Source: an uncultured Eubacteriales bacterium (GTDB lineage Bacteria > Bacillota > Clostridia > Oscillospirales > Oscillospiraceae). From it: DNA of 50,535 bases. Within the stretch, counting starts at the first letter, position 1; every line of letters starts with the position of its first letter. The translations under genes and the position numbers were made by a program. Shown piece by piece: positions 1 through 50,535 of this stretch. The notes beneath the pieces were generated by a model, which ran no database searches, was not told where the DNA came from, and saw only the letters and a list, made by a program, of their open reading frames with translations. The DNA lies in assembly GCA_900546915.1 (NCBI GenBank), contig UREY01000015.1, positions 1 through 50,535 on the forward strand. Direction: 5' to 3'.

Positions 1-84
1 CCTGCAAAGCTCTCCACGGCGGTGATTTCATATGCGGTTACATTTGACGGTTACGTCCTATGGGAATTATGGTTCGCTTTTTAA
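1..84 (+). CDS. C-terminal end of an unidentified gene (partial)
   Basis: A reading frame is open from base 1 to a TAA at 82-84, giving 27 codons of a possible C-terminus that ends in aromatic and hydrophobic residues (WELWFAF). A rho-independent terminator starts six bases after the stop, as expected at the end of a real gene. The piece is too short to identify. spoVAC often precedes spoVAD, but nothing in these residues proves that identity, and the fragment could be non-coding. Confidence 0.3.
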   Translation, partial: PAKLSTAVISYAVTFDGYVLWELWFAF

Positions 85-89
85 AAACA

Positions 90-126
90 ATTCCGCTGCA
101 GCGTTTGCCTGCAGCGGAATTTTTTT
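90..126 (+). terminator. Rho-independent terminator before spoVAD
   Basis: A perfect 12-bp stem (90-101 with 109-120, arm ATTCCGCTGCAG) with a 7-base loop is followed by a T run at 120-126. It separates the upstream gene from spoVAD, so spoVAD needs its own promoter. Confidence 0.9.
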
Positions 127-168
127 ACAATGGAAACCCAGAGCTCTGGCTGTTTCAAAGACATTTCA

Positions 169-198
169 TGCAATTTTTTTGCAACTGTGCGCATACTA
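169..198 (+). promoter_or_regulatory. Candidate sigma-G (forespore) promoter of spoVAD-spoVAE
   Basis: CATACTA at 192-198 is the consensus -10 element of forespore sigma-G promoters. TGCAAT at 169-174, 17 bases upstream, is a partial match to the -35 element. The site lies between a terminator and the spoVAD Shine-Dalgarno AGGAAGG (219-225). The spoVA genes are classical sigma-G targets, so context and sequence agree. The -35 box is imperfect. Confidence 0.6.
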
Positions 199-232
199 AC
201 GCTGATTTAACAGATGCAAGGAAGGATGAACA

Positions 233-1252
233 ATGGCAAAACAAAAACGAGGGAAACGGAGCCTATGCTTTGATGCGCCGCCGGTTCTGACCGCCTGGGC
301 CAGCGTCGCGGGGAAGAAGGAATCGGAGGGCCCGCTGCAGGGCTATTTCGACTATACCAACGCAGATACCTATTTTGGAGAAAAAACCTGGGAAAAGGCG
401 GAGTGCCATATGCAGGAGATTGCCATGGAGACTCTGCTGCAAAAGGCGGGCAAGCAGACCCGGGACGTGGACCTGGTGTTTTCCGGAGATCTGCTGAATC
501 AGTGCATCAGCTCCAGCTTCGCCCTGCGAAACACAGGGTTGCCCTCTTTGGGCCTGTACGGCGCCTGCTCCACTATGGCCGAGTCGCTGCTGCTGGCCTC
601 GATGGCCGTCTCCGGCGGTTTTGCCGACCGGGCTGTGGCGATGACCTCTTCGCACTTTGCCTCCTCGGAGCGGCAGTACCGCTATCCTCTGGGCTACGGC
701 GGCCAGCGGACGCCCACCGCCCAGTGGACGGTGACCGGGTCCGGCGCCGCATTGGTTTCCGGACAAGGCGAGGGGCCCCGGGTAGAGGCCGCCACTGTGG
801 GGACCATTGTAGACTTAGGGGTGACCGACGCCAACAACATGGGCGCGGCCATGGCGCCCAGCGCCTTCGAGACCATCCGCGCCCACTTTGACGATCTGGG
901 CGCCGCGCCGGAGGACTTCGACCTGATTGTCACCGGGGACCTGGGAAAGGTGGGTAAGGAGATTCTTCTGGACCAGTTCCATCAAATCGGCGTCCGTCTG
1001 GAAGACCGGTATACCGACTGCGGCGTCCTGGTCTTCGATCTGGAGGGGCAGGATGTCCACGCCGGAGGGTCCGGCTGCGGCTGCAGCGCCATTGTGCTGT
1101 GCGGATACCTTTTGAATCAGCTGAGCCAGGGCAAGCTCCACCGCATCTTGTTCTGCGGGACCGGCGCGCTTCTGTCTCCCACCTCCTCCCAGCAAGGAGA
1201 GTCCATTCCCGGCGTATGCCACGCCGTATCCATCAGCACAGAAGGGAAGTGA
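233..1252 (+). CDS. spoVAD: Stage V sporulation protein AD (SpoVAD)
   Basis: The product (339 aa) is a thiolase-fold protein of the SpoVA channel complex, which moves calcium-dipicolinate into the forespore during sporulation and out during germination. It shows the N-terminal FDAPP segment, the YFDYTNADTYFGEKTWEKAE-type stretch near residues 38-57, GACST around Cys112 (equivalent to the thiolase nucleophile position) and the C-terminal GxGCGCSA region. Length fits the family. The ATG at 233 has an AGGAAGG Shine-Dalgarno 7 bases upstream. spoVAE follows after 4 bases, so the two are co-transcribed. spoVAC is not visible in the same transcription unit. Confidence 0.95.
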   Translation: MAKQKRGKRSLCFDAPPVLTAWASVAGKKESEGPLQGYFDYTNADTYFGEKTWEKAECHMQEIAMETLLQKAGKQTRDVDLVFSGDLLNQCISSSFALRNTGLPSLGLYGACSTMAESLLLASMAVSGGFADRAVAMTSSHFASSERQYRYPLGYGGQRTPTAQWTVTGSGAALVSGQGEGPRVEAATVGTIVDLGVTDANNMGAAMAPSAFETIRAHFDDLGAAPEDFDLIVTGDLGKVGKEILLDQFHQIGVRLEDRYTDCGVLVFDLEGQDVHAGGSGCGCSAIVLCGYLLNQLSQGKLHRILFCGTGALLSPTSSQQGESIPGVCHAVSISTEGK

Positions 1253-1256
1253 GAAC

Positions 1257-1613
1257 ATGGAGTATTTGCAGGCGTTTCTGGTAGGCGGCCTTCTGTGTCT
1301 GATCGGCCAGATTTTGGTGGACAAAACCAGCCTGACGCCGGCCCGGATCTTGGTGAGCTATGTGGTGGCCGGCGTCATTCTGGGGGCCGTTGGGCTTTAC
1401 GAGCCGATTGCGGAGTTTGGCGGCGCCGGCGCTACGGTTCCCCTCACCGGCTTTGGGTACAATTTGGCCAAGGGCGTACGCCAGGCTGTGACGGAGGACG
1501 GCTTTCTCGGCATCTTCACGGGCGGCCTGAAGGCGGCGGCCGGCGGCATCACCATGGCAATCGTGGCGGCCTTTTTTGCCGCTTTGATTTTCCGTCCGAA
1601 AGACAAAAGCTAA
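1257..1613 (+). CDS. spoVAE: Stage V sporulation protein AE (SpoVAE)
   Basis: A 118-aa membrane protein with about three to four hydrophobic segments (residues about 4-20, 27-46 and 92-112) and a short basic C-terminus. This matches SpoVAE (SpoVAEb), an integral subunit of the dipicolinic-acid channel in the spore inner membrane. It starts 4 bases after the spoVAD stop and shares its transcript. No anomaly seen. Confidence 0.9.
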   Translation: MEYLQAFLVGGLLCLIGQILVDKTSLTPARILVSYVVAGVILGAVGLYEPIAEFGGAGATVPLTGFGYNLAKGVRQAVTEDGFLGIFTGGLKAAAGGITMAIVAAFFAALIFRPKDKS

Positions 1614-1637
1614 TTTTGGAATGAAACGGCAGGAACC

Positions 1638-1647
1638 GGGTAAACTA
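1638..1647 (+). promoter_or_regulatory. Possible forespore-type -10 element before the Asn/Gln-rich gene
   Basis: GGGTAAACTA fits the published forespore sigma-F -10 pattern GGnnAnAnTR. The -35 region near 1618-1626 (GGAATGAAA) is only a weak match. The element lies 44 bases upstream of the small ORF and would allow expression separate from spoVAD-E. Confidence 0.3.
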
Positions 1648-1690
1648 CCCCCGCGGGAAACCCGTAAATGAATTCAGGAGGAATTTCATC

Positions 1691-1828
1691 ATGAATTTCA
1701 ACCAGAACAACCAGAACAATCAGAACCAGCAGAATCAGAACAAGAATCAGCAGAACAACCAGCAGCAGAATCAGAATAACCGGCAGAACCAGCAGAATCA
1801 GCAGAACCAGCAGCAGAACCAGCGCTAA
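1691..1828 (+). CDS. 45-residue asparagine/glutamine-only protein
   Basis: A short ORF with a textbook Shine-Dalgarno (AGGAGG at 1676-1681, 9 bases before the ATG) encodes 45 residues: 19 Asn, 21 Gln, and only Met, Phe, one Lys and two Arg besides. It has no cysteine, no hydrophobic segment and no signal peptide. It follows spoVAE on the same strand and ends before a terminator. Codons alternate freely between AAC/AAT and use CAG throughout, so it is not a pure triplet repeat. I know no family that matches. Its place suggests a spore protein, perhaps filling a role like the Gln-rich gamma-type small acid-soluble spore proteins used as amino-acid stores, but there is no sequence homology I can claim. 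A low-complexity non-coding repeat is possible, though the strong ribosome site argues against it. Confidence 0.7.
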   Translation: MNFNQNNQNNQNQQNQNKNQQNNQQQNQNNRQNQQNQQNQQQNQR

Positions 1829-1864
1829 GGGGCTGTACGCGCCCGGTTGCAAAGCCGAGACGGC

Positions 1865-1903
1865 AAAAAGCATGCAGACGGATTCCCGCCTGCATGCTTT
1901 TTC
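1865..1903. terminator. Bidirectional terminator between the Asn/Gln-rich ORF and tldE
   Basis: The outer stem AAAAAGCATGCAG (1866-1878) pairs with CTGCATGCTTTTT (1890-1902), extended inward by a near-match CGG/CCG. An A run precedes and a T run follows, so it can end transcripts from both convergent genes. Confidence 0.85.
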
Positions 1904-1919
1904 TCAATATAATGAGGTT

Positions 1920-3128
1920 TTAGCGCACGATGGTCATCTCCATGACACAGGCGTGGGAGCTGTCGTAGGGCTTGTCCTGGGAGCAGCCCAGGAAGCCCTT
2001 ACCCAGAAGCTCAGTCAGGTTGCCCCGGAGGCCGAACTCCGGCAGGCGGCCGATCAGGCGGCCGTTCTGGTACAGGTAGGCCATCTGCACCGGGGTGGCG
2101 AAGCTGCCGTCCGGCGTGACGTCGCCGCCGCTGGTGAGGACATACAGAGCCGGGCGGCCGTCCAAAATTTCCTCCAGGGTCTTTCCTGTGGGCCGCACGG
2201 ACAGGGGCGGCAGGGACAGGGCAGGGGCGTCGTCATAGGCCCCGTCGGCTGCGGCCGTGGGCTGCATCTGCTGCTCCCAGGCGCATTTCCGGTCGGCGTA
2301 CCCCCGGCGGAGCACGCCGCCTTCGATCAGCGGCAGGGTGTCGCCCTCCAGGCAGGTCCCTTCTGCGTCGAAGAAGGGAACAAAGAAGCTGTCTGCCGAC
2401 CGGTCCACCTCCAGGGTGAAATCCGGGGCGAAGAGCTGCCGGCCCACTTCCCCGGACCAGACGGAGGCCTGCCGCGCCAGCTTCTGGCCGTTCAGGGCTT
2501 CGCTCCAGGCCCGGCTGAACATATCCGGGCTGCCCAGCACCGGCATTTTTTCCAGGTCCGGCAGGCTGATGGGATTTAAGTGCGCCTCCAACACCTCCCG
2601 GGCTTCCTGCAGGACGGCGGCGGGATCAAAGCTCCGGTAAATGCCGCCGATGCTGGTGTCGAAGATGTTGACGGAGTCCTGGGTCCGAACCAGCAGGCTC
2701 ACCAGACCGGCGGCGTCCTGCCAGGTAAAATCCAGGCCGGCGTCGTTGCGCAGGCGCTGCATTTCCTCCGTCCAGTTTATTTTATTGCTGAAAATAAACT
2801 GAGGGAACTCCCGGCGGAGGGTTTCCGTCAGCTCCTCGCACAGGTGGAGGAAGCGGTCGGCGTCCATAGCCGCGCCCCGGCGGCAGGTCCGGCGGGCATC
2901 GGTCTTCGGCCCCCAGGGGCAGGGGATCTTGCGCGCCAGATTGGCCTCCGCCTGGGTCCAGCTCTCCGCCGTGGGCTCGCCCAGGGTTCCGGCGACGCCC
3001 AGGAAGCCGCCGTCGTATACCCGGCAGCCGGATTTGGTGATGGACTTCTTCCGGACGGAGTCAATCTCTCCGTTGGTCACGTTCAGGGAGGTCTCCCGGA
3101 GAACGGTTTGATATAATTCTTTCACCAT
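1920..3128 (-). CDS. tldE: TldE/PmbA-family metallopeptidase subunit
   Basis: A 402-aa protein of the TldD/PmbA (peptidase U62, ModE-type) family. In characterised systems TldE pairs with TldD to form a heterodimeric protease that trims modified peptides or unstable proteins. The HExxxH zinc motif is absent, as expected for the TldE partner. The C-terminal block (LTSGGDVTPDGSFATPVQ, later GNLTELL and SHACVMEMTIVR) is family-like. The ATG at 3128 has GGAGG upstream. It is 13 bases downstream of tldD and co-transcribed. The region around residues 80-90 (PCPWGPKTDARRTCRRG) is unusually basic, which might be a local sequence peculiarity. Confidence 0.9.
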   Translation of the reverse strand: MVKELYQTVLRETSLNVTNGEIDSVRKKSITKSGCRVYDGGFLGVAGTLGEPTAESWTQAEANLARKIPCPWGPKTDARRTCRRGAAMDADRFLHLCEELTETLRREFPQFIFSNKINWTEEMQRLRNDAGLDFTWQDAAGLVSLLVRTQDSVNIFDTSIGGIYRSFDPAAVLQEAREVLEAHLNPISLPDLEKMPVLGSPDMFSRAWSEALNGQKLARQASVWSGEVGRQLFAPDFTLEVDRSADSFFVPFFDAEGTCLEGDTLPLIEGGVLRRGYADRKCAWEQQMQPTAAADGAYDDAPALSLPPLSVRPTGKTLEEILDGRPALYVLTSGGDVTPDGSFATPVQMAYLYQNGRLIGRLPEFGLRGNLTELLGKGFLGCSQDKPYDSSHACVMEMTIVR

Positions 3129-3141
3129 ATTTTCTTCCTCC

Positions 3142-4479
3142 TCACTGCACCTGAAGATTCCGCACGCGGACGTAGGGGCCGCCGAAGGCCACGGACAGGG
3201 GCCACTGCTCCATTTTTCCGCAGCCGCCGGTGGACAGAGAGCAGACCTGCTCCGCTTTGGTCAGACCGTCGATCTCATGCAGGGTGCGCATCACGTTGCC
3301 GGTCACCACGGAGATCCGCACCGGCTCGGCAATCTTTCCGTTTCGAATCATGTAGGCCCGGCTGGGGGCGATGGTGAAGGTGGACATGCCGGAGCCGTGG
3401 TTGAAGTCCTGGATGAATACACCCAGCTCGATGGGCGCCAGCAGCTCCTCCAACGTCAAGTCGCCGCCGCCGATGTAAGTGGAGGTCATGCGGACGATGG
3501 GCTCAAAGGAGAAATCCATTGCCCGGGCGTTGCCGGTGACCTCCTCTCCCAGGGCGGCTGCCGTGGCGGCGCTGTGGAGGCGGCCGGTGAGAATGCCGTC
3601 GCGAATCAGGTAGGTGGTCCGGGCCCGGGTGCCCTCGTCGTCGTAGGGCACATAGCCGGAGCCCTCCAGTTGTCCGGAATCCAAGATGTTCAGCAGAGGC
3701 GCGCCCACCCGGGCGCCGATGGCCCACTCCTTCTGCATGGCCTCGGAAGCCAGCATGAAATCCGCCTCGCTCTTATGGCCGAAGCTCTCGTGGGCGAAGA
3801 CGCCGGCGGTCACCGGAGAAAAGACACAGGTATAGGTGCCCGGCGTCACGGGAACGGCATTTTTGGCATAGGTCAGGCAGTCCTCGACTTGCGCGGCCAG
3901 CTCCTTCTCATGACCGGTCAGGCCGGAAAAGTCCGGCCGGTAGGTATGCACCCGGTCGAAGTAGGGCACGCTGCCGGCTGAGATCGTGAAACCCAGGACC
4001 ACACTGGCCCGTTGAAAATCAAAGTGAAGCTCCGCGCCCAGGCTGGACCAAAATTTTTTCTCCGTGTGGGTATCCAGGTACCCAGCCTTCCAGTCGGTGA
4101 TCTCCGGGACCTCAGCCACCACCGGCAGATAGGACTGAAGCAGGGCGACCTTCTCCTCGTTGGGCACCTGCCGCACGTCCCGGTCCTGATACCGGAGAAG
4201 CCGGTCCCGGTTGACCTCCAGCCGGCGGACCACCGGGTCGTCGGCAATGTCCGGGTTCGGCGTGGCCAGAGCGGCCAGGGCGTCCAGCTCTTGCTGAATA
4301 TGATCCAAATCGGTGGTGGCGCTGTAATACCACCGTCGGCCGTCCCAAATCCGGAGGAAGGCTCCGGTCTCCCGGCTGGTTTTATTTTGGATCAGGTTGT
4401 GGTTTTCGTAGACAATCGCCGTCTGATACACGTCTTCCAGACGAATGTCGGCATACAGGTCTTTGGGAAACTGATACAT
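3142..4479 (-). CDS. tldD: TldD-family zinc metallopeptidase
   Basis: The catalytic partner of TldE. The motif HESFGH near residue 230 is the HExxxH zinc site of TldD, and a later GSGMSTFTIAPSRAYMIRNG block and CGKMEQWPLSVAFGGP C-terminus are typical. I place the start at the ATG at 4479 (MYQFPKDLY), because AAAGGAGG lies 7 bases upstream; an in-frame ATG at 4509 lies before that ribosome site and is unlikely. Length is 445 aa, normal for the family. Transcribed from a consensus sigma-A promoter at 4536-4564. Confidence 0.93.
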   Translation of the reverse strand: MYQFPKDLYADIRLEDVYQTAIVYENHNLIQNKTSRETGAFLRIWDGRRWYYSATTDLDHIQQELDALAALATPNPDIADDPVVRRLEVNRDRLLRYQDRDVRQVPNEEKVALLQSYLPVVAEVPEITDWKAGYLDTHTEKKFWSSLGAELHFDFQRASVVLGFTISAGSVPYFDRVHTYRPDFSGLTGHEKELAAQVEDCLTYAKNAVPVTPGTYTCVFSPVTAGVFAHESFGHKSEADFMLASEAMQKEWAIGARVGAPLLNILDSGQLEGSGYVPYDDEGTRARTTYLIRDGILTGRLHSAATAAALGEEVTGNARAMDFSFEPIVRMTSTYIGGGDLTLEELLAPIELGVFIQDFNHGSGMSTFTIAPSRAYMIRNGKIAEPVRISVVTGNVMRTLHEIDGLTKAEQVCSLSTGGCGKMEQWPLSVAFGGPYVRVRNLQVQ

Positions 4480-4535
4480 GTAGTTGCCTCCTTTTGAAAA
4501 GTGGAGCATGCTTGTCCGTAGCAGGGGACACCTTC

Positions 4536-4564
4536 ATTGTACCGGTTGCGAGGGAGCGTGTCAA
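4536..4564 (-). promoter_or_regulatory. Sigma-A promoter of tldD-tldE
   Basis: On the minus strand TTGACA (4564-4559) and TACAAT (4541-4536) are separated by exactly 17 bases, 57 bases upstream of the tldD start. Confidence 0.8.
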
Positions 4565-4743
4565 TCAACAAACGGTTGTGCCCAGGGGAAATCAGAAAAA
4601 AGCGGGCGCCGCACGGCCGCTTTGCGACTTCGCCCGATGGTTTAGCTTGTGCGCACATTGTGGACAAGAACACCGGTCTCCCGATTTGTCCTTTTATAGA
4701 AGACAAATGCACGTTACCTATGGGACATTGTAAAAACTATGAG

Positions 4744-4771
4744 TTGCAAATCAACCGCCATGTGATATAAT
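4744..4771 (+). promoter_or_regulatory. Sigma-A promoter of pepF
   Basis: TTGCAA (4744-4749), a 16-base spacer and a perfect TATAAT (4766-4771) with an extended TG (4763-4764), 43 bases before the pepF start. With the tldD promoter it accounts for both ends of the 4480-4814 divergent gap; I see nothing else recognisable in the middle of the gap (about 4565-4743). Confidence 0.8.
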
Positions 4772-4814
4772 GAAAGCAGCAAACGCACACAATTGAAAAT
4801 CAGGAGGATGTCAC

Positions 4815-6620
4815 ATGTCTGAAACGAAAAAAATTCCCCAGCGCAGCGACATTGCACCGGCCGACCAGTGGGCGATTGAAGACCTTTACGCAACCGATGA
4901 AGCCTGGAGCGCGGATCTGGAAAAGCTCCAGGCCGTGACCCAGGAGCTGGCCGCCTACGCTGGACATTTGGCGGACAGCCCGGCCAAGCTGCTGGCCTAT
5001 CTGGAGCAGATGGAGGCAGTGAATGTCCTGGGAGAGGACCTGGCCAATTACTGCATGCGCAAGACCGATGAGGACACCCGGGTTGCCAAGTATCAGGCGA
5101 TGAAGGGGCAGTTCATGAGCGCCTATGTGGCTCTGTCCGCCGCCACCAGCTTTGAAACCCCGGAGATTCTCTCCATTTCCGACGAGACGCTGGACGGCTT
5201 CTTTGCCGCCGAACCCAAGCTGGAGCGGTACCGCCGGTATCTTTGGAACATCCGCCGCCGGAAGGAGCATGTGCTGTCCCCCGCCGAGGAGAAGCTCCTG
5301 GCTGCCGCCGGGGAAATGGCCAACGCCCCGGACGACATTTTCAGCCTCTTTGCCGACGCAGACCTGACCTTCCCCGACGCGGTGGACAGCCGGGGCAACC
5401 GGCTGCCTCTGAGCCAAGGCACCTTTGTATCCTATGAAGAGAGCGCCGACCGGGCTCTGCGGAAAAGCGCCTTTGAGAATTTCTACCACACCTTCGGCAG
5501 CTTCCAGAACACGGTGGCCGCGATCCTGGCCTCCCAGGTTAAGCAGCTCCAGTTCTTCTCCGAGGCCCGCAAATACGATTCTTCCATGGAGGCCTCTCTG
5601 GACGTCACCAACGTTCCCACCTCCGTATACCTGAACCTCATTGAAGCGGTCCATCAGAACATGGACAAGATGCACCGGTATGTCCGCCTGCGGAAGAAGC
5701 TCCTGGGGGTGGACGAGTTGCATTTCTATGACGTGTATGCGCCCCTGGTGGACGGCGTGGACCGGAAGATCCCCTTTGCCGAGGCCAAGCAGACCGTCTA
5801 TGACGCTCTGGCGCCCATGGGAGAGAGCTACCGCAAGATTTTGAAGGAGGGCTTTGACAACCGGTGGATTGACGTGTACCAGAACGAGGGCAAGCGCTCC
5901 GGCGCCTACTCCGCCGGCGCCCGGGTCCACCCGTACGTCCTGCTGAACTACACCGGCACACTGGACAGTCAGTTCACCCTGGCCCATGAAATGGGCCACG
6001 CCATCCACTCTTACCTGTCCAACCGGACCCAGAACCCCATCGATGCCGACTATGTGATTTTCGTGGCGGAGGTGGCCTCCACCTGCAACGAGGCCCTGCT
6101 GATGGAGTACCTCCTGGGCAAGACCACGGATAAGAAGGAGCGGGCCTATCTCATCAACCACTTCCTGGAGCAGTTCAAGAGCACCCTGTACCGCCAGACC
6201 ATGTTTGCGGAATTTGAGCTGAACATCGGCCGCATGGCCAAGGAGGGGAAGACCCTGACGGCGGACGTCCTCTGCGCCGAATACCGCCGCCTGAACGAGA
6301 TGTACTTTGGGCCGGATATGGTCATCGACGAGGAGATTGCCCTGGAGTGGGCCCGGATTCCCCACTTCTATTACAACTATTACGTATTCCAGTACGCCAC
6401 CGGCTACTCCGCCGCCATCGCGCTGTCCCGCCGGATCCTCCGGGAGGGCGAGCCTGCCGTCCGGGATTACGTGGGCTTCCTCTCCGGCGGCTGCAGCAAG
6501 AGCCCCATTGATTTGCTGAAGGGCGCCGGTGTGGACATGACCTCTCCGGAGCCGGTGAATCAGGCCCTGTCCCTGTTTGGCGATCTGCTGGACGAGATGG
6601 AGCGGCTGATGCAGGATTGA
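4815..6620 (+). CDS. pepF: Oligoendopeptidase F (M3 family)
   Basis: A 601-aa cytoplasmic zinc oligopeptidase that cleaves short peptides. The M3 zinc motif is HEMGH at residues 391-395 in the context FTLAHEMGHAIHSYLSNR, and the downstream glutamate and the YYNYYVFQYATGYSAA substrate-binding block near residue 520 are typical. Length matches the family. The ATG has AGGAGG (4802-4807) 7 bases upstream. It begins a plus-strand unit that may include the 88-aa gene behind it. Confidence 0.97.
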   Translation: MSETKKIPQRSDIAPADQWAIEDLYATDEAWSADLEKLQAVTQELAAYAGHLADSPAKLLAYLEQMEAVNVLGEDLANYCMRKTDEDTRVAKYQAMKGQFMSAYVALSAATSFETPEILSISDETLDGFFAAEPKLERYRRYLWNIRRRKEHVLSPAEEKLLAAAGEMANAPDDIFSLFADADLTFPDAVDSRGNRLPLSQGTFVSYEESADRALRKSAFENFYHTFGSFQNTVAAILASQVKQLQFFSEARKYDSSMEASLDVTNVPTSVYLNLIEAVHQNMDKMHRYVRLRKKLLGVDELHFYDVYAPLVDGVDRKIPFAEAKQTVYDALAPMGESYRKILKEGFDNRWIDVYQNEGKRSGAYSAGARVHPYVLLNYTGTLDSQFTLAHEMGHAIHSYLSNRTQNPIDADYVIFVAEVASTCNEALLMEYLLGKTTDKKERAYLINHFLEQFKSTLYRQTMFAEFELNIGRMAKEGKTLTADVLCAEYRRLNEMYFGPDMVIDEEIALEWARIPHFYYNYYVFQYATGYSAAIALSRRILREGEPAVRDYVGFLSGGCSKSPIDLLKGAGVDMTSPEPVNQALSLFGDLLDEMERLMQD

Positions 6621-6629
6621 CGGCGCTCC

Positions 6630-6896
6630 ATGGCAGAGATATTCCTTCCCACCTTGCATACCTTCGCCATGAATAACATCTTCACCGGCTCTCTGGGGCC
6701 TCTCCGGTTCCGGATTGTGCCCCATGTGGTGATGAAGGACCAAAAGGAGGTCGACATGGAGGCCAGCTCGATGGAGGCCGAATTTTGGCACGGTTTGTAC
6801 TGCTATGAAAAGAGCCGGATGGAAGGGGGCCGCACCTTCCCCATGTCGGAGGAGGGCCGCCTGGAGATGAAGGCCTGGCTGGAGGAGCAAGCGTAA
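6630..6896 (+). CDS. Small hypothetical protein (88 aa)
   Basis: An acidic 88-aa soluble protein that starts 10 bases after pepF and ends 13 bases before a strong terminator. The segment NIFTGSLGPLRFRIVP, the WHG.YCYEKS stretch and the C-terminal TFPMSEEG..MKAWLEEQ look like a folded, conserved domain rather than noise, but I cannot name the family. No strong Shine-Dalgarno precedes 6630 (AGGA lies 12 bases upstream), so Met14 is an alternative start or it may be translated by coupling to pepF. Confidence 0.65.
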   Translation: MAEIFLPTLHTFAMNNIFTGSLGPLRFRIVPHVVMKDQKEVDMEASSMEAEFWHGLYCYEKSRMEGGRTFPMSEEGRLEMKAWLEEQA

Positions 6897-6908
6897 AAAC
6901 GAAACAGA

Positions 6909-6956
6909 ACCTGCCGCAGCGGTGGGCCGTTTGGCCCGCCATGCGGCAGGTTTTTG
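6909..6956 (+). terminator. Terminator after pepF and the 88-aa gene
   Basis: Stem ACCTGCCGCA pairs with TGCGGCAGGT, with an inner GGGCC/GGCCC helix, followed by TTTTT at 6951-6955. The opposite strand has a poorer T run, so it may also serve the minus-strand block ending at 7026. Confidence 0.85.
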
Positions 6957-7025
6957 CTTCTTGGAGCGCTTCCGGCGATGCAGAGCGCAGCCGCTTTGCA
7001 GCGGCCGAACAGATGGCGGCCGGTG

Positions 7026-8123
7026 TCACGGCGGACCGGAGCGTGAAATGAGGGCCTCGGGCTCCGCCTGGGGCGGCAGCAAAGTGCGCCGGATTTCGTC
7101 GGCCCATTGGGTGATTCGGTCCTGAATACCGGCAGAAGAAAGGGCCGAGCCGGGATCGTGGGCGGTTTGAAAGAGGCAGAACCGAGGCGGGAGCATCATG
7201 GTCTTGTTCAGACACAGAGCCCCCAAAATCTGGCGGGCCACCAGGTCGCCGCCGGAATAGCCGGAGACCACAATGGCGTACAGGTATTTGTCATACAGGG
7301 TCTGCTGCAAAAGCAGGCTGGTCATCCGGTTGATCAGGGCCATGATGTTGGCGCTGGCGGAGTCGTTGTAGTTGGGGCAGAGCAAAAGCACGGCGTCGCT
7401 GTTTAAAATAGCGGGGAAGACCTCCGTGGGCAGGGCGCCGCCGTAATAGCAGGTGCCGCTGCGGGAGTAGTGCAGGCACGCGGTATACGAGCAGCCCCGG
7501 CAGTCGTAAATAGCGCCGTTTTGGAGGCTGACGGTCTGCAGGTCGCAGGCTTCGGCCAGGCGGCTGCAGACGGCCCGGCCCATGGCCACGGTGTTGGAGC
7601 GCCGGTTGTCCGAGGCGTGGAGCATGAGAACCCGGGGCCGGGCATAACGGGGCGGGGTGAATGCCGCCAGCCGCCGGACCAGCTCCCGGGACCGAAGGAA
7701 ATAGGCCTCCTCCCAAGAGCAGTTTCGCTGTTCGGCTAGGATGCGCTGGTTGTACAGAGAGCCCGTTCCCTCCACCAGAGGCTTGCCGGGCAACAGGCAG
7801 CCGGCCAGATTGGCCGCGAGAGCCAGGGCCTGGGCGGCCTGCTTGGTGTACAGCTCCCCGCTGCCGTCTACGATGAAGGAGCCTACGGCGTCCTGAAGAC
7901 AGCCGGGATGGGTGCGCAGGGCATTCAACAGGGAAAACGCCTGCATGGACATGCCGCCGGGGCCGGTGGTGAGGGCGAACAGGACCCGCCGCCCCTGCAG
8001 CGCGCCGGCTTCCACAGCCGGAAGCTCTGCCCGCTCCACCCGGGTGCCGTCCAGAGCGAATTCCAGCAGGCGGCTCAGCCGGGGCGAGGCGCCGGCTTGG
8101 AGCAGAATTACAGCCTCATGCAT
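7026..8123 (-). CDS. Flavodoxin-like NAD(P)H-dependent oxidoreductase with N-terminal extension
   Basis: A 365-aa protein. Residues about 163-345 form a flavodoxin/NADPH-dependent FMN-reductase-like domain, with HASDNRRSNT (169-178) at the phosphate-binding position, a cysteine cluster DCRGCxxxxC...GTC (207-225) typical of the iron-sulfur/multimeric flavodoxin subfamily, and PNYNDSAS (250-257). The first 160 residues look like a second Rossmann-like domain (FALTTGPGGMSMQAF at 49-63) of unknown function. I choose ATG 8123, with GGAGGA upstream, over an earlier in-frame start. It overlaps the upstream gene by 8 bases, so translation is coupled. Last gene of the long minus-strand block. Substrate unknown. 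Confidence 0.75.
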   Translation of the reverse strand: MHEAVILLQAGASPRLSRLLEFALDGTRVERAELPAVEAGALQGRRVLFALTTGPGGMSMQAFSLLNALRTHPGCLQDAVGSFIVDGSGELYTKQAAQALALAANLAGCLLPGKPLVEGTGSLYNQRILAEQRNCSWEEAYFLRSRELVRRLAAFTPPRYARPRVLMLHASDNRRSNTVAMGRAVCSRLAEACDLQTVSLQNGAIYDCRGCSYTACLHYSRSGTCYYGGALPTEVFPAILNSDAVLLLCPNYNDSASANIMALINRMTSLLLQQTLYDKYLYAIVVSGYSGGDLVARQILGALCLNKTMMLPPRFCLFQTAHDPGSALSSAGIQDRITQWADEIRRTLLPPQAEPEALISRSGPP

Positions 8124-9333
8124 CGGAGAAGTCCTCCAATTCCCGGAAGGCGGCGGCAATCCGCTCTTGGAGCGGTTCCGCCAGGGCCTCCCGGCAGATT
8201 TGCGGTCCCAGGCGGGTCATGCGGCTCCGGCAGCCGAAATAGACGCCGCCCAGTGGAACCGCGCCGAAGTGCTCCCGGCCCCGCAGCAGCTGCAAAATGG
8301 AAACGGCGGCGGAGGAGAGGCCCGGAGCCAGATAGGGCTTGAAGCCCAGGGCCCGCACCCGCAGGTTCATGTCCCGGGTGGCGGCGGTGAGGGCGGCGGA
8401 GGCGGCTGAGTCATAGCCTGCGTCCGGGGCGTTGGCGGCGACCAGCCCGGCTCCGTGGGGGCCGTAAACGCGAATGTCCTCCGGCGGCAGTCCCATCTCC
8501 CGGGCGCAGAAGCGGGCCCGAGCGGCCATGACCCCCAGGCCGAAGCCCTGGATTTGCTCCGGCGCCAGGCCCAGAAAGTCCAGGCGGCCGGTCTCGTCCC
8601 GGTTGCTGTCCAGGAAGACCGCCCGGCACAGGTGGTCCACCGGGTCGGAGATCTGGCAGAACAGCCCCCGGAATTTTGCCTGCCGGGCCAGGCGCGCGTA
8701 CTGGCGGAGCATGGCCCGGTTGGCCTGAAACTGCTGCATCCGCACGTCGCCCCCGGCGCCCAGGGGCGGTACGCCCCGGGAGGCGGTAAACAGAAAGAGG
8801 TCGCAGCAAAACAGCTCCTCCCGGGGGCACAGGCGCACCCGGGGCGTGGGCCCCTCCTCGGGGGAGAGAATCTGATTCATCTCCAGCTCGTACCGGCGGC
8901 AGGCGGCCTCGTTGGGGTCAAAAATGCGAATTTCGTCGATTTCTCTCCCCAGCAGGACGAGCCCCGTGAGAACGGCGCCGCCCACGTCTCCCAGGCCGAC
9001 CAAGGTCACCCGCAGGCCGGTTTTCGGCGCCTGTTGGAAGGACTCCAGCAGCTCCCAGCATCGGGGATAGGCGGGATTCAGAACTGCCGCGCCGTGCCGG
9101 GCTACGAAATCCGAAAGAGGACCGGCAGGCGCATCCGGCGGGGGGACCAGGGCCAGGGGACATTCCTGGCCCACTTCGGCCAGGGACTCCACGGGATACA
9201 GGCAGCGGCCGGTACCGGGGGCGGCGGGGCGCAGAAGGAGCAGGGGAGCAAAGGGGGCGGAAACCGGAACGGCCTCCGCCGGAAATCCGGACTCCCCGGC
9301 CAGGCAGTAGGAACGGTATTGTTTATAGACCAT
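8116..9333 (-). CDS. Lactate/malate dehydrogenase-superfamily protein
   Basis: A 405-aa protein with a roughly 105-residue N-terminal extension before a Rossmann domain (VGLGDVGGAV at 112-121, acidic FDP at 138-140). SDPVDH (229-234) corresponds to the NPVD motif and GPHG (291-294) to the catalytic-His loop of the LDH/MDH superfamily. The family's usual length is about 310, so this is an extended, divergent member, and its substrate cannot be stated. It overlaps the giant gene upstream by 11 bases and the flavoprotein gene downstream by 8, which suggests the three products act together. Confidence 0.75.
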   Translation of the reverse strand: MVYKQYRSYCLAGESGFPAEAVPVSAPFAPLLLLRPAAPGTGRCLYPVESLAEVGQECPLALVPPPDAPAGPLSDFVARHGAAVLNPAYPRCWELLESFQQAPKTGLRVTLVGLGDVGGAVLTGLVLLGREIDEIRIFDPNEAACRRYELEMNQILSPEEGPTPRVRLCPREELFCCDLFLFTASRGVPPLGAGGDVRMQQFQANRAMLRQYARLARQAKFRGLFCQISDPVDHLCRAVFLDSNRDETGRLDFLGLAPEQIQGFGLGVMAARARFCAREMGLPPEDIRVYGPHGAGLVAANAPDAGYDSAASAALTAATRDMNLRVRALGFKPYLAPGLSSAAVSILQLLRGREHFGAVPLGGVYFGCRSRMTRLGPQICREALAEPLQERIAAAFRELEDFSDA

Positions 9334-12300
9334 GGATGACCTCCGTCCTGGAAATTCGCTGCAGCTGGGTCAGATCGTCGGCCACATAGCTGGAAGCGGG
9401 AACCGACAGGTCGTAGCGCAGGTGCCGTCCACGGTCCGGCAGCCGGGGCCGGTACAGGGCCTCCGCCAGCCGCTCCAGAGTCAGGGCAGTGGTAAAGATC
9501 TCCAGATGCCGCCGCTCCAGAGCGGAGAGAATGTCCCGGGCGTTTTCCAGGACGGCTTTGGACAGGCGGATTCTCGTCTGGTTGTCCGAACCGGGGACAA
9601 AGGTGGGATTGACGTAGGGCAAAATCATGTTGATGGACGGCCGCTTCCAGCTGAAATCCCCCGGCCGGTCGATGCTGTCCCCGCCCACGAAGGGGTAAAG
9701 GCTGCTCTCGGTGAGCCAGTGGTTGAGATTGGGAATGAAGTACTCGCAGTCCACGGTCTGCCCCTGGGTCAGCATCAGGTCCCGGCCTTGGCCGGACATG
9801 AGTCCCACCACAATGCTCCGGACCTCCACATGCTCTTCTTTAAAAATGTGGTCCAGGGCGTGGATCCGGTGGCCCCAGTGCAGCAGGTCGTCCACCAGAA
9901 TGACCGGGCGGCGGAAGGATTTGATGGTCCGGACCTGACCGGTCAGGGAGGAGTAGCCCGGAGCCTCCAGGATGGTGAAGCGCTCCATGTCGGCCTCGTA
10001 GACCTTATCGGCGTGCAGGGTTTTGGTGACGGTGTTGGGCACGACCTCGTCGGCCAGAATTTTGCCGTAGGGCACGCACATGTACGGGCCCAGGCGGCGT
10101 TGACCGGCGGGGACGTCCAGAACCTGGTTGTGGGCCTGGACCTTGTGCCACAGGCTTTGATTCAAGGTCTCGGCGTCGAAGGACAGCAGGAGCCTTCCGG
10201 GAAACAGGGCCGAGAGGGCGGAGCGGAGCTTGGGCCGGGTCTTTTCCACGGCCTGCCGGATGGCGTCGTCGCTGCGCAGGGGCTCTTTCATCCAGAGAAA
10301 CACGTCCTGAATCAGCACCATCGGCGAGCGCATGTCTACGGACAGGATATCCGGCTGTCCGGGAATCGGCAGGAAGCCCAGCTGGAGCAGCTCCTGATAC
10401 AGCTGCTCCGTGCCGTTGCAGCGGCACAGGGCGTAGGTGTGGTCGGTTTTCAGGCTCCGGGCCAGGAGCTCGTTGACCAGCTGGCGGCAGGCCCCCTGGG
10501 TCTGGGGGGAGAGAGAGACCACGCTGTCGACCATCATGATGCGCCCGGAGGTGTGCCGTCGGACGTAGGCGGCGGCGTCCTGGGAACCCAGGGTTTCCAG
10601 CAGCTGGGAGCTGGTGACGGTGTGGCCGCAGACCCAGCCCAGGGGCTCCCGGGCGGAACGGGCCCGCAGGAGAATGCCCCAGCTGCCCCGGTGGCTGTCC
10701 ATGGTGGCCCGCAGCAGCGGCGGCAGGGGAGCCTGGCTCTCCCGGGCCCGCTCAAAATAGAGGTCGCCGGGCGCCAGGACGTTTTTGAACTGGGGGGAAC
10801 GCAGATACAGGCCGTTGGCGTAAATGTAGGACTGAACAATGGGATCGACCAGCATGGAGATGTCCAGATTTTTGTCCACATACTCCCGGATTTGGGTGGA
10901 GCTGATGCCCTCGCACCAGGCGGGCAGCGAGACCAGCTGCCACTTGCCCCGGAGAATTCGGGCCAGCTTTTCTCCGGCGGTCCGGTCTGCGGCCCGGCGG
11001 AAGACCACGTGGCTGTAATACCGGGCCGAGCCGGGGGCCTCCGACTGATAGGCCGAGGCGCCGAAGATCACGTCGCTGCCTGCAGCCAGGTACAGCTCCC
11101 GGCCCGGGAATTTTTCCGCCAGGGCGGCCAAATCCTCGGGGCTGGCAATGTTGATGGGCATGTTGTCCGGAAACAGATAGACGTCCCACAGGTCCGCCAC
11201 GGAGATGGCGGCAATTTTCCGGCGCAGCAGCTTGGGGATGGTCCGCTTGCTCCAGGAGAACTCGTCGATGGCCAGATAGACCTCCAGGCCCATGTCGTGA
11301 ATGGCCCGGACGATTTCCTTGTGCCCGGCGGAGAAGGGATCGAAGGTCCCGGGGAAAAAGGCCACGGGCCGTGGCTCCGGGAAGCGGAGCGCCGTTCCGC
11401 TCACCTCGCAGGAGACGATCAGACGGTACAGGTGATTCAGCATGGCGGCGTGGTTATAGAAGGTGAGCGGGTCCCTGGCCGGCTCATGCAGCAGGCACAG
11501 CAGCTTCTTGCCGGTGCGGACCAGGCAATCCCGGCGGATTTCCTGGGAGATGGCGGGATTTCCAAACACGCTCCGGCACAGGACGGACAGGGCGGTTTGA
11601 TGGATCAGGGCGTCGTAATGGGCGATGCCCGTAAGCAAAAGACCCAGCACCCGGCTGGACACGGAGGTCCGCTGGTAGCCCTGAGGCTCGGTCAGCATGG
11701 CGCCCAGGGTGTGCAGCGCGGCGCTGGCCGCCCGGAGAGAGCCCTGGTGAATCAGATCGTCCAGGTAGTCCAGCCCTTCCAAAAGCTCCTTGTCCGGCAT
11801 TTGGCAGATGAGGCGGCCTAAGAAGGGCGGAATGTAGTAGGAAATCTGCTCCTGCCCCGTCTCCAGCTCCCGGGTCAGGTCCACCACAATCTCATTGCGC
11901 TGGTCCACGGTCAGGTAGGGGACCAGCTGCAGCAGGGCCGCGCCGGCGTGCTCCCGCACCGGCAGGTGCTCGCTGACGGACAGCAGATTGGAAAAGTGCA
12001 TGGCGGTGTGAAAGGCCTCGCTGGGGTTGGCCTGGACCAGGTTCTGGAGGATGTCGATGTGGACCAGCTTCACCGACCAGTGCACCGCGTTTTTCAAATT
12101 GCTCAGGAACAGCTCGCTGGTGTCGGCCTGGGGCAGGGGAGCGTCGTGGCCGCAATACCGGTTTAATAAGACCGCCCGCTGATAGCAGACGGCGAAGGAC
12201 TCCCCGGGGTCCAATCCGGTCAAAACCGGCTCCAGAACGGAGGCCGTATGGGGCTTTTGCTCCAGGATATGCCGGAAGCAGCGGAGAATGGTGAGGCGGA

Positions 12301-14047
12301 GGGGGACATCCGGGTCCGCCAGCAGGCGGCAGAGGGTGCTCAGAACGCCGTCCAGACCGGCCGGTTCCATGGCGGACGTGGGGACATAGGTCAGGGCGCT
12401 CACCAGGGCCTCCCGTTCCTCCTCCACGGCCTCCGACAGGCGGCGCAGCAGCGGCCGGGCCATGACCTGGGCGTCATAGTCCGAGCAGGCCGAGAACAGA
12501 CTGTCGGTAATTACCTTTAAGCTGTCGGCGATGCGCTGGGCGTGCTTGGGCGAGATTTTCCGGTCGGGGTGCAGGCACAGCTGAATCTGCTCGTCCCAGA
12601 GCCGCTCGGCCTCGGCAAAATAGCCCATTAAGGTGGGGGCGTAAGCGGTGGCGGGCGCGTCGGCGGGGAGCTCCTTCCGGTACGACGGGCCGCTGTTGGC
12701 CAGGATACGGCCCATGATCCGGGCGGCGCGCCGGCGAACGTCTCCCTCCCGGTGCATGAGCAGCTCGTATAAAAAGTTCAGAGTCATCCGCTTGCTGTGC
12801 CGGGGCATATAGCTGTTGTACTCCTCAAACAGCCGCAGGTAGGTGCGGATGCGCTGGAGGTTTTTCTCGCTTTTTGCCTGCTCCAGCAGCTGCTGGAAGG
12901 ACGCGTCGGTGCTGAAGGTGTCCATAAGGCGCAGGCTGTTGTCGAAGGTGAGATGGCGCAGGCCGGTGATGGCCTCAGGTCCGGTGCACAGGGCCGGGGC
13001 CTGAACATGGGCGGGCTGAGGCGCTGAAACCGACAGATCCGCCGCCACCCCCCGGGAAGCCAGAAAGCTCTCAAAATCCCGGAGCTTGGCGTATACGGTG
13101 GCGTACCGCCGGAGCTTCTCCGGGGTCATGTCCGACAGCTTGGAGAGGATGATGGAATAGGAGTCCTCCAAACTGTAGATTTTTGTATGCTCCCGGCCCG
13201 CCTCGTCCCGCAGGGCCCGAACGCGGAAATCGGCGTAAATCAACAGAAGGGACTCCATGGGCAGATTCTCAAATTCCAGGTCCCAGGTGGAGTGATTGGC
13301 CGCCACGTGGGCAATGTGGGGAAGCCCCCGGTCCGACAGGTACTGCCAGGTGAAGTAGTAATGTAGATAAGGCGTTCGAGGCGCATCCTTTCCCCGGCAG
13401 CCGAACTTTCCGATGTCGTGACTGAGAGCGGCTGCGCTGACCAGGGCCACGTCTACCTTGAGCCCGGCCCGGTGGGCCAGCCGGGCGGTGTGCACGGCTA
13501 CATTGTTGACGCCGATGGTATGGCTGGCCGGATCGAAGGGCATGCAGTCCCGGCCGATGCGCAGCAGCGTGGGGAACCGGTCCTGCAGGACGGCGGTGCG
13601 GAAGGCCCGGTACTCTCCGGCCAGGCGGCTGTCCGCCAGCTCCTCCGGCGTGGCCCAGTGGGGGTCCAGCAGAGGGTCGAAGGGGCAGAAGACCGCTTCC
13701 TGAGCCAGAAGCCACTCCAGGACCTGCAGGTAAAAGTCCATGGCGCCGAGGGCCTCCTCCGAGGCGGCTGGGCGGGCGGGATTCGGAAACAGACCGGCGG
13801 CCAGGGTTTCGTAGAAAAAGCGAAGCCAGCCCTCCTCCGGCTCGGGACAGAGCCGGTCCAGGACCGGCCGGCAAAGGGCCAGAAGCTTGCCGCAATGGGT
13901 GCGCTGCCCCTGAAACTGCAGGATGCCTTCTTCAAACCGGCAGCTGTGCAGCAAATGAATCAAGCCCCTCCGGTTCAGCCCCAGACGGCGGGCGAAGCAG
14001 TGGCAGAGGGAATCCACCAGCGGGGTGAGATCAAAGCTTTTCTCCAT
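9323..14047 (-). CDS. Giant multidomain protein: HD, helical repeats, nucleotidyltransferase, GNAT-like, PRTase-like
   Basis: A single uninterrupted 1574-aa frame. Visible parts in order: an N-terminal helical region (1-150); an HD-type metal-dependent phosphohydrolase (H186, H210-D211 in SHDIGK, H251); a helical-repeat stretch resembling HEAT/ARM repeats (about 380-870); a NadD/cytidylyltransferase-like domain (FPGTFDPFSAGHKE at 898-911 and ISSTQIREYV at 1048-1057; the first His of the HxGH signature is Ser); a GNAT-like segment (about 1110-1235); a phosphoribosyltransferase-like domain (about 1300-1440) with VILVDDLLHWGHR (1382-1394) resembling the PRPP loop. The ATG at 14047 has AAGGAGG upstream. 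It is about 120 bases behind the PPC gene and overlaps the dehydrogenase-like gene by 11 bases. No signal peptide or membrane segment is seen, so it is probably cytosolic. Function unknown. The chemistry suggests nucleotide or NAD-related sensing or metabolism, but that is inference. Confidence 0.85.
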   Translation of the reverse strand: MEKSFDLTPLVDSLCHCFARRLGLNRRGLIHLLHSCRFEEGILQFQGQRTHCGKLLALCRPVLDRLCPEPEEGWLRFFYETLAAGLFPNPARPAASEEALGAMDFYLQVLEWLLAQEAVFCPFDPLLDPHWATPEELADSRLAGEYRAFRTAVLQDRFPTLLRIGRDCMPFDPASHTIGVNNVAVHTARLAHRAGLKVDVALVSAAALSHDIGKFGCRGKDAPRTPYLHYYFTWQYLSDRGLPHIAHVAANHSTWDLEFENLPMESLLLIYADFRVRALRDEAGREHTKIYSLEDSYSIILSKLSDMTPEKLRRYATVYAKLRDFESFLASRGVAADLSVSAPQPAHVQAPALCTGPEAITGLRHLTFDNSLRLMDTFSTDASFQQLLEQAKSEKNLQRIRTYLRLFEEYNSYMPRHSKRMTLNFLYELLMHREGDVRRRAARIMGRILANSGPSYRKELPADAPATAYAPTLMGYFAEAERLWDEQIQLCLHPDRKISPKHAQRIADSLKVITDSLFSACSDYDAQVMARPLLRRLSEAVEEEREALVSALTYVPTSAMEPAGLDGVLSTLCRLLADPDVPLRLTILRCFRHILEQKPHTASVLEPVLTGLDPGESFAVCYQRAVLLNRYCGHDAPLPQADTSELFLSNLKNAVHWSVKLVHIDILQNLVQANPSEAFHTAMHFSNLLSVSEHLPVREHAGAALLQLVPYLTVDQRNEIVVDLTRELETGQEQISYYIPPFLGRLICQMPDKELLEGLDYLDDLIHQGSLRAASAALHTLGAMLTEPQGYQRTSVSSRVLGLLLTGIAHYDALIHQTALSVLCRSVFGNPAISQEIRRDCLVRTGKKLLCLLHEPARDPLTFYNHAAMLNHLYRLIVSCEVSGTALRFPEPRPVAFFPGTFDPFSAGHKEIVRAIHDMGLEVYLAIDEFSWSKRTIPKLLRRKIAAISVADLWDVYLFPDNMPINIASPEDLAALAEKFPGRELYLAAGSDVIFGASAYQSEAPGSARYYSHVVFRRAADRTAGEKLARILRGKWQLVSLPAWCEGISSTQIREYVDKNLDISMLVDPIVQSYIYANGLYLRSPQFKNVLAPGDLYFERARESQAPLPPLLRATMDSHRGSWGILLRARSAREPLGWVCGHTVTSSQLLETLGSQDAAAYVRRHTSGRIMMVDSVVSLSPQTQGACRQLVNELLARSLKTDHTYALCRCNGTEQLYQELLQLGFLPIPGQPDILSVDMRSPMVLIQDVFLWMKEPLRSDDAIRQAVEKTRPKLRSALSALFPGRLLLSFDAETLNQSLWHKVQAHNQVLDVPAGQRRLGPYMCVPYGKILADEVVPNTVTKTLHADKVYEADMERFTILEAPGYSSLTGQVRTIKSFRRPVILVDDLLHWGHRIHALDHIFKEEHVEVRSIVVGLMSGQGRDLMLTQGQTVDCEYFIPNLNHWLTESSLYPFVGGDSIDRPGDFSWKRPSINMILPYVNPTFVPGSDNQTRIRLSKAVLENARDILSALERRHLEIFTTALTLERLAEALYRPRLPDRGRHLRYDLSVPASSYVADDLTQLQRISRTEVIHGL

Positions 14048-14166
14048 GGAAAGCCTCCTTGGCGTGGTTCCCTCCCGGAGGAAGGCCGGGAGGGGAAAGG
14101 CAAGTGGAATCGGGTGAAATGCCCCGGCAGGAAAGCCCTGGGGCGGACCGATTGGCTCCGGTGGAA

Positions 14167-14592
14167 TCAGACGCCGAAGGCCATGAGGTTCAGGCCGGTC
14201 TCCGGGTCCGGTTTACGCTCCACCCGGCCGTCCAGGACTGTGACCACCAGCTCGCAGGTGGCGCTGATCACGGCGCGGTTCAGATGCCCGCCCCAGACCC
14301 GGCCCTCGTCGTCGCCGATGCTGATGTGGAAGTGGCCGTAGGGCCGGCCGTCCTGGGTGGTGAGAGTGCCGTGCAGGCAGATGATTTCAAAGTCTCCCTG
14401 AAATTCGTGGGACCGGTACTGCTTGGTGACCGGGGAAAAGACGCCGGCCGTCACCTGGTTCACGGCGCCCAGGCCGTTGACGGAGGCCAGGGTGATATGC
14501 TCCCGGCGGGCCAGGTCCAGCAGGCAGTCTACAATTTCTTCCCCCCGGTCCAGGCGGACAATGAGCGTATGTTCAAATTTTTGGTATTCCAT
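14167..14592 (-). CDS. PPC/DUF296 domain protein
   Basis: A 141-aa stand-alone PPC domain (plant and prokaryote conserved, DUF296). In plants this fold is joined to AT-hooks; bacterial single-domain forms are trimers of unknown role. Visible are GLGAV (residues 42-46), the metal-binding-type block GRPYGHFHISIGDDEGRVWG around 87-106 followed by GH, and TCELVVTVLDG. I choose ATG 14592, with GGAGG 7 bases upstream. It overlaps the 3' end of lysC by 20 bases, so it is translationally coupled to aspartokinase. Confidence 0.85.
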   Translation of the reverse strand: MEYQKFEHTLIVRLDRGEEIVDCLLDLARREHITLASVNGLGAVNQVTAGVFSPVTKQYRSHEFQGDFEIICLHGTLTTQDGRPYGHFHISIGDDEGRVWGGHLNRAVISATCELVVTVLDGRVERKPDPETGLNLMAFGV

Positions 14593-15916
14593 CTGAATTT
14601 CCTCCTGTGTTTTTGGAAAAAAAGCTGTCAAAAATGGCTTGCATAGCCCGGTCGTAATCGGAGTCGGCCACGCCCAGCACGATGTTCAGCTCCTTCGTGC
14701 CCTGGTCGATGAGGCGGACGTTTACACCGGCTCGCCCCACGGCGTCAAAAAGCCGGGAGGCGACCTGGGGGCGGCCGGCCATGCCCCGGCCCACCACGGC
14801 GATCATGGACAGGCCGTCCAGAATCTGCAGGCTGTCCGGATGGACGGCGGCTTCCATATCCTCCAGGAGCCGCTGCCGGTGGGCGTTTACGTACGCGGTT
14901 TGGGCCACCAGAGAGACGCTGCCGATGCCGGTGGCCAGATGCTCAAAGGGAACGCCGTTTTTCTCCAGGCAGGACAGGATTTTCCGGCAGTAGCCCACCT
15001 CGTTGTTGGACCGCTCCTTTTCCACCTGGATGGCGGAGTAGCCCCGGCGGCCCGCCAGGCCCGTGATGGCCCCGGCAGGCTCCTGGGACCGGGCTACGAT
15101 CCAGGTGCCGGGGGCGGCGGGCTCCATGGTGTTGCAGATGTGGATGGGGATACCGGCGGCCTTGACCGGGAAAATGGCGTCCTCGTGCAGCACGGTGGCT
15201 CCCAGATAGGCCAGCTCCCGCACCTCGGTATAGGTCATGGTGCCGATGGGGGGCGGAGCGGAAATCACCCGGGGGTCTGCGGCCAGGACGCCGGAGACGT
15301 CGGTCCAGTTTTCATAGACGGAAGAGGCCGTGGCCCGGGCCAAAATGGCGCCGGAGATGTCGGAGCCGCCCCGGGAGAAGGTGGCCACGGCCCCGTCGGG
15401 CATGCCGCCGTAAAAGCCGGGCATCACCGCGCCGTCCAGCCCTTCCAGCCTGGCCGATAGGGTTCTTTGGGCGGCCTCTCCGTCAAACCGGCCGTTTTCG
15501 TCAAAAAAGATGCACTGGGCCGGGTCCAGGAAGGGCAGGTCCAGAAGGGCCGCCATAATCCGGGCGCTGAAATATTCGCCCCGGCTGGCGCAGAAGGCCT
15601 GCCCGGCCCCCCGCTCCATGGCCCAGACCGTGGCGTGAAATTCCTCCTCCAGGTCCAGGCCCAGGCGAAGATCCGCCACGATATCCCGGAATCGGCTTGC
15701 CACCGGGGCGAAGGCCGCAGCCACGCTGCCGCCGGCTCGCGCCTCTTGATGGCAGCGGTAGAGCAGGTCCGTGATTTTCACGTCGTCATCCCACCGCTTG
15801 CCCGGGGCGGAGACCACCACAAACCGCCGCCGGGGGTTTTGGTCCAGAATCTCCCGGACCTGCTGAAAGTGTGCGGCATCGCACAGGGAGGTGCCGCCGA
15901 ATTTTGCTGTTATCAT
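14573..15916 (-). CDS. lysC: Aspartate kinase
   Basis: Phosphorylates L-aspartate, the first step to lysine, diaminopimelate, threonine and methionine. The KFGGTS signature is at residues 5-10, the TFSRGGSDISGA block near 190 and NWTDVSGV near 212. The C-terminal half carries two ACT-type regulatory stretches (VGRGMAG and VNVRLIDQGTKELNIVLGV), so feedback control by an amino acid is expected from the family. I place the start at ATG 15916 (MITAKFGG) with AAAGGA upstream. It is 32 bases downstream of dapB. Confidence 0.95.
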   Translation of the reverse strand: MITAKFGGTSLCDAAHFQQVREILDQNPRRRFVVVSAPGKRWDDDVKITDLLYRCHQEARAGGSVAAAFAPVASRFRDIVADLRLGLDLEEEFHATVWAMERGAGQAFCASRGEYFSARIMAALLDLPFLDPAQCIFFDENGRFDGEAAQRTLSARLEGLDGAVMPGFYGGMPDGAVATFSRGGSDISGAILARATASSVYENWTDVSGVLAADPRVISAPPPIGTMTYTEVRELAYLGATVLHEDAIFPVKAAGIPIHICNTMEPAAPGTWIVARSQEPAGAITGLAGRRGYSAIQVEKERSNNEVGYCRKILSCLEKNGVPFEHLATGIGSVSLVAQTAYVNAHRQRLLEDMEAAVHPDSLQILDGLSMIAVVGRGMAGRPQVASRLFDAVGRAGVNVRLIDQGTKELNIVLGVADSDYDRAMQAIFDSFFSKNTGGNSDGIPKI

Positions 15917-15948
15917 GCATCCATTGTCCTTTATCAGAGAAATTGGCG

Positions 15949-16695
15949 TCAATTTTGCCGGGGAGGCGATTGGACCAGGTCGTCCATGGTGTACAGGCCC
16001 GGCGCCTTGTCCTGGAGAAAGGCGGCTGCCTCCAGAGCCCCCTGGGCCAGGAGACTCCGGTCGTGGGCCTCGTGCTTCAGAGTCAGGGTCTGCGTGCCGG
16101 TGGAGATCAGGACCTCATGGATGCCCACCAGATTCCCCAGGCGTAGGCTGGAGATGCCGATTTCTCCGGGGACCCGTTTGCAGGAGCCGGACCGGCCGCA
16201 GCGGATGGGCGCTTCCGGCCGCTGGGTCCGGACGGCTTCGGCCAGCATCAGGGCCGTGCCGCTGGGGGCGTCGGCCTTCCGGTTGTGATGCGCTTCCAGA
16301 ATTTCCACATCGGCCTGGGGGAAGAAGCGGACGGCGTCTTTCACCAGGCGGCATAAAACGGCGATGCCCAGGCTCATATTGCCGGAGTAGAACAGAGGGA
16401 TCCGGTCCGCCGCCGCCAGAATATGGGCCCGTTCCGCCTCGGTGTGGCCGGTGGTGCCCACTACCAGAGGCAGGCCGTGGGCGGTGGCGTAATCCACGGC
16501 GGCAGCGGTGGCGGTGTGGAAGGAGAAGTCCAGGACGGTGCCCTCGGCCCGAACCTGGGAGAAGCCGGTGTAGATTCCCTCGCCGCCCCGGGCGTCTACC
16601 AAAGCGGCGGCCTCCGCACCGGCGTAACCGGCCTGAAGGAGCTGCCGAAGCTCCCGGCCCATGGCGCCGGCGGCGCCGTTGATCAATATTTTCAT
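15949..16695 (-). CDS. dapB: 4-hydroxy-tetrahydrodipicolinate reductase
   Basis: A 248-aa NAD(P)H-dependent reductase, the second dedicated step of the lysine/diaminopimelate route. Nucleotide motif GAAGAMGREL is at 7-16, GTTGH at 80-84 and the catalytic block EAHHNRKADAPSGT at 134-147. ATG 16695 overlaps the dapA stop in an ATGA junction. A longer upstream frame would run deep into dapA and is not real. Confidence 0.97.
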   Translation of the reverse strand: MKILINGAAGAMGRELRQLLQAGYAGAEAAALVDARGGEGIYTGFSQVRAEGTVLDFSFHTATAAAVDYATAHGLPLVVGTTGHTEAERAHILAAADRIPLFYSGNMSLGIAVLCRLVKDAVRFFPQADVEILEAHHNRKADAPSGTALMLAEAVRTQRPEAPIRCGRSGSCKRVPGEIGISSLRLGNLVGIHEVLISTGTQTLTLKHEAHDRSLLAQGALEAAAFLQDKAPGLYTMDDLVQSPPRQN

Positions 16696-17582
16696 GCCAA
16701 AACCCCCAGCTTCTTCATCTCCTCCAGGAGGACCGCCCGGCGGCTTTCCTCCATAGGCGTCAGGGGCAGGCGCACGGCCCCGGAGCCGTAGCCCATGGCG
16801 GCCAGGGCCGCTTTGACGGGGATGGGATTGACTTCGCAGAACAGGGCCTGGGTCAGGGGCAGCAGGCGGCACTGCAGCTCCGCCGCGCCTGCCGTGTCCC
16901 CGGCGAAGAACCGGTCGCAGAGCGTTTGCGCCTGCCGGGGAACCACATTGGACAAAACCGAGATGCAGCCGGAGCCGCCCATGGCCAAAAGGGGCACGAT
17001 CTGGTCGTCGTTCCCGGAGTACAGGGTCAGGGCATCCCCGGCCAGGGCGGCCAGCTCCACAATCTGGCTGATGTTGCCCGAGGCTTCCTTGACGGCGGCG
17101 ATCCGGGGATGCCGGGCCAGGGCGGCGCAGGTGGCGGGCAGCAGGTTGCAGCCGGTGCGGGAGGGGACGTTATAGAGGATCAGCGGCCGGTCCGAGGCGT
17201 CGGCGATGGCGGTGTAGTGGGCGATGAGACCGGTCTGGGTGGCTTTGTTGTAGTAGGGGGTCACCAGCAGACAGGCGTCGGCGCCTACGGAGCAGGCGTA
17301 CCGGGTCATGGCGACAGCCTTGGCGGTGCAGTTGCTGCCGGTACCGGCGATGACCGGCACCCGGCCCGCCGCCCGCTCCACAGTAAAGCGGATGACCGCC
17401 CGGTGCTCCTCCTCGGTCATGGTGGCGCTCTCGGCGGTGGTGCCGCAAGCCACCAGGCCGGCTACTCCCGAGGCGATTTGCCAGTCGATGAGACGGCCGT
17501 AGGCCTCGTAGTCAATGGCGCCGCCGGCGTCCATGGGGGTGGCCAGGGCGGTGGCGATACCGCGAAAGATCTCTTGTTTCAT
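16692..17582 (-). CDS. dapA: 4-hydroxy-tetrahydrodipicolinate synthase
   Basis: A 296-aa TIM-barrel aldolase that condenses pyruvate with aspartate semialdehyde. GTTAES is at 47-52, Tyr137 and Arg142 in YNVPSRTG, and the Schiff-base Lys165 in AVKEASG. Length is typical. It overlaps patA by 4 bases (ATGA) and dapB by 4 bases. Its product also feeds dipicolinic acid, which the SpoVA channel of this organism would transport. Confidence 0.97.
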   Translation of the reverse strand: MKQEIFRGIATALATPMDAGGAIDYEAYGRLIDWQIASGVAGLVACGTTAESATMTEEEHRAVIRFTVERAAGRVPVIAGTGSNCTAKAVAMTRYACSVGADACLLVTPYYNKATQTGLIAHYTAIADASDRPLILYNVPSRTGCNLLPATCAALARHPRIAAVKEASGNISQIVELAALAGDALTLYSGNDDQIVPLLAMGGSGCISVLSNVVPRQAQTLCDRFFAGDTAGAAELQCRLLPLTQALFCEVNPIPVKAALAAMGYGSGAVRLPLTPMEESRRAVLLEEMKKLGVLA

Positions 17583-18733
17583 GGTGTTTCTCCTTTCTTT
17601 GTGTCAGAGGTTGTGACTGGGCGGACAAAGCGCGCCAGGCGGTCCATGGCCTCCTGCAAGGTCTCCATGGAGCAGCAGCAGGACATCCGAACAAAGCCTT
17701 CCTTTCCAAAGACCGTACCGGGGACGGCGGCTACGCCGGCCTCTTGAATCAGCCGGAGGCAGAATTCCTCCGAGGACATGGACAGAGAGGCGATGGAGGG
17801 AAAGACGTAAAAGGCGCCTGCAGGCCGGACGCAGGGCAGTCCCATTTCCCCCAGGCGGCGGCAGACGTAGGCCCGCCGGAGTTCGTAGGCCCGGACCATC
17901 TCTTGGGGATCCCATTCCAGGGCAGCCAGGCAGGCAGCCTGGACCATGGCGGGCGCGCAGGTGACGCAGTGGCTGTGCAGAACCGCCAGCCGGTCCAAGA
18001 CCGGCTGAGGAGCCATGAGATAGCCCGCCCGCCAGCCGGTCATGGCGTAGGGCTTGGAGAAGCTCTGCACCGCCAGAATCCGGTCCCGGCGGCGGGAAAC
18101 CTGGGGGAAGGTCAGACAGGGGCTGAGGCCCCAGTACACGTCGTCGCAGAGGACAAACAGCGGCCGGTCCCCGAGCACCCGGTCGATGGCCTGCAGGTTT
18201 TCCGGCGTGTAAATCACCCCGGTGGGATTGTTGGGCGAGTTGAGGACCAAAACCTTGGTCCGGGGAGACAGCGCCGCCTCCAAAGCCGCCGCCGTGAGCT
18301 GAAAGCCCGTGGGAGCGGTGTCCACGGCAATGGGGACGGCCCCGGCCATCCGGGCGACGGTGTCGTATAGGCTGAAGGCCGGGGTGGGGATGATCACCTC
18401 GTCGCCGGGGTTCAGGACGCCGGTGAGGGCGGTGTAAATGGCCTCGGTGGCGCCCAGGGTGATGAGAATCTCCTCCGGCTCATAGTCCAGGTTCCGGGTC
18501 CGGCGTTCAAATTGAGAGATGGCCCGGCGCAGGGGCAGGCTGCCCCGGTTTTCCGTGTAGTGGGTGAGGCCCCGGTCCAGAGCCTCCCGGCAGGCCCGGC
18601 GGATGGGGGCGGGGGTGTCGAATTCCGGCTCGCCTAGGGTCAGCAGGATGCAGTCTCCCCGTTCCTGGGCCAGCGCGGTGAACCGGCGGATGCCGCCCAG
18701 GGCTAAGCCGTCCAAATGCTGATTGAGTTCCAT
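17579..18733 (-). CDS. patA: PLP aminotransferase, probable N-acetyl-LL-diaminopimelate aminotransferase
   Basis: A 384-aa class I aminotransferase. NSPNNPTG is at 165-172, the PLP Schiff-base Lys227 in SFSKPYAMTGWR, and an acidic CDDVY at 196-200. The family is broad, but its place between dapL and dapA in an operon that uses the acetylase branch makes N-acetyl-L,L-diaminopimelate aminotransferase (PatA/DapX role) the best call. It overlaps dapA by 4 bases; the dapL stop is 2 bases upstream of its ATG. Confidence 0.85.
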   Translation of the reverse strand: MELNQHLDGLALGGIRRFTALAQERGDCILLTLGEPEFDTPAPIRRACREALDRGLTHYTENRGSLPLRRAISQFERRTRNLDYEPEEILITLGATEAIYTALTGVLNPGDEVIIPTPAFSLYDTVARMAGAVPIAVDTAPTGFQLTAAALEAALSPRTKVLVLNSPNNPTGVIYTPENLQAIDRVLGDRPLFVLCDDVYWGLSPCLTFPQVSRRRDRILAVQSFSKPYAMTGWRAGYLMAPQPVLDRLAVLHSHCVTCAPAMVQAACLAALEWDPQEMVRAYELRRAYVCRRLGEMGLPCVRPAGAFYVFPSIASLSMSSEEFCLRLIQEAGVAAVPGTVFGKEGFVRMSCCCSMETLQEAMDRLARFVRPVTTSDTKKGETP

Positions 18734-18735
18734 GG

Positions 18736-19821
18736 TTAAAATTCCTCCGCAATTCGGGTGAACAGGTCCGCGCCCCGGGCCAGAACCCGTTCGTCAAACT
18801 GAAAGTCGGGAGCGTGCAGGGCCGGGGCCGGTCCGCAGCCCAGAAAGAAGAACAGGCCCGGCAGGGTTCGCTGGTACCAGGAGAAGTCCTCGGTAATGAG
18901 GGCGGGCCGGTCCAGCCGGGAAACGGGACAGACGGCTTCCACCCGGGCCAACAGGTCCGGGGGGTTCCAGACTGCCGGGTAGCCCTGGGAAAAGGTGAGC
19001 GCCAGGCGGCAGCCGGTCCCGGCGGCCACCTGCCGGGCCAGGTCCTCCAACGCCTGCCGGAGCCGGTCGAACACCGGGTCCCGGAAGGCTCGGAGGGTTC
19101 CCTCCAGACGGGCGGAGCCCGCCAGGGCGTTGCGGACGTCCCCTGCCCGGAGGACGCCGAATTTTAGGAGCCGGGGCTCGTCCGGGGGCAGCTGCCGCTC
19201 CAGGTCCAAGGCGCCCAGATACCACCGGGCGGCGGCCTCCAAGGCGTCGCGTCCCTGGGCGGCCTTGGCCACATGGGCGGTTTGGCCGGTGACGGCGAGG
19301 GTGACCTCTGAGGACCGGCACATCATGCCGCCGGGAATCGACGCCACGGTTCCCGCCGGCAGGTCCGGCCACAGATGCAGGCCGAAGATGGCGCGGGTGT
19401 GGAATTGGGCGAAGACGCCGCTTTCACAGATGGGCCGGGCGCCGCCGGTGGTCTCCTCGGCGGGCTGAAAGACCAAAAGAACGTTGTGGGGCAGGTCCCT
19501 CCGCCGGGCCAGACGCCGGGCCAGCTCTAGGACGACGGCCATGTGGCCGTCGTGGCCGCAGGCGTGCATCCGGCCGGGGTGGCGGGAGGCGAAGGGCAGG
19601 CCCGTGGCCTCCGGGACGGCAAGGGCGTCCATATCCGCCCGGAAGGCCAGGCTGTGGTCCCGGCCGAAGTCGAAGAAGGCGCAAAGAGCGCTCTCCGCCG
19701 GGGAGAAGACCCGGCAGGGAAGGGGAGCCAGAGCGGCCTTCAGATACGAGAGGGTCTCGGGCAGGTCCCGGTCCAGCTCGGGAATCTGATGCAAAGCCCG
19801 ACGGTCTGTGATCAGGTCCAT
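18736..19821 (-). CDS. dapL: M20-family amidohydrolase, probable N-acetyldiaminopimelate deacetylase
   Basis: A 361-aa M20 metallohydrolase. Metal-binding blocks are ACGHDGH (87-93), PAEETTGGA (120-128) and GLHLWPD near 147-153. In this operon the expected reaction is removal of acetate from N-acetyl-LL-diaminopimelate. I choose ATG 19821 with GGAGG upstream; the open frame extends farther upstream but would overlap the start of divergent dapH. First gene of the minus-strand lysine block. The promoter on this strand is not clear to me. Confidence 0.88.
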
Positions 19822-19834
19822 GGCAATTCCTCCG

Positions 19835-19863
19835 TTGTGTTTTTTGGGAAAACGTGGTATCCT
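19835..19863 (+). promoter_or_regulatory. Possible sigma-A promoter of dapH
   Basis: TTGTGT (19835-19840), 17-base spacer, TATCCT (19858-19863), 43 bases before the dapH ATG. Both boxes are partial matches. The 84-base divergent gap holds no lysine riboswitch or T-box that I can see. Confidence 0.4.
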
Positions 19864-19905
19864 TATGCCGAATCCGTTTTCCACGAAAGGAGCGCATTTG
19901 AGTAT

Positions 19906-20604
19906 ATGAACGCAGAACAAATCATTGAGTTTATCCGCAGCGCGGAGAAAAAAACCCCGGTGAAGGTCTATCTCTGGGAGAAGGCTCCCACCGCCTTTCC
20001 CGGGGCTAAGGAGTTTCCCACCGGAGCGGGGACCAAGATCGTCTTTGGAGACTGGAAGGTGGTGGGGCCCGCTCTGGAGGCCCAGAAGGAGGCCATCGCC
20101 GACCTGGAGATTGAAAACGCCGCCCGAAACTCTGCCGTGCCGCTGTTGGATCTGAAGCGGCTCAACGCCCGCATTGAGCCGGGGGCCATCATCCGGGATC
20201 AGGTGGAGATTGGCGACGGGGCTGTGATTATGATGGGCGCAATTTTGAATATCGGGGCCATAGTCGGGCCGGGCACCATGATTGACATGGGGGCGGTCCT
20301 AGGGGGCCGGGCCACGGTGGGCAGCCGGTGCCATGTAGGCGCCGGCGCGGTCCTGGCCGGGGTGGTGGAGCCTGCCAGCGCCAAGCCGGTGGTCCTGGAG
20401 GACGATGTGCTCATCGGCGCCAACGCCGTCGTTCTAGAGGGCGTCCGAGTGGGCCGAGGCGCCGTGGTGGCCGCCGGGGCGGTGGTGATCTCCGATGTGC
20501 CGCCGGAGACGGTGGTGGCCGGCATCCCCGCCCGGATCATCAAAAAGAAGGATGAGAAGGCGGCGGCAAAGACGGCGCTGGTGGATGCGCTGCGGGAGTT
20601 ATAA
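19906..20604 (+). CDS. dapH: 2,3,4,5-tetrahydropyridine-2,6-dicarboxylate N-acetyltransferase
   Basis: A 232-aa left-handed beta-helix transferase. The hexapeptide repeats run from about residue 85 to 205 ([20 protein letters not shown], then [16 protein letters not shown] and so on), preceded by the N-terminal DapH domain with [13 protein letters not shown] near 64-76. Length fits DapH (acetyl) rather than the longer DapD (succinyl). The only in-frame ATG in reach is 19906, with GGAG 13 bases upstream, a long spacing. It is divergent from dapL-patA-dapA-dapB-lysC; together they make LL-diaminopimelate. dapF is not in the window. Confidence 0.95.
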
Positions 20605-20685
20605 CCTTATTATACACACATTTTTTGCCTTGTACAGGCGATTTCCTGCGGCCCGGCGCTGCAAATCCTGCTCAAATGGCGGGCG

Positions 20686-21546
20686 TCAGGTGTGAGAGAG
20701 CTCCGGAAAATGGAGCGTTCCGTCGGCAAAGGGATTTTCTCCGCCTTCCAGGACGAACAGCGCGTCGCCGTCGTCGTCCGGCTCCCGGCGGCAGGAAGCG
20801 GGCTCTGTGGGGGTAAAGCCCAGAAGGGCCTCCCGAACGCCGGGCCGGGCCAGCTGGGCAATGGCGGCGTCCCGGTCGCTGCCGCCGAACAGGTCCAAGC
20901 AATGCAGGCTGTCTCCCTCCTGCCGGGCGACGGCCACGGCGTTTTGCCGGGGCAGGTAATAGAGGCAGTCCTTCCAAAGCGAGCGGCAGTAAAACATCAG
21001 AAGTCCGAAATTCTCCACCACCTGACAGGCCGAAAAGGGGTTCCCTGTTTCATAGCAGGCCCGGAGCACGGACAGGTCCCGGGGAGAATCCGGGTTCAAA
21101 GGACGCGCTTCGCCCAGAGGCGCGGCCACCGGGAGGATGTACCGGCTTTGGGCGGCCCGGCGGAAACCGAACCGGGGATAGAAGTCCAGAACGGTCTCAT
21201 TGGCAAACAGGAACATGCCGTCGCACCGGCCGGACCAATCCCGGAGCACCTCCTCCATCAGCCTGCGGGCCAGGCCCCGGCCCCGGTGGCCGGGGCGGGT
21301 CATGACGGTGCCCAGCTGGATGTAATGGCGCCGCCGGCCCTGCAGCAGAACCGTCAGGCGGTTCACCGAGACGTTGGCCAGAGCGGTATCCCCGTCAAAC
21401 AGGGTGTAGGGCAGGTTGGACGCAGTCCAATACCCGGCTGCGTACCAGTCTTCAAAGGACAGGCCGAAGACCTGAGACGCCAGGGCGTCGAAGGCCCGGC
21501 GGGCTTTGGGGTCCGGCATGACGTTTTTATGAATTTGATATGCCAT
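20686..21546 (-). CDS. GNAT-family N-acetyltransferase
   Basis: A 286-aa protein with an N-terminal GNAT domain: the acetyl-CoA loop RPGHRGRGLARRLMEEVL is near residues 85-102 and YPRFGF near 124-129. The C-terminal 120 residues form a second, less conserved half, as in two-domain (Eis-like) acetyltransferases. Substrate unknown. The ATG at 21546 has GGAG upstream. It is the second gene after the DNA glycosylase (29-base gap). Confidence 0.85.
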   Translation of the reverse strand: MAYQIHKNVMPDPKARRAFDALASQVFGLSFEDWYAAGYWTASNLPYTLFDGDTALANVSVNRLTVLLQGRRRHYIQLGTVMTRPGHRGRGLARRLMEEVLRDWSGRCDGMFLFANETVLDFYPRFGFRRAAQSRYILPVAAPLGEARPLNPDSPRDLSVLRACYETGNPFSACQVVENFGLLMFYCRSLWKDCLYYLPRQNAVAVARQEGDSLHCLDLFGGSDRDAAIAQLARPGVREALLGFTPTEPASCRREPDDDGDALFVLEGGENPFADGTLHFPELSHT

Positions 21547-21575
21547 TTTTTCTCCTTTTATCTTGTCTGGTTGTG

Positions 21576-22148
21576 TCACCGGAAGGCCTTGCCGCCGGAG
21601 ACGTGGGGATTGCCGGGGAGGAAGAAACGCCAGGGGTAATCCCGGGCCTCTCCGGCGTAATCGATGCCGATGCGGCGGGACCGGGCGACGTCCTGGGGGG
21701 AAAAGCCGTCGTCCAGCAGATACAGGCGGTCTTGGCACAGGTCCAGGCCGTAGCAGTCCCGGGTGATGGCCAGGGCTTGGCAGAGCTTGCCGGGGCCCGC
21801 GCCGTCCCGGCGCAGGTCGCCCCACTCCGGCGCCGGGGCTACGGCCCGGAGCAGCACCGCCTGGGGCTGATCCACTGTGGCGGCTACGACGTTCATGCAG
21901 CAGTGCATGCCGTAGATGAGATATACATAGGCGTAGCCCCCGGGGCCGAACATGACCTCCGTCCGGGCGGTGCGCCGCCCGCCGTAGGAGTGGGCCGCCC
22001 GGTCCTGGGGGCCCCGGTAGGCTTCCGTCTCCACAATCCGGCCTGCCAGGGTCCGGCCGTCCAGACGGTGCACCAATATTTTGCCCAGCAGCTCCCGGGC
22101 CACGGTCAGGGAGTCTCGGGTGTAAAATGACCTGGTGAGTTTTTCCAT
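21576..22148 (-). CDS. mpg: 3-methyladenine DNA glycosylase (AAG/MPG family)
   Basis: A 190-aa base-excision repair enzyme of the alkyladenine glycosylase family. Visible signatures are ARELLGKIL, the catalytic region RIVETEAYRGPQDRAAHSYGG (37-57), the DNA-intercalating/active segment GPGGYAYVYLIYGMHCCMNV (68-87) and GPGKLCQALAI. Length is typical. The ATG at 22148 has AGGAGG upstream, plus its own promoter at 22169-22197. Confidence 0.95.
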   Translation of the reverse strand: MEKLTRSFYTRDSLTVARELLGKILVHRLDGRTLAGRIVETEAYRGPQDRAAHSYGGRRTARTEVMFGPGGYAYVYLIYGMHCCMNVVAATVDQPQAVLLRAVAPAPEWGDLRRDGAGPGKLCQALAITRDCYGLDLCQDRLYLLDDGFSPQDVARSRRIGIDYAGEARDYPWRFFLPGNPHVSGGKAFR

Positions 22149-22168
22149 AGCGGCCTCCTTTTTCTGAC

Positions 22169-22197
22169 ATCATACCCCATCGGGGGGAAATTTTCCA
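22169..22197 (-). promoter_or_regulatory. Sigma-A promoter of the DNA glycosylase gene
   Basis: Minus-strand TGGAAA (22197-22192), 17 bases, TATGAT (22174-22169), 21 bases before the start codon. This own promoter means the gene does not depend on the riboswitch transcript upstream. Confidence 0.65.
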
Positions 22198-22211
22198 CTG
22201 TTTTGCAAAAG

Positions 22212-22266
22212 AAAAACCGAAGCCGCTTTCACGCACCGCACTTGCGTGAAAGCGCACTTCGGTTTT
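22212..22266. terminator. Long bidirectional terminator downstream of the orphan riboswitch
   Basis: AAAAACCGAAG-CGCTTTCACGC pairs with GCGTGAAAGCG-CTTCGGTTTTT with a short loop and one internal bulge, giving over 20 paired bases flanked by A and T runs. It insulates the glycosylase promoter from the riboswitch transcript. Confidence 0.85.
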
Positions 22267-22349
22267 TCCTGGCCGGAAGCTGCCGGGGAGCCGCACACAC
22301 CCCGGCCCGCCAGGCTGCCCGGGACAGGGGGAGCTCCCGGACGGCCTGC

Positions 22350-22382
22350 AAAAAAAGCTGCGGCGAAGTCATCGCCGCAGCC
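22350..22382 (-). terminator. Riboswitch expression-platform terminator
   Basis: On the minus strand GGCTGCGGCGA pairs with TCGCCGCAGC around a 5-base loop, followed by TTTTTTT (22356-22350). It lies about 65 bases 3' of the aptamer and is probably the B12-responsive terminator. Confidence 0.85.
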
Positions 22383-22444
22383 GTTTTTCTGCGCAAAAGT
22401 AGGACGCGCCTGCCCGGATACCGGGGCGGGGGTCCAGCCATGAA

Positions 22445-22634
22445 TTCCTGTAGGTCTTCTGACTTGTGTCTCAGGCGATAGGACCCTCTGCCTTCTCAGG
22501 TTGCCCCAATGACTGACTTGCGTCAACGAGGGAGATATCTCGACACTTACAGCGCCGGTTCGCGCGGGGATTTGCACCCCATTGTCTTGTTACAGCGCGC
22601 CGGCCGCGGAGCGTGCCGGAGCGCCACAGGAATG
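22445..22634 (-). ncRNA. Cobalamin riboswitch
   Basis: The minus strand carries the hallmarks of the cobalamin aptamer: GGGGTGCAAATCCCC (22580-22566), then GGCGCTGTAA (22555-22546), and the 3' B12-box-type AAGTCAGAAGACCTACAGG (22465-22447). The closing P1 helix is visible: ATTCCTGTGG (22633-22624) pairs with CCTACAGGAAT (22455-22445). A terminator follows. No cobalamin synthesis or transport gene lies downstream, which is unusual. Confidence 0.88.
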
Positions 22635-22652
22635 ATTGGATTGTCCGCCCTC

Positions 22653-22681
22653 ATCATAGCGCGGCGGGGAGAAAATGTCAA
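22653..22681 (-). promoter_or_regulatory. Sigma-A promoter of the cobalamin riboswitch
   Basis: Minus-strand TTGACA (22681-22676), exactly 17 bases, TATGAT (22658-22653). The predicted start near 22646 lies about 12 bases before the P1 helix. Confidence 0.88.
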
Positions 22682-23008
22682 GACGCCGGGGGAAAAATTT
22701 CGGCACCCCAGCCTGCAGGGCCGGACCGGCATGTCAGGCTTGCGGCGCAGCGTTCTGCGCTTGCCGGGAAGGAGCGGGGGACTTCACGCAGATAGCGGTA
22801 CCGCGCCGTTTCCACACGGGCTTTTGCGCAACCGATCCGGCCGGAGAGTTGATCACAAGGCGATGTGGGCTCTGTGGCACGATGTGCCCCCTGGAACGGC
22901 AGGTTCCTGTTTCACGGCCTGAAAAAGGGAGCATATCATCTGCGCCGTTCATGTTTGACCGTGGATTGGCGCGGGCGTCTTTGCGACTTCCTCGACAAAT
23001 GGAGATGG
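22682..23008. other. Intergenic stretch without a recognisable gene
   Basis: No frame here has both a ribosome site and a protein-like sequence; the open frames are arginine/proline-rich or ordinary chance products. A few short inverted repeats (for example GGAAC..GTTCC near 22896-22911) are present. It looks like worn accessory DNA. Confidence 0.4.
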
Positions 23009-23422
23009 TTATTTTCGATTCGGCTTTCTCTTGATAGACAATAGCTTCATATAATCTCCAAACTCGGAAGTATCGGACGGCTCGAACATGACCCATTTTC
23101 CGTCGTGATAGGTTTTTGCTGCATCATATTGCCGACAGACGGAATCGGAAAGGGTGTCTCTGATATCTTCCAATTTTGCCCGTTCATTCTTCCCGAAGAT
23201 AATCATGAAACCGATACAATTACTTTTTGCATATAGGCAACAAAGCGTTTTGCCGCCTCTCTGATACTTATACTCGTAAGTCCAACTCTTACCGCCGGTA
23301 TTCCATAATTGTTCCATTTCATATTTTTCGTCAATCGCGGAACACAGCTCTTGCCAAACCTCAAACAAAGCTTGCCCGAGCAGTGCAGACAGGGTGGATT
23401 GGGATGGTATATTTTCGAGCAT
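23009..23422 (-). CDS. DUF3788 domain protein
   Basis: A 137-aa soluble protein. WTYEYKYQRGGKTLCCLYAK (47-66), GFMIIFGKNER (71-81) and YHDGKWVMFEP (105-115) match the DUF3788 family, which has no established function. The ATG at 23422 has GGAGG 7 bases upstream. Its base composition is clearly more AT-rich than the neighbouring genes, and it sits beside a CRISPR remnant, both consistent with acquired DNA. Confidence 0.85.
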   Translation of the reverse strand: MLENIPSQSTLSALLGQALFEVWQELCSAIDEKYEMEQLWNTGGKSWTYEYKYQRGGKTLCCLYAKSNCIGFMIIFGKNERAKLEDIRDTLSDSVCRQYDAAKTYHDGKWVMFEPSDTSEFGDYMKLLSIKRKPNRK

Positions 23423-23451
23423 GGAATCCCCTCCGTAAATTTTATTGATTG

Positions 23452-23606
23452 CTTTCCAGCTTCCGTCCCCTTACGGGGAACGACCGGTTGGTGGTTTTGT
23501 ACTCCCGGCGGGACATGAAATTTCAATCCACGCTCCCCGTACAGGGAGCGACATAATCCCCAAAAAAACACACCCGGGACAATATATTTCAATCCACGCT
23601 CCCCGT
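23452..23606 (-). CRISPR. Decayed type I-C CRISPR array: three repeats, two spacers, no cas genes
   Basis: The middle repeat, 23520-23552, reads on the minus strand as a 33-base GTCGCTCCC...GGGGAGCGTGGATTGAAAT unit of the type I-C kind. The repeat at 23586-23606 keeps only its 3' 21 bases, and the 5' part is replaced by unrelated sequence. The repeat at 23452-23484 is degenerate (about 23 of 33 bases match), as terminal repeats often are. Spacers are 23485-23519 (35 bases) and 23553-23585 (33 bases). The leader side (high coordinates) is lost and no cas gene is in the window. Confidence 0.88.
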
Positions 23607-23792
23607 TGTGGGTTTGATTTTTGAGGAAGTTCGATTTCTCCGCGATCTTTTTAGCCGCTTCAAAAGGAGGATCGGAAATACAAGCCCCGGGTCGCCGAAA
23701 AAACATCCTTGCGGGCGTCCTGTAGGGTAAGGGCAATCTGGTTTATGTCCTGCTGGACATAGTAGCGGCAAAAGCCGCCATCATCAGGATAG
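23607..23792 (-). other. Unidentified remnant joined to the truncated CRISPR repeat
   Basis: Between the broken repeat and the rpmF terminator, two minus-strand frames hold protein-like pieces: one ending QQDINQIALTLQDARKDVF.. and another containing DPPFEAAKKIAEKSNFLKN. Neither has a start with a ribosome site or a recognisable family. The stretch may be debris of the genes that once flanked the array. Confidence 0.3.
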
Positions 23793-23825
23793 AAAAAGAG
23801 GAAGGCCCAAAACGCCTTCCTCTCA
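23793..23825 (-). terminator. Terminator of yceD-rpmF
   Basis: Minus-strand GAGGAAGGC pairs with GCCTTCCTC around TTTTGG, followed by TTTTTC, 14 bases after the rpmF stop. Confidence 0.9.
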
Positions 23826-23838
23826 TGTTCTTTGCCTC

Positions 23839-24024
23839 TTACTTGGACTCCACAGCGATTACCTGACGGCCATTGTAAAAACCGCAGGCCTTGCAAGCCC
23901 GGTGGGGCAGGCAGAACTCGCCGCACTTGGGGCAAGCAACCACGCCGGGGGCGGCCAGCTTCCAGTTGGAGCCGCGGCGCTTGTCGCGTCTTGCTTTGGA
24001 AACTTTACACTTTGGAACAGCCAT
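23839..24024 (-). CDS. rpmF: 50S ribosomal protein L32
   Basis: A 61-aa protein beginning AVPKCKVSKARRDKRR, with the zinc-ribbon cysteines CPKC...CKAC and a GFYNGR motif. I choose ATG 24024, with AAGGAGGTG 6 bases upstream, over a start three codons earlier. It retains all four cysteines, so it is the zinc-binding form. yceD-rpmF order is standard in bacteria. Confidence 0.96.
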   Translation of the reverse strand: MAVPKCKVSKARRDKRRGSNWKLAAPGVVACPKCGEFCLPHRACKACGFYNGRQVIAVESK

Positions 24025-24069
24025 GGGTGACACCTCCTTAGGTCTAACTGCTTTTCACAGCGTCAAAAT

Positions 24070-24573
24070 TTATTTATCATTGAGAAGCTGCCTTAAAGCA
24101 GCAAAACGGGGGTCCGGTTCCGGTTGACAGCCGCAGGGGCCGTCGTTCAGGTTGGCGCCGCACCGGCAGCACAGGCCTTTGCAATCGGGCCGACACAATA
24201 GCTTGGAATCCATGCTGAGGACAAAGGCCGTCGTCACAATGTCGTCCAAATTCGCGCTGTCGCCCTCCAGCTGGAACGTCCAGGGGTCCTCGTCCGCTTC
24301 GTCTTCCAACTTCGATACTAAGACGGCGGACACGGGAAATTCCACATCCCGCTGAAATTCACCGGCGCAGCGGTCGCAAACGCCGTGAAGCCGGGTGGTG
24401 AGCTTTGCCTCCAGCATCAGCACGCCTGCGGTGTTGCGCACCGTCCCGGCGGCCAGGACCGGCTCCTGCACCGGGCAGGAAGAGCCGAAGCGAAGGTCCC
24501 GAAATTCCAAGGTGGTGGAAAAGGAAACCGAGGCGCCGGGGCAATCTATGATTTTGGACAGTCCGAGGAGCAT
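24070..24573 (-). CDS. YceD/DUF177 family protein
   Basis: A 167-aa protein of the DUF177 (YceD) family, normally encoded just before rpmF and implicated in 23S rRNA or large-subunit metabolism. Visible are CDRCAGEFQRDVEFPVS (91-107) and the C-terminal CRPDCKGLCCRCGANLNDG with several cysteines that could bind metal. Stop-to-rpmF spacing is 45 bases. It is driven by the consensus promoter at 24606-24634. Confidence 0.92.
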   Translation of the reverse strand: MLLGLSKIIDCPGASVSFSTTLEFRDLRFGSSCPVQEPVLAAGTVRNTAGVLMLEAKLTTRLHGVCDRCAGEFQRDVEFPVSAVLVSKLEDEADEDPWTFQLEGDSANLDDIVTTAFVLSMDSKLLCRPDCKGLCCRCGANLNDGPCGCQPEPDPRFAALRQLLNDK

Positions 24574-24605
24574 AACAATCCCTTCCTTGCAGTCATGCGA
24601 AAAAC

Positions 24606-24634
24606 ATTATAGGGGATTTGGCGTCATTTGTCAA
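24606..24634 (-). promoter_or_regulatory. Sigma-A promoter of yceD-rpmF
   Basis: Perfect consensus on the minus strand: TTGACA (24634-24629), 17 bases, TATAAT (24611-24606). Confidence 0.92.
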
Positions 24635-24933
24635 ATGTTATTTTGGAAAAATCCAGCTTAAAATCGTTTGCCGGGCGAATTTTTTGATTTTCCATGGCGC
24701 TGTAAAATACATGCATACGGCGCCCGTGCACAAATTCCCTCCAAGCGGCGTTGGAAAGCTGGGTTTATGGCCTTGTTGCGACACGCACATGCTTGTGTAT
24801 GGTAAGAGCCGGGAGCGGGGATGGTCTTCCGGGATTTCAGCCGGATCCGGTCAGGCGGTTACCAAACTGTAAATCATGGAAAATGGTCTAAAAACTGTGT
24901 GTTTTGAAGAAATTCTTAATTTTTCAAAAGGAC
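24635..24933. other. Intergenic stretch between divergent promoters
   Basis: About 300 bases with no gene-like frame. It is locally AT-rich at both ends and holds a short CCGGATCCGG palindrome near 24842. I recognise no RNA element or operator. Confidence 0.4.
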
Positions 24934-24962
24934 TTGCGGCGCAGCAGACCGTGTGGTATGAT
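24934..24962 (+). promoter_or_regulatory. Sigma-A promoter of the ABC exporter operon
   Basis: TTGCGG (24934-24939), 17-base spacer, TATGAT (24957-24962) with a TG one base before the hexamer, 34 bases from the ATG. Confidence 0.7.
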
Positions 24963-24996
24963 GTTGCCATTCTAAAATACAAGAGAGGTAGCGCAT

Positions 24997-25707
24997 ATGC
25001 TCAGGATTGAACATTTTACCAAAACCTACGGCGCAAAGACCGCCGTGGATGATCTGAGCCTGCACATCGCGCCGGGTGAGATTTTCGGCTTTATCGGTCA
25101 CAACGGCGCTGGAAAGACCACCACCCTGAAGGCCTGCTGCGGCATACTCCGGTTTCATCAGGGGGAGATTTTTGTAGCCGGACACTCCATTCAGAAGGAG
25201 CCTCTGGCCTGCAAGCGGGAGCTGGCTTACATACCGGACAATCCGGATTTATATGAGTTTCTGACCGGGCTGCAATATCTGAACTTTGTGGCCGACGTTT
25301 ACGGCGTGTCCCAGGCGGACCGCACGGCCCGCATCCGGAAATACGGGGAGCTTTTGGGGATGACGGACGATCTGGCGCAGCCCATCTCCGACTGTTCCCA
25401 CGGCATGAAGCAAAAGATCGCGTTGATTTCCGCCCTGCTGCACAATCCCCGGCTGATTCTCATGGACGAGCCCTTTGTGGGACTGGATCCCCTGGCCTCC
25501 CATCAGCTGAAAAACGTCATGGCCCAGCACTGCGCCGCCGGCGGCGCCATCTTCTTCTCCACCCACGTGCTGGAGGTGGCGGAAAAGCTGTGCCATAAGG
25601 TTGCGATCATCAAAAACGGCCGCCTGGTGGCGGCGGGACCCATGGACGAGGTCCGGGGACAGGCCTCTTTGGAGCAGGTGTTCCTGGAGCTGGAGGGACA
25701 GGCATGA
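24997..25707 (+). CDS. ABC transporter ATP-binding protein (ABC-2 exporter type)
   Basis: A 236-aa nucleotide-binding subunit. Walker A GHNGAGKT is at 34-41, the signature is CSHGMKQK near 131-138 (the S.GM variant usual in ABC-2 exporters), Walker B LILMDEP near 151-157 and a switch His in FFSTHVLE. Energises the permease encoded next, with which it overlaps by 4 bases (ATGA). Substrate unknown. Confidence 0.93.
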   Translation: MLRIEHFTKTYGAKTAVDDLSLHIAPGEIFGFIGHNGAGKTTTLKACCGILRFHQGEIFVAGHSIQKEPLACKRELAYIPDNPDLYEFLTGLQYLNFVADVYGVSQADRTARIRKYGELLGMTDDLAQPISDCSHGMKQKIALISALLHNPRLILMDEPFVGLDPLASHQLKNVMAQHCAAGGAIFFSTHVLEVAEKLCHKVAIIKNGRLVAAGPMDEVRGQASLEQVFLELEGQA

Positions 25708-27296
25708 CGAAAGCGCTGATTCGGGTCCGCTTCCGGGCCCTGTTTCATACCATGCTCCGGCAAAGCCAGCAGAAAAGACGCCGGGGCCGGGGTATGACCG
25801 TTCTATTCATGGTTCTTTTCGCCTATGTGGCTGTGGTTTTCTGCGGCCTGTTCGGCCTCATGTTCGGCCAGCTGGCTCCGGCCTACCATGGGGCGGGCCT
25901 GGACTGGCTGTATTTCGCCACGGCGGGGTTGATGGCTCTGGCTCTGTCGGTGTTCGGCAGCGTCTTTGCCACCCAGAGCCAGATTTATGATGCCAAGGAC
26001 AACGCCCTGCTGCTATCCATGCCCATCCGGCCCCGGGTGATTCTCCTGAGCCGAATCCTTCCCCTCATCGTGCTGACTGCCGTGTTTGCCGCTGTGGTTT
26101 TGGGGCCGGCCGGGGTGGTGTACGGACTCCAGGTCGGCTATACACCCTTGCGCCTGGTGTCGTTCCTTCTGTGCGCCCTGGCCGTTCCCTTCCTGGCCCA
26201 GGCCCTGTGCTGCCTGCTGGGATGGCTGCTTCACCAGATGCTGAACCGGATTAACAAGTCCGTGGCCTCGGCGGTTTACATGATTCTGTTCCTGGCGCTC
26301 TACTTCTACATTTACAGCCAGGCAGGAGAGATTTTAAACGCCATGGCCGCCAACAGCCAGTCTATGGCAAGCGCCCTGCGGAGCTGGGCCTGGCCGCTGT
26401 ACGCCATGGGACAGGCCTGCACGGGGAATCTGCTGCATCTGGCCGCTTACCTGGCCGTGTGCGCCGGTCTGTTTGGTCTGGCTTACTGGTTCCTGTCGGC
26501 CACCTTCCTAAGCTCGGCCGCCATGCAGCGCACCGGCCGCCGCCGGAAGGTCGATTACCAAAGCCTGCGGGCCGGTTCCGCCCTGCAGGCTCTGATGGGG
26601 AAGGAGCGCAAGCGGTTTGTGGGATGCCCGGTCTATTTCACCAATATGGGCCTGGGCCTGGTTTTCATCCTGGCGCTGGCCGTGGCCGGTGTCATCTTCC
26701 GCAGGCAGGTGCTGGAATTTTTTGCACTCATTCCCGGCTCTTCGCTCCTGATTCCTCTGATCATTTGCGCCGCTTTGGGATTTTTGATCAGCATGACCTG
26801 TATTTCTACGCCTTCGGTCTCTCTGGAGGGCAAGTGCATCTGGATTCTCAAGTCGTTGCCCTTGTCTGCCCAGCAGATTTTGCGGGCAAAGCTGCGGTTC
26901 CACAACCTTCTGGTGGTTCCCGTGTCCATGGTTGCCGGCCTCATTCTGGCCCTGGCTTACGGCTGCAGCCCGGCGGATGTGGTGTTTACAGTCCTGACCT
27001 GCGGCCTTTTGGGCCTTCTGTGCGGACTCCTGGGCATGATCTGCGGCCTTCAGTGGGCCCGGCTGGACTGGCTGACGGAGGCGCATCCCTGTAAGCAGTC
27101 CGCCGCCCTCATCTTTACCATGCTGGGCTTGACGGCCGTCATTGTGGCAGGGGGCCTGCTGTATGGGTTTGCGCTGCGGGCCCTTCTGACGCCCACCGAA
27201 TTTCTGGCCCTTTTCTGCCTGCTGCTGGCCCTGATGTGCCTGGGCCTGTACCGGGCGATGGTTACCTGGGGCGCCCGGAAGTGGGAGGCGCTGTAA
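25704..27296 (+). CDS. ABC-2 type exporter permease
   Basis: A 530-aa polytopic membrane protein with about twelve hydrophobic segments in two groups (about 30-240 and 310-525) separated by a basic cytoplasmic loop (RTGRRRKVDYQSLRAGSALQ and following). It resembles the large putative ABC exporter subunits of Clostridia that are paired with a single ATPase. Cargo cannot be told from sequence; no peptide or resistance gene adjoins. Confidence 0.85.
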   Translation: MTKALIRVRFRALFHTMLRQSQQKRRRGRGMTVLFMVLFAYVAVVFCGLFGLMFGQLAPAYHGAGLDWLYFATAGLMALALSVFGSVFATQSQIYDAKDNALLLSMPIRPRVILLSRILPLIVLTAVFAAVVLGPAGVVYGLQVGYTPLRLVSFLLCALAVPFLAQALCCLLGWLLHQMLNRINKSVASAVYMILFLALYFYIYSQAGEILNAMAANSQSMASALRSWAWPLYAMGQACTGNLLHLAAYLAVCAGLFGLAYWFLSATFLSSAAMQRTGRRRKVDYQSLRAGSALQALMGKERKRFVGCPVYFTNMGLGLVFILALAVAGVIFRRQVLEFFALIPGSSLLIPLIICAALGFLISMTCISTPSVSLEGKCIWILKSLPLSAQQILRAKLRFHNLLVVPVSMVAGLILALAYGCSPADVVFTVLTCGLLGLLCGLLGMICGLQWARLDWLTEAHPCKQSAALIFTMLGLTAVIVAGGLLYGFALRALLTPTEFLALFCLLLALMCLGLYRAMVTWGARKWEAL

Positions 27297-27328
27297 AGCT
27301 CCGAATTTCTCGGCCTTTTTTCCATTCC

Positions 27329-27366
27329 AAAACCCATCTGTATCCTTCCATGGCAGATGGGTTTTG
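27329..27366 (+). terminator. Terminator after the ABC exporter operon
   Basis: Twelve-base stem AAAACCCATCTG (27329-27340) pairs with CAGATGGGTTTT (27354-27365), with a T run at its end. Confidence 0.85.
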
Positions 27367-27527
27367 CCATGCTGCCGGGACCATGGGGGATTCCCGGCCT
27401 AAGAAGGCGGCTGCTTTCGAAGATTTTACCCAACCCATACCGAGAGCCGCTAGAGCCTCTTCCTGGGGGAGGGTATCATGGTATGCAGCGAAAAGCCGCA
27501 AATTTTATAGGGAAAGGTGTGCATTTC

Positions 27528-28073
27528 ATGAAACGGGGGATCATCTTATATCGGTCGAAATACGGCGCGGCCAAACGGTATGCAAACTGGCTGGCCCAGG
27601 CAACCGGCTTCGACTGCGTCGAGATCGGAAAGGCGGACATCGACGCCGTACGGCAGGTCCCGGCCGTCATCCTGTGCGGCGGAATCTACGCCGGGGGAAT
27701 CGGCGGCATCGGCTGGATCCAGGCTCATTGGCAGGCGCTGCAGGGCTGTAAGCTGGCCGTCTTCGCCGTCGGCGCGTCGCCCTGGGACGCAGATGCCCTC
27801 CGGGAGCTGCGGGCGCGGAACCTGAAGCCCCCGATGGAAAAGATCCCCTGCTTTTACGGCCGGGGCGCATGGGATGAGTCCGTCATGGGCTTTCGGGACA
27901 GGGTTTTGGTCAAGCTGCTGAAAAAGATGACGGCCAAGCAGGACCCGGCGGGTTACGAGCCGTGGCAGGCCGCTCTGATGTCCGCCGGGGCCGGCCCGGC
28001 CGACTGGACGGACCGGGCGTACCTGCGTCCCCTGCTGGATGCCATTGAGAACGGCTGGCAATCTCCGGAATAA
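27528..28073 (+). CDS. Flavodoxin-domain protein
   Basis: A 181-aa protein beginning MKRGIILYRSKYGAAKRYANWL, the FMN-phosphate-binding strand-loop of flavodoxins, with a second core block ILCGGIYAGGIGGIGWIQ (48-65). It resembles the Flavodoxin_5 group that includes HemG-type protoporphyrinogen oxidase, but an enzymatic role is not shown. I choose ATG 27528 (AAAGGTG 9 bases upstream); the frame is open further upstream through the preceding terminator and that part is not coding. Confidence 0.8.
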   Translation: MKRGIILYRSKYGAAKRYANWLAQATGFDCVEIGKADIDAVRQVPAVILCGGIYAGGIGGIGWIQAHWQALQGCKLAVFAVGASPWDADALRELRARNLKPPMEKIPCFYGRGAWDESVMGFRDRVLVKLLKKMTAKQDPAGYEPWQAALMSAGAGPADWTDRAYLRPLLDAIENGWQSPE

Positions 28074-28152
28074 CCCGGCGCTTCACGCTCCGGGGCCGCA
28101 GGCCCGGAACGGACGAGCTGCGTTCATAATCGGTGTAGGAAAATAGGGAAGT

Positions 28153-28275
28153 GGGCCTGTTGCAAAATAACTCTCTCCAAAAGTTAGAAATAGCGGGAGG
28201 AATCACGAAAACTCGTGGTTTCTCCCGCTAAAATATTAGGTAAAATTTCTGAAAAGTCTATTTTGCAACAGTCCC
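28153..28275. mobile_element. 123-bp MITE-like element
   Basis: Terminal inverted repeats GGGCCTGTTGCAAAATA (28153-28169) and the complement of TATTTTGCAACAGTCCC (28259-28275) match at 16 of 17 bases. Inside is a second hairpin, TAGCGGGAGGAATCACGA against TCGTGGTTTCTCCCGCTA. The element is AT-rich in GC-rich surroundings and has no ORF, as expected of a non-autonomous miniature transposon. The GTTGCAAA-type ends resemble those of some IS elements (IS6 or IS1182 groups), but I see no clear target-site duplication. It lies between convergent genes, and its hairpin may end transcription. Confidence 0.75.
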
Positions 28276-28346
28276 GGCTTATCGATTGACCGTTTTGGCT
28301 GGTTTCGTTCCGGTTGGGTTGCCTCCGGCGGCCGGTCTTCTTGGTG

Positions 28347-29144
28347 TTATGTGGCGTACAGCCGGCCCAGCAGCCAATTGCCGGTGCGGGCGGGCAAAAG
28401 CTTCAGGAGCAGGACGGCGAGGCGGTAAAACCCGCCGATGGTGTACAGGGGACGGCGGCTGCCGCCCAGGGCCACCCGGCAGAGAAAGGCGCCTGCGGCT
28501 TCCGGCGCCATGCCGGTTTTCTCGTCCCGCTCCATCCGGGCCACGGACCGGCCGATGCGGCCGCCGTACTCCCGGTCGCCGGTCTGGGACTTCTCCCGGG
28601 CGGCGGTGAAGCCCGTGGCGATATCTCCCGGCTGGACGGCGCAGACGGTGATGCCGAAGGGGCGCACTTCATTGGCCAGGGCCAGGGTATAGGCGTTGAC
28701 CGCCGCCTTGGAGGCGGAGTAATAGGTCTGAAAGGGAATGGGCGCCACGGCGGCCACCGAGCTCAGATTCACAATCCGGCCCCCTCCGGCCCGGCGCATA
28801 TGGGGCAGTACCGCCCGGTTGACCCGGACCATCCCGAAGAAGTTTACGTCCAGCAGACGCCGGGCGTCTTCGGTATCGGTGAACTCCACAGCGCCGGAAA
28901 TGCCGAAACCGGCGTTGTTCACCACAATATCGATCCGTCCCTCCCGGTCCACCACGGTTTGAACGGCCGCCTCCACCTGGTCCTGCCGGGTCACGTCGCA
29001 GGGCAGGTGGGTGATGCCTGCCTGCCGGCTGTCCCGGCGGCTCAGCTCATATACCCGGCAGCCGGCATCGGCCAGACGCCGGGCGGCGCACCGGCCGATG
29101 CCGGAGCTCCCGCCGGTGAGCAGGACAATTTTTTCCGTGCTCAT
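28347..29144 (-). CDS. Short-chain dehydrogenase, possible 3-ketosphinganine-type reductase
   Basis: A 265-aa classical SDR: TGGSSGIG (10-17), NNAG (76-79), Ser128 and the catalytic Y142-SAS-K146. The last 30 residues (FYRLAVLLLKLLPARTGNWL) are hydrophobic and basic, suggesting membrane contact and a lipid substrate. It overlaps the upstream SPT-like gene by 4 bases (ATGA). Family knowledge alone says only NAD(P)H-dependent oxidoreductase; the keto-sphinganine role is inferred from the partner. Confidence 0.8.
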   Translation of the reverse strand: MSTEKIVLLTGGSSGIGRCAARRLADAGCRVYELSRRDSRQAGITHLPCDVTRQDQVEAAVQTVVDREGRIDIVVNNAGFGISGAVEFTDTEDARRLLDVNFFGMVRVNRAVLPHMRRAGGGRIVNLSSVAAVAPIPFQTYYSASKAAVNAYTLALANEVRPFGITVCAVQPGDIATGFTAAREKSQTGDREYGGRIGRSVARMERDEKTGMAPEAAGAFLCRVALGGSRRPLYTIGGFYRLAVLLLKLLPARTGNWLLGRLYAT

Positions 29145-30319
29145 GACTGCTCCTTATGCATGACGGAGGCAATGCAATCCATGGCCTCATCCAGAAGTTC
29201 CTCGGTGTGGCTGGCCATGTAGCTGGTCCGCAGCAGGCACGCGCCGTCCGGGGTGGCGGGGGGCAGCACGGGATTGACGTAAACGCCCGCGTCAAAAAGC
29301 GCCTTCGCTTTGGTCAGCGTACCCATGACGTCGTAAGTATAAATCGGGATAATGGGGGTGGTAGAGGGGCGGAGCTTCAATCCCCGTTCCGTCAGACCGG
29401 TTCTGGCATAGGTGGCCAGCCGGCTCAGACGGTCCACCAGCTCCGGCCGCTTTTTCAGCTGCCGCAGCGCCTCCAGGGCCACGGCGCAATTGGCCGGAGG
29501 GATGGAGGCGGAGAAAATAAACGGACGGGAGTGATGGCGGACGTAATCCACCACCCGGCTGTTTGCCGCGAGGAAGCCGCCCAGGCTGGCCAGGGACTTG
29601 GAGAAGGTTCCCATGATGATGTCCACCTGGTCCTCCAGTCCAAAGTAGCTGGCGGTGCCTCTTCCGCCTTCGCCGAGGACGCCCAGGCCGTGGGCGTCGT
29701 CCACCATCACCCGGGCGCCGAAGGTCCGGGCCAGCTTCAGAATCTCCGGGAGGTTGGCAATGTCGCCGCCCATGGAGAATACGCCGTCGGTGACAATTAA
29801 GCAGCCGCAGTTCTCCGGCACGGACTCCAGCTTCCGGCGCAGGTCGGCCATGTCGTTGTGCTGATAGCGAAGCATTTTGCCATAGCTGAGTCTGCAGCCG
29901 TCGTAAATGCTGGCATGATTCTCCCGGTCGCAGATGACGTAGTCGTGAATCCCCACCAGCGCGCTGAGGATGCCCAGGTTGCTTTGAAAACCGGTGGAAA
30001 ACGTCATCACCTGCTCCTGGCGGAGAAAGGCCGCCAGCTCTGCCTCCAGCTCCAGGTGCATCTGCAGGGTTCCGTTGAGGAAGCGGGAGCCGGAGCAGCC
30101 GGTTCCGTACTGCTCCAGGGCGTGAATGCCGGCCTCAATTACCTGGGGATCGGTGGTCAGACCCAAATAATTGTTGGAGCCCAGCATGATCCGGCGCTTT
30201 CCCTCCATCTGAACCACCGTGTCCTGCCGGGACTCCAACGCATGAAAGTACGGATAAATTCCAAGTTCCCTGGCTTCGTCTGCCCGGGAACGCATTTGAC
30301 ATTTTTCAAATATGTCCAT
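29141..30319 (-). CDS. Alpha-oxoamine synthase, serine-palmitoyltransferase-like
   Basis: A 392-aa PLP enzyme that condenses an amino acid with an acyl-CoA. GSNNYLGLT is at 47-55, YGTGCSGSRFLNGTLQMHLE at 71-90, the PLP-stacking His135 in NHAS, Asp208/His210 in DDAHG and the Schiff-base Lys241 in GTFSKSLASLGG. The N-terminal IYPYFHALES and the SRFLNGTL block look closer to bacterial serine palmitoyltransferases than to BioF or Kbl, and neither biotin genes nor a threonine dehydrogenase adjoin. I choose ATG 30319, with AAAGGAGG upstream. Next gene is an SDR with a hydrophobic tail. BioF or Kbl activity remains possible. Confidence 0.85.
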   Translation of the reverse strand: MDIFEKCQMRSRADEARELGIYPYFHALESRQDTVVQMEGKRRIMLGSNNYLGLTTDPQVIEAGIHALEQYGTGCSGSRFLNGTLQMHLELEAELAAFLRQEQVMTFSTGFQSNLGILSALVGIHDYVICDRENHASIYDGCRLSYGKMLRYQHNDMADLRRKLESVPENCGCLIVTDGVFSMGGDIANLPEILKLARTFGARVMVDDAHGLGVLGEGGRGTASYFGLEDQVDIIMGTFSKSLASLGGFLAANSRVVDYVRHHSRPFIFSASIPPANCAVALEALRQLKKRPELVDRLSRLATYARTGLTERGLKLRPSTTPIIPIYTYDVMGTLTKAKALFDAGVYVNPVLPPATPDGACLLRTSYMASHTEELLDEAMDCIASVMHKEQS

Positions 30320-30362
30320 AGATACCTCCTTTGACGGACCAAAATTCTGTACGAGCAACGGT

Positions 30363-30391
30363 ATTATAAAGAGGGCGGTATAAAATGTCAA
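30363..30391 (-). promoter_or_regulatory. Sigma-A promoter of the SPT-like/SDR operon
   Basis: Perfect consensus: TTGACA (30391-30386), 17 bases, TATAAT (30368-30363). It lies between the nth stop and the SPT-like gene, so the pair is transcribed on its own. Confidence 0.92.
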
Positions 30392-30412
30392 TAAAATTTG
30401 AAAATTGGAGCG

Positions 30413-31051
30413 TCAGCCCGCGCCGTTGACAAAGGCGCAGTGGGGAGCCAGGGTACAGCCGCCGCATTTGGGACTCCGGGCTGTGCACACCGCCCGGCCG
30501 TGGAGCACCAGCCGGTGGCAAAAGTCCGAGCTCTCCTCCGGCGGCAGAATGGCGCGGAGCTGCCGCTCCACCTTTTCCGGCTCTTTGCCCTGGGCCAGGC
30601 CCAGCCGGTTGGAAATCCGGATGCAATGGGTGTCGCAGACCACAGCGCCGGGGGCGTGGTACAGGTCGCCCAGCAGCAGATTGGCCGTTTTCCGCCCCAC
30701 ACCCGGCAGCCGCAGCAGCTCCTGCATGGTTCCGGGCACCTTTCCGCCGTAATCCGTCAGGAGCATCCGGCAGGCCAGGACAATCTCCCGGGCCTTGTTT
30801 TTGTAAAAGCCGCAGGAGTGCACCAGCTCCTCTACGTGGGCGATGTCGGCGTTGGCCAGAGCCTCCAGGGTGGGATAGGCGGCGAACAGCACGGGAGTCA
30901 CCTCGTTGACCCGCGCGTCGGTGCATTGCGCCGACAGGCGCACCGCCACCATCAGCTCGTAATCCTTTTGATATTCCAGGGCGCAGCGAGGCTCCGGATA
31001 GGCTGCCTGGAGCGCCGCGATGATCGCTAGAACCTTTGTGTTCTCTTCCAT
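30413..31051 (-). CDS. nth: Endonuclease III
   Basis: A 212-aa base-excision repair DNA glycosylase/AP lyase. Helix-hairpin-helix LPGVGRKTAN carries catalytic Lys121, the conserved Asp140 sits in CDTHC, and the iron-sulfur cysteines are C189, C196, C199 and C205. Length is typical. The ATG at 31051 has AGGAGG upstream. Confidence 0.97.
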   Translation of the reverse strand: MEENTKVLAIIAALQAAYPEPRCALEYQKDYELMVAVRLSAQCTDARVNEVTPVLFAAYPTLEALANADIAHVEELVHSCGFYKNKAREIVLACRMLLTDYGGKVPGTMQELLRLPGVGRKTANLLLGDLYHAPGAVVCDTHCIRISNRLGLAQGKEPEKVERQLRAILPPEESSDFCHRLVLHGRAVCTARSPKCGGCTLAPHCAFVNGAG

Positions 31052-31118
31052 AAATCCTCCTCCTGACAGGACGGGGGCCGTGCCGTCGTGTTTCTGCGGC
31101 TTTTGTCGCGGTGCGTCT

Positions 31119-31127
31119 ATTATAGCA
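31119..31127 (-). promoter_or_regulatory. Extended -10 promoter of nth
   Basis: Minus-strand TGCTATAAT (31127-31119) is an extended -10 element, 67 bases upstream of nth. The -35 region is poor. Confidence 0.6.
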
Positions 31128-31186
31128 TAAAAAAGGAGCCGGGAAAAGCCGCGATGTAAAAAATAAGAACGCCGCTTCTTGGCAAA

Positions 31187-31221
31187 GGGCCCCCAGCGGA
31201 ATGGAAGCCCGCTGGGGGGCC
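31187..31221. repeat. Strong GC-rich inverted repeat in the nth/str divergent gap
   Basis: GGGCCCCCAGCGG (31187-31199) and CCGCTGGGGGGCC (31209-31221) match at 12 of 13 positions around a 9-base loop. It lacks a T run on either side and lies upstream of both divergent promoters, so it is in neither predicted transcript. Confidence 0.6.
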
Positions 31222-31354
31222 GGGGCGCTTGCCTTTGTGGGAAGGGGCGTGGCAGGACGGGCTTTTTTGAAAGAATGCCTGCGGAACTGGTATAAATTCC
31301 CGGGCAATGGGAAGACTAACCTGGCAAAACGGAGAAAATTTCCGGTAAAATTTG

Positions 31355-31382
31355 TTGACATTTCCGGATAATCGAGTATAAT
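31355..31382 (+). promoter_or_regulatory. Sigma-A promoter of the str operon
   Basis: TTGACA (31355-31360), 16-base spacer, TATAAT (31377-31382). An ATG at 31381 overlaps the -10 box and so cannot be the gene start. Confidence 0.88.
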
Positions 31383-31431
31383 GATTTTCCGTATGGACAT
31401 TCTGAATGAAACAGCCCCGGAGGTACCGCCT

Positions 31432-31683
31432 TTGCTGGAGGAGCTGAAAACGGAGCACAAGGTTGTGGGCCTGAAGCAGCTGAAACGAGCGCTTCGGGAG
31501 GAGCGGGCCCGGCAGGTCTTCCTGGCAAGGGACGCAGATCCCCAGCTGACCGCTTCCGTGCTCCAGCTTTGCAGCCAATATCAGGTACCCTACGCCTGGG
31601 TCTGCACCATGGCAGATCTGGGCAAAGCCTGCGGCATCGACGTAGGCGCTGCGGCGGCAGCCGTATTAAAATCCCCCGTTTGA
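31432..31683 (+). CDS. L7Ae/L30e-family ribosomal-associated protein (TTG start)
   Basis: An 83-aa protein of the L7Ae/L30e/S12e/Gadd45 family that commonly precedes rpsL in Bacillota (RplGB/YbxF type) and binds kink-turn RNA. The sequence from the start, LEELKTEHKVVGLKQLKRAL, and the later ACGIDVGAAAAAV fit family ends. The start is decided by the ribosome site: GGAGG at 31419-31423 lies 8 bases before an in-frame TTG at 31432, while upstream ATGs at 31381 and 31393 overlap or abut the promoter and lack one. Confidence 0.85.
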   Translation: MLEELKTEHKVVGLKQLKRALREERARQVFLARDADPQLTASVLQLCSQYQVPYAWVCTMADLGKACGIDVGAAAAAVLKSPV

Positions 31684-31749
31684 TCCTTCCGGGTTTTCCC
31701 GAGGATATAAAATCCGCCCCATGGCGAGAACGAAAGAAAGGAGAAACCA

Positions 31750-32172
31750 ATGCCTACTTTTAACCAGCTCGTGAGAAAGGGCAGACAGCAGGCTACCTAC
31801 AAGTCTACGTCTCCCGCCCTGCAGAAGGGCCTGAACACCCTGCAGAACAAGGCCACCGACCTGTCTTCCCCCCAGAAGAGAGGTGTCTGCACCGCCGTCA
31901 GAACCACCACCCCCAAGAAGCCGAACTCCGCTCTGCGGAAGATCGCCCGTGTGCGTCTGACCAACGGTTACGAGGTCTCCGCCTATATCCCCGGCGTGGG
32001 CCACAACCTGCAGGAGCACTCTGTGGTGCTGATCCGCGGCGGCCGTGTCAGGGACCTGCCCGGCGTCCGGTACCACATCATCCGCGGCACTCTGGACACC
32101 CAGGGCGTACAGAACCGGAAGCAGTCCCGGTCCAAGTACGGCGCCAAGCGGCCCAAGGCAGCCAAGAAGTAA
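31750..32172 (+). CDS. rpsL: 30S ribosomal protein S12
   Basis: A 140-aa decoding-centre protein; [29 protein letters not shown] and the [13 protein letters not shown] block are diagnostic. The lysine in PKKPNSA, where streptomycin-resistance changes occur, is the wild-type residue. AAAGGAG precedes the ATG. Second gene of the str operon. Confidence 0.98.
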
Positions 32173-32211
32173 GCTTCTGTCTGCTCATTTTTACTTGCTA
32201 TTTCCACGCCT

Positions 32212-32245
32212 GTCGCAAGGCACCGCCTTGCCATGACGTTTTTTA
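32212..32245 (+). terminator. Hairpin between rpsL and rpsG, possible attenuator
   Basis: GTC-GCAAGGC pairs with GCCTTGC-GAC around ACC, with a 3-base bulge, followed by GTTTTTT. In the middle of a ribosomal operon it would be a partial terminator or processing site. A second small hairpin (AGAAGTACACTTCT, 32285-32298) lies nearer rpsG. Confidence 0.5.
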
Positions 32246-32341
32246 TAGATGTATCCTGTAAAAAACCTCTTGGCAGGCACCAACAGAAGTACACTTCTGA
32301 AGTACCTATGAAATCATCTTGATATGAAGGAGGGAAGCGAA

Positions 32342-32812
32342 GTGCCCAGAAGAGGTAATGTCCCCAAGAGAGAAATTCTCCCGGACCCCATTTACAATTC
32401 CGTTCTGGTTACAAAGCTCGTCAACAGCATCATGCTCGACGGCAAGAAGGGCGTCGCCCAGAAGGTCGTCTATGGTGCTTTTGGAATCGTTGAAGAAAAG
32501 CTCGGCAAAAACGGGCTGGAGGTCTTCCAGCAGGCCATGGAAAACGTCATGCCTGCCGTGGAGGTCAAGTCCCGCCGCGTCGGCGGCGCCACCTATCAGG
32601 TGCCGATTGAAGTCCGCCCCGCCCGCCGTCAGACCATGGGCCTGCGCTGGATCACCGCTTACAGCCGTAAGCGCAGCGAAGGAACCATGAAAGAGCGGCT
32701 GGCCGCCGAGATTATGGACGCCTACAACAACACCGGCGCATCTGTGAAGAAGCGCGAGGATACCCATAAGATGGCGGAAGCCAACAAGGCGTTCTCCCAT
32801 TTCCGTTGGTAA
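32342..32812 (+). CDS. rpsG: 30S ribosomal protein S7 (GTG start)
   Basis: A 156-aa 30S assembly protein that binds 16S rRNA. The sequence from [15 protein letters not shown] is diagnostic. The start is GTG at 32342, 9 bases after AAGGAGG (32326-32332); the ATG at 32324 would put the ribosome site inside the gene. Typical family length. Confidence 0.97.
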
Positions 32813-32827
32813 CAAAGGAGTTCCCCA

Positions 32828-34906
32828 ATGCCAAGACAGTACTCGCTTGAAAATACCAGAAACATCGGCATCATGGCCCACATCGACGCCGGCAAGACCA
32901 CAACCACCGAGCGCATCTTGTTCTATACCGGCCGGACCTATAAGATCGGCGAAACCCATGACGGCTCGGCGACGATGGACTGGATGGCCCAGGAGCAGGA
33001 GCGCGGCATCACCATTACCTCCGCCGCCACCACTTGCTTCTGGAAGGGCTGCCGGATCAACATCATCGATACCCCGGGCCACGTGGACTTCACCGTGGAA
33101 GTGGAACGCTCTTTGCGCGTGCTGGACGGTTCCGTCACGGTCCTGTGCGCCAAGGGCGGCGTGGAGCCCCAGACCGAAACCGTGTGGCGCCAGGCCGACG
33201 AGTACAAGGTCCCCCGCATGGTGTACGTCAACAAGATGGACATCATGGGCGCGAACTTCTACCGTGTGCTGGACATGATGCGCGACCGCCTGAAATGCAA
33301 TGCCGTTCCCATTCAGCTCCCCATCGGCGCGGAGTCCGACTTCAAGGGCGTCATCGACCTGGTGAAGATGAAGGCCTTCGTGTTCTACGACGAGCTGGGT
33401 AAGGATATGCGGGAAGAGGAGATCCCCGCCGACATGGCAGAGCTGGCCAATGAATATCACGAGAAGCTGATGGACGCCGTGTCCGAGGTGGACGATGAGA
33501 TCATGGAGCAGTATCTGGGCGGCGAAGAGGTCTCCATCGACAAAATCAAGGCCGCCATCCGGAAGGCCACCATCGATAACACCATGATTCCCGTCACCTG
33601 CGGCTCTTCTTACAAGAATAAGGGCGTCCAGGAGATGCTGGACGCCGTGGTGGACTATATGCCCTCCCCCCTGGACAAAAAGGGCGTCAAGGGCATCAAC
33701 CCCGACACCGACGAGGAGGACTTCCGTCCCGCTTCGGACGACGCGCCCTTCTCCGCTCTGGCCTTTAAGATTGCCACGGACCCCTTTGTGGGTAAGCTGT
33801 GCTTCTTCCGGGTCTACTCCGGCACCCTGGCCAAGGGCACCACGGTGCTCAACTCCACCAAGCATGCCCGGGAGCGCCTGGGCCGGATTTTGCAGATGCA
33901 CGCCAATCACCGGGAGGACATCGACATGGTGTACTCCGGCGACATCGCCGCCGCCGTGGGCGTGAAGAACACCACCACCGGCGACACCTTCTGCGACGAG
34001 AACCATCCCATCATTTTGGAGTCCATGGTTTTCCCCGAGCCTGTGATCCGGGTGGCCATTGAGCCGAAGACCAAGGCCGGTCAGGAGAAGATGGGCATCG
34101 CCCTGGCCAAGCTGGCCGAGGAGGATCCCACCTTTAAGACCTATACCGACGAGGAAACCGGGCAGACCATCATCGCCGGCATGGGCGAACTGCATCTGGA
34201 GATCATCGTGGACCGGCTCCTGCGGGAGTTTAAGGTGGAGGCCAATGTGGGCGCGCCTCAGGTGGCCTACAAGGAGACCATCCGCAAGGCGGTGGACCAG
34301 GAGACCAAGTACGCCCGCCAGTCCGGCGGCAAGGGCCAGTACGGCCACGTCAAGATTCATGTGGAGCCCAACGAGCCGGGTAAGGGCTACGAGTTCCTCA
34401 ACAGCGTGGTGGGCGGCGCCATTCCCAAGGAGTATATCCCGGCGGTAGACGCCGGTATCCAGGGCGCCATGCAGGCCGGCGTTATGGCCGGTTTCCCGGT
34501 GGTGGACGTGAAGGTCACCCTGTACGACGGCTCCTTCCACGAGGTGGACTCCTCCGAAATGGCCTTTAAGATCGCCGGTTCCATGGCCTTTAAGGAGGCC
34601 TGCCGGAAGGCCAATCCCACCATCCTGGAGCCCATTATGAAGGTCGCCGTGGTGGTTCCCGACGACTATATGGGCGACGTCATCGGCGACATTTCCGCCC
34701 GCCGGGGCAGCATCCTGGGTATGATTCCCCGCAACGGCGCCACCCAGATCGACGCCAACGTGCCGCTGGCCGAGATGTTCGGCTACGCCACCGACCTGCG
34801 GAGCAAAACCCAGGGCCGGGGCCAGTACTCCATGGAGCCCAGCCACTATGAGGAGCTGCCCAAATCCAAGAGTGAGGAGATCGTCTCCAAGCGGGCCCGC
34901 GGATAA
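32828..34906 (+). CDS. fusA: Elongation factor G
   Basis: A 692-aa translocase GTPase. G1 [10 protein letters not shown] is near residues 16-25, switch region [19 protein letters not shown] and NKMD follow in order, then the five-domain EF-G C-terminus ending in [17 protein letters not shown]. Length is typical. A Shine-Dalgarno AAAGGAG lies 9 bases upstream, 15 bases after rpsG. Confidence 0.98.
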
Positions 34907-34913
34907 ATTTTTC

Positions 34914-34942
34914 TTGCCTTTCTGCCTGATTTGTAGTAGGAT
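34914..34942 (+). promoter_or_regulatory. Possible internal promoter of tuf
   Basis: TTGCCT (34914-34919), 17 bases, TAGGAT (34937-34942), 74 bases before tuf. It would add extra EF-Tu transcripts, as is common; matches are partial. Confidence 0.45.
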
Positions 34943-35016
34943 AGAGGCAGTTCTGGCTGTAACATGTCACGTATTTTATTTCACCTACCAGAAATAGTAA
35001 CAGGAGGACTTTTTCA

Positions 35017-36216
<1,200 letters not shown>

Positions 36217-36233
36217 AACCACAGGAACTTGCG

Positions 36234-36265
36234 CCCCGGCAGAACACTCTGCCGGGGTGTCTTTT
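36234..36265 (+). terminator. Terminator of tuf
   Basis: CCCCGGCAGA (36234-36243) pairs with TCTGCCGGGG (36248-36257), followed by TGTCTTTTT. Confidence 0.92.
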
Positions 36266-36537
36266 TATCTGCATCCCGACTTTTCCGGAAACGGGCAAGC
36301 ATCCCCTGCATAGAATGTTCACCGGCTTTGGATTTTCCGCCGTCCGGGTCCCGGTTTCCCCGCCGCCGGCCGGGGGAAAGCGGAGGACCTGCGCCCTTTC
36401 CGGTCGCCCCGCAGGCCCGGGAAAAGCCTGCCCGGCGCAGAGCCTTTCGTTCCCTCCGAGGGAAGCTTCCTTTGGGTTATTGTGCCGCTTTCTTACCGGC
36501 GGCGTGATAATAAAACGCAATCTTGAGGAGGTACCAG
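36266..36537 (+). other. Long untranslated stretch before the subtilisin-like protease
   Basis: About 270 bases with no gene. It holds several short hairpins (GCAGGC..GCCTGC near 36410-36432, TTCCCTC..GAGGGAAG near 36450-36466, GCCG..CGGC before the ribosome site). It may be a structured leader; I could not place a convincing promoter. Confidence 0.35.
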
Positions 36538-39500
36538 ATGATGAGAAGGCAATTTCGAAAGTGGGCCGCCTTGGCCCTCTGCGCCGCGTTAGTCCTGGGC
36601 TTAGCCGGACCGGCGGGCGCGCAAGGCGGCTCCGCCCCGTCTCCGGCCAAGGCAGAGCAGTGCGTGTATGCCCAAGCCGACGAGACCACCTTTGTTCCTG
36701 CGGGATACACCTACGTTTATGAAGGAGAGAACGGGCAGTCCTATACCCGCGTGGCAAACAACGACATGTACATCACAGGCCGCGTCCTCACAGCGGCGGA
36801 GGCCGAGAGCCTGGCGGAGCTGTCCGGGGGAGAGGCCGGATACATGACGGCGGAGGACGGCTCGGCAGTCACCTGCCGGGAATTTGACGCCAAGGAGGCG
36901 GCCGCCTGCTCCGCCGCCGTGCAGGAGATTCTGGGGGAGGCTTCGCTGGAAGAGGGGCAGACGGTCAGCGTCCTCAGCCAGACCTATGGCCCCTCCAGCC
37001 TCGTCAAGGTGATGATCCTCCTGGACGCCGATTCCGTCAGCCAGATGCAGACCATGCAGGTTCATCTGGGCGAGGCAGTGGGCGCTGCGGAGCGAGACGC
37101 CATGCAGGCCCTTCGCCGCCGGCAGCAGTCCACGGTGCAGGCCATCAATCGGGAGCTGGGCTACGATATCCAGGTCAGCGGAAGCTTCACGCTCCTGACC
37201 AACGCGGTGTCGGCCACGGTAAAGTACGCCGATCTGGCGGCCATCAATCAGATGGACGGCGTGAAGAAGGCCTTTCTAATGCCCAGCTACCGGGTTCCGG
37301 AGATCCAGGCCGGGCAGAGGGAGGGCGGCATTTCCCCCAACCTGAAATACGCCGCTCCGGCCATGGGCGCCGAAGGAGCCTGGGACCTGGGATATCGGGG
37401 CGAGGGGATGAGCATTGCCGTGCTGGACACCGGTCTGTGCTACGAAAACCCCTCCTTCTCCATAGAGCCGTCCGACCCCGCCCGGGCGGCCTTCAGCCGG
37501 GATGACGTGGCGGACCTTCTGGATGCCGGCGTTCTGCATGCCCAGGCATCCACCGACGGCCTCACGGCGGATCAGGTGTATTACAGCAGCAAAATCCCCT
37601 ATGGCTACAATTATGGCGACGGCCGGGCCGATTACGGCTCCGACGACGAAACCATGTTCGGCCATGGAACCCACGTGGCCGGGATTGCCGCCGGCAACCT
37701 GGTGGAAGAGGCCAAGGAAGAATTCGACATGGACTCCATGGGCATGGCCCCCGAGGCCCAGCTGGTTGTCATGAAGGTCTTCGACTCCGACGGCGTTTGC
37801 TACCTGGATTACCTGGTGGCGGCTCTGGAGGACGCCATTTTGCTGGGGGTGGACTGCGCCAACCTGTCTCTGGGCTCCGCCTGCGGCCCGGTGTACTACG
37901 AGGGGGTCACCGAGGTTTATGACGCGGCCGACCGGGCTGGCATCCAGGTGGTGGTTTCCGCCGGTAACGACGCCTCCACAGGGTATCGAAGCTATTGGGG
38001 CGGGGGCATGGTGGAGTCCAGCTCCGTCTCCACCGGCACGGTGGGGATGCCCGGCTCCTTCGACTCGGTGCTGACCGTAGCCAGTGTGGAAAACGACGCC
38101 GAGATCAACCTGGGCGGCGACACGGTCAGCTGGTACAACGCCGAGGCAGGCCTGCGCCAGTTCCTATCCTACGCCGAATGGGAAGATATCCCGGAGGGGA
38201 AGGGCTTTCGGGAAAACCTGGTGTCCCGGGAGCTGGCCTTTACAGACACCTGGGACGATGCGGCGGGAAAGCTGGTGTTTGCTCCCTTTGAGGGCGGCAA
38301 TGCCGACTCCATCGCCGCTGCGGCCGCTGAGGCCGGAGCCGCCGGCGTCCTTCTCTATGATCCCACGGTCACGGCGGAGGAGGCTTACGGCTATGTTGAT
38401 TTTACCCTGACCCGGTTTGACGTGCCCATGGCGGCGACCAACCTGGTCCAGTACGACTGGATGCTCCAGCAGGGCCCGGAAGGCGGCCTGCTGCGGGTGG
38501 ACGATTTTTGGAATCCCAGCGCCACCGCCGGTCAGATGTCCGGTTTCTCCTCCTGGGGACCCACCGACGGACTGACCCTGAAGCCGGAAATTGCCGGCAT
38601 CGGCGGCAATGTATTTTCCGCATATTACGGCGACTACTATGCTTTGGCCTCCGGCACCTCCATGGCCGCCCCGGCTGTGGCCGCCGCGGCGGCTCTGGTC
38701 CGGCAGTCTCTGGAAGAAACGGATTTGACGGAGTCGGAGATCACCCGCGCCGTCAATTGTCTGCTGATGAGCACCGCGACGCCTGTTGTGGACGAAGCCC
38801 ACGGGACCTATTACCCCGTCCGGCAGCAGGGCGCGGGCCTGGTTCACGCCGCTGCCGCCGTCGCCTCCCAGGCCTACCTGCAGGTGGAGGGCACCAACAA
38901 GGCCAAGCTGGAGCTGGGCGACGACCCCGACCGCACCGGCAGCTATGAGATGACCTTCCAGGTGGTGAACCGCTCCGATGCCCAAAAGGTCTATACCCTG
39001 GATACCACCGTTCTGGGGCAGGTGGCCCAGAGCGGGCAGATTAAAAACGGAGAAACCACCTATCTGGTACCCGGCTACGCCCGGGAGCTGGATGCGGACG
39101 TCCGCTCCAGCGTCCCGGGCGGCACGGTCACCGTCCCGGCCAACTCCTGCGTGGAGATCACGGTCACGGTGAATCTGTCGGCGGACGACCGGGCGTATAT
39201 GGACGAGCGCTTTCCCTACGGCTCCTATGTGGAGGGCTTCGTGCAGCTGCTCAGCGACGAGACGCCCAATCTGAGCCTGCCGTTTTTGGCCTTCTACGGC
39301 GACTTCGGCCAGGGGCCGGTTCTGGAGGAGGGCGCCTATGACACCCTCCTGGGCGGCGACAAGGCCTATACCACGGCGGACCAGTTCCACAATGCCATTT
39401 GGAGCAGCCTCCCCGCCTACAGCCAGGAGGAGCTGGCCGGCTTCGGCGGCAGGCTGTTTTATCTGGGAGACAGCCGGGGCGTGGAGAACGAGAAGGTGCC

Positions 39501-41115
39501 GGCGGCCAGTATGTCGGATCAGCCGCCCTTCGGCTATCTGCCCTTTTACTCGTCCAACGCCGGAATTTCTCCCAATGGAGACGGAATTCTGGACAGCTTT
39601 TCCCTGGGCCTCGGTCTGAAGCGGAACGCAGCGGCCATTCATTATACCGTGACGGATTTGGACACCGGCGAGGTCCTCTGGGAGCAGACCACGGAGCCTG
39701 TTTCCAAAACCTATTTCAGCGATACCGACAACGCCGTGCTGTACGGCGGCGTGTTTGCCCAGGACGCGCTGTCCATGGATTGGCTGTACCCCATTGTGGA
39801 GGAGGACTGGGACGGCGACGGGGTGACGGACTACGCCTATTACGACACCAGCCGCTGCCTGCTGGAGGAAAATACCTGGGTTTCCATTCAGGCCCAGGCC
39901 ATTGGGGAGTATCAATCTGAAACCCCCAACGCCAACGACACCGTGGCCTTCTCCCTGTATATCGATACCACCGCGCCTCTGAGCCCGGAGCGCTTTGTGT
40001 TCTCCGACCGGAATCCCATGGCAGAGCTTTTCGGAGAAGAGGAAAAAGACGGCATGTATCATGTGAAGATGGAGCATGACGAGTTCTGGTTCCTGGACTA
40101 CGACATGAGCATCAGCCTGGATTACAATGAGACGGCCGGAAGGTGGGAGGGGCTCATTTTCACCACCACCTATGCCTCCCAGCAGCCGGCCCGGGGAGAA
40201 TCCGGCATCAGCTCCAGCGGCTTTTACCCCTTTGATGCCGGCAGCAAATATCTGTATCTGGGCTACGATTATGCCGGTAACGTCTCGGCCTACGAGCTGA
40301 AAGGCGGCGAGAATTTGCTGGATTTGGTGGAGCTGGAGTCGGCCTATGCCGTTGCCGCCCCCGGCGAGACGGTGACCTTGGAGAACACGGCGGAGCATGC
40401 CTTCGGCGTGGAGGTTTCCTGGTCCCTTTCGGAGGATACTGCGGCGGAAATGGTGGCGTCCGACGGAGATTCCTGCCGCATCCGCGCCCGGCAGCCCGGG
40501 GAGCTCACGGTTTCCGCCGGGTTCCTGGATTACTGCCGGTCCGTCCGGCTGATTGTCACGGATCCTGCCGTCACCGGCCGCTATTCCGACATAACCGGCC
40601 ACTGGGCCGAGAAGGAGATGCAGGCCGTCCTTTCCCTGGGGCTCTTCCGGGGGACCGGCAGCGCCACTTTTCGCCCGGAAAGGCCCCTGACCCGGGCCGA
40701 GCTGGTGACGGTTTTGTACCGCATGGAGGGCGAGCCGTCGCTGCTTGCGCAAAATCCCTTCCGGGATGTTCCCGGCAACCGCTGGTATTCCAACGCCGTC
40801 ATCTGGGCGGCGGCCCAAGGCATTGTGACGGGTAAAACCCCGGACCGTTTTGATCCCGACGCGCCGGTCACCCGGGAGCAGATTGCCGCCGTTTTGTACC
40901 GCTACGCGGCCTATCTGGGGGCAGATACCTCCGCCCGAGGGAAGCTGGAGGACTATTCCGATGCCCACCGGATCAGCCGCTACGCGGTGGACGCCATGTC
41001 CTGGGCGGTGGCTGCTGGGCTGCTGCAGGGCGTGGACAGCGCCGCACTGGCGCCCAAGCATAACGCCACCCGCGCCCAAGCCGCCGTTTTGCTGATCCGC
41101 TTCCGGACCCTGTAG
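36538..41115 (+). CDS. Secreted subtilisin-family (S8) protease with SLH domains
   Basis: A 1525-aa exported serine peptidase. Signal peptide: basic MMRRQFRKW, hydrophobic ALALCAALVLGLA, cleavage after about residue 28. A propeptide follows to about 260. The catalytic triad is D297 (AVLDTGL), H376 (FGHGTHVAG) and S708 (SGTSMAAPA). The large H-to-S insert holds a PA-like domain (about 540-660), as in C5a-peptidase/lactocepin-type enzymes. Beta-rich regions follow, with a dentilisin-like SNAGISPNGDGILDSFSLG near 1005-1023. From about 1350 to the end are three S-layer-homology repeats (YSDITGHWAEKEM..., FRDVPGNRWYSNAV..., and one ending the protein) that should tether it to the cell wall. ATG 36538 follows GAGGAGG by 7 bases. 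A single-gene unit. Confidence 0.93.
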   Translation: MMRRQFRKWAALALCAALVLGLAGPAGAQGGSAPSPAKAEQCVYAQADETTFVPAGYTYVYEGENGQSYTRVANNDMYITGRVLTAAEAESLAELSGGEAGYMTAEDGSAVTCREFDAKEAAACSAAVQEILGEASLEEGQTVSVLSQTYGPSSLVKVMILLDADSVSQMQTMQVHLGEAVGAAERDAMQALRRRQQSTVQAINRELGYDIQVSGSFTLLTNAVSATVKYADLAAINQMDGVKKAFLMPSYRVPEIQAGQREGGISPNLKYAAPAMGAEGAWDLGYRGEGMSIAVLDTGLCYENPSFSIEPSDPARAAFSRDDVADLLDAGVLHAQASTDGLTADQVYYSSKIPYGYNYGDGRADYGSDDETMFGHGTHVAGIAAGNLVEEAKEEFDMDSMGMAPEAQLVVMKVFDSDGVCYLDYLVAALEDAILLGVDCANLSLGSACGPVYYEGVTEVYDAADRAGIQVVVSAGNDASTGYRSYWGGGMVESSSVSTGTVGMPGSFDSVLTVASVENDAEINLGGDTVSWYNAEAGLRQFLSYAEWEDIPEGKGFRENLVSRELAFTDTWDDAAGKLVFAPFEGGNADSIAAAAAEAGAAGVLLYDPTVTAEEAYGYVDFTLTRFDVPMAATNLVQYDWMLQQGPEGGLLRVDDFWNPSATAGQMSGFSSWGPTDGLTLKPEIAGIGGNVFSAYYGDYYALASGTSMAAPAVAAAAALVRQSLEETDLTESEITRAVNCLLMSTATPVVDEAHGTYYPVRQQGAGLVHAAAAVASQAYLQVEGTNKAKLELGDDPDRTGSYEMTFQVVNRSDAQKVYTLDTTVLGQVAQSGQIKNGETTYLVPGYARELDADVRSSVPGGTVTVPANSCVEITVTVNLSADDRAYMDERFPYGSYVEGFVQLLSDETPNLSLPFLAFYGDFGQGPVLEEGAYDTLLGGDKAYTTADQFHNAIWSSLPAYSQEELAGFGGRLFYLGDSRGVENEKVPAASMSDQPPFGYLPFYSSNAGISPNGDGILDSFSLGLGLKRNAAAIHYTVTDLDTGEVLWEQTTEPVSKTYFSDTDNAVLYGGVFAQDALSMDWLYPIVEEDWDGDGVTDYAYYDTSRCLLEENTWVSIQAQAIGEYQSETPNANDTVAFSLYIDTTAPLSPERFVFSDRNPMAELFGEEEKDGMYHVKMEHDEFWFLDYDMSISLDYNETAGRWEGLIFTTTYASQQPARGESGISSSGFYPFDAGSKYLYLGYDYAGNVSAYELKGGENLLDLVELESAYAVAAPGETVTLENTAEHAFGVEVSWSLSEDTAAEMVASDGDSCRIRARQPGELTVSAGFLDYCRSVRLIVTDPAVTGRYSDITGHWAEKEMQAVLSLGLFRGTGSATFRPERPLTRAELVTVLYRMEGEPSLLAQNPFRDVPGNRWYSNAVIWAAAQGIVTGKTPDRFDPDAPVTREQIAAVLYRYAAYLGADTSARGKLEDYSDAHRISRYAVDAMSWAVAAGLLQGVDSAALAPKHNATRAQAAVLLIRFRTL

Positions 41116-41137
41116 CTTCTCCGCCTGGGGCCCTTCA

Positions 41138-41177
41138 AAGCCGGGGATTGCCGTTTTGCGGCAGTCCCCGGCTTTTC
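41138..41177 (+). terminator. Terminator of the S8 protease gene
   Basis: AAGCCGGGGATTGCCG pairs with CGGCAGTCCCCGGCTT around TTTTG (one mismatch), ending in TTTT. Confidence 0.88.
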
Positions 41178-41276
41178 CCGGAGGCCTGCGCAGGCCCCGG
41201 CAGGGCCGCAATGGAGGAAAAGGCGCCGGGGCAGCGGCCGGTTTCAGGAGAAATCGGGAAAAGATTTGGTTTCCTC

Positions 41277-41305
41277 TTTTCCTTTTGGGCAAAATGATAT
41301 ATAAT
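41277..41305 (+). promoter_or_regulatory. Probable promoter of the M16 peptidase operon
   Basis: A perfect TATAAT at 41300-41305; the -35 position (TTTTCC, 41277-41282, 17-base spacer) is weak. Confidence 0.55.
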
Positions 41306-41361
41306 GCAGCTACGCCGCCGCCTGCGGGCGGACGGCGGAACGAAAACAAAGGATGTCGGAT

Positions 41362-42630
41362 ATGGAGCAAAAAATAGAATTGTTTTCCGGAGTCTGCCTG
41401 CGGGGCGTGCAGACCGGGCGGTTTAAAAGCGCCTGCCTGAGCTGCAGCTTTCTCCGCCCCCTGCGGCGGGAGGAGGCGGCGAAGAACGCCCTTCTGGCCA
41501 ATGTGCTGATCCAGGGCACGCAGACCCATCCGGATTTGCAAAGCATTTCCCGGGCTTTGGACGGCCTCTACGGCGCCAGCCTGGGCCCCCTGGTGCGGAA
41601 AAACGGTCAGATCCAGACCTGGGGCTTTTACCTGAGCTTTCTGGAGGACCGGTTTGCCCTGGAGGACGACCGGGTGCTGGAGCCGGTGACCGAGCTGCTG
41701 GGGGAGGTGCTCCTCCGGCCCCGGCTGGAGGGCGGGGTGTTTGTTCCGGCTTGGGTGGAGCGGGAAAAGGAGAATCTCATCAGCACCATCGAGGCCGCCG
41801 TCAATGACAAGCGGGTCTACGCCGACCGCCAAATGCTGCGGGCCATGTGCCGGGACGACGGCTTCGGCATACCCCGGCTGGGGGAGCCGGAGGATGTGGC
41901 CGCCGTCACGCCGGAGGAGCTGTACCGCCATTACCTTCGGGTGCTGGGCGCTTCCCAGGTGGAGCTGTTTTACGCCGGCAGCGCGCCTCTGGAGACGGTG
42001 GCGGAGCTTTTGCGCCGGGCGCTGGCGGGCCTGCCCCGGCAGGCGGCGGATCCGCTGCCCTTTGCCCCCATGGGCCGCCGGGCGGAGCCTCAGTATCTGG
42101 AGGAGACGATGGAGCTGACCCAGGGGAAGCTGGCTATGGGCTTTACCACCGGCATCACAACCCAGGATCCCCGCTTCCCGGCGCTGATGGTCTGGAACGC
42201 CCTGTTCGGCGGGGATTTGACCAGCAAGCTGTTCCAGAACGTGCGGGAGAAGCTGTCGCTGTGCTATTACGCGTCCTCTTCGGTCTATGGGGCCAAGGGC
42301 ATCGTCACGGTGTCCTCGGGCATTGACACCGGAAATTATGAAAAGGCCCGGGATGAGATTCTCCGGCAGCTGGAGGCCTGCCGGGCCGGTGAAATCACCC
42401 AGGCGGAGCTTCGGGCGGCCCAGGAGGCCATTTGCTCCAGCCTGCGCACCATTGCCGACGCCGCCGGGCGGATGGAGGATTTTGCGCTCTTCCGCCTGCT
42501 GAGCCGCTTTCCCCTGGATCGGGCGGGCTACCGGGACGCGGTCCTGGCCGTCACCGCCGACCAGGTCGCCAAGATTGCGGCCCAGGTGGAGCTGGACACC
42601 ATCTTTTTCCTGAAGGGAGCCTCGGTATGA
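41362..42630 (+). CDS. M16-family peptidase-like protein lacking the zinc motif (YfmF-like)
   Basis: A 422-aa protein of the insulinase-like M16 fold: internal-repeat architecture with SRALDGLYGASLG, VEREKENL and GKLAMGFTTGI..., but no HxxEH motif, so it is probably a non-catalytic partner. In Bacillota, such a protein paired with an active M16 peptidase is the YfmF/YfmH pair (linked in B. subtilis to EF-P modification). I choose ATG 41362, 9 bases after AAAGG, because the upstream ATG 41353 abuts the ribosome site. Overlaps the next gene by 4 bases. Confidence 0.88.
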   Translation: MEQKIELFSGVCLRGVQTGRFKSACLSCSFLRPLRREEAAKNALLANVLIQGTQTHPDLQSISRALDGLYGASLGPLVRKNGQIQTWGFYLSFLEDRFALEDDRVLEPVTELLGEVLLRPRLEGGVFVPAWVEREKENLISTIEAAVNDKRVYADRQMLRAMCRDDGFGIPRLGEPEDVAAVTPEELYRHYLRVLGASQVELFYAGSAPLETVAELLRRALAGLPRQAADPLPFAPMGRRAEPQYLEETMELTQGKLAMGFTTGITTQDPRFPALMVWNALFGGDLTSKLFQNVREKLSLCYYASSSVYGAKGIVTVSSGIDTGNYEKARDEILRQLEACRAGEITQAELRAAQEAICSSLRTIADAAGRMEDFALFRLLSRFPLDRAGYRDAVLAVTADQVAKIAAQVELDTIFFLKGASV

Positions 42631-43916
42631 AAGAAGTTTATCATTCCCGGCTGGACGAGCGGTTTTGGCAGGCCACCGCTTCCAACGGCCTGCCGGTGTG
42701 CGTGGTGGCCAAGCCCGGCTTTGCCAGAGCATGCGCCTACCTGGTTACCCGTTACGGTTCCATCGACACCCGGTTTACCTGGAAGGGCAAGACCTATGAC
42801 ACCCCGGCGGGCGTGGCCCACTATCTGGAGCACAAGATGTTCGAGCTGCCGGACCGGGATGTGATGCAGGAGTTCTCCGCTTTGGGCGCCAACCCCAACG
42901 CCTTCACCAGCTATGCCGCCACGGCCTATTATTTCAACTGTACGGAGCACTTTGACCAGTGCCTGCGCCTGCTGCTCACCTTTGTGGGCACGCCTTACTT
43001 TACCCAGGAGTCGGTGGAGCGGGAGCGGGGCATCATCGGTCAGGAGATCCGGATGTATGAAGACAGCGCCGACAGCCGGGTTTACGAGGATCTGTTTGCT
43101 GCGATGTACCGCCGCCACCCCGTCCGGGTGCCCATTGCCGGAACCGAGCAAAGCATTGCCGCCATTACCCCGGAGATTCTCCGGAGCTGCTACGACGCCT
43201 TTTACCATCCGGCCAACATGATGCTCTGTGTGGTCGGCGACGTGGACCCGGAGCGGGTGATGCAGCTGGTGGAGGAGGCGGCGTTCGGCGCGCCTGCCCC
43301 GCCGGCCGTCCGGGATTACGGGCCGGAAGAGGGGCTGCGTTGCCCCACGCCCTGTACCCGCCGGCAGATGGATGTGGCGATGCCCACCTTTCAGTTGGGC
43401 TTCAAATGTCCTTGGCCCGGCTTCGGCCCGGCAGGAGCCCGGCAGGAGCTGATCGGCGATCTGGCGGCCGAGGCGCTGATGGGAGAGTCCTCCCGGCTGT
43501 ACCTGGAGCTGTACCGGAAAGGGCTCATTGATTCCTCCTTTGCAGCGGGCTATGAGGACATGCCCGGCGTGGCCCTGCTCAGCTGCGGCGGCGACAGCCG
43601 GGACCCGGAGGCCGTCCGGGACGCCGTGTGCCGGGAGGCCGGACGGATGGCGGAGGAGGGCGTGGACGAGGCGCTTTTCCTCCGGCTGAAGAAATCCGCC
43701 CTGGGCCGCCGGATGCGGGGGCTGGACAGCTTCGACAGCCTCTGCTTCCGCCTGTGCCAGGCTCATTTTGACGGCGTGGATTTCTGGGCCTTCCCGGACC
43801 GGTACGCCGCCGTCACCAAAGAAGAAATTGAGGCGTTTTTGCGGCAGACAGTCGTGGCGGACCGCAGCGCCATTTCCATCGTTCTGCCGCGGCAAAAGGA
43901 GGGGCCGGTATGTTGA
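42627..43916 (+). CDS. M16-family zinc peptidase (YfmH-like)
   Basis: A 429-aa active M16 peptidase. The inverted zinc motif is H65-Y-L-E-H69 (AHYLEHKMFE), followed by NAFTSYAATAYYF and the downstream ERGIIGQEIRMYED that supplies the third ligand. ATG 42627 overlaps the partner's stop (ATGA), with AAGGGAG 7 bases upstream. The two probably form a heterodimeric cytosolic protease. It overlaps lgt by 7 bases. Confidence 0.92.
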   Translation: MKEVYHSRLDERFWQATASNGLPVCVVAKPGFARACAYLVTRYGSIDTRFTWKGKTYDTPAGVAHYLEHKMFELPDRDVMQEFSALGANPNAFTSYAATAYYFNCTEHFDQCLRLLLTFVGTPYFTQESVERERGIIGQEIRMYEDSADSRVYEDLFAAMYRRHPVRVPIAGTEQSIAAITPEILRSCYDAFYHPANMMLCVVGDVDPERVMQLVEEAAFGAPAPPAVRDYGPEEGLRCPTPCTRRQMDVAMPTFQLGFKCPWPGFGPAGARQELIGDLAAEALMGESSRLYLELYRKGLIDSSFAAGYEDMPGVALLSCGGDSRDPEAVRDAVCREAGRMAEEGVDEALFLRLKKSALGRRMRGLDSFDSLCFRLCQAHFDGVDFWAFPDRYAAVTKEEIEAFLRQTVVADRSAISIVLPRQKEGPVC

Positions 43917-44839
43917 CCTTTACTGAAATTTCCTTTCCCGGGCTGGGGATCTCTCTGAATCCCTCCACCGGCTTCACCCTGGGCCATTTTACAATCCGGT
44001 GGTATGGGGTGATCATTGCGCTGGGCCTGTGCCTGGCGGTGTGGTACGCCTGCCGCCGGTGCCGACAGTTCGGCATCTCGGAGGACCATCTCATCGACGG
44101 GGTCCTGTGGGTGACCCCCTTTGCCATCATTTGCGCCCGGGCCTATTATTGCATCTTTTCCTGGGAGCAGTATGCCGCCAACCCCATCTCCTGCCTGTAC
44201 ATTTGGGAGGGCGGACTGGCCATTTACGGCGGCGTCATCGGCGCGGTCATCGGCGCTTTGATTTTCTGCCGGGTGAAGAAGCTGAACGTCCTGGCTCTGC
44301 TGGATCTGGTCTGCCTGGGCTTTCTCATCGGGCAGTGCATCGGCCGCTGGGGCAACTTCCTGAACCGGGAGGCCTTTGGCGGGGAAACCACCGGCTTTTT
44401 GCGAATGGGGCTCACCGACGGGACGACCGGCCGGACCATTTACGTCCATCCCACCTTTTTATATGAGTCGGTGTGGAATTTGGCGGGCTTCCTGCTGCTG
44501 CACGTTCTGTCGAAACGACGGAAGTACGACGGACAGACGGCGCTGCAATATATGGCCTGGTACGGCGCCGGCCGGGCGGTGATCGAGGGCCTGCGGACCG
44601 ACAGCCTCTATATCCCCGGTACGGATTTGCGCGTGAGCCAAATTGTGGCGGCGGTGGGCTGCGTGACGGCGCTGATCATTTTGACCGTGCAGGCCTTCCG
44701 GAAGCATGACCCGGAGAAGCTGTTTGTCAACCGGGTGGCTGCAGCCGGGGCCTGCCGGGAAGCGGAGCCGGAACAGAAGGAGCAGACATCGGACCGGCAG
44801 AGCCTGTGGCAACGGTTCTGCACCTGGCTCAGAACATAA
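43910..44839 (+). CDS. lgt: Prolipoprotein diacylglyceryl transferase
   Basis: A 309-aa polytopic membrane enzyme that attaches diacylglycerol to lipobox cysteines. IWEGGLAIYGGVIG (residues about 99-112) and the signature GRWGNFLNREAFGGET (about 145-160) are present, with hydrophobic segments throughout. It would act on lipoproteins such as the ABC binding protein encoded at 45455. Start ATG 43910 lies inside the previous gene's end. The C-terminal 50 residues are a charged cytoplasmic tail. Confidence 0.96.
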   Translation: MLTFTEISFPGLGISLNPSTGFTLGHFTIRWYGVIIALGLCLAVWYACRRCRQFGISEDHLIDGVLWVTPFAIICARAYYCIFSWEQYAANPISCLYIWEGGLAIYGGVIGAVIGALIFCRVKKLNVLALLDLVCLGFLIGQCIGRWGNFLNREAFGGETTGFLRMGLTDGTTGRTIYVHPTFLYESVWNLAGFLLLHVLSKRRKYDGQTALQYMAWYGAGRAVIEGLRTDSLYIPGTDLRVSQIVAAVGCVTALIILTVQAFRKHDPEKLFVNRVAAAGACREAEPEQKEQTSDRQSLWQRFCTWLRT

Positions 44840-44886
44840 ATTTTTTGTAAAATGCCGGGTTTTACGCACCGGACAGGCTGAAAGTG

Positions 44887-44895
44887 TGTTATAAT
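44887..44895 (+). promoter_or_regulatory. Extended -10 promoter of the 117-aa gene
   Basis: TGTTATAAT (44887-44895) is a full extended -10 element; no clear -35 box. The start codon is 36 bases downstream. Confidence 0.6.
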
Positions 44896-44930
44896 AAAGA
44901 GGAAAACCTGAACCGGAAGGAGATTCTGCC

Positions 44931-45284
44931 ATGAGTCATTTCGACGAATTCTGGAACCGGGCCGCCAGCGCGGCGCAGACTGCCGCCTCCGCCACCAAGC
45001 GGGCGGCCAACTCCGCCAAGCTCTCCATCGCCATTGCCGCCGAGGAGGAAAAGGTGAAGGCCGCATATCAGGCCATTGGGAAGCTGTACTATCAGGATCG
45101 AATTTCCGCTGCCGCTCCGGCGGGTCCTGCCTATGACGAGCAGGTGGGCCGGATTGACGCCGCTCTGCAGCGCATCGGCGAGCTCCGCAGCCAGCGGGAT
45201 GTCACCAGCCCGCCCCCGGCCTCCGCCGGAGATTATGCCGGGGAGAGCGACTTTGCCGACGTGGAAGAGGAAACCGATATGTGA
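44931..45284 (+). CDS. Small helical hypothetical protein
   Basis: A 117-aa protein. Residues 1-60 are Ala/Lys/Glu-rich amphipathic helix (RAASAAQTAASATKRAANSA), followed by a predicted helix-turn-helix hairpin and an acidic tail (DFADVEEETDM). Such small coiled-coil proteins are common and unnamed in Clostridia. The ATG follows GGAAGGAG. A single-gene unit with its own promoter and terminator. Confidence 0.75.
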   Translation: MSHFDEFWNRAASAAQTAASATKRAANSAKLSIAIAAEEEKVKAAYQAIGKLYYQDRISAAAPAGPAYDEQVGRIDAALQRIGELRSQRDVTSPPPASAGDYAGESDFADVEEETDM

Positions 45285-45285
45285 A

Positions 45286-45325
45286 AAAACCGCCTCCAGG
45301 ACCTAGGGAGCCTGGAGGCGGTTTT
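45286..45325 (+). terminator. Terminator after the 117-aa gene
   Basis: A perfect 15-base stem AAAACCGCCTCCAGG (45286-45300) with CCTGGAGGCGGTTTT (45311-45325), loop of 10. Confidence 0.93.
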
Positions 45326-45393
45326 GTTGGAAAGCCCAGGGCTCCGGCGGCGCGCGTTGGGGAACTGGAAAAATTTTTAACCCCCAGGGGGGC

Positions 45394-45422
45394 TTGCGGC
45401 AGTGCGGAGCATGGGGTATACT
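45394..45422 (+). promoter_or_regulatory. Promoter of the peptide/nickel ABC importer operon
   Basis: TTGCGG (45394-45399), 17 bases, TATACT (45417-45422), 32 bases before the GTG start. Confidence 0.7.
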
Positions 45423-45454
45423 GGCGAAGACAACACAGAGTAGGAGGAATCTCC

Positions 45455-47056
45455 GTGAAAAAGACCGTATTTTCTCTGATTCTGACCGCGTTTACCGGAC
45501 TGTCCCTGCTGGCCGGATGCGCCGCCCGGACCGGCGGCGAGCCTGCCGGGCAGACAAACCGGGACGAGGTGGTGATTTCTATTTCCTCGGAGCCCACCAC
45601 CCTGGATCCCTGCCGGGGCTGGGGCCACGGCGCCACCCCTCTGGTGCAGAGCACGCTGGTGGAGTATGACTATGACATGAACTTCGTCAACGATTTGGCG
45701 GAGGAGTACGCCCTGTCCTCCGACGGCCTCACCTGGACCTTTACCCTCCGCACCGACGCCAAATTTACAGACGGGGAGTCGGTCACCGCCGCCGACGTGG
45801 CCTTTACCTTCAACACGGCCAAAACCAGTCAGTCCTCCCTGGATTTGACCTTTCTAGATACCGTTGAGGCCGTGGACGAGACCACGGTGGTGTTCACCCT
45901 GACCAAGCCCACCTCCTCCTTCCTCAACACCGTCGCCTCCGTGGGCATCGTCCCGGAGCACGCCTACGGCCCGAACTACGGCGTCGCGCCCATCGGCTCC
46001 GGCCCGTACAAGTTTGTCCAGTGGAACCAACAGGAGCAGCTGATTCTGGAGGCCAACGAGGACTACTACGGCCAAGTTCCATCCATCAAAAAAGTCACCA
46101 TTGTTTTTCAGGATGAGGACGCCGCCCTGGCCGCCGTCCAGGCCGGTCAGGTGGATGTGGCCCTCACCGCCGCCACCCTGGCCACCACCCAGGTGGCGGG
46201 CTATACCGTGCAGTCCGTCACCTCCGTGGACAACCGGGGCATCACCCTGCCTGTGGAGCCGGACACCGGGAAGACCACCCAGGACGGTTACCCCATCGGC
46301 AACGACGTCACCAGCTGCCTGGAGATCCGCCAGGCTATGGCCTATGCCATAGACCGGGAGCAGGTGGCTCAGGCGGCCCTCAACGGCTTTGCCTCCCCCT
46401 GCTATTCGGAAAACGACGGCATGCCCTGGAACAACCCGGAGGTGGTGATCGAAACCGACGTTGCCTACGCCCAGAAGCTCCTGTCCGACGCCGGTTGGGC
46501 CGACTCCGACGGAGACGGCATTGTGGAAAAGGACGGGGTGAAGGCGGAATTCACCTGCCTGTACGGCAGCGGCGACTCCGTCCGGCAGGCCGTGGCCATG
46601 GCGGCGGCGGAGCAGCTCCGGGAGGTCGGCATTCAGATGCATGTGGAGGGCACCAGCTGGGACGACATCTCCAAGCGCATGTTCTCCAATGCCGTGCTGA
46701 TGGGCTGGGGCGCCGCCAATCCCTACGAGAGCTACTGCCTGTTCCACAGCAGCTACGCCCTCCGGGACGATTACTACAACCCCGAGGGCTACGTCTCGGC
46801 TGTGACCGACGGCTACCTGGAGGCCGCCATGGAGGCCCGGACCACGGAGGAGGCCTATGAAAACTGGAAGCTGGCCCAGTGGGACGGCTCCACGGGCACC
46901 GCCATGAAGGGCCGGTGCCCGTGGGTCTGGATTGTGAACGTGGAGCATGTCTATTACGTCCGGGACGGCCTGGACATCGGCCCGCAGCAGCTCCATCCCC
47001 ACGGCGCCTCCATGCCCCTGCTGAAAAATCTCAGAGACTGGTCCTGGAATGCCTGA
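45455..47056 (+). CDS. Peptide/nickel-type ABC transporter substrate-binding lipoprotein (GTG start)
   Basis: A 533-aa family-5 solute-binding protein. The lipobox LLAGC near residue 22 makes it an Lgt substrate anchored to the membrane. TLDPCRGWGHGATPLVQSTL and the C-terminal DGLDIGPQQLHPHGAS resemble the nickel/metallophore binding proteins (NikZ/CntA group) more than oligopeptide binders, but I hold this loosely. Start is GTG 45455 with GGAGG 7 bases upstream; the frame is open further up through a terminator and is not coding there. First gene of a five-gene importer operon. Confidence 0.88.
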   Translation: MKKTVFSLILTAFTGLSLLAGCAARTGGEPAGQTNRDEVVISISSEPTTLDPCRGWGHGATPLVQSTLVEYDYDMNFVNDLAEEYALSSDGLTWTFTLRTDAKFTDGESVTAADVAFTFNTAKTSQSSLDLTFLDTVEAVDETTVVFTLTKPTSSFLNTVASVGIVPEHAYGPNYGVAPIGSGPYKFVQWNQQEQLILEANEDYYGQVPSIKKVTIVFQDEDAALAAVQAGQVDVALTAATLATTQVAGYTVQSVTSVDNRGITLPVEPDTGKTTQDGYPIGNDVTSCLEIRQAMAYAIDREQVAQAALNGFASPCYSENDGMPWNNPEVVIETDVAYAQKLLSDAGWADSDGDGIVEKDGVKAEFTCLYGSGDSVRQAVAMAAAEQLREVGIQMHVEGTSWDDISKRMFSNAVLMGWGAANPYESYCLFHSSYALRDDYYNPEGYVSAVTDGYLEAAMEARTTEEAYENWKLAQWDGSTGTAMKGRCPWVWIVNVEHVYYVRDGLDIGPQQLHPHGASMPLLKNLRDWSWNA

Positions 47057-47080
47057 GGATGAGGAACCAAAGAAAAAGGC

Positions 47081-47099
47081 GGGCCGTTGCGCCCGCCGG
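47081..47099 (+). repeat. Intercistronic hairpin between binding protein and permease genes
   Basis: GGCGGGC (47081-47087) pairs with GCCCGCC around CGTTGC, just before the permease ribosome site AAAGGAAG. It may protect the binding-protein mRNA 3' end and lower permease expression. Confidence 0.5.
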
Positions 47100-47114
47100 G
47101 AAAGGAAGAATGTT

Positions 47115-48107
47115 ATGACTGGCATGGCAGGCCGCCTGGGCCGGACTCTGCTGCGGTACGGCCTGAAGACGCTGCTGCTTCTGCTGGCTGTGAGCGTTGT
47201 GGCGTTTGCACTTGTGAGCATGTCTCCCGTGGACCCGGTGCAGCAGTATGTGCTGGGCGTCGGCGGCGTTTCCGCCGAACAGCGGCAGGAGCTGGAGGAA
47301 TACTGGGGGGTCAACGACCCGCCGGTGGAGCGGTACATGAACTGGCTGAACGCGCTCCTTCACGGAGACTTCGGCCAGTCTCTCCTGTACCGCCGTCCGG
47401 TTTTGGAGCTCATTGGCGAGCGGTTTTGCAATTCCCTGGCCCTGATGCTGTGCGCCTGGCTGTTCTCCGGCCTTTTGGGCTTCGGCCTCGGATGCGTCAT
47501 GGGCATGTGCCGGGACCGGCTGCCGGACCGGATTCTCAAGAAGATTTGTTATATTCTCAGCAGCATCCCCACCTTTTGGCTGGGCCTGGTGCTGTTGTTG
47601 GTGTTTTCCGTGGCGCTGGGCTGGTTTCCCCTGGGCTTTTCCACTCCCATCGGCGCGCTCAACAGTCAGGTGACCATCTGGCAGCGGCTGCATCACCTGC
47701 TTTTGCCGGCCCTCACCCTAAGCCTCATGTCCGTCTCCAACATCGCCCTGCACACCCGGCAGAAGCTGGTGGAGGTGATGGAGAGCGAATACGTCCTGTT
47801 CGCCCGGGCCAGGGGAGAAACCGGGAGGACCATATTGCGCCGTCACGGCCTGCGCAATATCCTGCTGCCCGCCCTGACGCTGCAGTTCGCTTCGTTTGCC
47901 GAGCTGTTCGGGGGCTCGGTTTTGGCGGAGACCGTGTTCTCCTATCCCGGTCTGGGCTCCGCTGCGGCGGAGGCCGGTCTCAATTCCGATGTGCCCCTAC
48001 TGCTGGGCATCACGCTGTTTTCCACCCTGTTTGTCTGTGTGGGCAACCTGATTGCCAACCTGCTTTACGGCGTGGTGGACCCCCGGATGAAGGAGGCCCG
48101 CCCATGA
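47115..48107 (+). CDS. ABC importer permease 1 (DppB/NikB type)
   Basis: A 330-aa inner-membrane permease with six hydrophobic segments and the EAA-loop block SEYVLFARARGETGRTILRRH (about 224-244). LTLQFASFAELFGGSVLAET is the usual C-terminal signature. I choose ATG 47115 after AAAGGAAG. Overlaps permease 2 by 4 bases. Confidence 0.93.
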   Translation: MTGMAGRLGRTLLRYGLKTLLLLLAVSVVAFALVSMSPVDPVQQYVLGVGGVSAEQRQELEEYWGVNDPPVERYMNWLNALLHGDFGQSLLYRRPVLELIGERFCNSLALMLCAWLFSGLLGFGLGCVMGMCRDRLPDRILKKICYILSSIPTFWLGLVLLLVFSVALGWFPLGFSTPIGALNSQVTIWQRLHHLLLPALTLSLMSVSNIALHTRQKLVEVMESEYVLFARARGETGRTILRRHGLRNILLPALTLQFASFAELFGGSVLAETVFSYPGLGSAAAEAGLNSDVPLLLGITLFSTLFVCVGNLIANLLYGVVDPRMKEARP

Positions 48108-48931
48108 AGGGATTTTGCAACCGAAGGACCAGACTCCTGCTCTCCACCGTGCTAATCGGAATTCTCATGATCGCCGCCTTTGCCGCCGGCCGCTGGATTC
48201 CGGACGACGCCGTGGCGTCCAACTTCGCCCAGGCCAAGGCGCCGCCCTCCTGGACCCATCCCTTCGGTACGGACTGGCTGGGCCGGGACCTATTTCTGCG
48301 GACCCTGAAGGGCCTGTCCACCAGCCTGACTGTGGGAATTGCCGCCTCGGCCATCAGCGCCGTGGCAGCCGTGCTCATCGGCATTGCCGCAGCCACCGGC
48401 TCCAGGGCGGTCGACAGCGCCGTCAACTGGCTCATTGATCTGGTGATGGGCATTCCCCACACCATTTTGGTGATCCTGATTTCCTTTGCCTGCGGCCGGG
48501 GGCTCAAGGGCCTGCTCATCGGCGTGGCCGCAACCCACTGGACCAGCTTGGCCCGGCTCATCCGGGGAGAGGTGATGCAGCTGCGAAATCAGCAATTTGT
48601 GGCGGTGTCCCGGCGGCTGGGGAAATCCAGCGGCTGGATTCTGACCCGCCACCTGCTGCCCCACCTGGTGCCCCAGTTTCTGGTGGGTCTGATTCTCATG
48701 TTTCCCCACGCCATTTTGCACGAGGCCTCGATCTCCTTTTTGGGCTACGGCCTGCCTCCGGAGCAGCCGGCCATCGGCATCATTCTCTCGGAGAGCATGA
48801 AATACTTGTCCGCCGGTATGTGGTGGCCGGCGGTGTTCCCGGGCCTGCTCCTGGTGGCTGTGGTGCTGCTGATGGACCGGCTGGGTGAAAATCTACGGGT
48901 CATCCTGGACCCCTACAGCGCCCAGGAATAG
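48104..48931 (+). CDS. ABC importer permease 2 (DppC/NikC type)
   Basis: A 275-aa permease with HPFGTDWLGRDLFLR (52-66) near the N-terminus, the EAA-like QFVAVSRRLGKSSGWILTRH (about 166-185) and EASISFLGYGLPPEQPAIG, all typical of the second permease. Follows permease 1 with an ATGA overlap. Confidence 0.93.
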   Translation: MKGFCNRRTRLLLSTVLIGILMIAAFAAGRWIPDDAVASNFAQAKAPPSWTHPFGTDWLGRDLFLRTLKGLSTSLTVGIAASAISAVAAVLIGIAAATGSRAVDSAVNWLIDLVMGIPHTILVILISFACGRGLKGLLIGVAATHWTSLARLIRGEVMQLRNQQFVAVSRRLGKSSGWILTRHLLPHLVPQFLVGLILMFPHAILHEASISFLGYGLPPEQPAIGIILSESMKYLSAGMWWPAVFPGLLLVAVVLLMDRLGENLRVILDPYSAQE

Positions 48932-48952
48932 ACCGGTATGCAGGAGGTTACG

Positions 48953-49888
48953 ATGGAACCGAATCAACAGCCGCTTTTAGAGGTTTCGGACTTGTCCGTT
49001 TCTTTTCAAATGTACCGGCGCGGCCTGACCCGGCAGCGGCTCCAGGTCATTTCCAGCCTGAGCCTGTCGGTCTACCCCGGGGAGATTCTGGCAGTGGCCG
49101 GCTCCTCCGGCTCGGGAAAAAGCCTGCTGGCCTCCGCCATTTTGGGGATTCTGCCGGGCAACGCCCGGGTGGAGGGAAGGCTGAGCTTTGACGGCCGGCC
49201 GTTGACCCCGGACCGGCAGGCCGAGCTTCGGGGCGGTGAAATTGCCCTGGTGCCCCAGTCCGTCGCCTTTTTGGATCCCCTGATGAAGGTGGGCCCTCAG
49301 GCGGACGGCCACCGGAAGCCCCGTCCCACGGAAAAACGCCGCAGTCTGTTCCGGCGCTTCGGCCTTCCGGAGCAGACGGAGCGGCTGTATCCCTTTCAGC
49401 TCTCCGGCGGCATGGCCCGGCGGGTTTTGGTCTCCACGGCTCTGCTGGCCGGAGCCCGGCTCATCATCGCCGACGAGCCCACTCCGGGGATGAGTCTGGA
49501 CCAGGCCCGGGAGGCCCTGCAGATGTTCCGCGACCTGGCCGACGCCGGCAAGGCCGTGGTGCTCATCACCCACGACATCGACCTGGCTTTCCATTTTGCC
49601 CACCGGATTGCCGTGTTTTACGCGGGAACCACCGTGGAAACCGCCCCGGCGGAGGACTTCCGCCGGGGGCCGGAGGCCCTGCGCCACCCCTACAGCCGGG
49701 CGCTGTGGCGGGCTCTGCCCCAGCATGACTTTGCCCCCATTGCCGGCTTTCAGCCCTATGCGGGAGATCTGCCCCGAGGCTGCCTGTTTGCGCCCCGCTG
49801 TCCCCACCGGACGGCGCAGTGCGAGTCCGCCGTTCCCCCGGTGCGCCGGGTGCGGGACGGAGAGGTGAGGTGTTTTCATGCGACTTGA
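48953..49888 (+). CDS. ABC importer ATP-binding protein 1 (DppD/NikD type)
   Basis: A 311-aa ATPase. Walker A GSSGSGKS, Q-loop LVPQSVAFLDP, signature LSGGMARR, Walker B LIIADEPTPGM, switch His in ITHD, and a C-terminal cysteine-containing oligopeptide-type domain (GCLFAPRCPHRTAQCE). I choose ATG 48953 after AGGAGG; an ATG at 48938 precedes that site. Confidence 0.93.
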   Translation: MEPNQQPLLEVSDLSVSFQMYRRGLTRQRLQVISSLSLSVYPGEILAVAGSSGSGKSLLASAILGILPGNARVEGRLSFDGRPLTPDRQAELRGGEIALVPQSVAFLDPLMKVGPQADGHRKPRPTEKRRSLFRRFGLPEQTERLYPFQLSGGMARRVLVSTALLAGARLIIADEPTPGMSLDQAREALQMFRDLADAGKAVVLITHDIDLAFHFAHRIAVFYAGTTVETAPAEDFRRGPEALRHPYSRALWRALPQHDFAPIAGFQPYAGDLPRGCLFAPRCPHRTAQCESAVPPVRRVRDGEVRCFHAT

Positions 49889-50501
49889 AGCCCAACACGT
49901 CAGCTTCCGCTATGACCGGAGGGGCCCCTGGGTTCTGGAGGATCTGAGCCTGGCGGTGGACAGCGGGGAGCGGCTCGGCCTGTTCGCGCCCAGCGGCTAT
50001 GGAAAAAGCACGCTGGCTCTGCTGCTGTCCGGCTATCTGCGGCCCCAGGCCGGGCAGATTCTCCTGGACGGCGCGGCTCTGCCCCGAAAGGGATTCTGCC
50101 CGGTGCAGCTCATTTACCAGCATCCGGAAAAGGCCATCAATCCACGCTGGCGTCTGCGTCGGGTGCTGGAGGAGAGCGGCCGCCTCCGGCCGGAGCTGCT
50201 GGAGGCCCTCGGCATTGAACCGGCCTGGCTGGACCGCTTCCCCCGGGAGCTGTCCGGCGGGGAGCTGCAGCGGTTCTGCGTGGCCCGGGCCCTGGCCAGC
50301 GGGGCGGACTTTCTCATATGCGATGAGATCAGCACCATGCTGGACGTGATTACCCAGGCGCAGATCTGGAACTGCATCCTGGAGGAGGCCGCCGCCCGGA
50401 AAATGGGCCTCATTGCCGTCACCCACAACCGCGCTTTGGCGGACCGGATCTGTACCCGGATCTATGACCTGTCCGCCGGGGGAGCGCAGTCCGATTTGTA
50501 A
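49878..50501 (+). CDS. ABC importer ATP-binding protein 2 (short DppF/NikE type)
   Basis: A 207-aa ATPase with Walker A APSGYGKST (37-45), signature LSGGELQR, and Walker B FLICDEIST (Ile replaces the usual Pro of DEPT). It lacks the C-terminal oligopeptide-type domain of partner 1, as NikE-like short subunits do. Overlaps the previous gene by 11 bases. Last gene of the operon. Confidence 0.92.
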   Translation: MRLEAQHVSFRYDRRGPWVLEDLSLAVDSGERLGLFAPSGYGKSTLALLLSGYLRPQAGQILLDGAALPRKGFCPVQLIYQHPEKAINPRWRLRRVLEESGRLRPELLEALGIEPAWLDRFPRELSGGELQRFCVARALASGADFLICDEISTMLDVITQAQIWNCILEEAAARKMGLIAVTHNRALADRICTRIYDLSAGGAQSDL

Positions 50502-50513
50502 ACCGGCGGGCCC

Positions 50514-50535
50514 GGGCCTTCGTGATGAGAAGGCC
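50514..50535 (+). terminator. Start of the importer operon terminator (cut by window end)
   Basis: GGCCTTC (50515-50521) pairs with GAAGGCC (50529-50535), with GTGATGA as the loop; the T run would lie outside the window. Confidence 0.5.

Follow-up and report, generated by a model that had tools for sequence, protein, structure and literature searches.

Nucleotidyltransferases of the NadD type have been described in fusion with an HD phosphohydrolase. In the NadD-YqeK fusion of mycoplasmas (JCVISYN3A_0380) both lie on one chain, and the YqeK domain joined to NadD hydrolyses wrong dinucleotides, according to excerpts of the report (PMC9426524). We describe a 1574-aa clostridial protein, C0, that likewise joins an NadD-type domain to an HD domain. 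Compared with the fusion as presented in those excerpts, its HD domain is instead N-terminal and set apart by a HEAT solenoid, it adds GNAT-like and PRTase-like domains and two dedicated partner genes (C1 and C2), and, unlike the fusion, it does not serve as the sole NadD of its cell.

The window, a 50,535-nucleotide stretch from an uncultured Eubacteriales bacterium (GCA_900546915.1, contig UREY01000015.1), encodes C0 on the minus strand (9323..14047). The single frame proposed in a first-pass annotation stands: it begins with ATG, preceded by a ribosome-binding site AAGGAGG (14060-14054, minus strand), and has conserved homologues, the best 120 listed being 50-100% identical across 74-100% of the protein. 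Together with these homologues, Pfam matches above gathering score for HD (23.4 bits, cut-off 22) and CTP_transf_like (22 bits, cut-off 21) place the frame far from chance. Profile searches, which the annotation had proposed, gave weaker matches for the PRTase and GNAT parts, and a single-sequence PDB search gave nothing useful. The multi-domain order it had read from the letters is confirmed for HD, HEAT and NadD fold; the GNAT-like and PRTase-like domains are only moderately supported and lack the canonical loops. Where sources name relatives of C0, they are called NadD or cytidyltransferase. No description of the domain architecture was found in the literature searched, whose scope excluded subscription papers and preprints.

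The HD phosphohydrolase domain (residues 130-345; 13013..13660, minus strand) scores above the Pfam gathering threshold, and Pfam HD matches 30/32 members. Six residues, H176, H210, D211, H229, H252 and D273, are invariant in 84 rows. The motif set first listed was right about HD210-211, its "H251" is H252, and its H186 is not the invariant first His, which is H176; position 186 is His in 30/84 rows (42/77 in another alignment). Profile search of the PDB with this region gave weak HD-type matches (E 0.014 and above), and the lists from fold searches with the N-terminal half (Foldseek, VIA-align) were filled by solenoids, so that the HD assignment rests on sequence profiles and residues. The solenoid itself, of HEAT/ARM type (about residues 356-885; 11393..12982, minus strand), is modelled by AlphaFold2 at pLDDT 91.1 and matched by ARM/HEAT proteins in both Foldseek and VIA-align, bearing out the long helical-repeat stretch of the annotation.

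Conservation was counted over 292 C0 rows, from which we had left out the duplicate loci identified by name, any locus shorter than 4 kb and those listed proteins whose length fell outside 1450-1850 aa. Among these rows 239 are the best scorers of two protein lists, which biases the count towards intact relatives; the window protein is counted twice (also as P0001), and locus L056 again as P0122. With best scorers so favoured, seven HD-region positions are kept in 291/291 rows having sequence there, and ten chosen transferase positions in 289/292.

The NadD-fold nucleotidyltransferase domain (residues 893-1084; 10796..11371, minus strand) carries the expected motif pair, GTFDPFSAGH (900-909) and ISSTQIR (1048-1054), and NadD is the closest fold to the C-terminal half. 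We compared 20 C0 domains with 20 canonical NadD domains on the acceptor and nucleotide sides. Shared are G900, F902, P904, H909, R942, G990 and D992, as well as the further nucleotide-side positions R1018, S1049, S1050 and R1054. The acceptor side is different: P928, P933 and W1000, present in 20/20 NadD domains, are D, S and Y in 20/20 C0 domains, H934 (19/20 NadD) is K, and the Y-T column pair of NadD is absent. P928, P933, W1000 and the Y-T pair are positions that we take to be the NaMN pocket of NadD. The C0 domains have an invariant set of their own, comprising DEFSWSK (D928-K934), N966, Y1000 and H1013, in which the PPHK of NadD becomes WSK followed by R, K or Q. One acceptor-side position, 935, is still basic (R or K in 19/20 C0, K in NadD), which means that this side has been replaced only in part. 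C0 falls below the NCBIfam equivalog cut-off of TIGR00482 (40.4 bits versus 112.45), and the remaining C0 matches, at 31 to 60 bits, do so too; a separate canonical NadD above that cut-off (copies scoring 119 to 204 bits) is found in 29/30 C0 genomes. C0 also differs from NadD in that its domain is embedded in a 1574-aa chain. On this evidence the cell's main NadD is a protein other than C0, and since the acceptor-side positions of C0 carry another invariant set, its acceptor is probably not NaMN.

These observations bear on a reading in which C0 serves NAD maintenance as a supplementary NadD that proof-reads with its own HD domain and still uses NaMN or NMN. It has a tested precedent for HD and NadD on one chain, going by the excerpts of PMC9426524; by sequence (84 rows) the six candidate HD ligands of C0 follow the order H-HD-H-H-D and are similar to those of YqeK as given in the part of PMC8177086 that covers it, and the closest fold and the basic position 935 are those of NadD. 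Among the NCBIfam matches of C0 at E up to 1 there was no YqeK model, in a library that may hold none. The swapped acceptor-side positions, the separate NadD in nearly all C0 genomes and the low TIGR00482 score speak against an NAD role, as does the domain order, with a solenoid between HD and NadD, and C1 and C2 would be left unexplained. We regard such a role as unlikely, though deserving of attention.

The GNAT-like domain (residues 1086-1252; 10292..10792, minus strand) was placed by the secondary structure of the model and by weak profiles. Acetyltransf_1 matches 3/32 members (best E 0.019), with single chance families reaching better E-values; hhalign gave 31.5% versus 0.2 and 7.0% for decoys, and profile search of the PDB with this domain gave nothing useful. 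The fold noted at first pass is moderately supported by the model and hhalign, but the canonical CoA loop is absent: an R/QxxGxG/A pattern occurs in 3/32 C0 rows, and on inspection never where the loop would be expected, compared with 17/30 Acetyltransf_1 proteins. For the PRTase-like domain (residues 1253-1512; 9512..10291, minus strand) the Pribosyltran profile matches 23/32 members (best E 8.2e-4), the window's own member being without a match, and hhalign gave 55.3% versus 0.4-0.5% for decoys. Profile search of the PDB returned weak PRTase matches only (E 0.25 and above), and the fold-search list for the C-terminal half was filled by NadD, so that the PRTase fold rests on profiles and the GNAT fold on profiles and the secondary structure of the model. 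The letters of the PRPP-loop-like VILVDDLLHWGHR are present as annotated, yet the TGxT-type pattern DDxxxTGxT occurs in 0/32 C0 rows versus 16/24 Pribosyltran proteins of three C0 genomes. C0 resembles type I phosphoribosyltransferases in profile around the PRPP loop, with VDD and G nearly invariant, and differs in a VDD..xxGxR loop that replaces TGxT, in which Thr gives way to Arg1394 (invariant, 84 rows) and, at 1391, mostly to K. KHDDGR, the residue set at six PRTase positions, is altered in 20/292 rows. From this loop, the domain may only bind its ligand. Stand-alone PRTase relatives gave 295 matches; among the 120 listed, many lie on short contigs and are perhaps fragments.

Downstream of C0 lie two partner genes. 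C1 (405 aa; 8116..9333, minus strand) overlaps C0 by exactly the 11 bases first noted for a dehydrogenase-like gene. Its best profile matches are 4q3n (named MGS-M5, E 3.2e-7) and L-2-hydroxyisocaproate dehydrogenase (E 2.4e-6), followed by L-lactate dehydrogenases. With the LDH/MDH superfamily it shares the Rossmann G-x-G-D-x-G (most rows), SDPV near NPVD and invariant R198, R272 and H293; it differs by an N-terminal extension of about 100 residues and by Met269, which aligns with the catalytic Asp in 18/18 rows, His293 being kept in 18/18. We assume that these aligned positions correspond to the Asp-His catalytic pair of LDH/MDH. Given Met at the place of the Asp, C1 may not be a normal dehydrogenase. 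C2 (7026..8123, minus strand, 8-base overlap with C1) has in common with NADPH-dependent FMN reductases the FMN_red domain (Pfam E 3.3e-13, run on a longer ORF starting at 8159), to which it adds an N-terminal part of ~160 residues and four invariant cysteines (208, 211, 216 and 225; 17 rows). Profile search of the PDB with C2 gave nothing useful.

The order is C0 first, then C1 and C2, and linkage of the three is near-obligate. In a class sample of 391 genomes C0 is found in 32, C1 in 31 and C2 in 30, nested, with both gaps at contig ends. These counts follow removal, from 35 genomes with C0 matches including the central one (G001), of three with short NadD-type matches at E about 1e-11 (G152, G241 and G269), and, from 42 with C2 matches, of 12 with short FMN_red-like matches, the 30 having E under 1e-100. 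Locus L118 counts against the cassette, having C1 but no C2 within the 7 kb fetched beyond C1. The transferase site is broken in 3/292 rows, all of them extra C0 copies without C1 or C2 nearby (L060, L123 and L124). The three form one clade (support 1.0), indicating one duplication rather than three events. Loss of identity is clearly largest in the NadD domain of L123 and L124; L060 is mildly changed only, its N-terminal 129 residues being as diverged as its NadD domain, and with position 1018 read as F in one alignment and R in another, its change rests on the SSTxIR motif.

All three orphan copies keep the HD and PRTase-loop residues, which would suit a metabolite sensor or regulator whose domains bind nucleotides and control C1 and C2 without catalysis, as would the solenoid scaffold and the canonical loops missing from the GNAT-like and PRTase-like domains. 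Conservation at the transferase and HD positions is stricter than binding needs, and we think a purely regulatory C0 improbable. The annotation's suggestion of a scaffolded nucleotide/NAD-linked pathway or a metabolite sensor is partly supported.

Distances among C0 proteins follow those of the housekeeping NadD (Spearman 0.84, 19 genomes; 0.57 for C1 and 0.71 for C2), so descent of C0 looks mainly vertical. Presence is patchy (8/398 genomes of a phylum sample besides the class figure above; the samples taken at class, order, family and phylum level share genomes, and no genome bears a completeness value), and this, with the size and many domains of the protein, could suggest an anti-phage or conflict system acting on nucleotides or NAD. 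We consider that very improbable, given the vertical signal, the lack of a PADLOC match for C0, C1 and C2 at E 0.01 in a screen of those three genes, and a search of phage records with the C0 relative P0122, which returned no match. A mobile or phage element was rejected as well, the sole "plasmid" record being a 2.6-Mb replicon with tmRNA and 6S RNA.

We examined the neighborhood of the cassette. Its placement inside a lysine operon is locally true, with dapA-dapB-lysC upstream in the window, as also at L073, but in the window a PCC-domain gene (14167..14592, minus strand; Pfam PCC E 4.8e-33, run without Met) separates lysC from C0; it lies outside the conserved cassette and has no match in the other 29 cassette loci. 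As far as the compared sequence reaches, which upstream varies by locus (about 2 kb at L118), dap/lys genes adjoin the cassette at 2/30 loci, the window and L073; at L073 they are overlapped by antisense ORFs and were detected by tblastn. A role for C0 as an enzyme of the lysine or diaminopimelate pathway, which these two loci and a lysine riboswitch at L073 might suggest, is hardly credible and was rejected, dap/lys genes being not found at 28/30 loci, the three closest relatives (L001-L003) included. No Rfam riboswitch lies directly upstream of C0 in the window and 19 other long loci, a set from which L001-L003, L060, L074 and later loci were excluded. At L066 an FMN riboswitch stands about 1.5 kb upstream of C0, and probably serves the two same-strand ORFs that lie between. 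A terminator or attenuator between the PCC-domain gene and C0 was rejected (fold z -1.39, 16/200 shuffles as good); terminator matches were at chance level (7 versus a mean of 6.8).

The reading we prefer, with about even confidence, is that C0 is a multi-domain enzyme that adenylylates (or nucleotidylates) an acceptor other than NaMN and works with C1 and C2. The NadD-fold domain would use an NTP to place an adenylyl, or another nucleotidyl, group on a phosphorylated acceptor; the HD domain would act as a metal phosphohydrolase on a related nucleotide (product, by-product or turnover substrate); the PRTase-like domain would bind a ribose-phosphate-type ligand, and the HEAT solenoid would keep these sites together. 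C1 and the FMN flavoprotein C2 would be dedicated partners of C0 and would make, consume or reduce the metabolite of the transferase site. We infer the substrate class, the order of steps and the action of C1 and C2 on the same metabolite. A bolder version, which we hold only tentatively and think doubtful, is that the cassette makes and uses an NAD-like dinucleotide, which would give anaerobic Clostridia a second coenzyme system of the pyridine-nucleotide type. The PRTase-like domain would then yield or bind a base-ribose-phosphate, which the remodelled NadD domain would join to AMP, the HD domain would remove wrong or surplus product, and C1 and C2 would be the dedicated redox enzymes.

C0 occurs in about one in twelve of the sampled class genomes and, where named, goes under NadD or cytidyltransferase. 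If the preferred reading of C0 as a nucleotidyltransferase for another acceptor is true, models that place it in NAD synthesis would be wrong, and a conserved three-gene nucleotide/redox pathway would have gone unrecognised in anaerobes.

Translation of the window gives a single frame of 1574 aa on the minus strand (C0, 9323–14047), with a good ribosome-binding site ahead of its start. Two Pfam models, HD at E 7.6e-5 and CTP_transf_like at E 1.9e-4, match it over their gathering scores, confirming the long HD-nucleotidyltransferase frame proposed in the first-pass annotation; HEAT falls slightly under its gathering score. The proposed 11-base overlap with a dehydrogenase-like gene, C1 (8116–9333, minus), is exact in the sequence, C1 matching LDH/MDH-type dehydrogenases, and C1 in turn overlaps the third gene, C2 (7026–8123, minus), by 8 bases. 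No description of the C0 domain architecture was found in the literature searched.

The nicotinate-nucleotide adenylyltransferase (NadD) model TIGR00482 matches C0 at E 3.1e-10, yet scores far below its equivalog cut-off. A separate NadD over cut-off was found in 29 of 30 C0 genomes, and judged by sequence C0 is not the cell's main NadD. When 20 C0 domains were aligned with 20 canonical NadD domains, nucleotide-side positions agreed. On the acceptor side, D, S and Y stand in every one of the 20 C0 domains where NadD always has P928, P933 and W1000; H934 is K, and a Y-T column pair of NadD is missing. Position 935, K in NadD, has R in 13 C0 domains, K in 6 and Q in 1, which leaves one basic acceptor-side position in place. 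These replacements, together with a C0-specific invariant set (D928, E929, F930, S931, W932, S933, K934, N966, Y1000 and H1013), suggest an acceptor that is conserved yet differs from that of NadD. Across 292 C0 rows, 286 share the same residues at the ten acceptor-side positions, ten chosen transferase positions are kept in 289, and seven HD-region positions in all 291 rows with sequence; the loss of all catalytic residues across homologues, which by the first-pass annotation would have refuted its reading, is not seen. The divergent C0 L138 (G704:C3) has the PRTase loop VILSDEVINRGRT, with Thr where other C0 have Arg, and could reveal how this loop changed.

With C0 as query, the predicted-protein search scored 7996 candidates, of which 7792 reached E 1e-3 or better, the best 120 at 50–100% identity over 74–100% of the protein; a distant member as query gave 809 among 7985 (120 listed). 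Named carriers among the matches listed in this second search include Helicovermis, Acidaminobacter, Fusibacter, Crassaminicella, Wukongibacter, Caldisalinibacter and Thermotalea, under database names including cytidyltransferase and nicotinate-nucleotide adenylyltransferase. The closest three relatives retrieved are MAGs, two titled Faecousia. C0 occurs in 32 of 391 genomes of the class (35 reported, minus three short NadD-type matches), C1 in 31, all within the C0 set, and C2 in 30, all within the C1 set; the contig of G322, which lacks C1, ends inside C0, and in G381, which lacks C2, C1 is cut by a contig edge. The family sample has C0 in 10/101 genomes and the phylum sample in 8/398; the order sample has matches in 14/147 at E 1e-3 (3 full length), perhaps too low a count because the query was a single sequence. 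C0 distances correlate with those of housekeeping NadD (Spearman 0.84, 19 genomes), C2 (0.84) and C1 (0.73), while C1 and C2 track NadD less well (0.57 and 0.71; Mantel p 0.001 throughout), which points to mainly vertical inheritance, with losses.

The downstream genes recur as well. Looking for the same neighbors in other Clostridia, as had been proposed, we found by tblastn both C1 and C2 at 21 of 23 relative loci, counting L066, where ~5 kb separates C0 from C1; both are absent nearby at L060 and L074. L066 and L125 have 5–6 kb and other genes between C0 and C1-C2, by eye an ammonium-transporter-like and a ferredoxin-like ORF at L066. Both partners are present at L115 and at L081 (Acetoanaerobium noterae), whose 2.63-Mb record NZ_CP154629.1, titled plasmid, has tmRNA and 6S RNA genes and therefore looks like a chromosome. 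Phylum-sample loci were examined with 1.5-kb flanks only: L084, L086, L087 and L088 show C1 plus the beginning of C2, L089 shows C1, and L083 neither; the L074 and L083 genomes have C1 elsewhere. C1 lies close to the end of the sequence examined at L117 and L119, L118 has C1 and no C2 in the 7 kb beyond it, and the L116 contig stops just past C0.

The proposed placement inside a lysine operon describes the window, where an M20 peptidase, aminotransferase, dapA, dapB, lysC and a PCC-domain gene lie upstream of C0, but holds only locally: in the sequence covered at each locus, lysine genes adjoin the cassette in only 2/30 loci, the window and L073. The latter runs dapA-dapB-327-aa ORF-lysC-431-aa ORF (by eye ddh-like and lysA-like, respectively), upstream of the cassette, with a Lysine riboswitch (18660–18842, minus) upstream of the group. 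Elsewhere in the window are a Cobalamin riboswitch (22432–22641, minus, 43.1 bits) upstream of a GNAT-domain ORF (20689–22155, minus), and a 1530-aa S8 subtilase (36523–41115, plus) with Fn3-like and three SLH stretches; a 1522-aa ORF opposite it (38164–42732, minus) matched nothing in Pfam at E 0.001.

C1 has profile matches to 4q3n (named MGS-M5; E 3.2e-7) and L-2-hydroxyisocaproate dehydrogenase (E 2.4e-6). G115, D116, G118, R198, SDPV 229–232, R272 and GPHG 291–294 are invariant in 18 rows, but Met269 occupies the position that aligns with the catalytic Asp of LDH/MDH. C2 is a flavoprotein of the FMN_red type (E 3.3e-13) and carries an N-terminal part plus four invariant Cys (17 rows). In the favored reading, held at about even odds, the NadD-fold domain would move a nucleotidyl group onto a non-NaMN acceptor and the HD domain would hydrolyze a related nucleotide, with C1 and C2 as dedicated redox-type partners; the boldest reading, that the cassette handles a new NAD-like dinucleotide, is conceivable, if unlikely. 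The nearest tested precedent is the NadD-YqeK fusion, whose HD domain clears wrong dinucleotides (PMC9426524); C0 differs from it in domain order, acceptor site, extra domains and partner genes.

Among the 292 rows the transferase site is broken only in L060, L123 and L124, second C0 copies in G300, G342 and G447. Each genome holds another, intact C0 adjoining C1, and C1 was found only there (in G342 as two contig-edge pieces); neither C1 nor C2 was found in ~7 kb downstream of L060, where a DUF362 gene follows, or in 3.4 and 1.6 kb around L123 and L124. The three form one clade (support 1.0) and thus reflect one duplication. ISSTxIR is altered differently in each, least in L060, and HD and PRTase-loop residues are retained. 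Measured domain by domain against outgroup cassette copies, identities for L060, L123 and L124 are 63, 60 and 56% in HD (64% for cassette copies), and 58, 54 and 46% in PRTase (57%). In the NadD domain, where cassette copies reach 63%, the three fall to 56, 49 and 37%; the N-terminal 129 residues of L060 lost as much identity as its NadD domain (19 vs 25%). From this decay of the transferase with retention of HD and PRTase in partnerless copies, the transferase seems to be needed where C1 and C2 adjoin C0, and the HD/PRTase part seems to have a use of its own.
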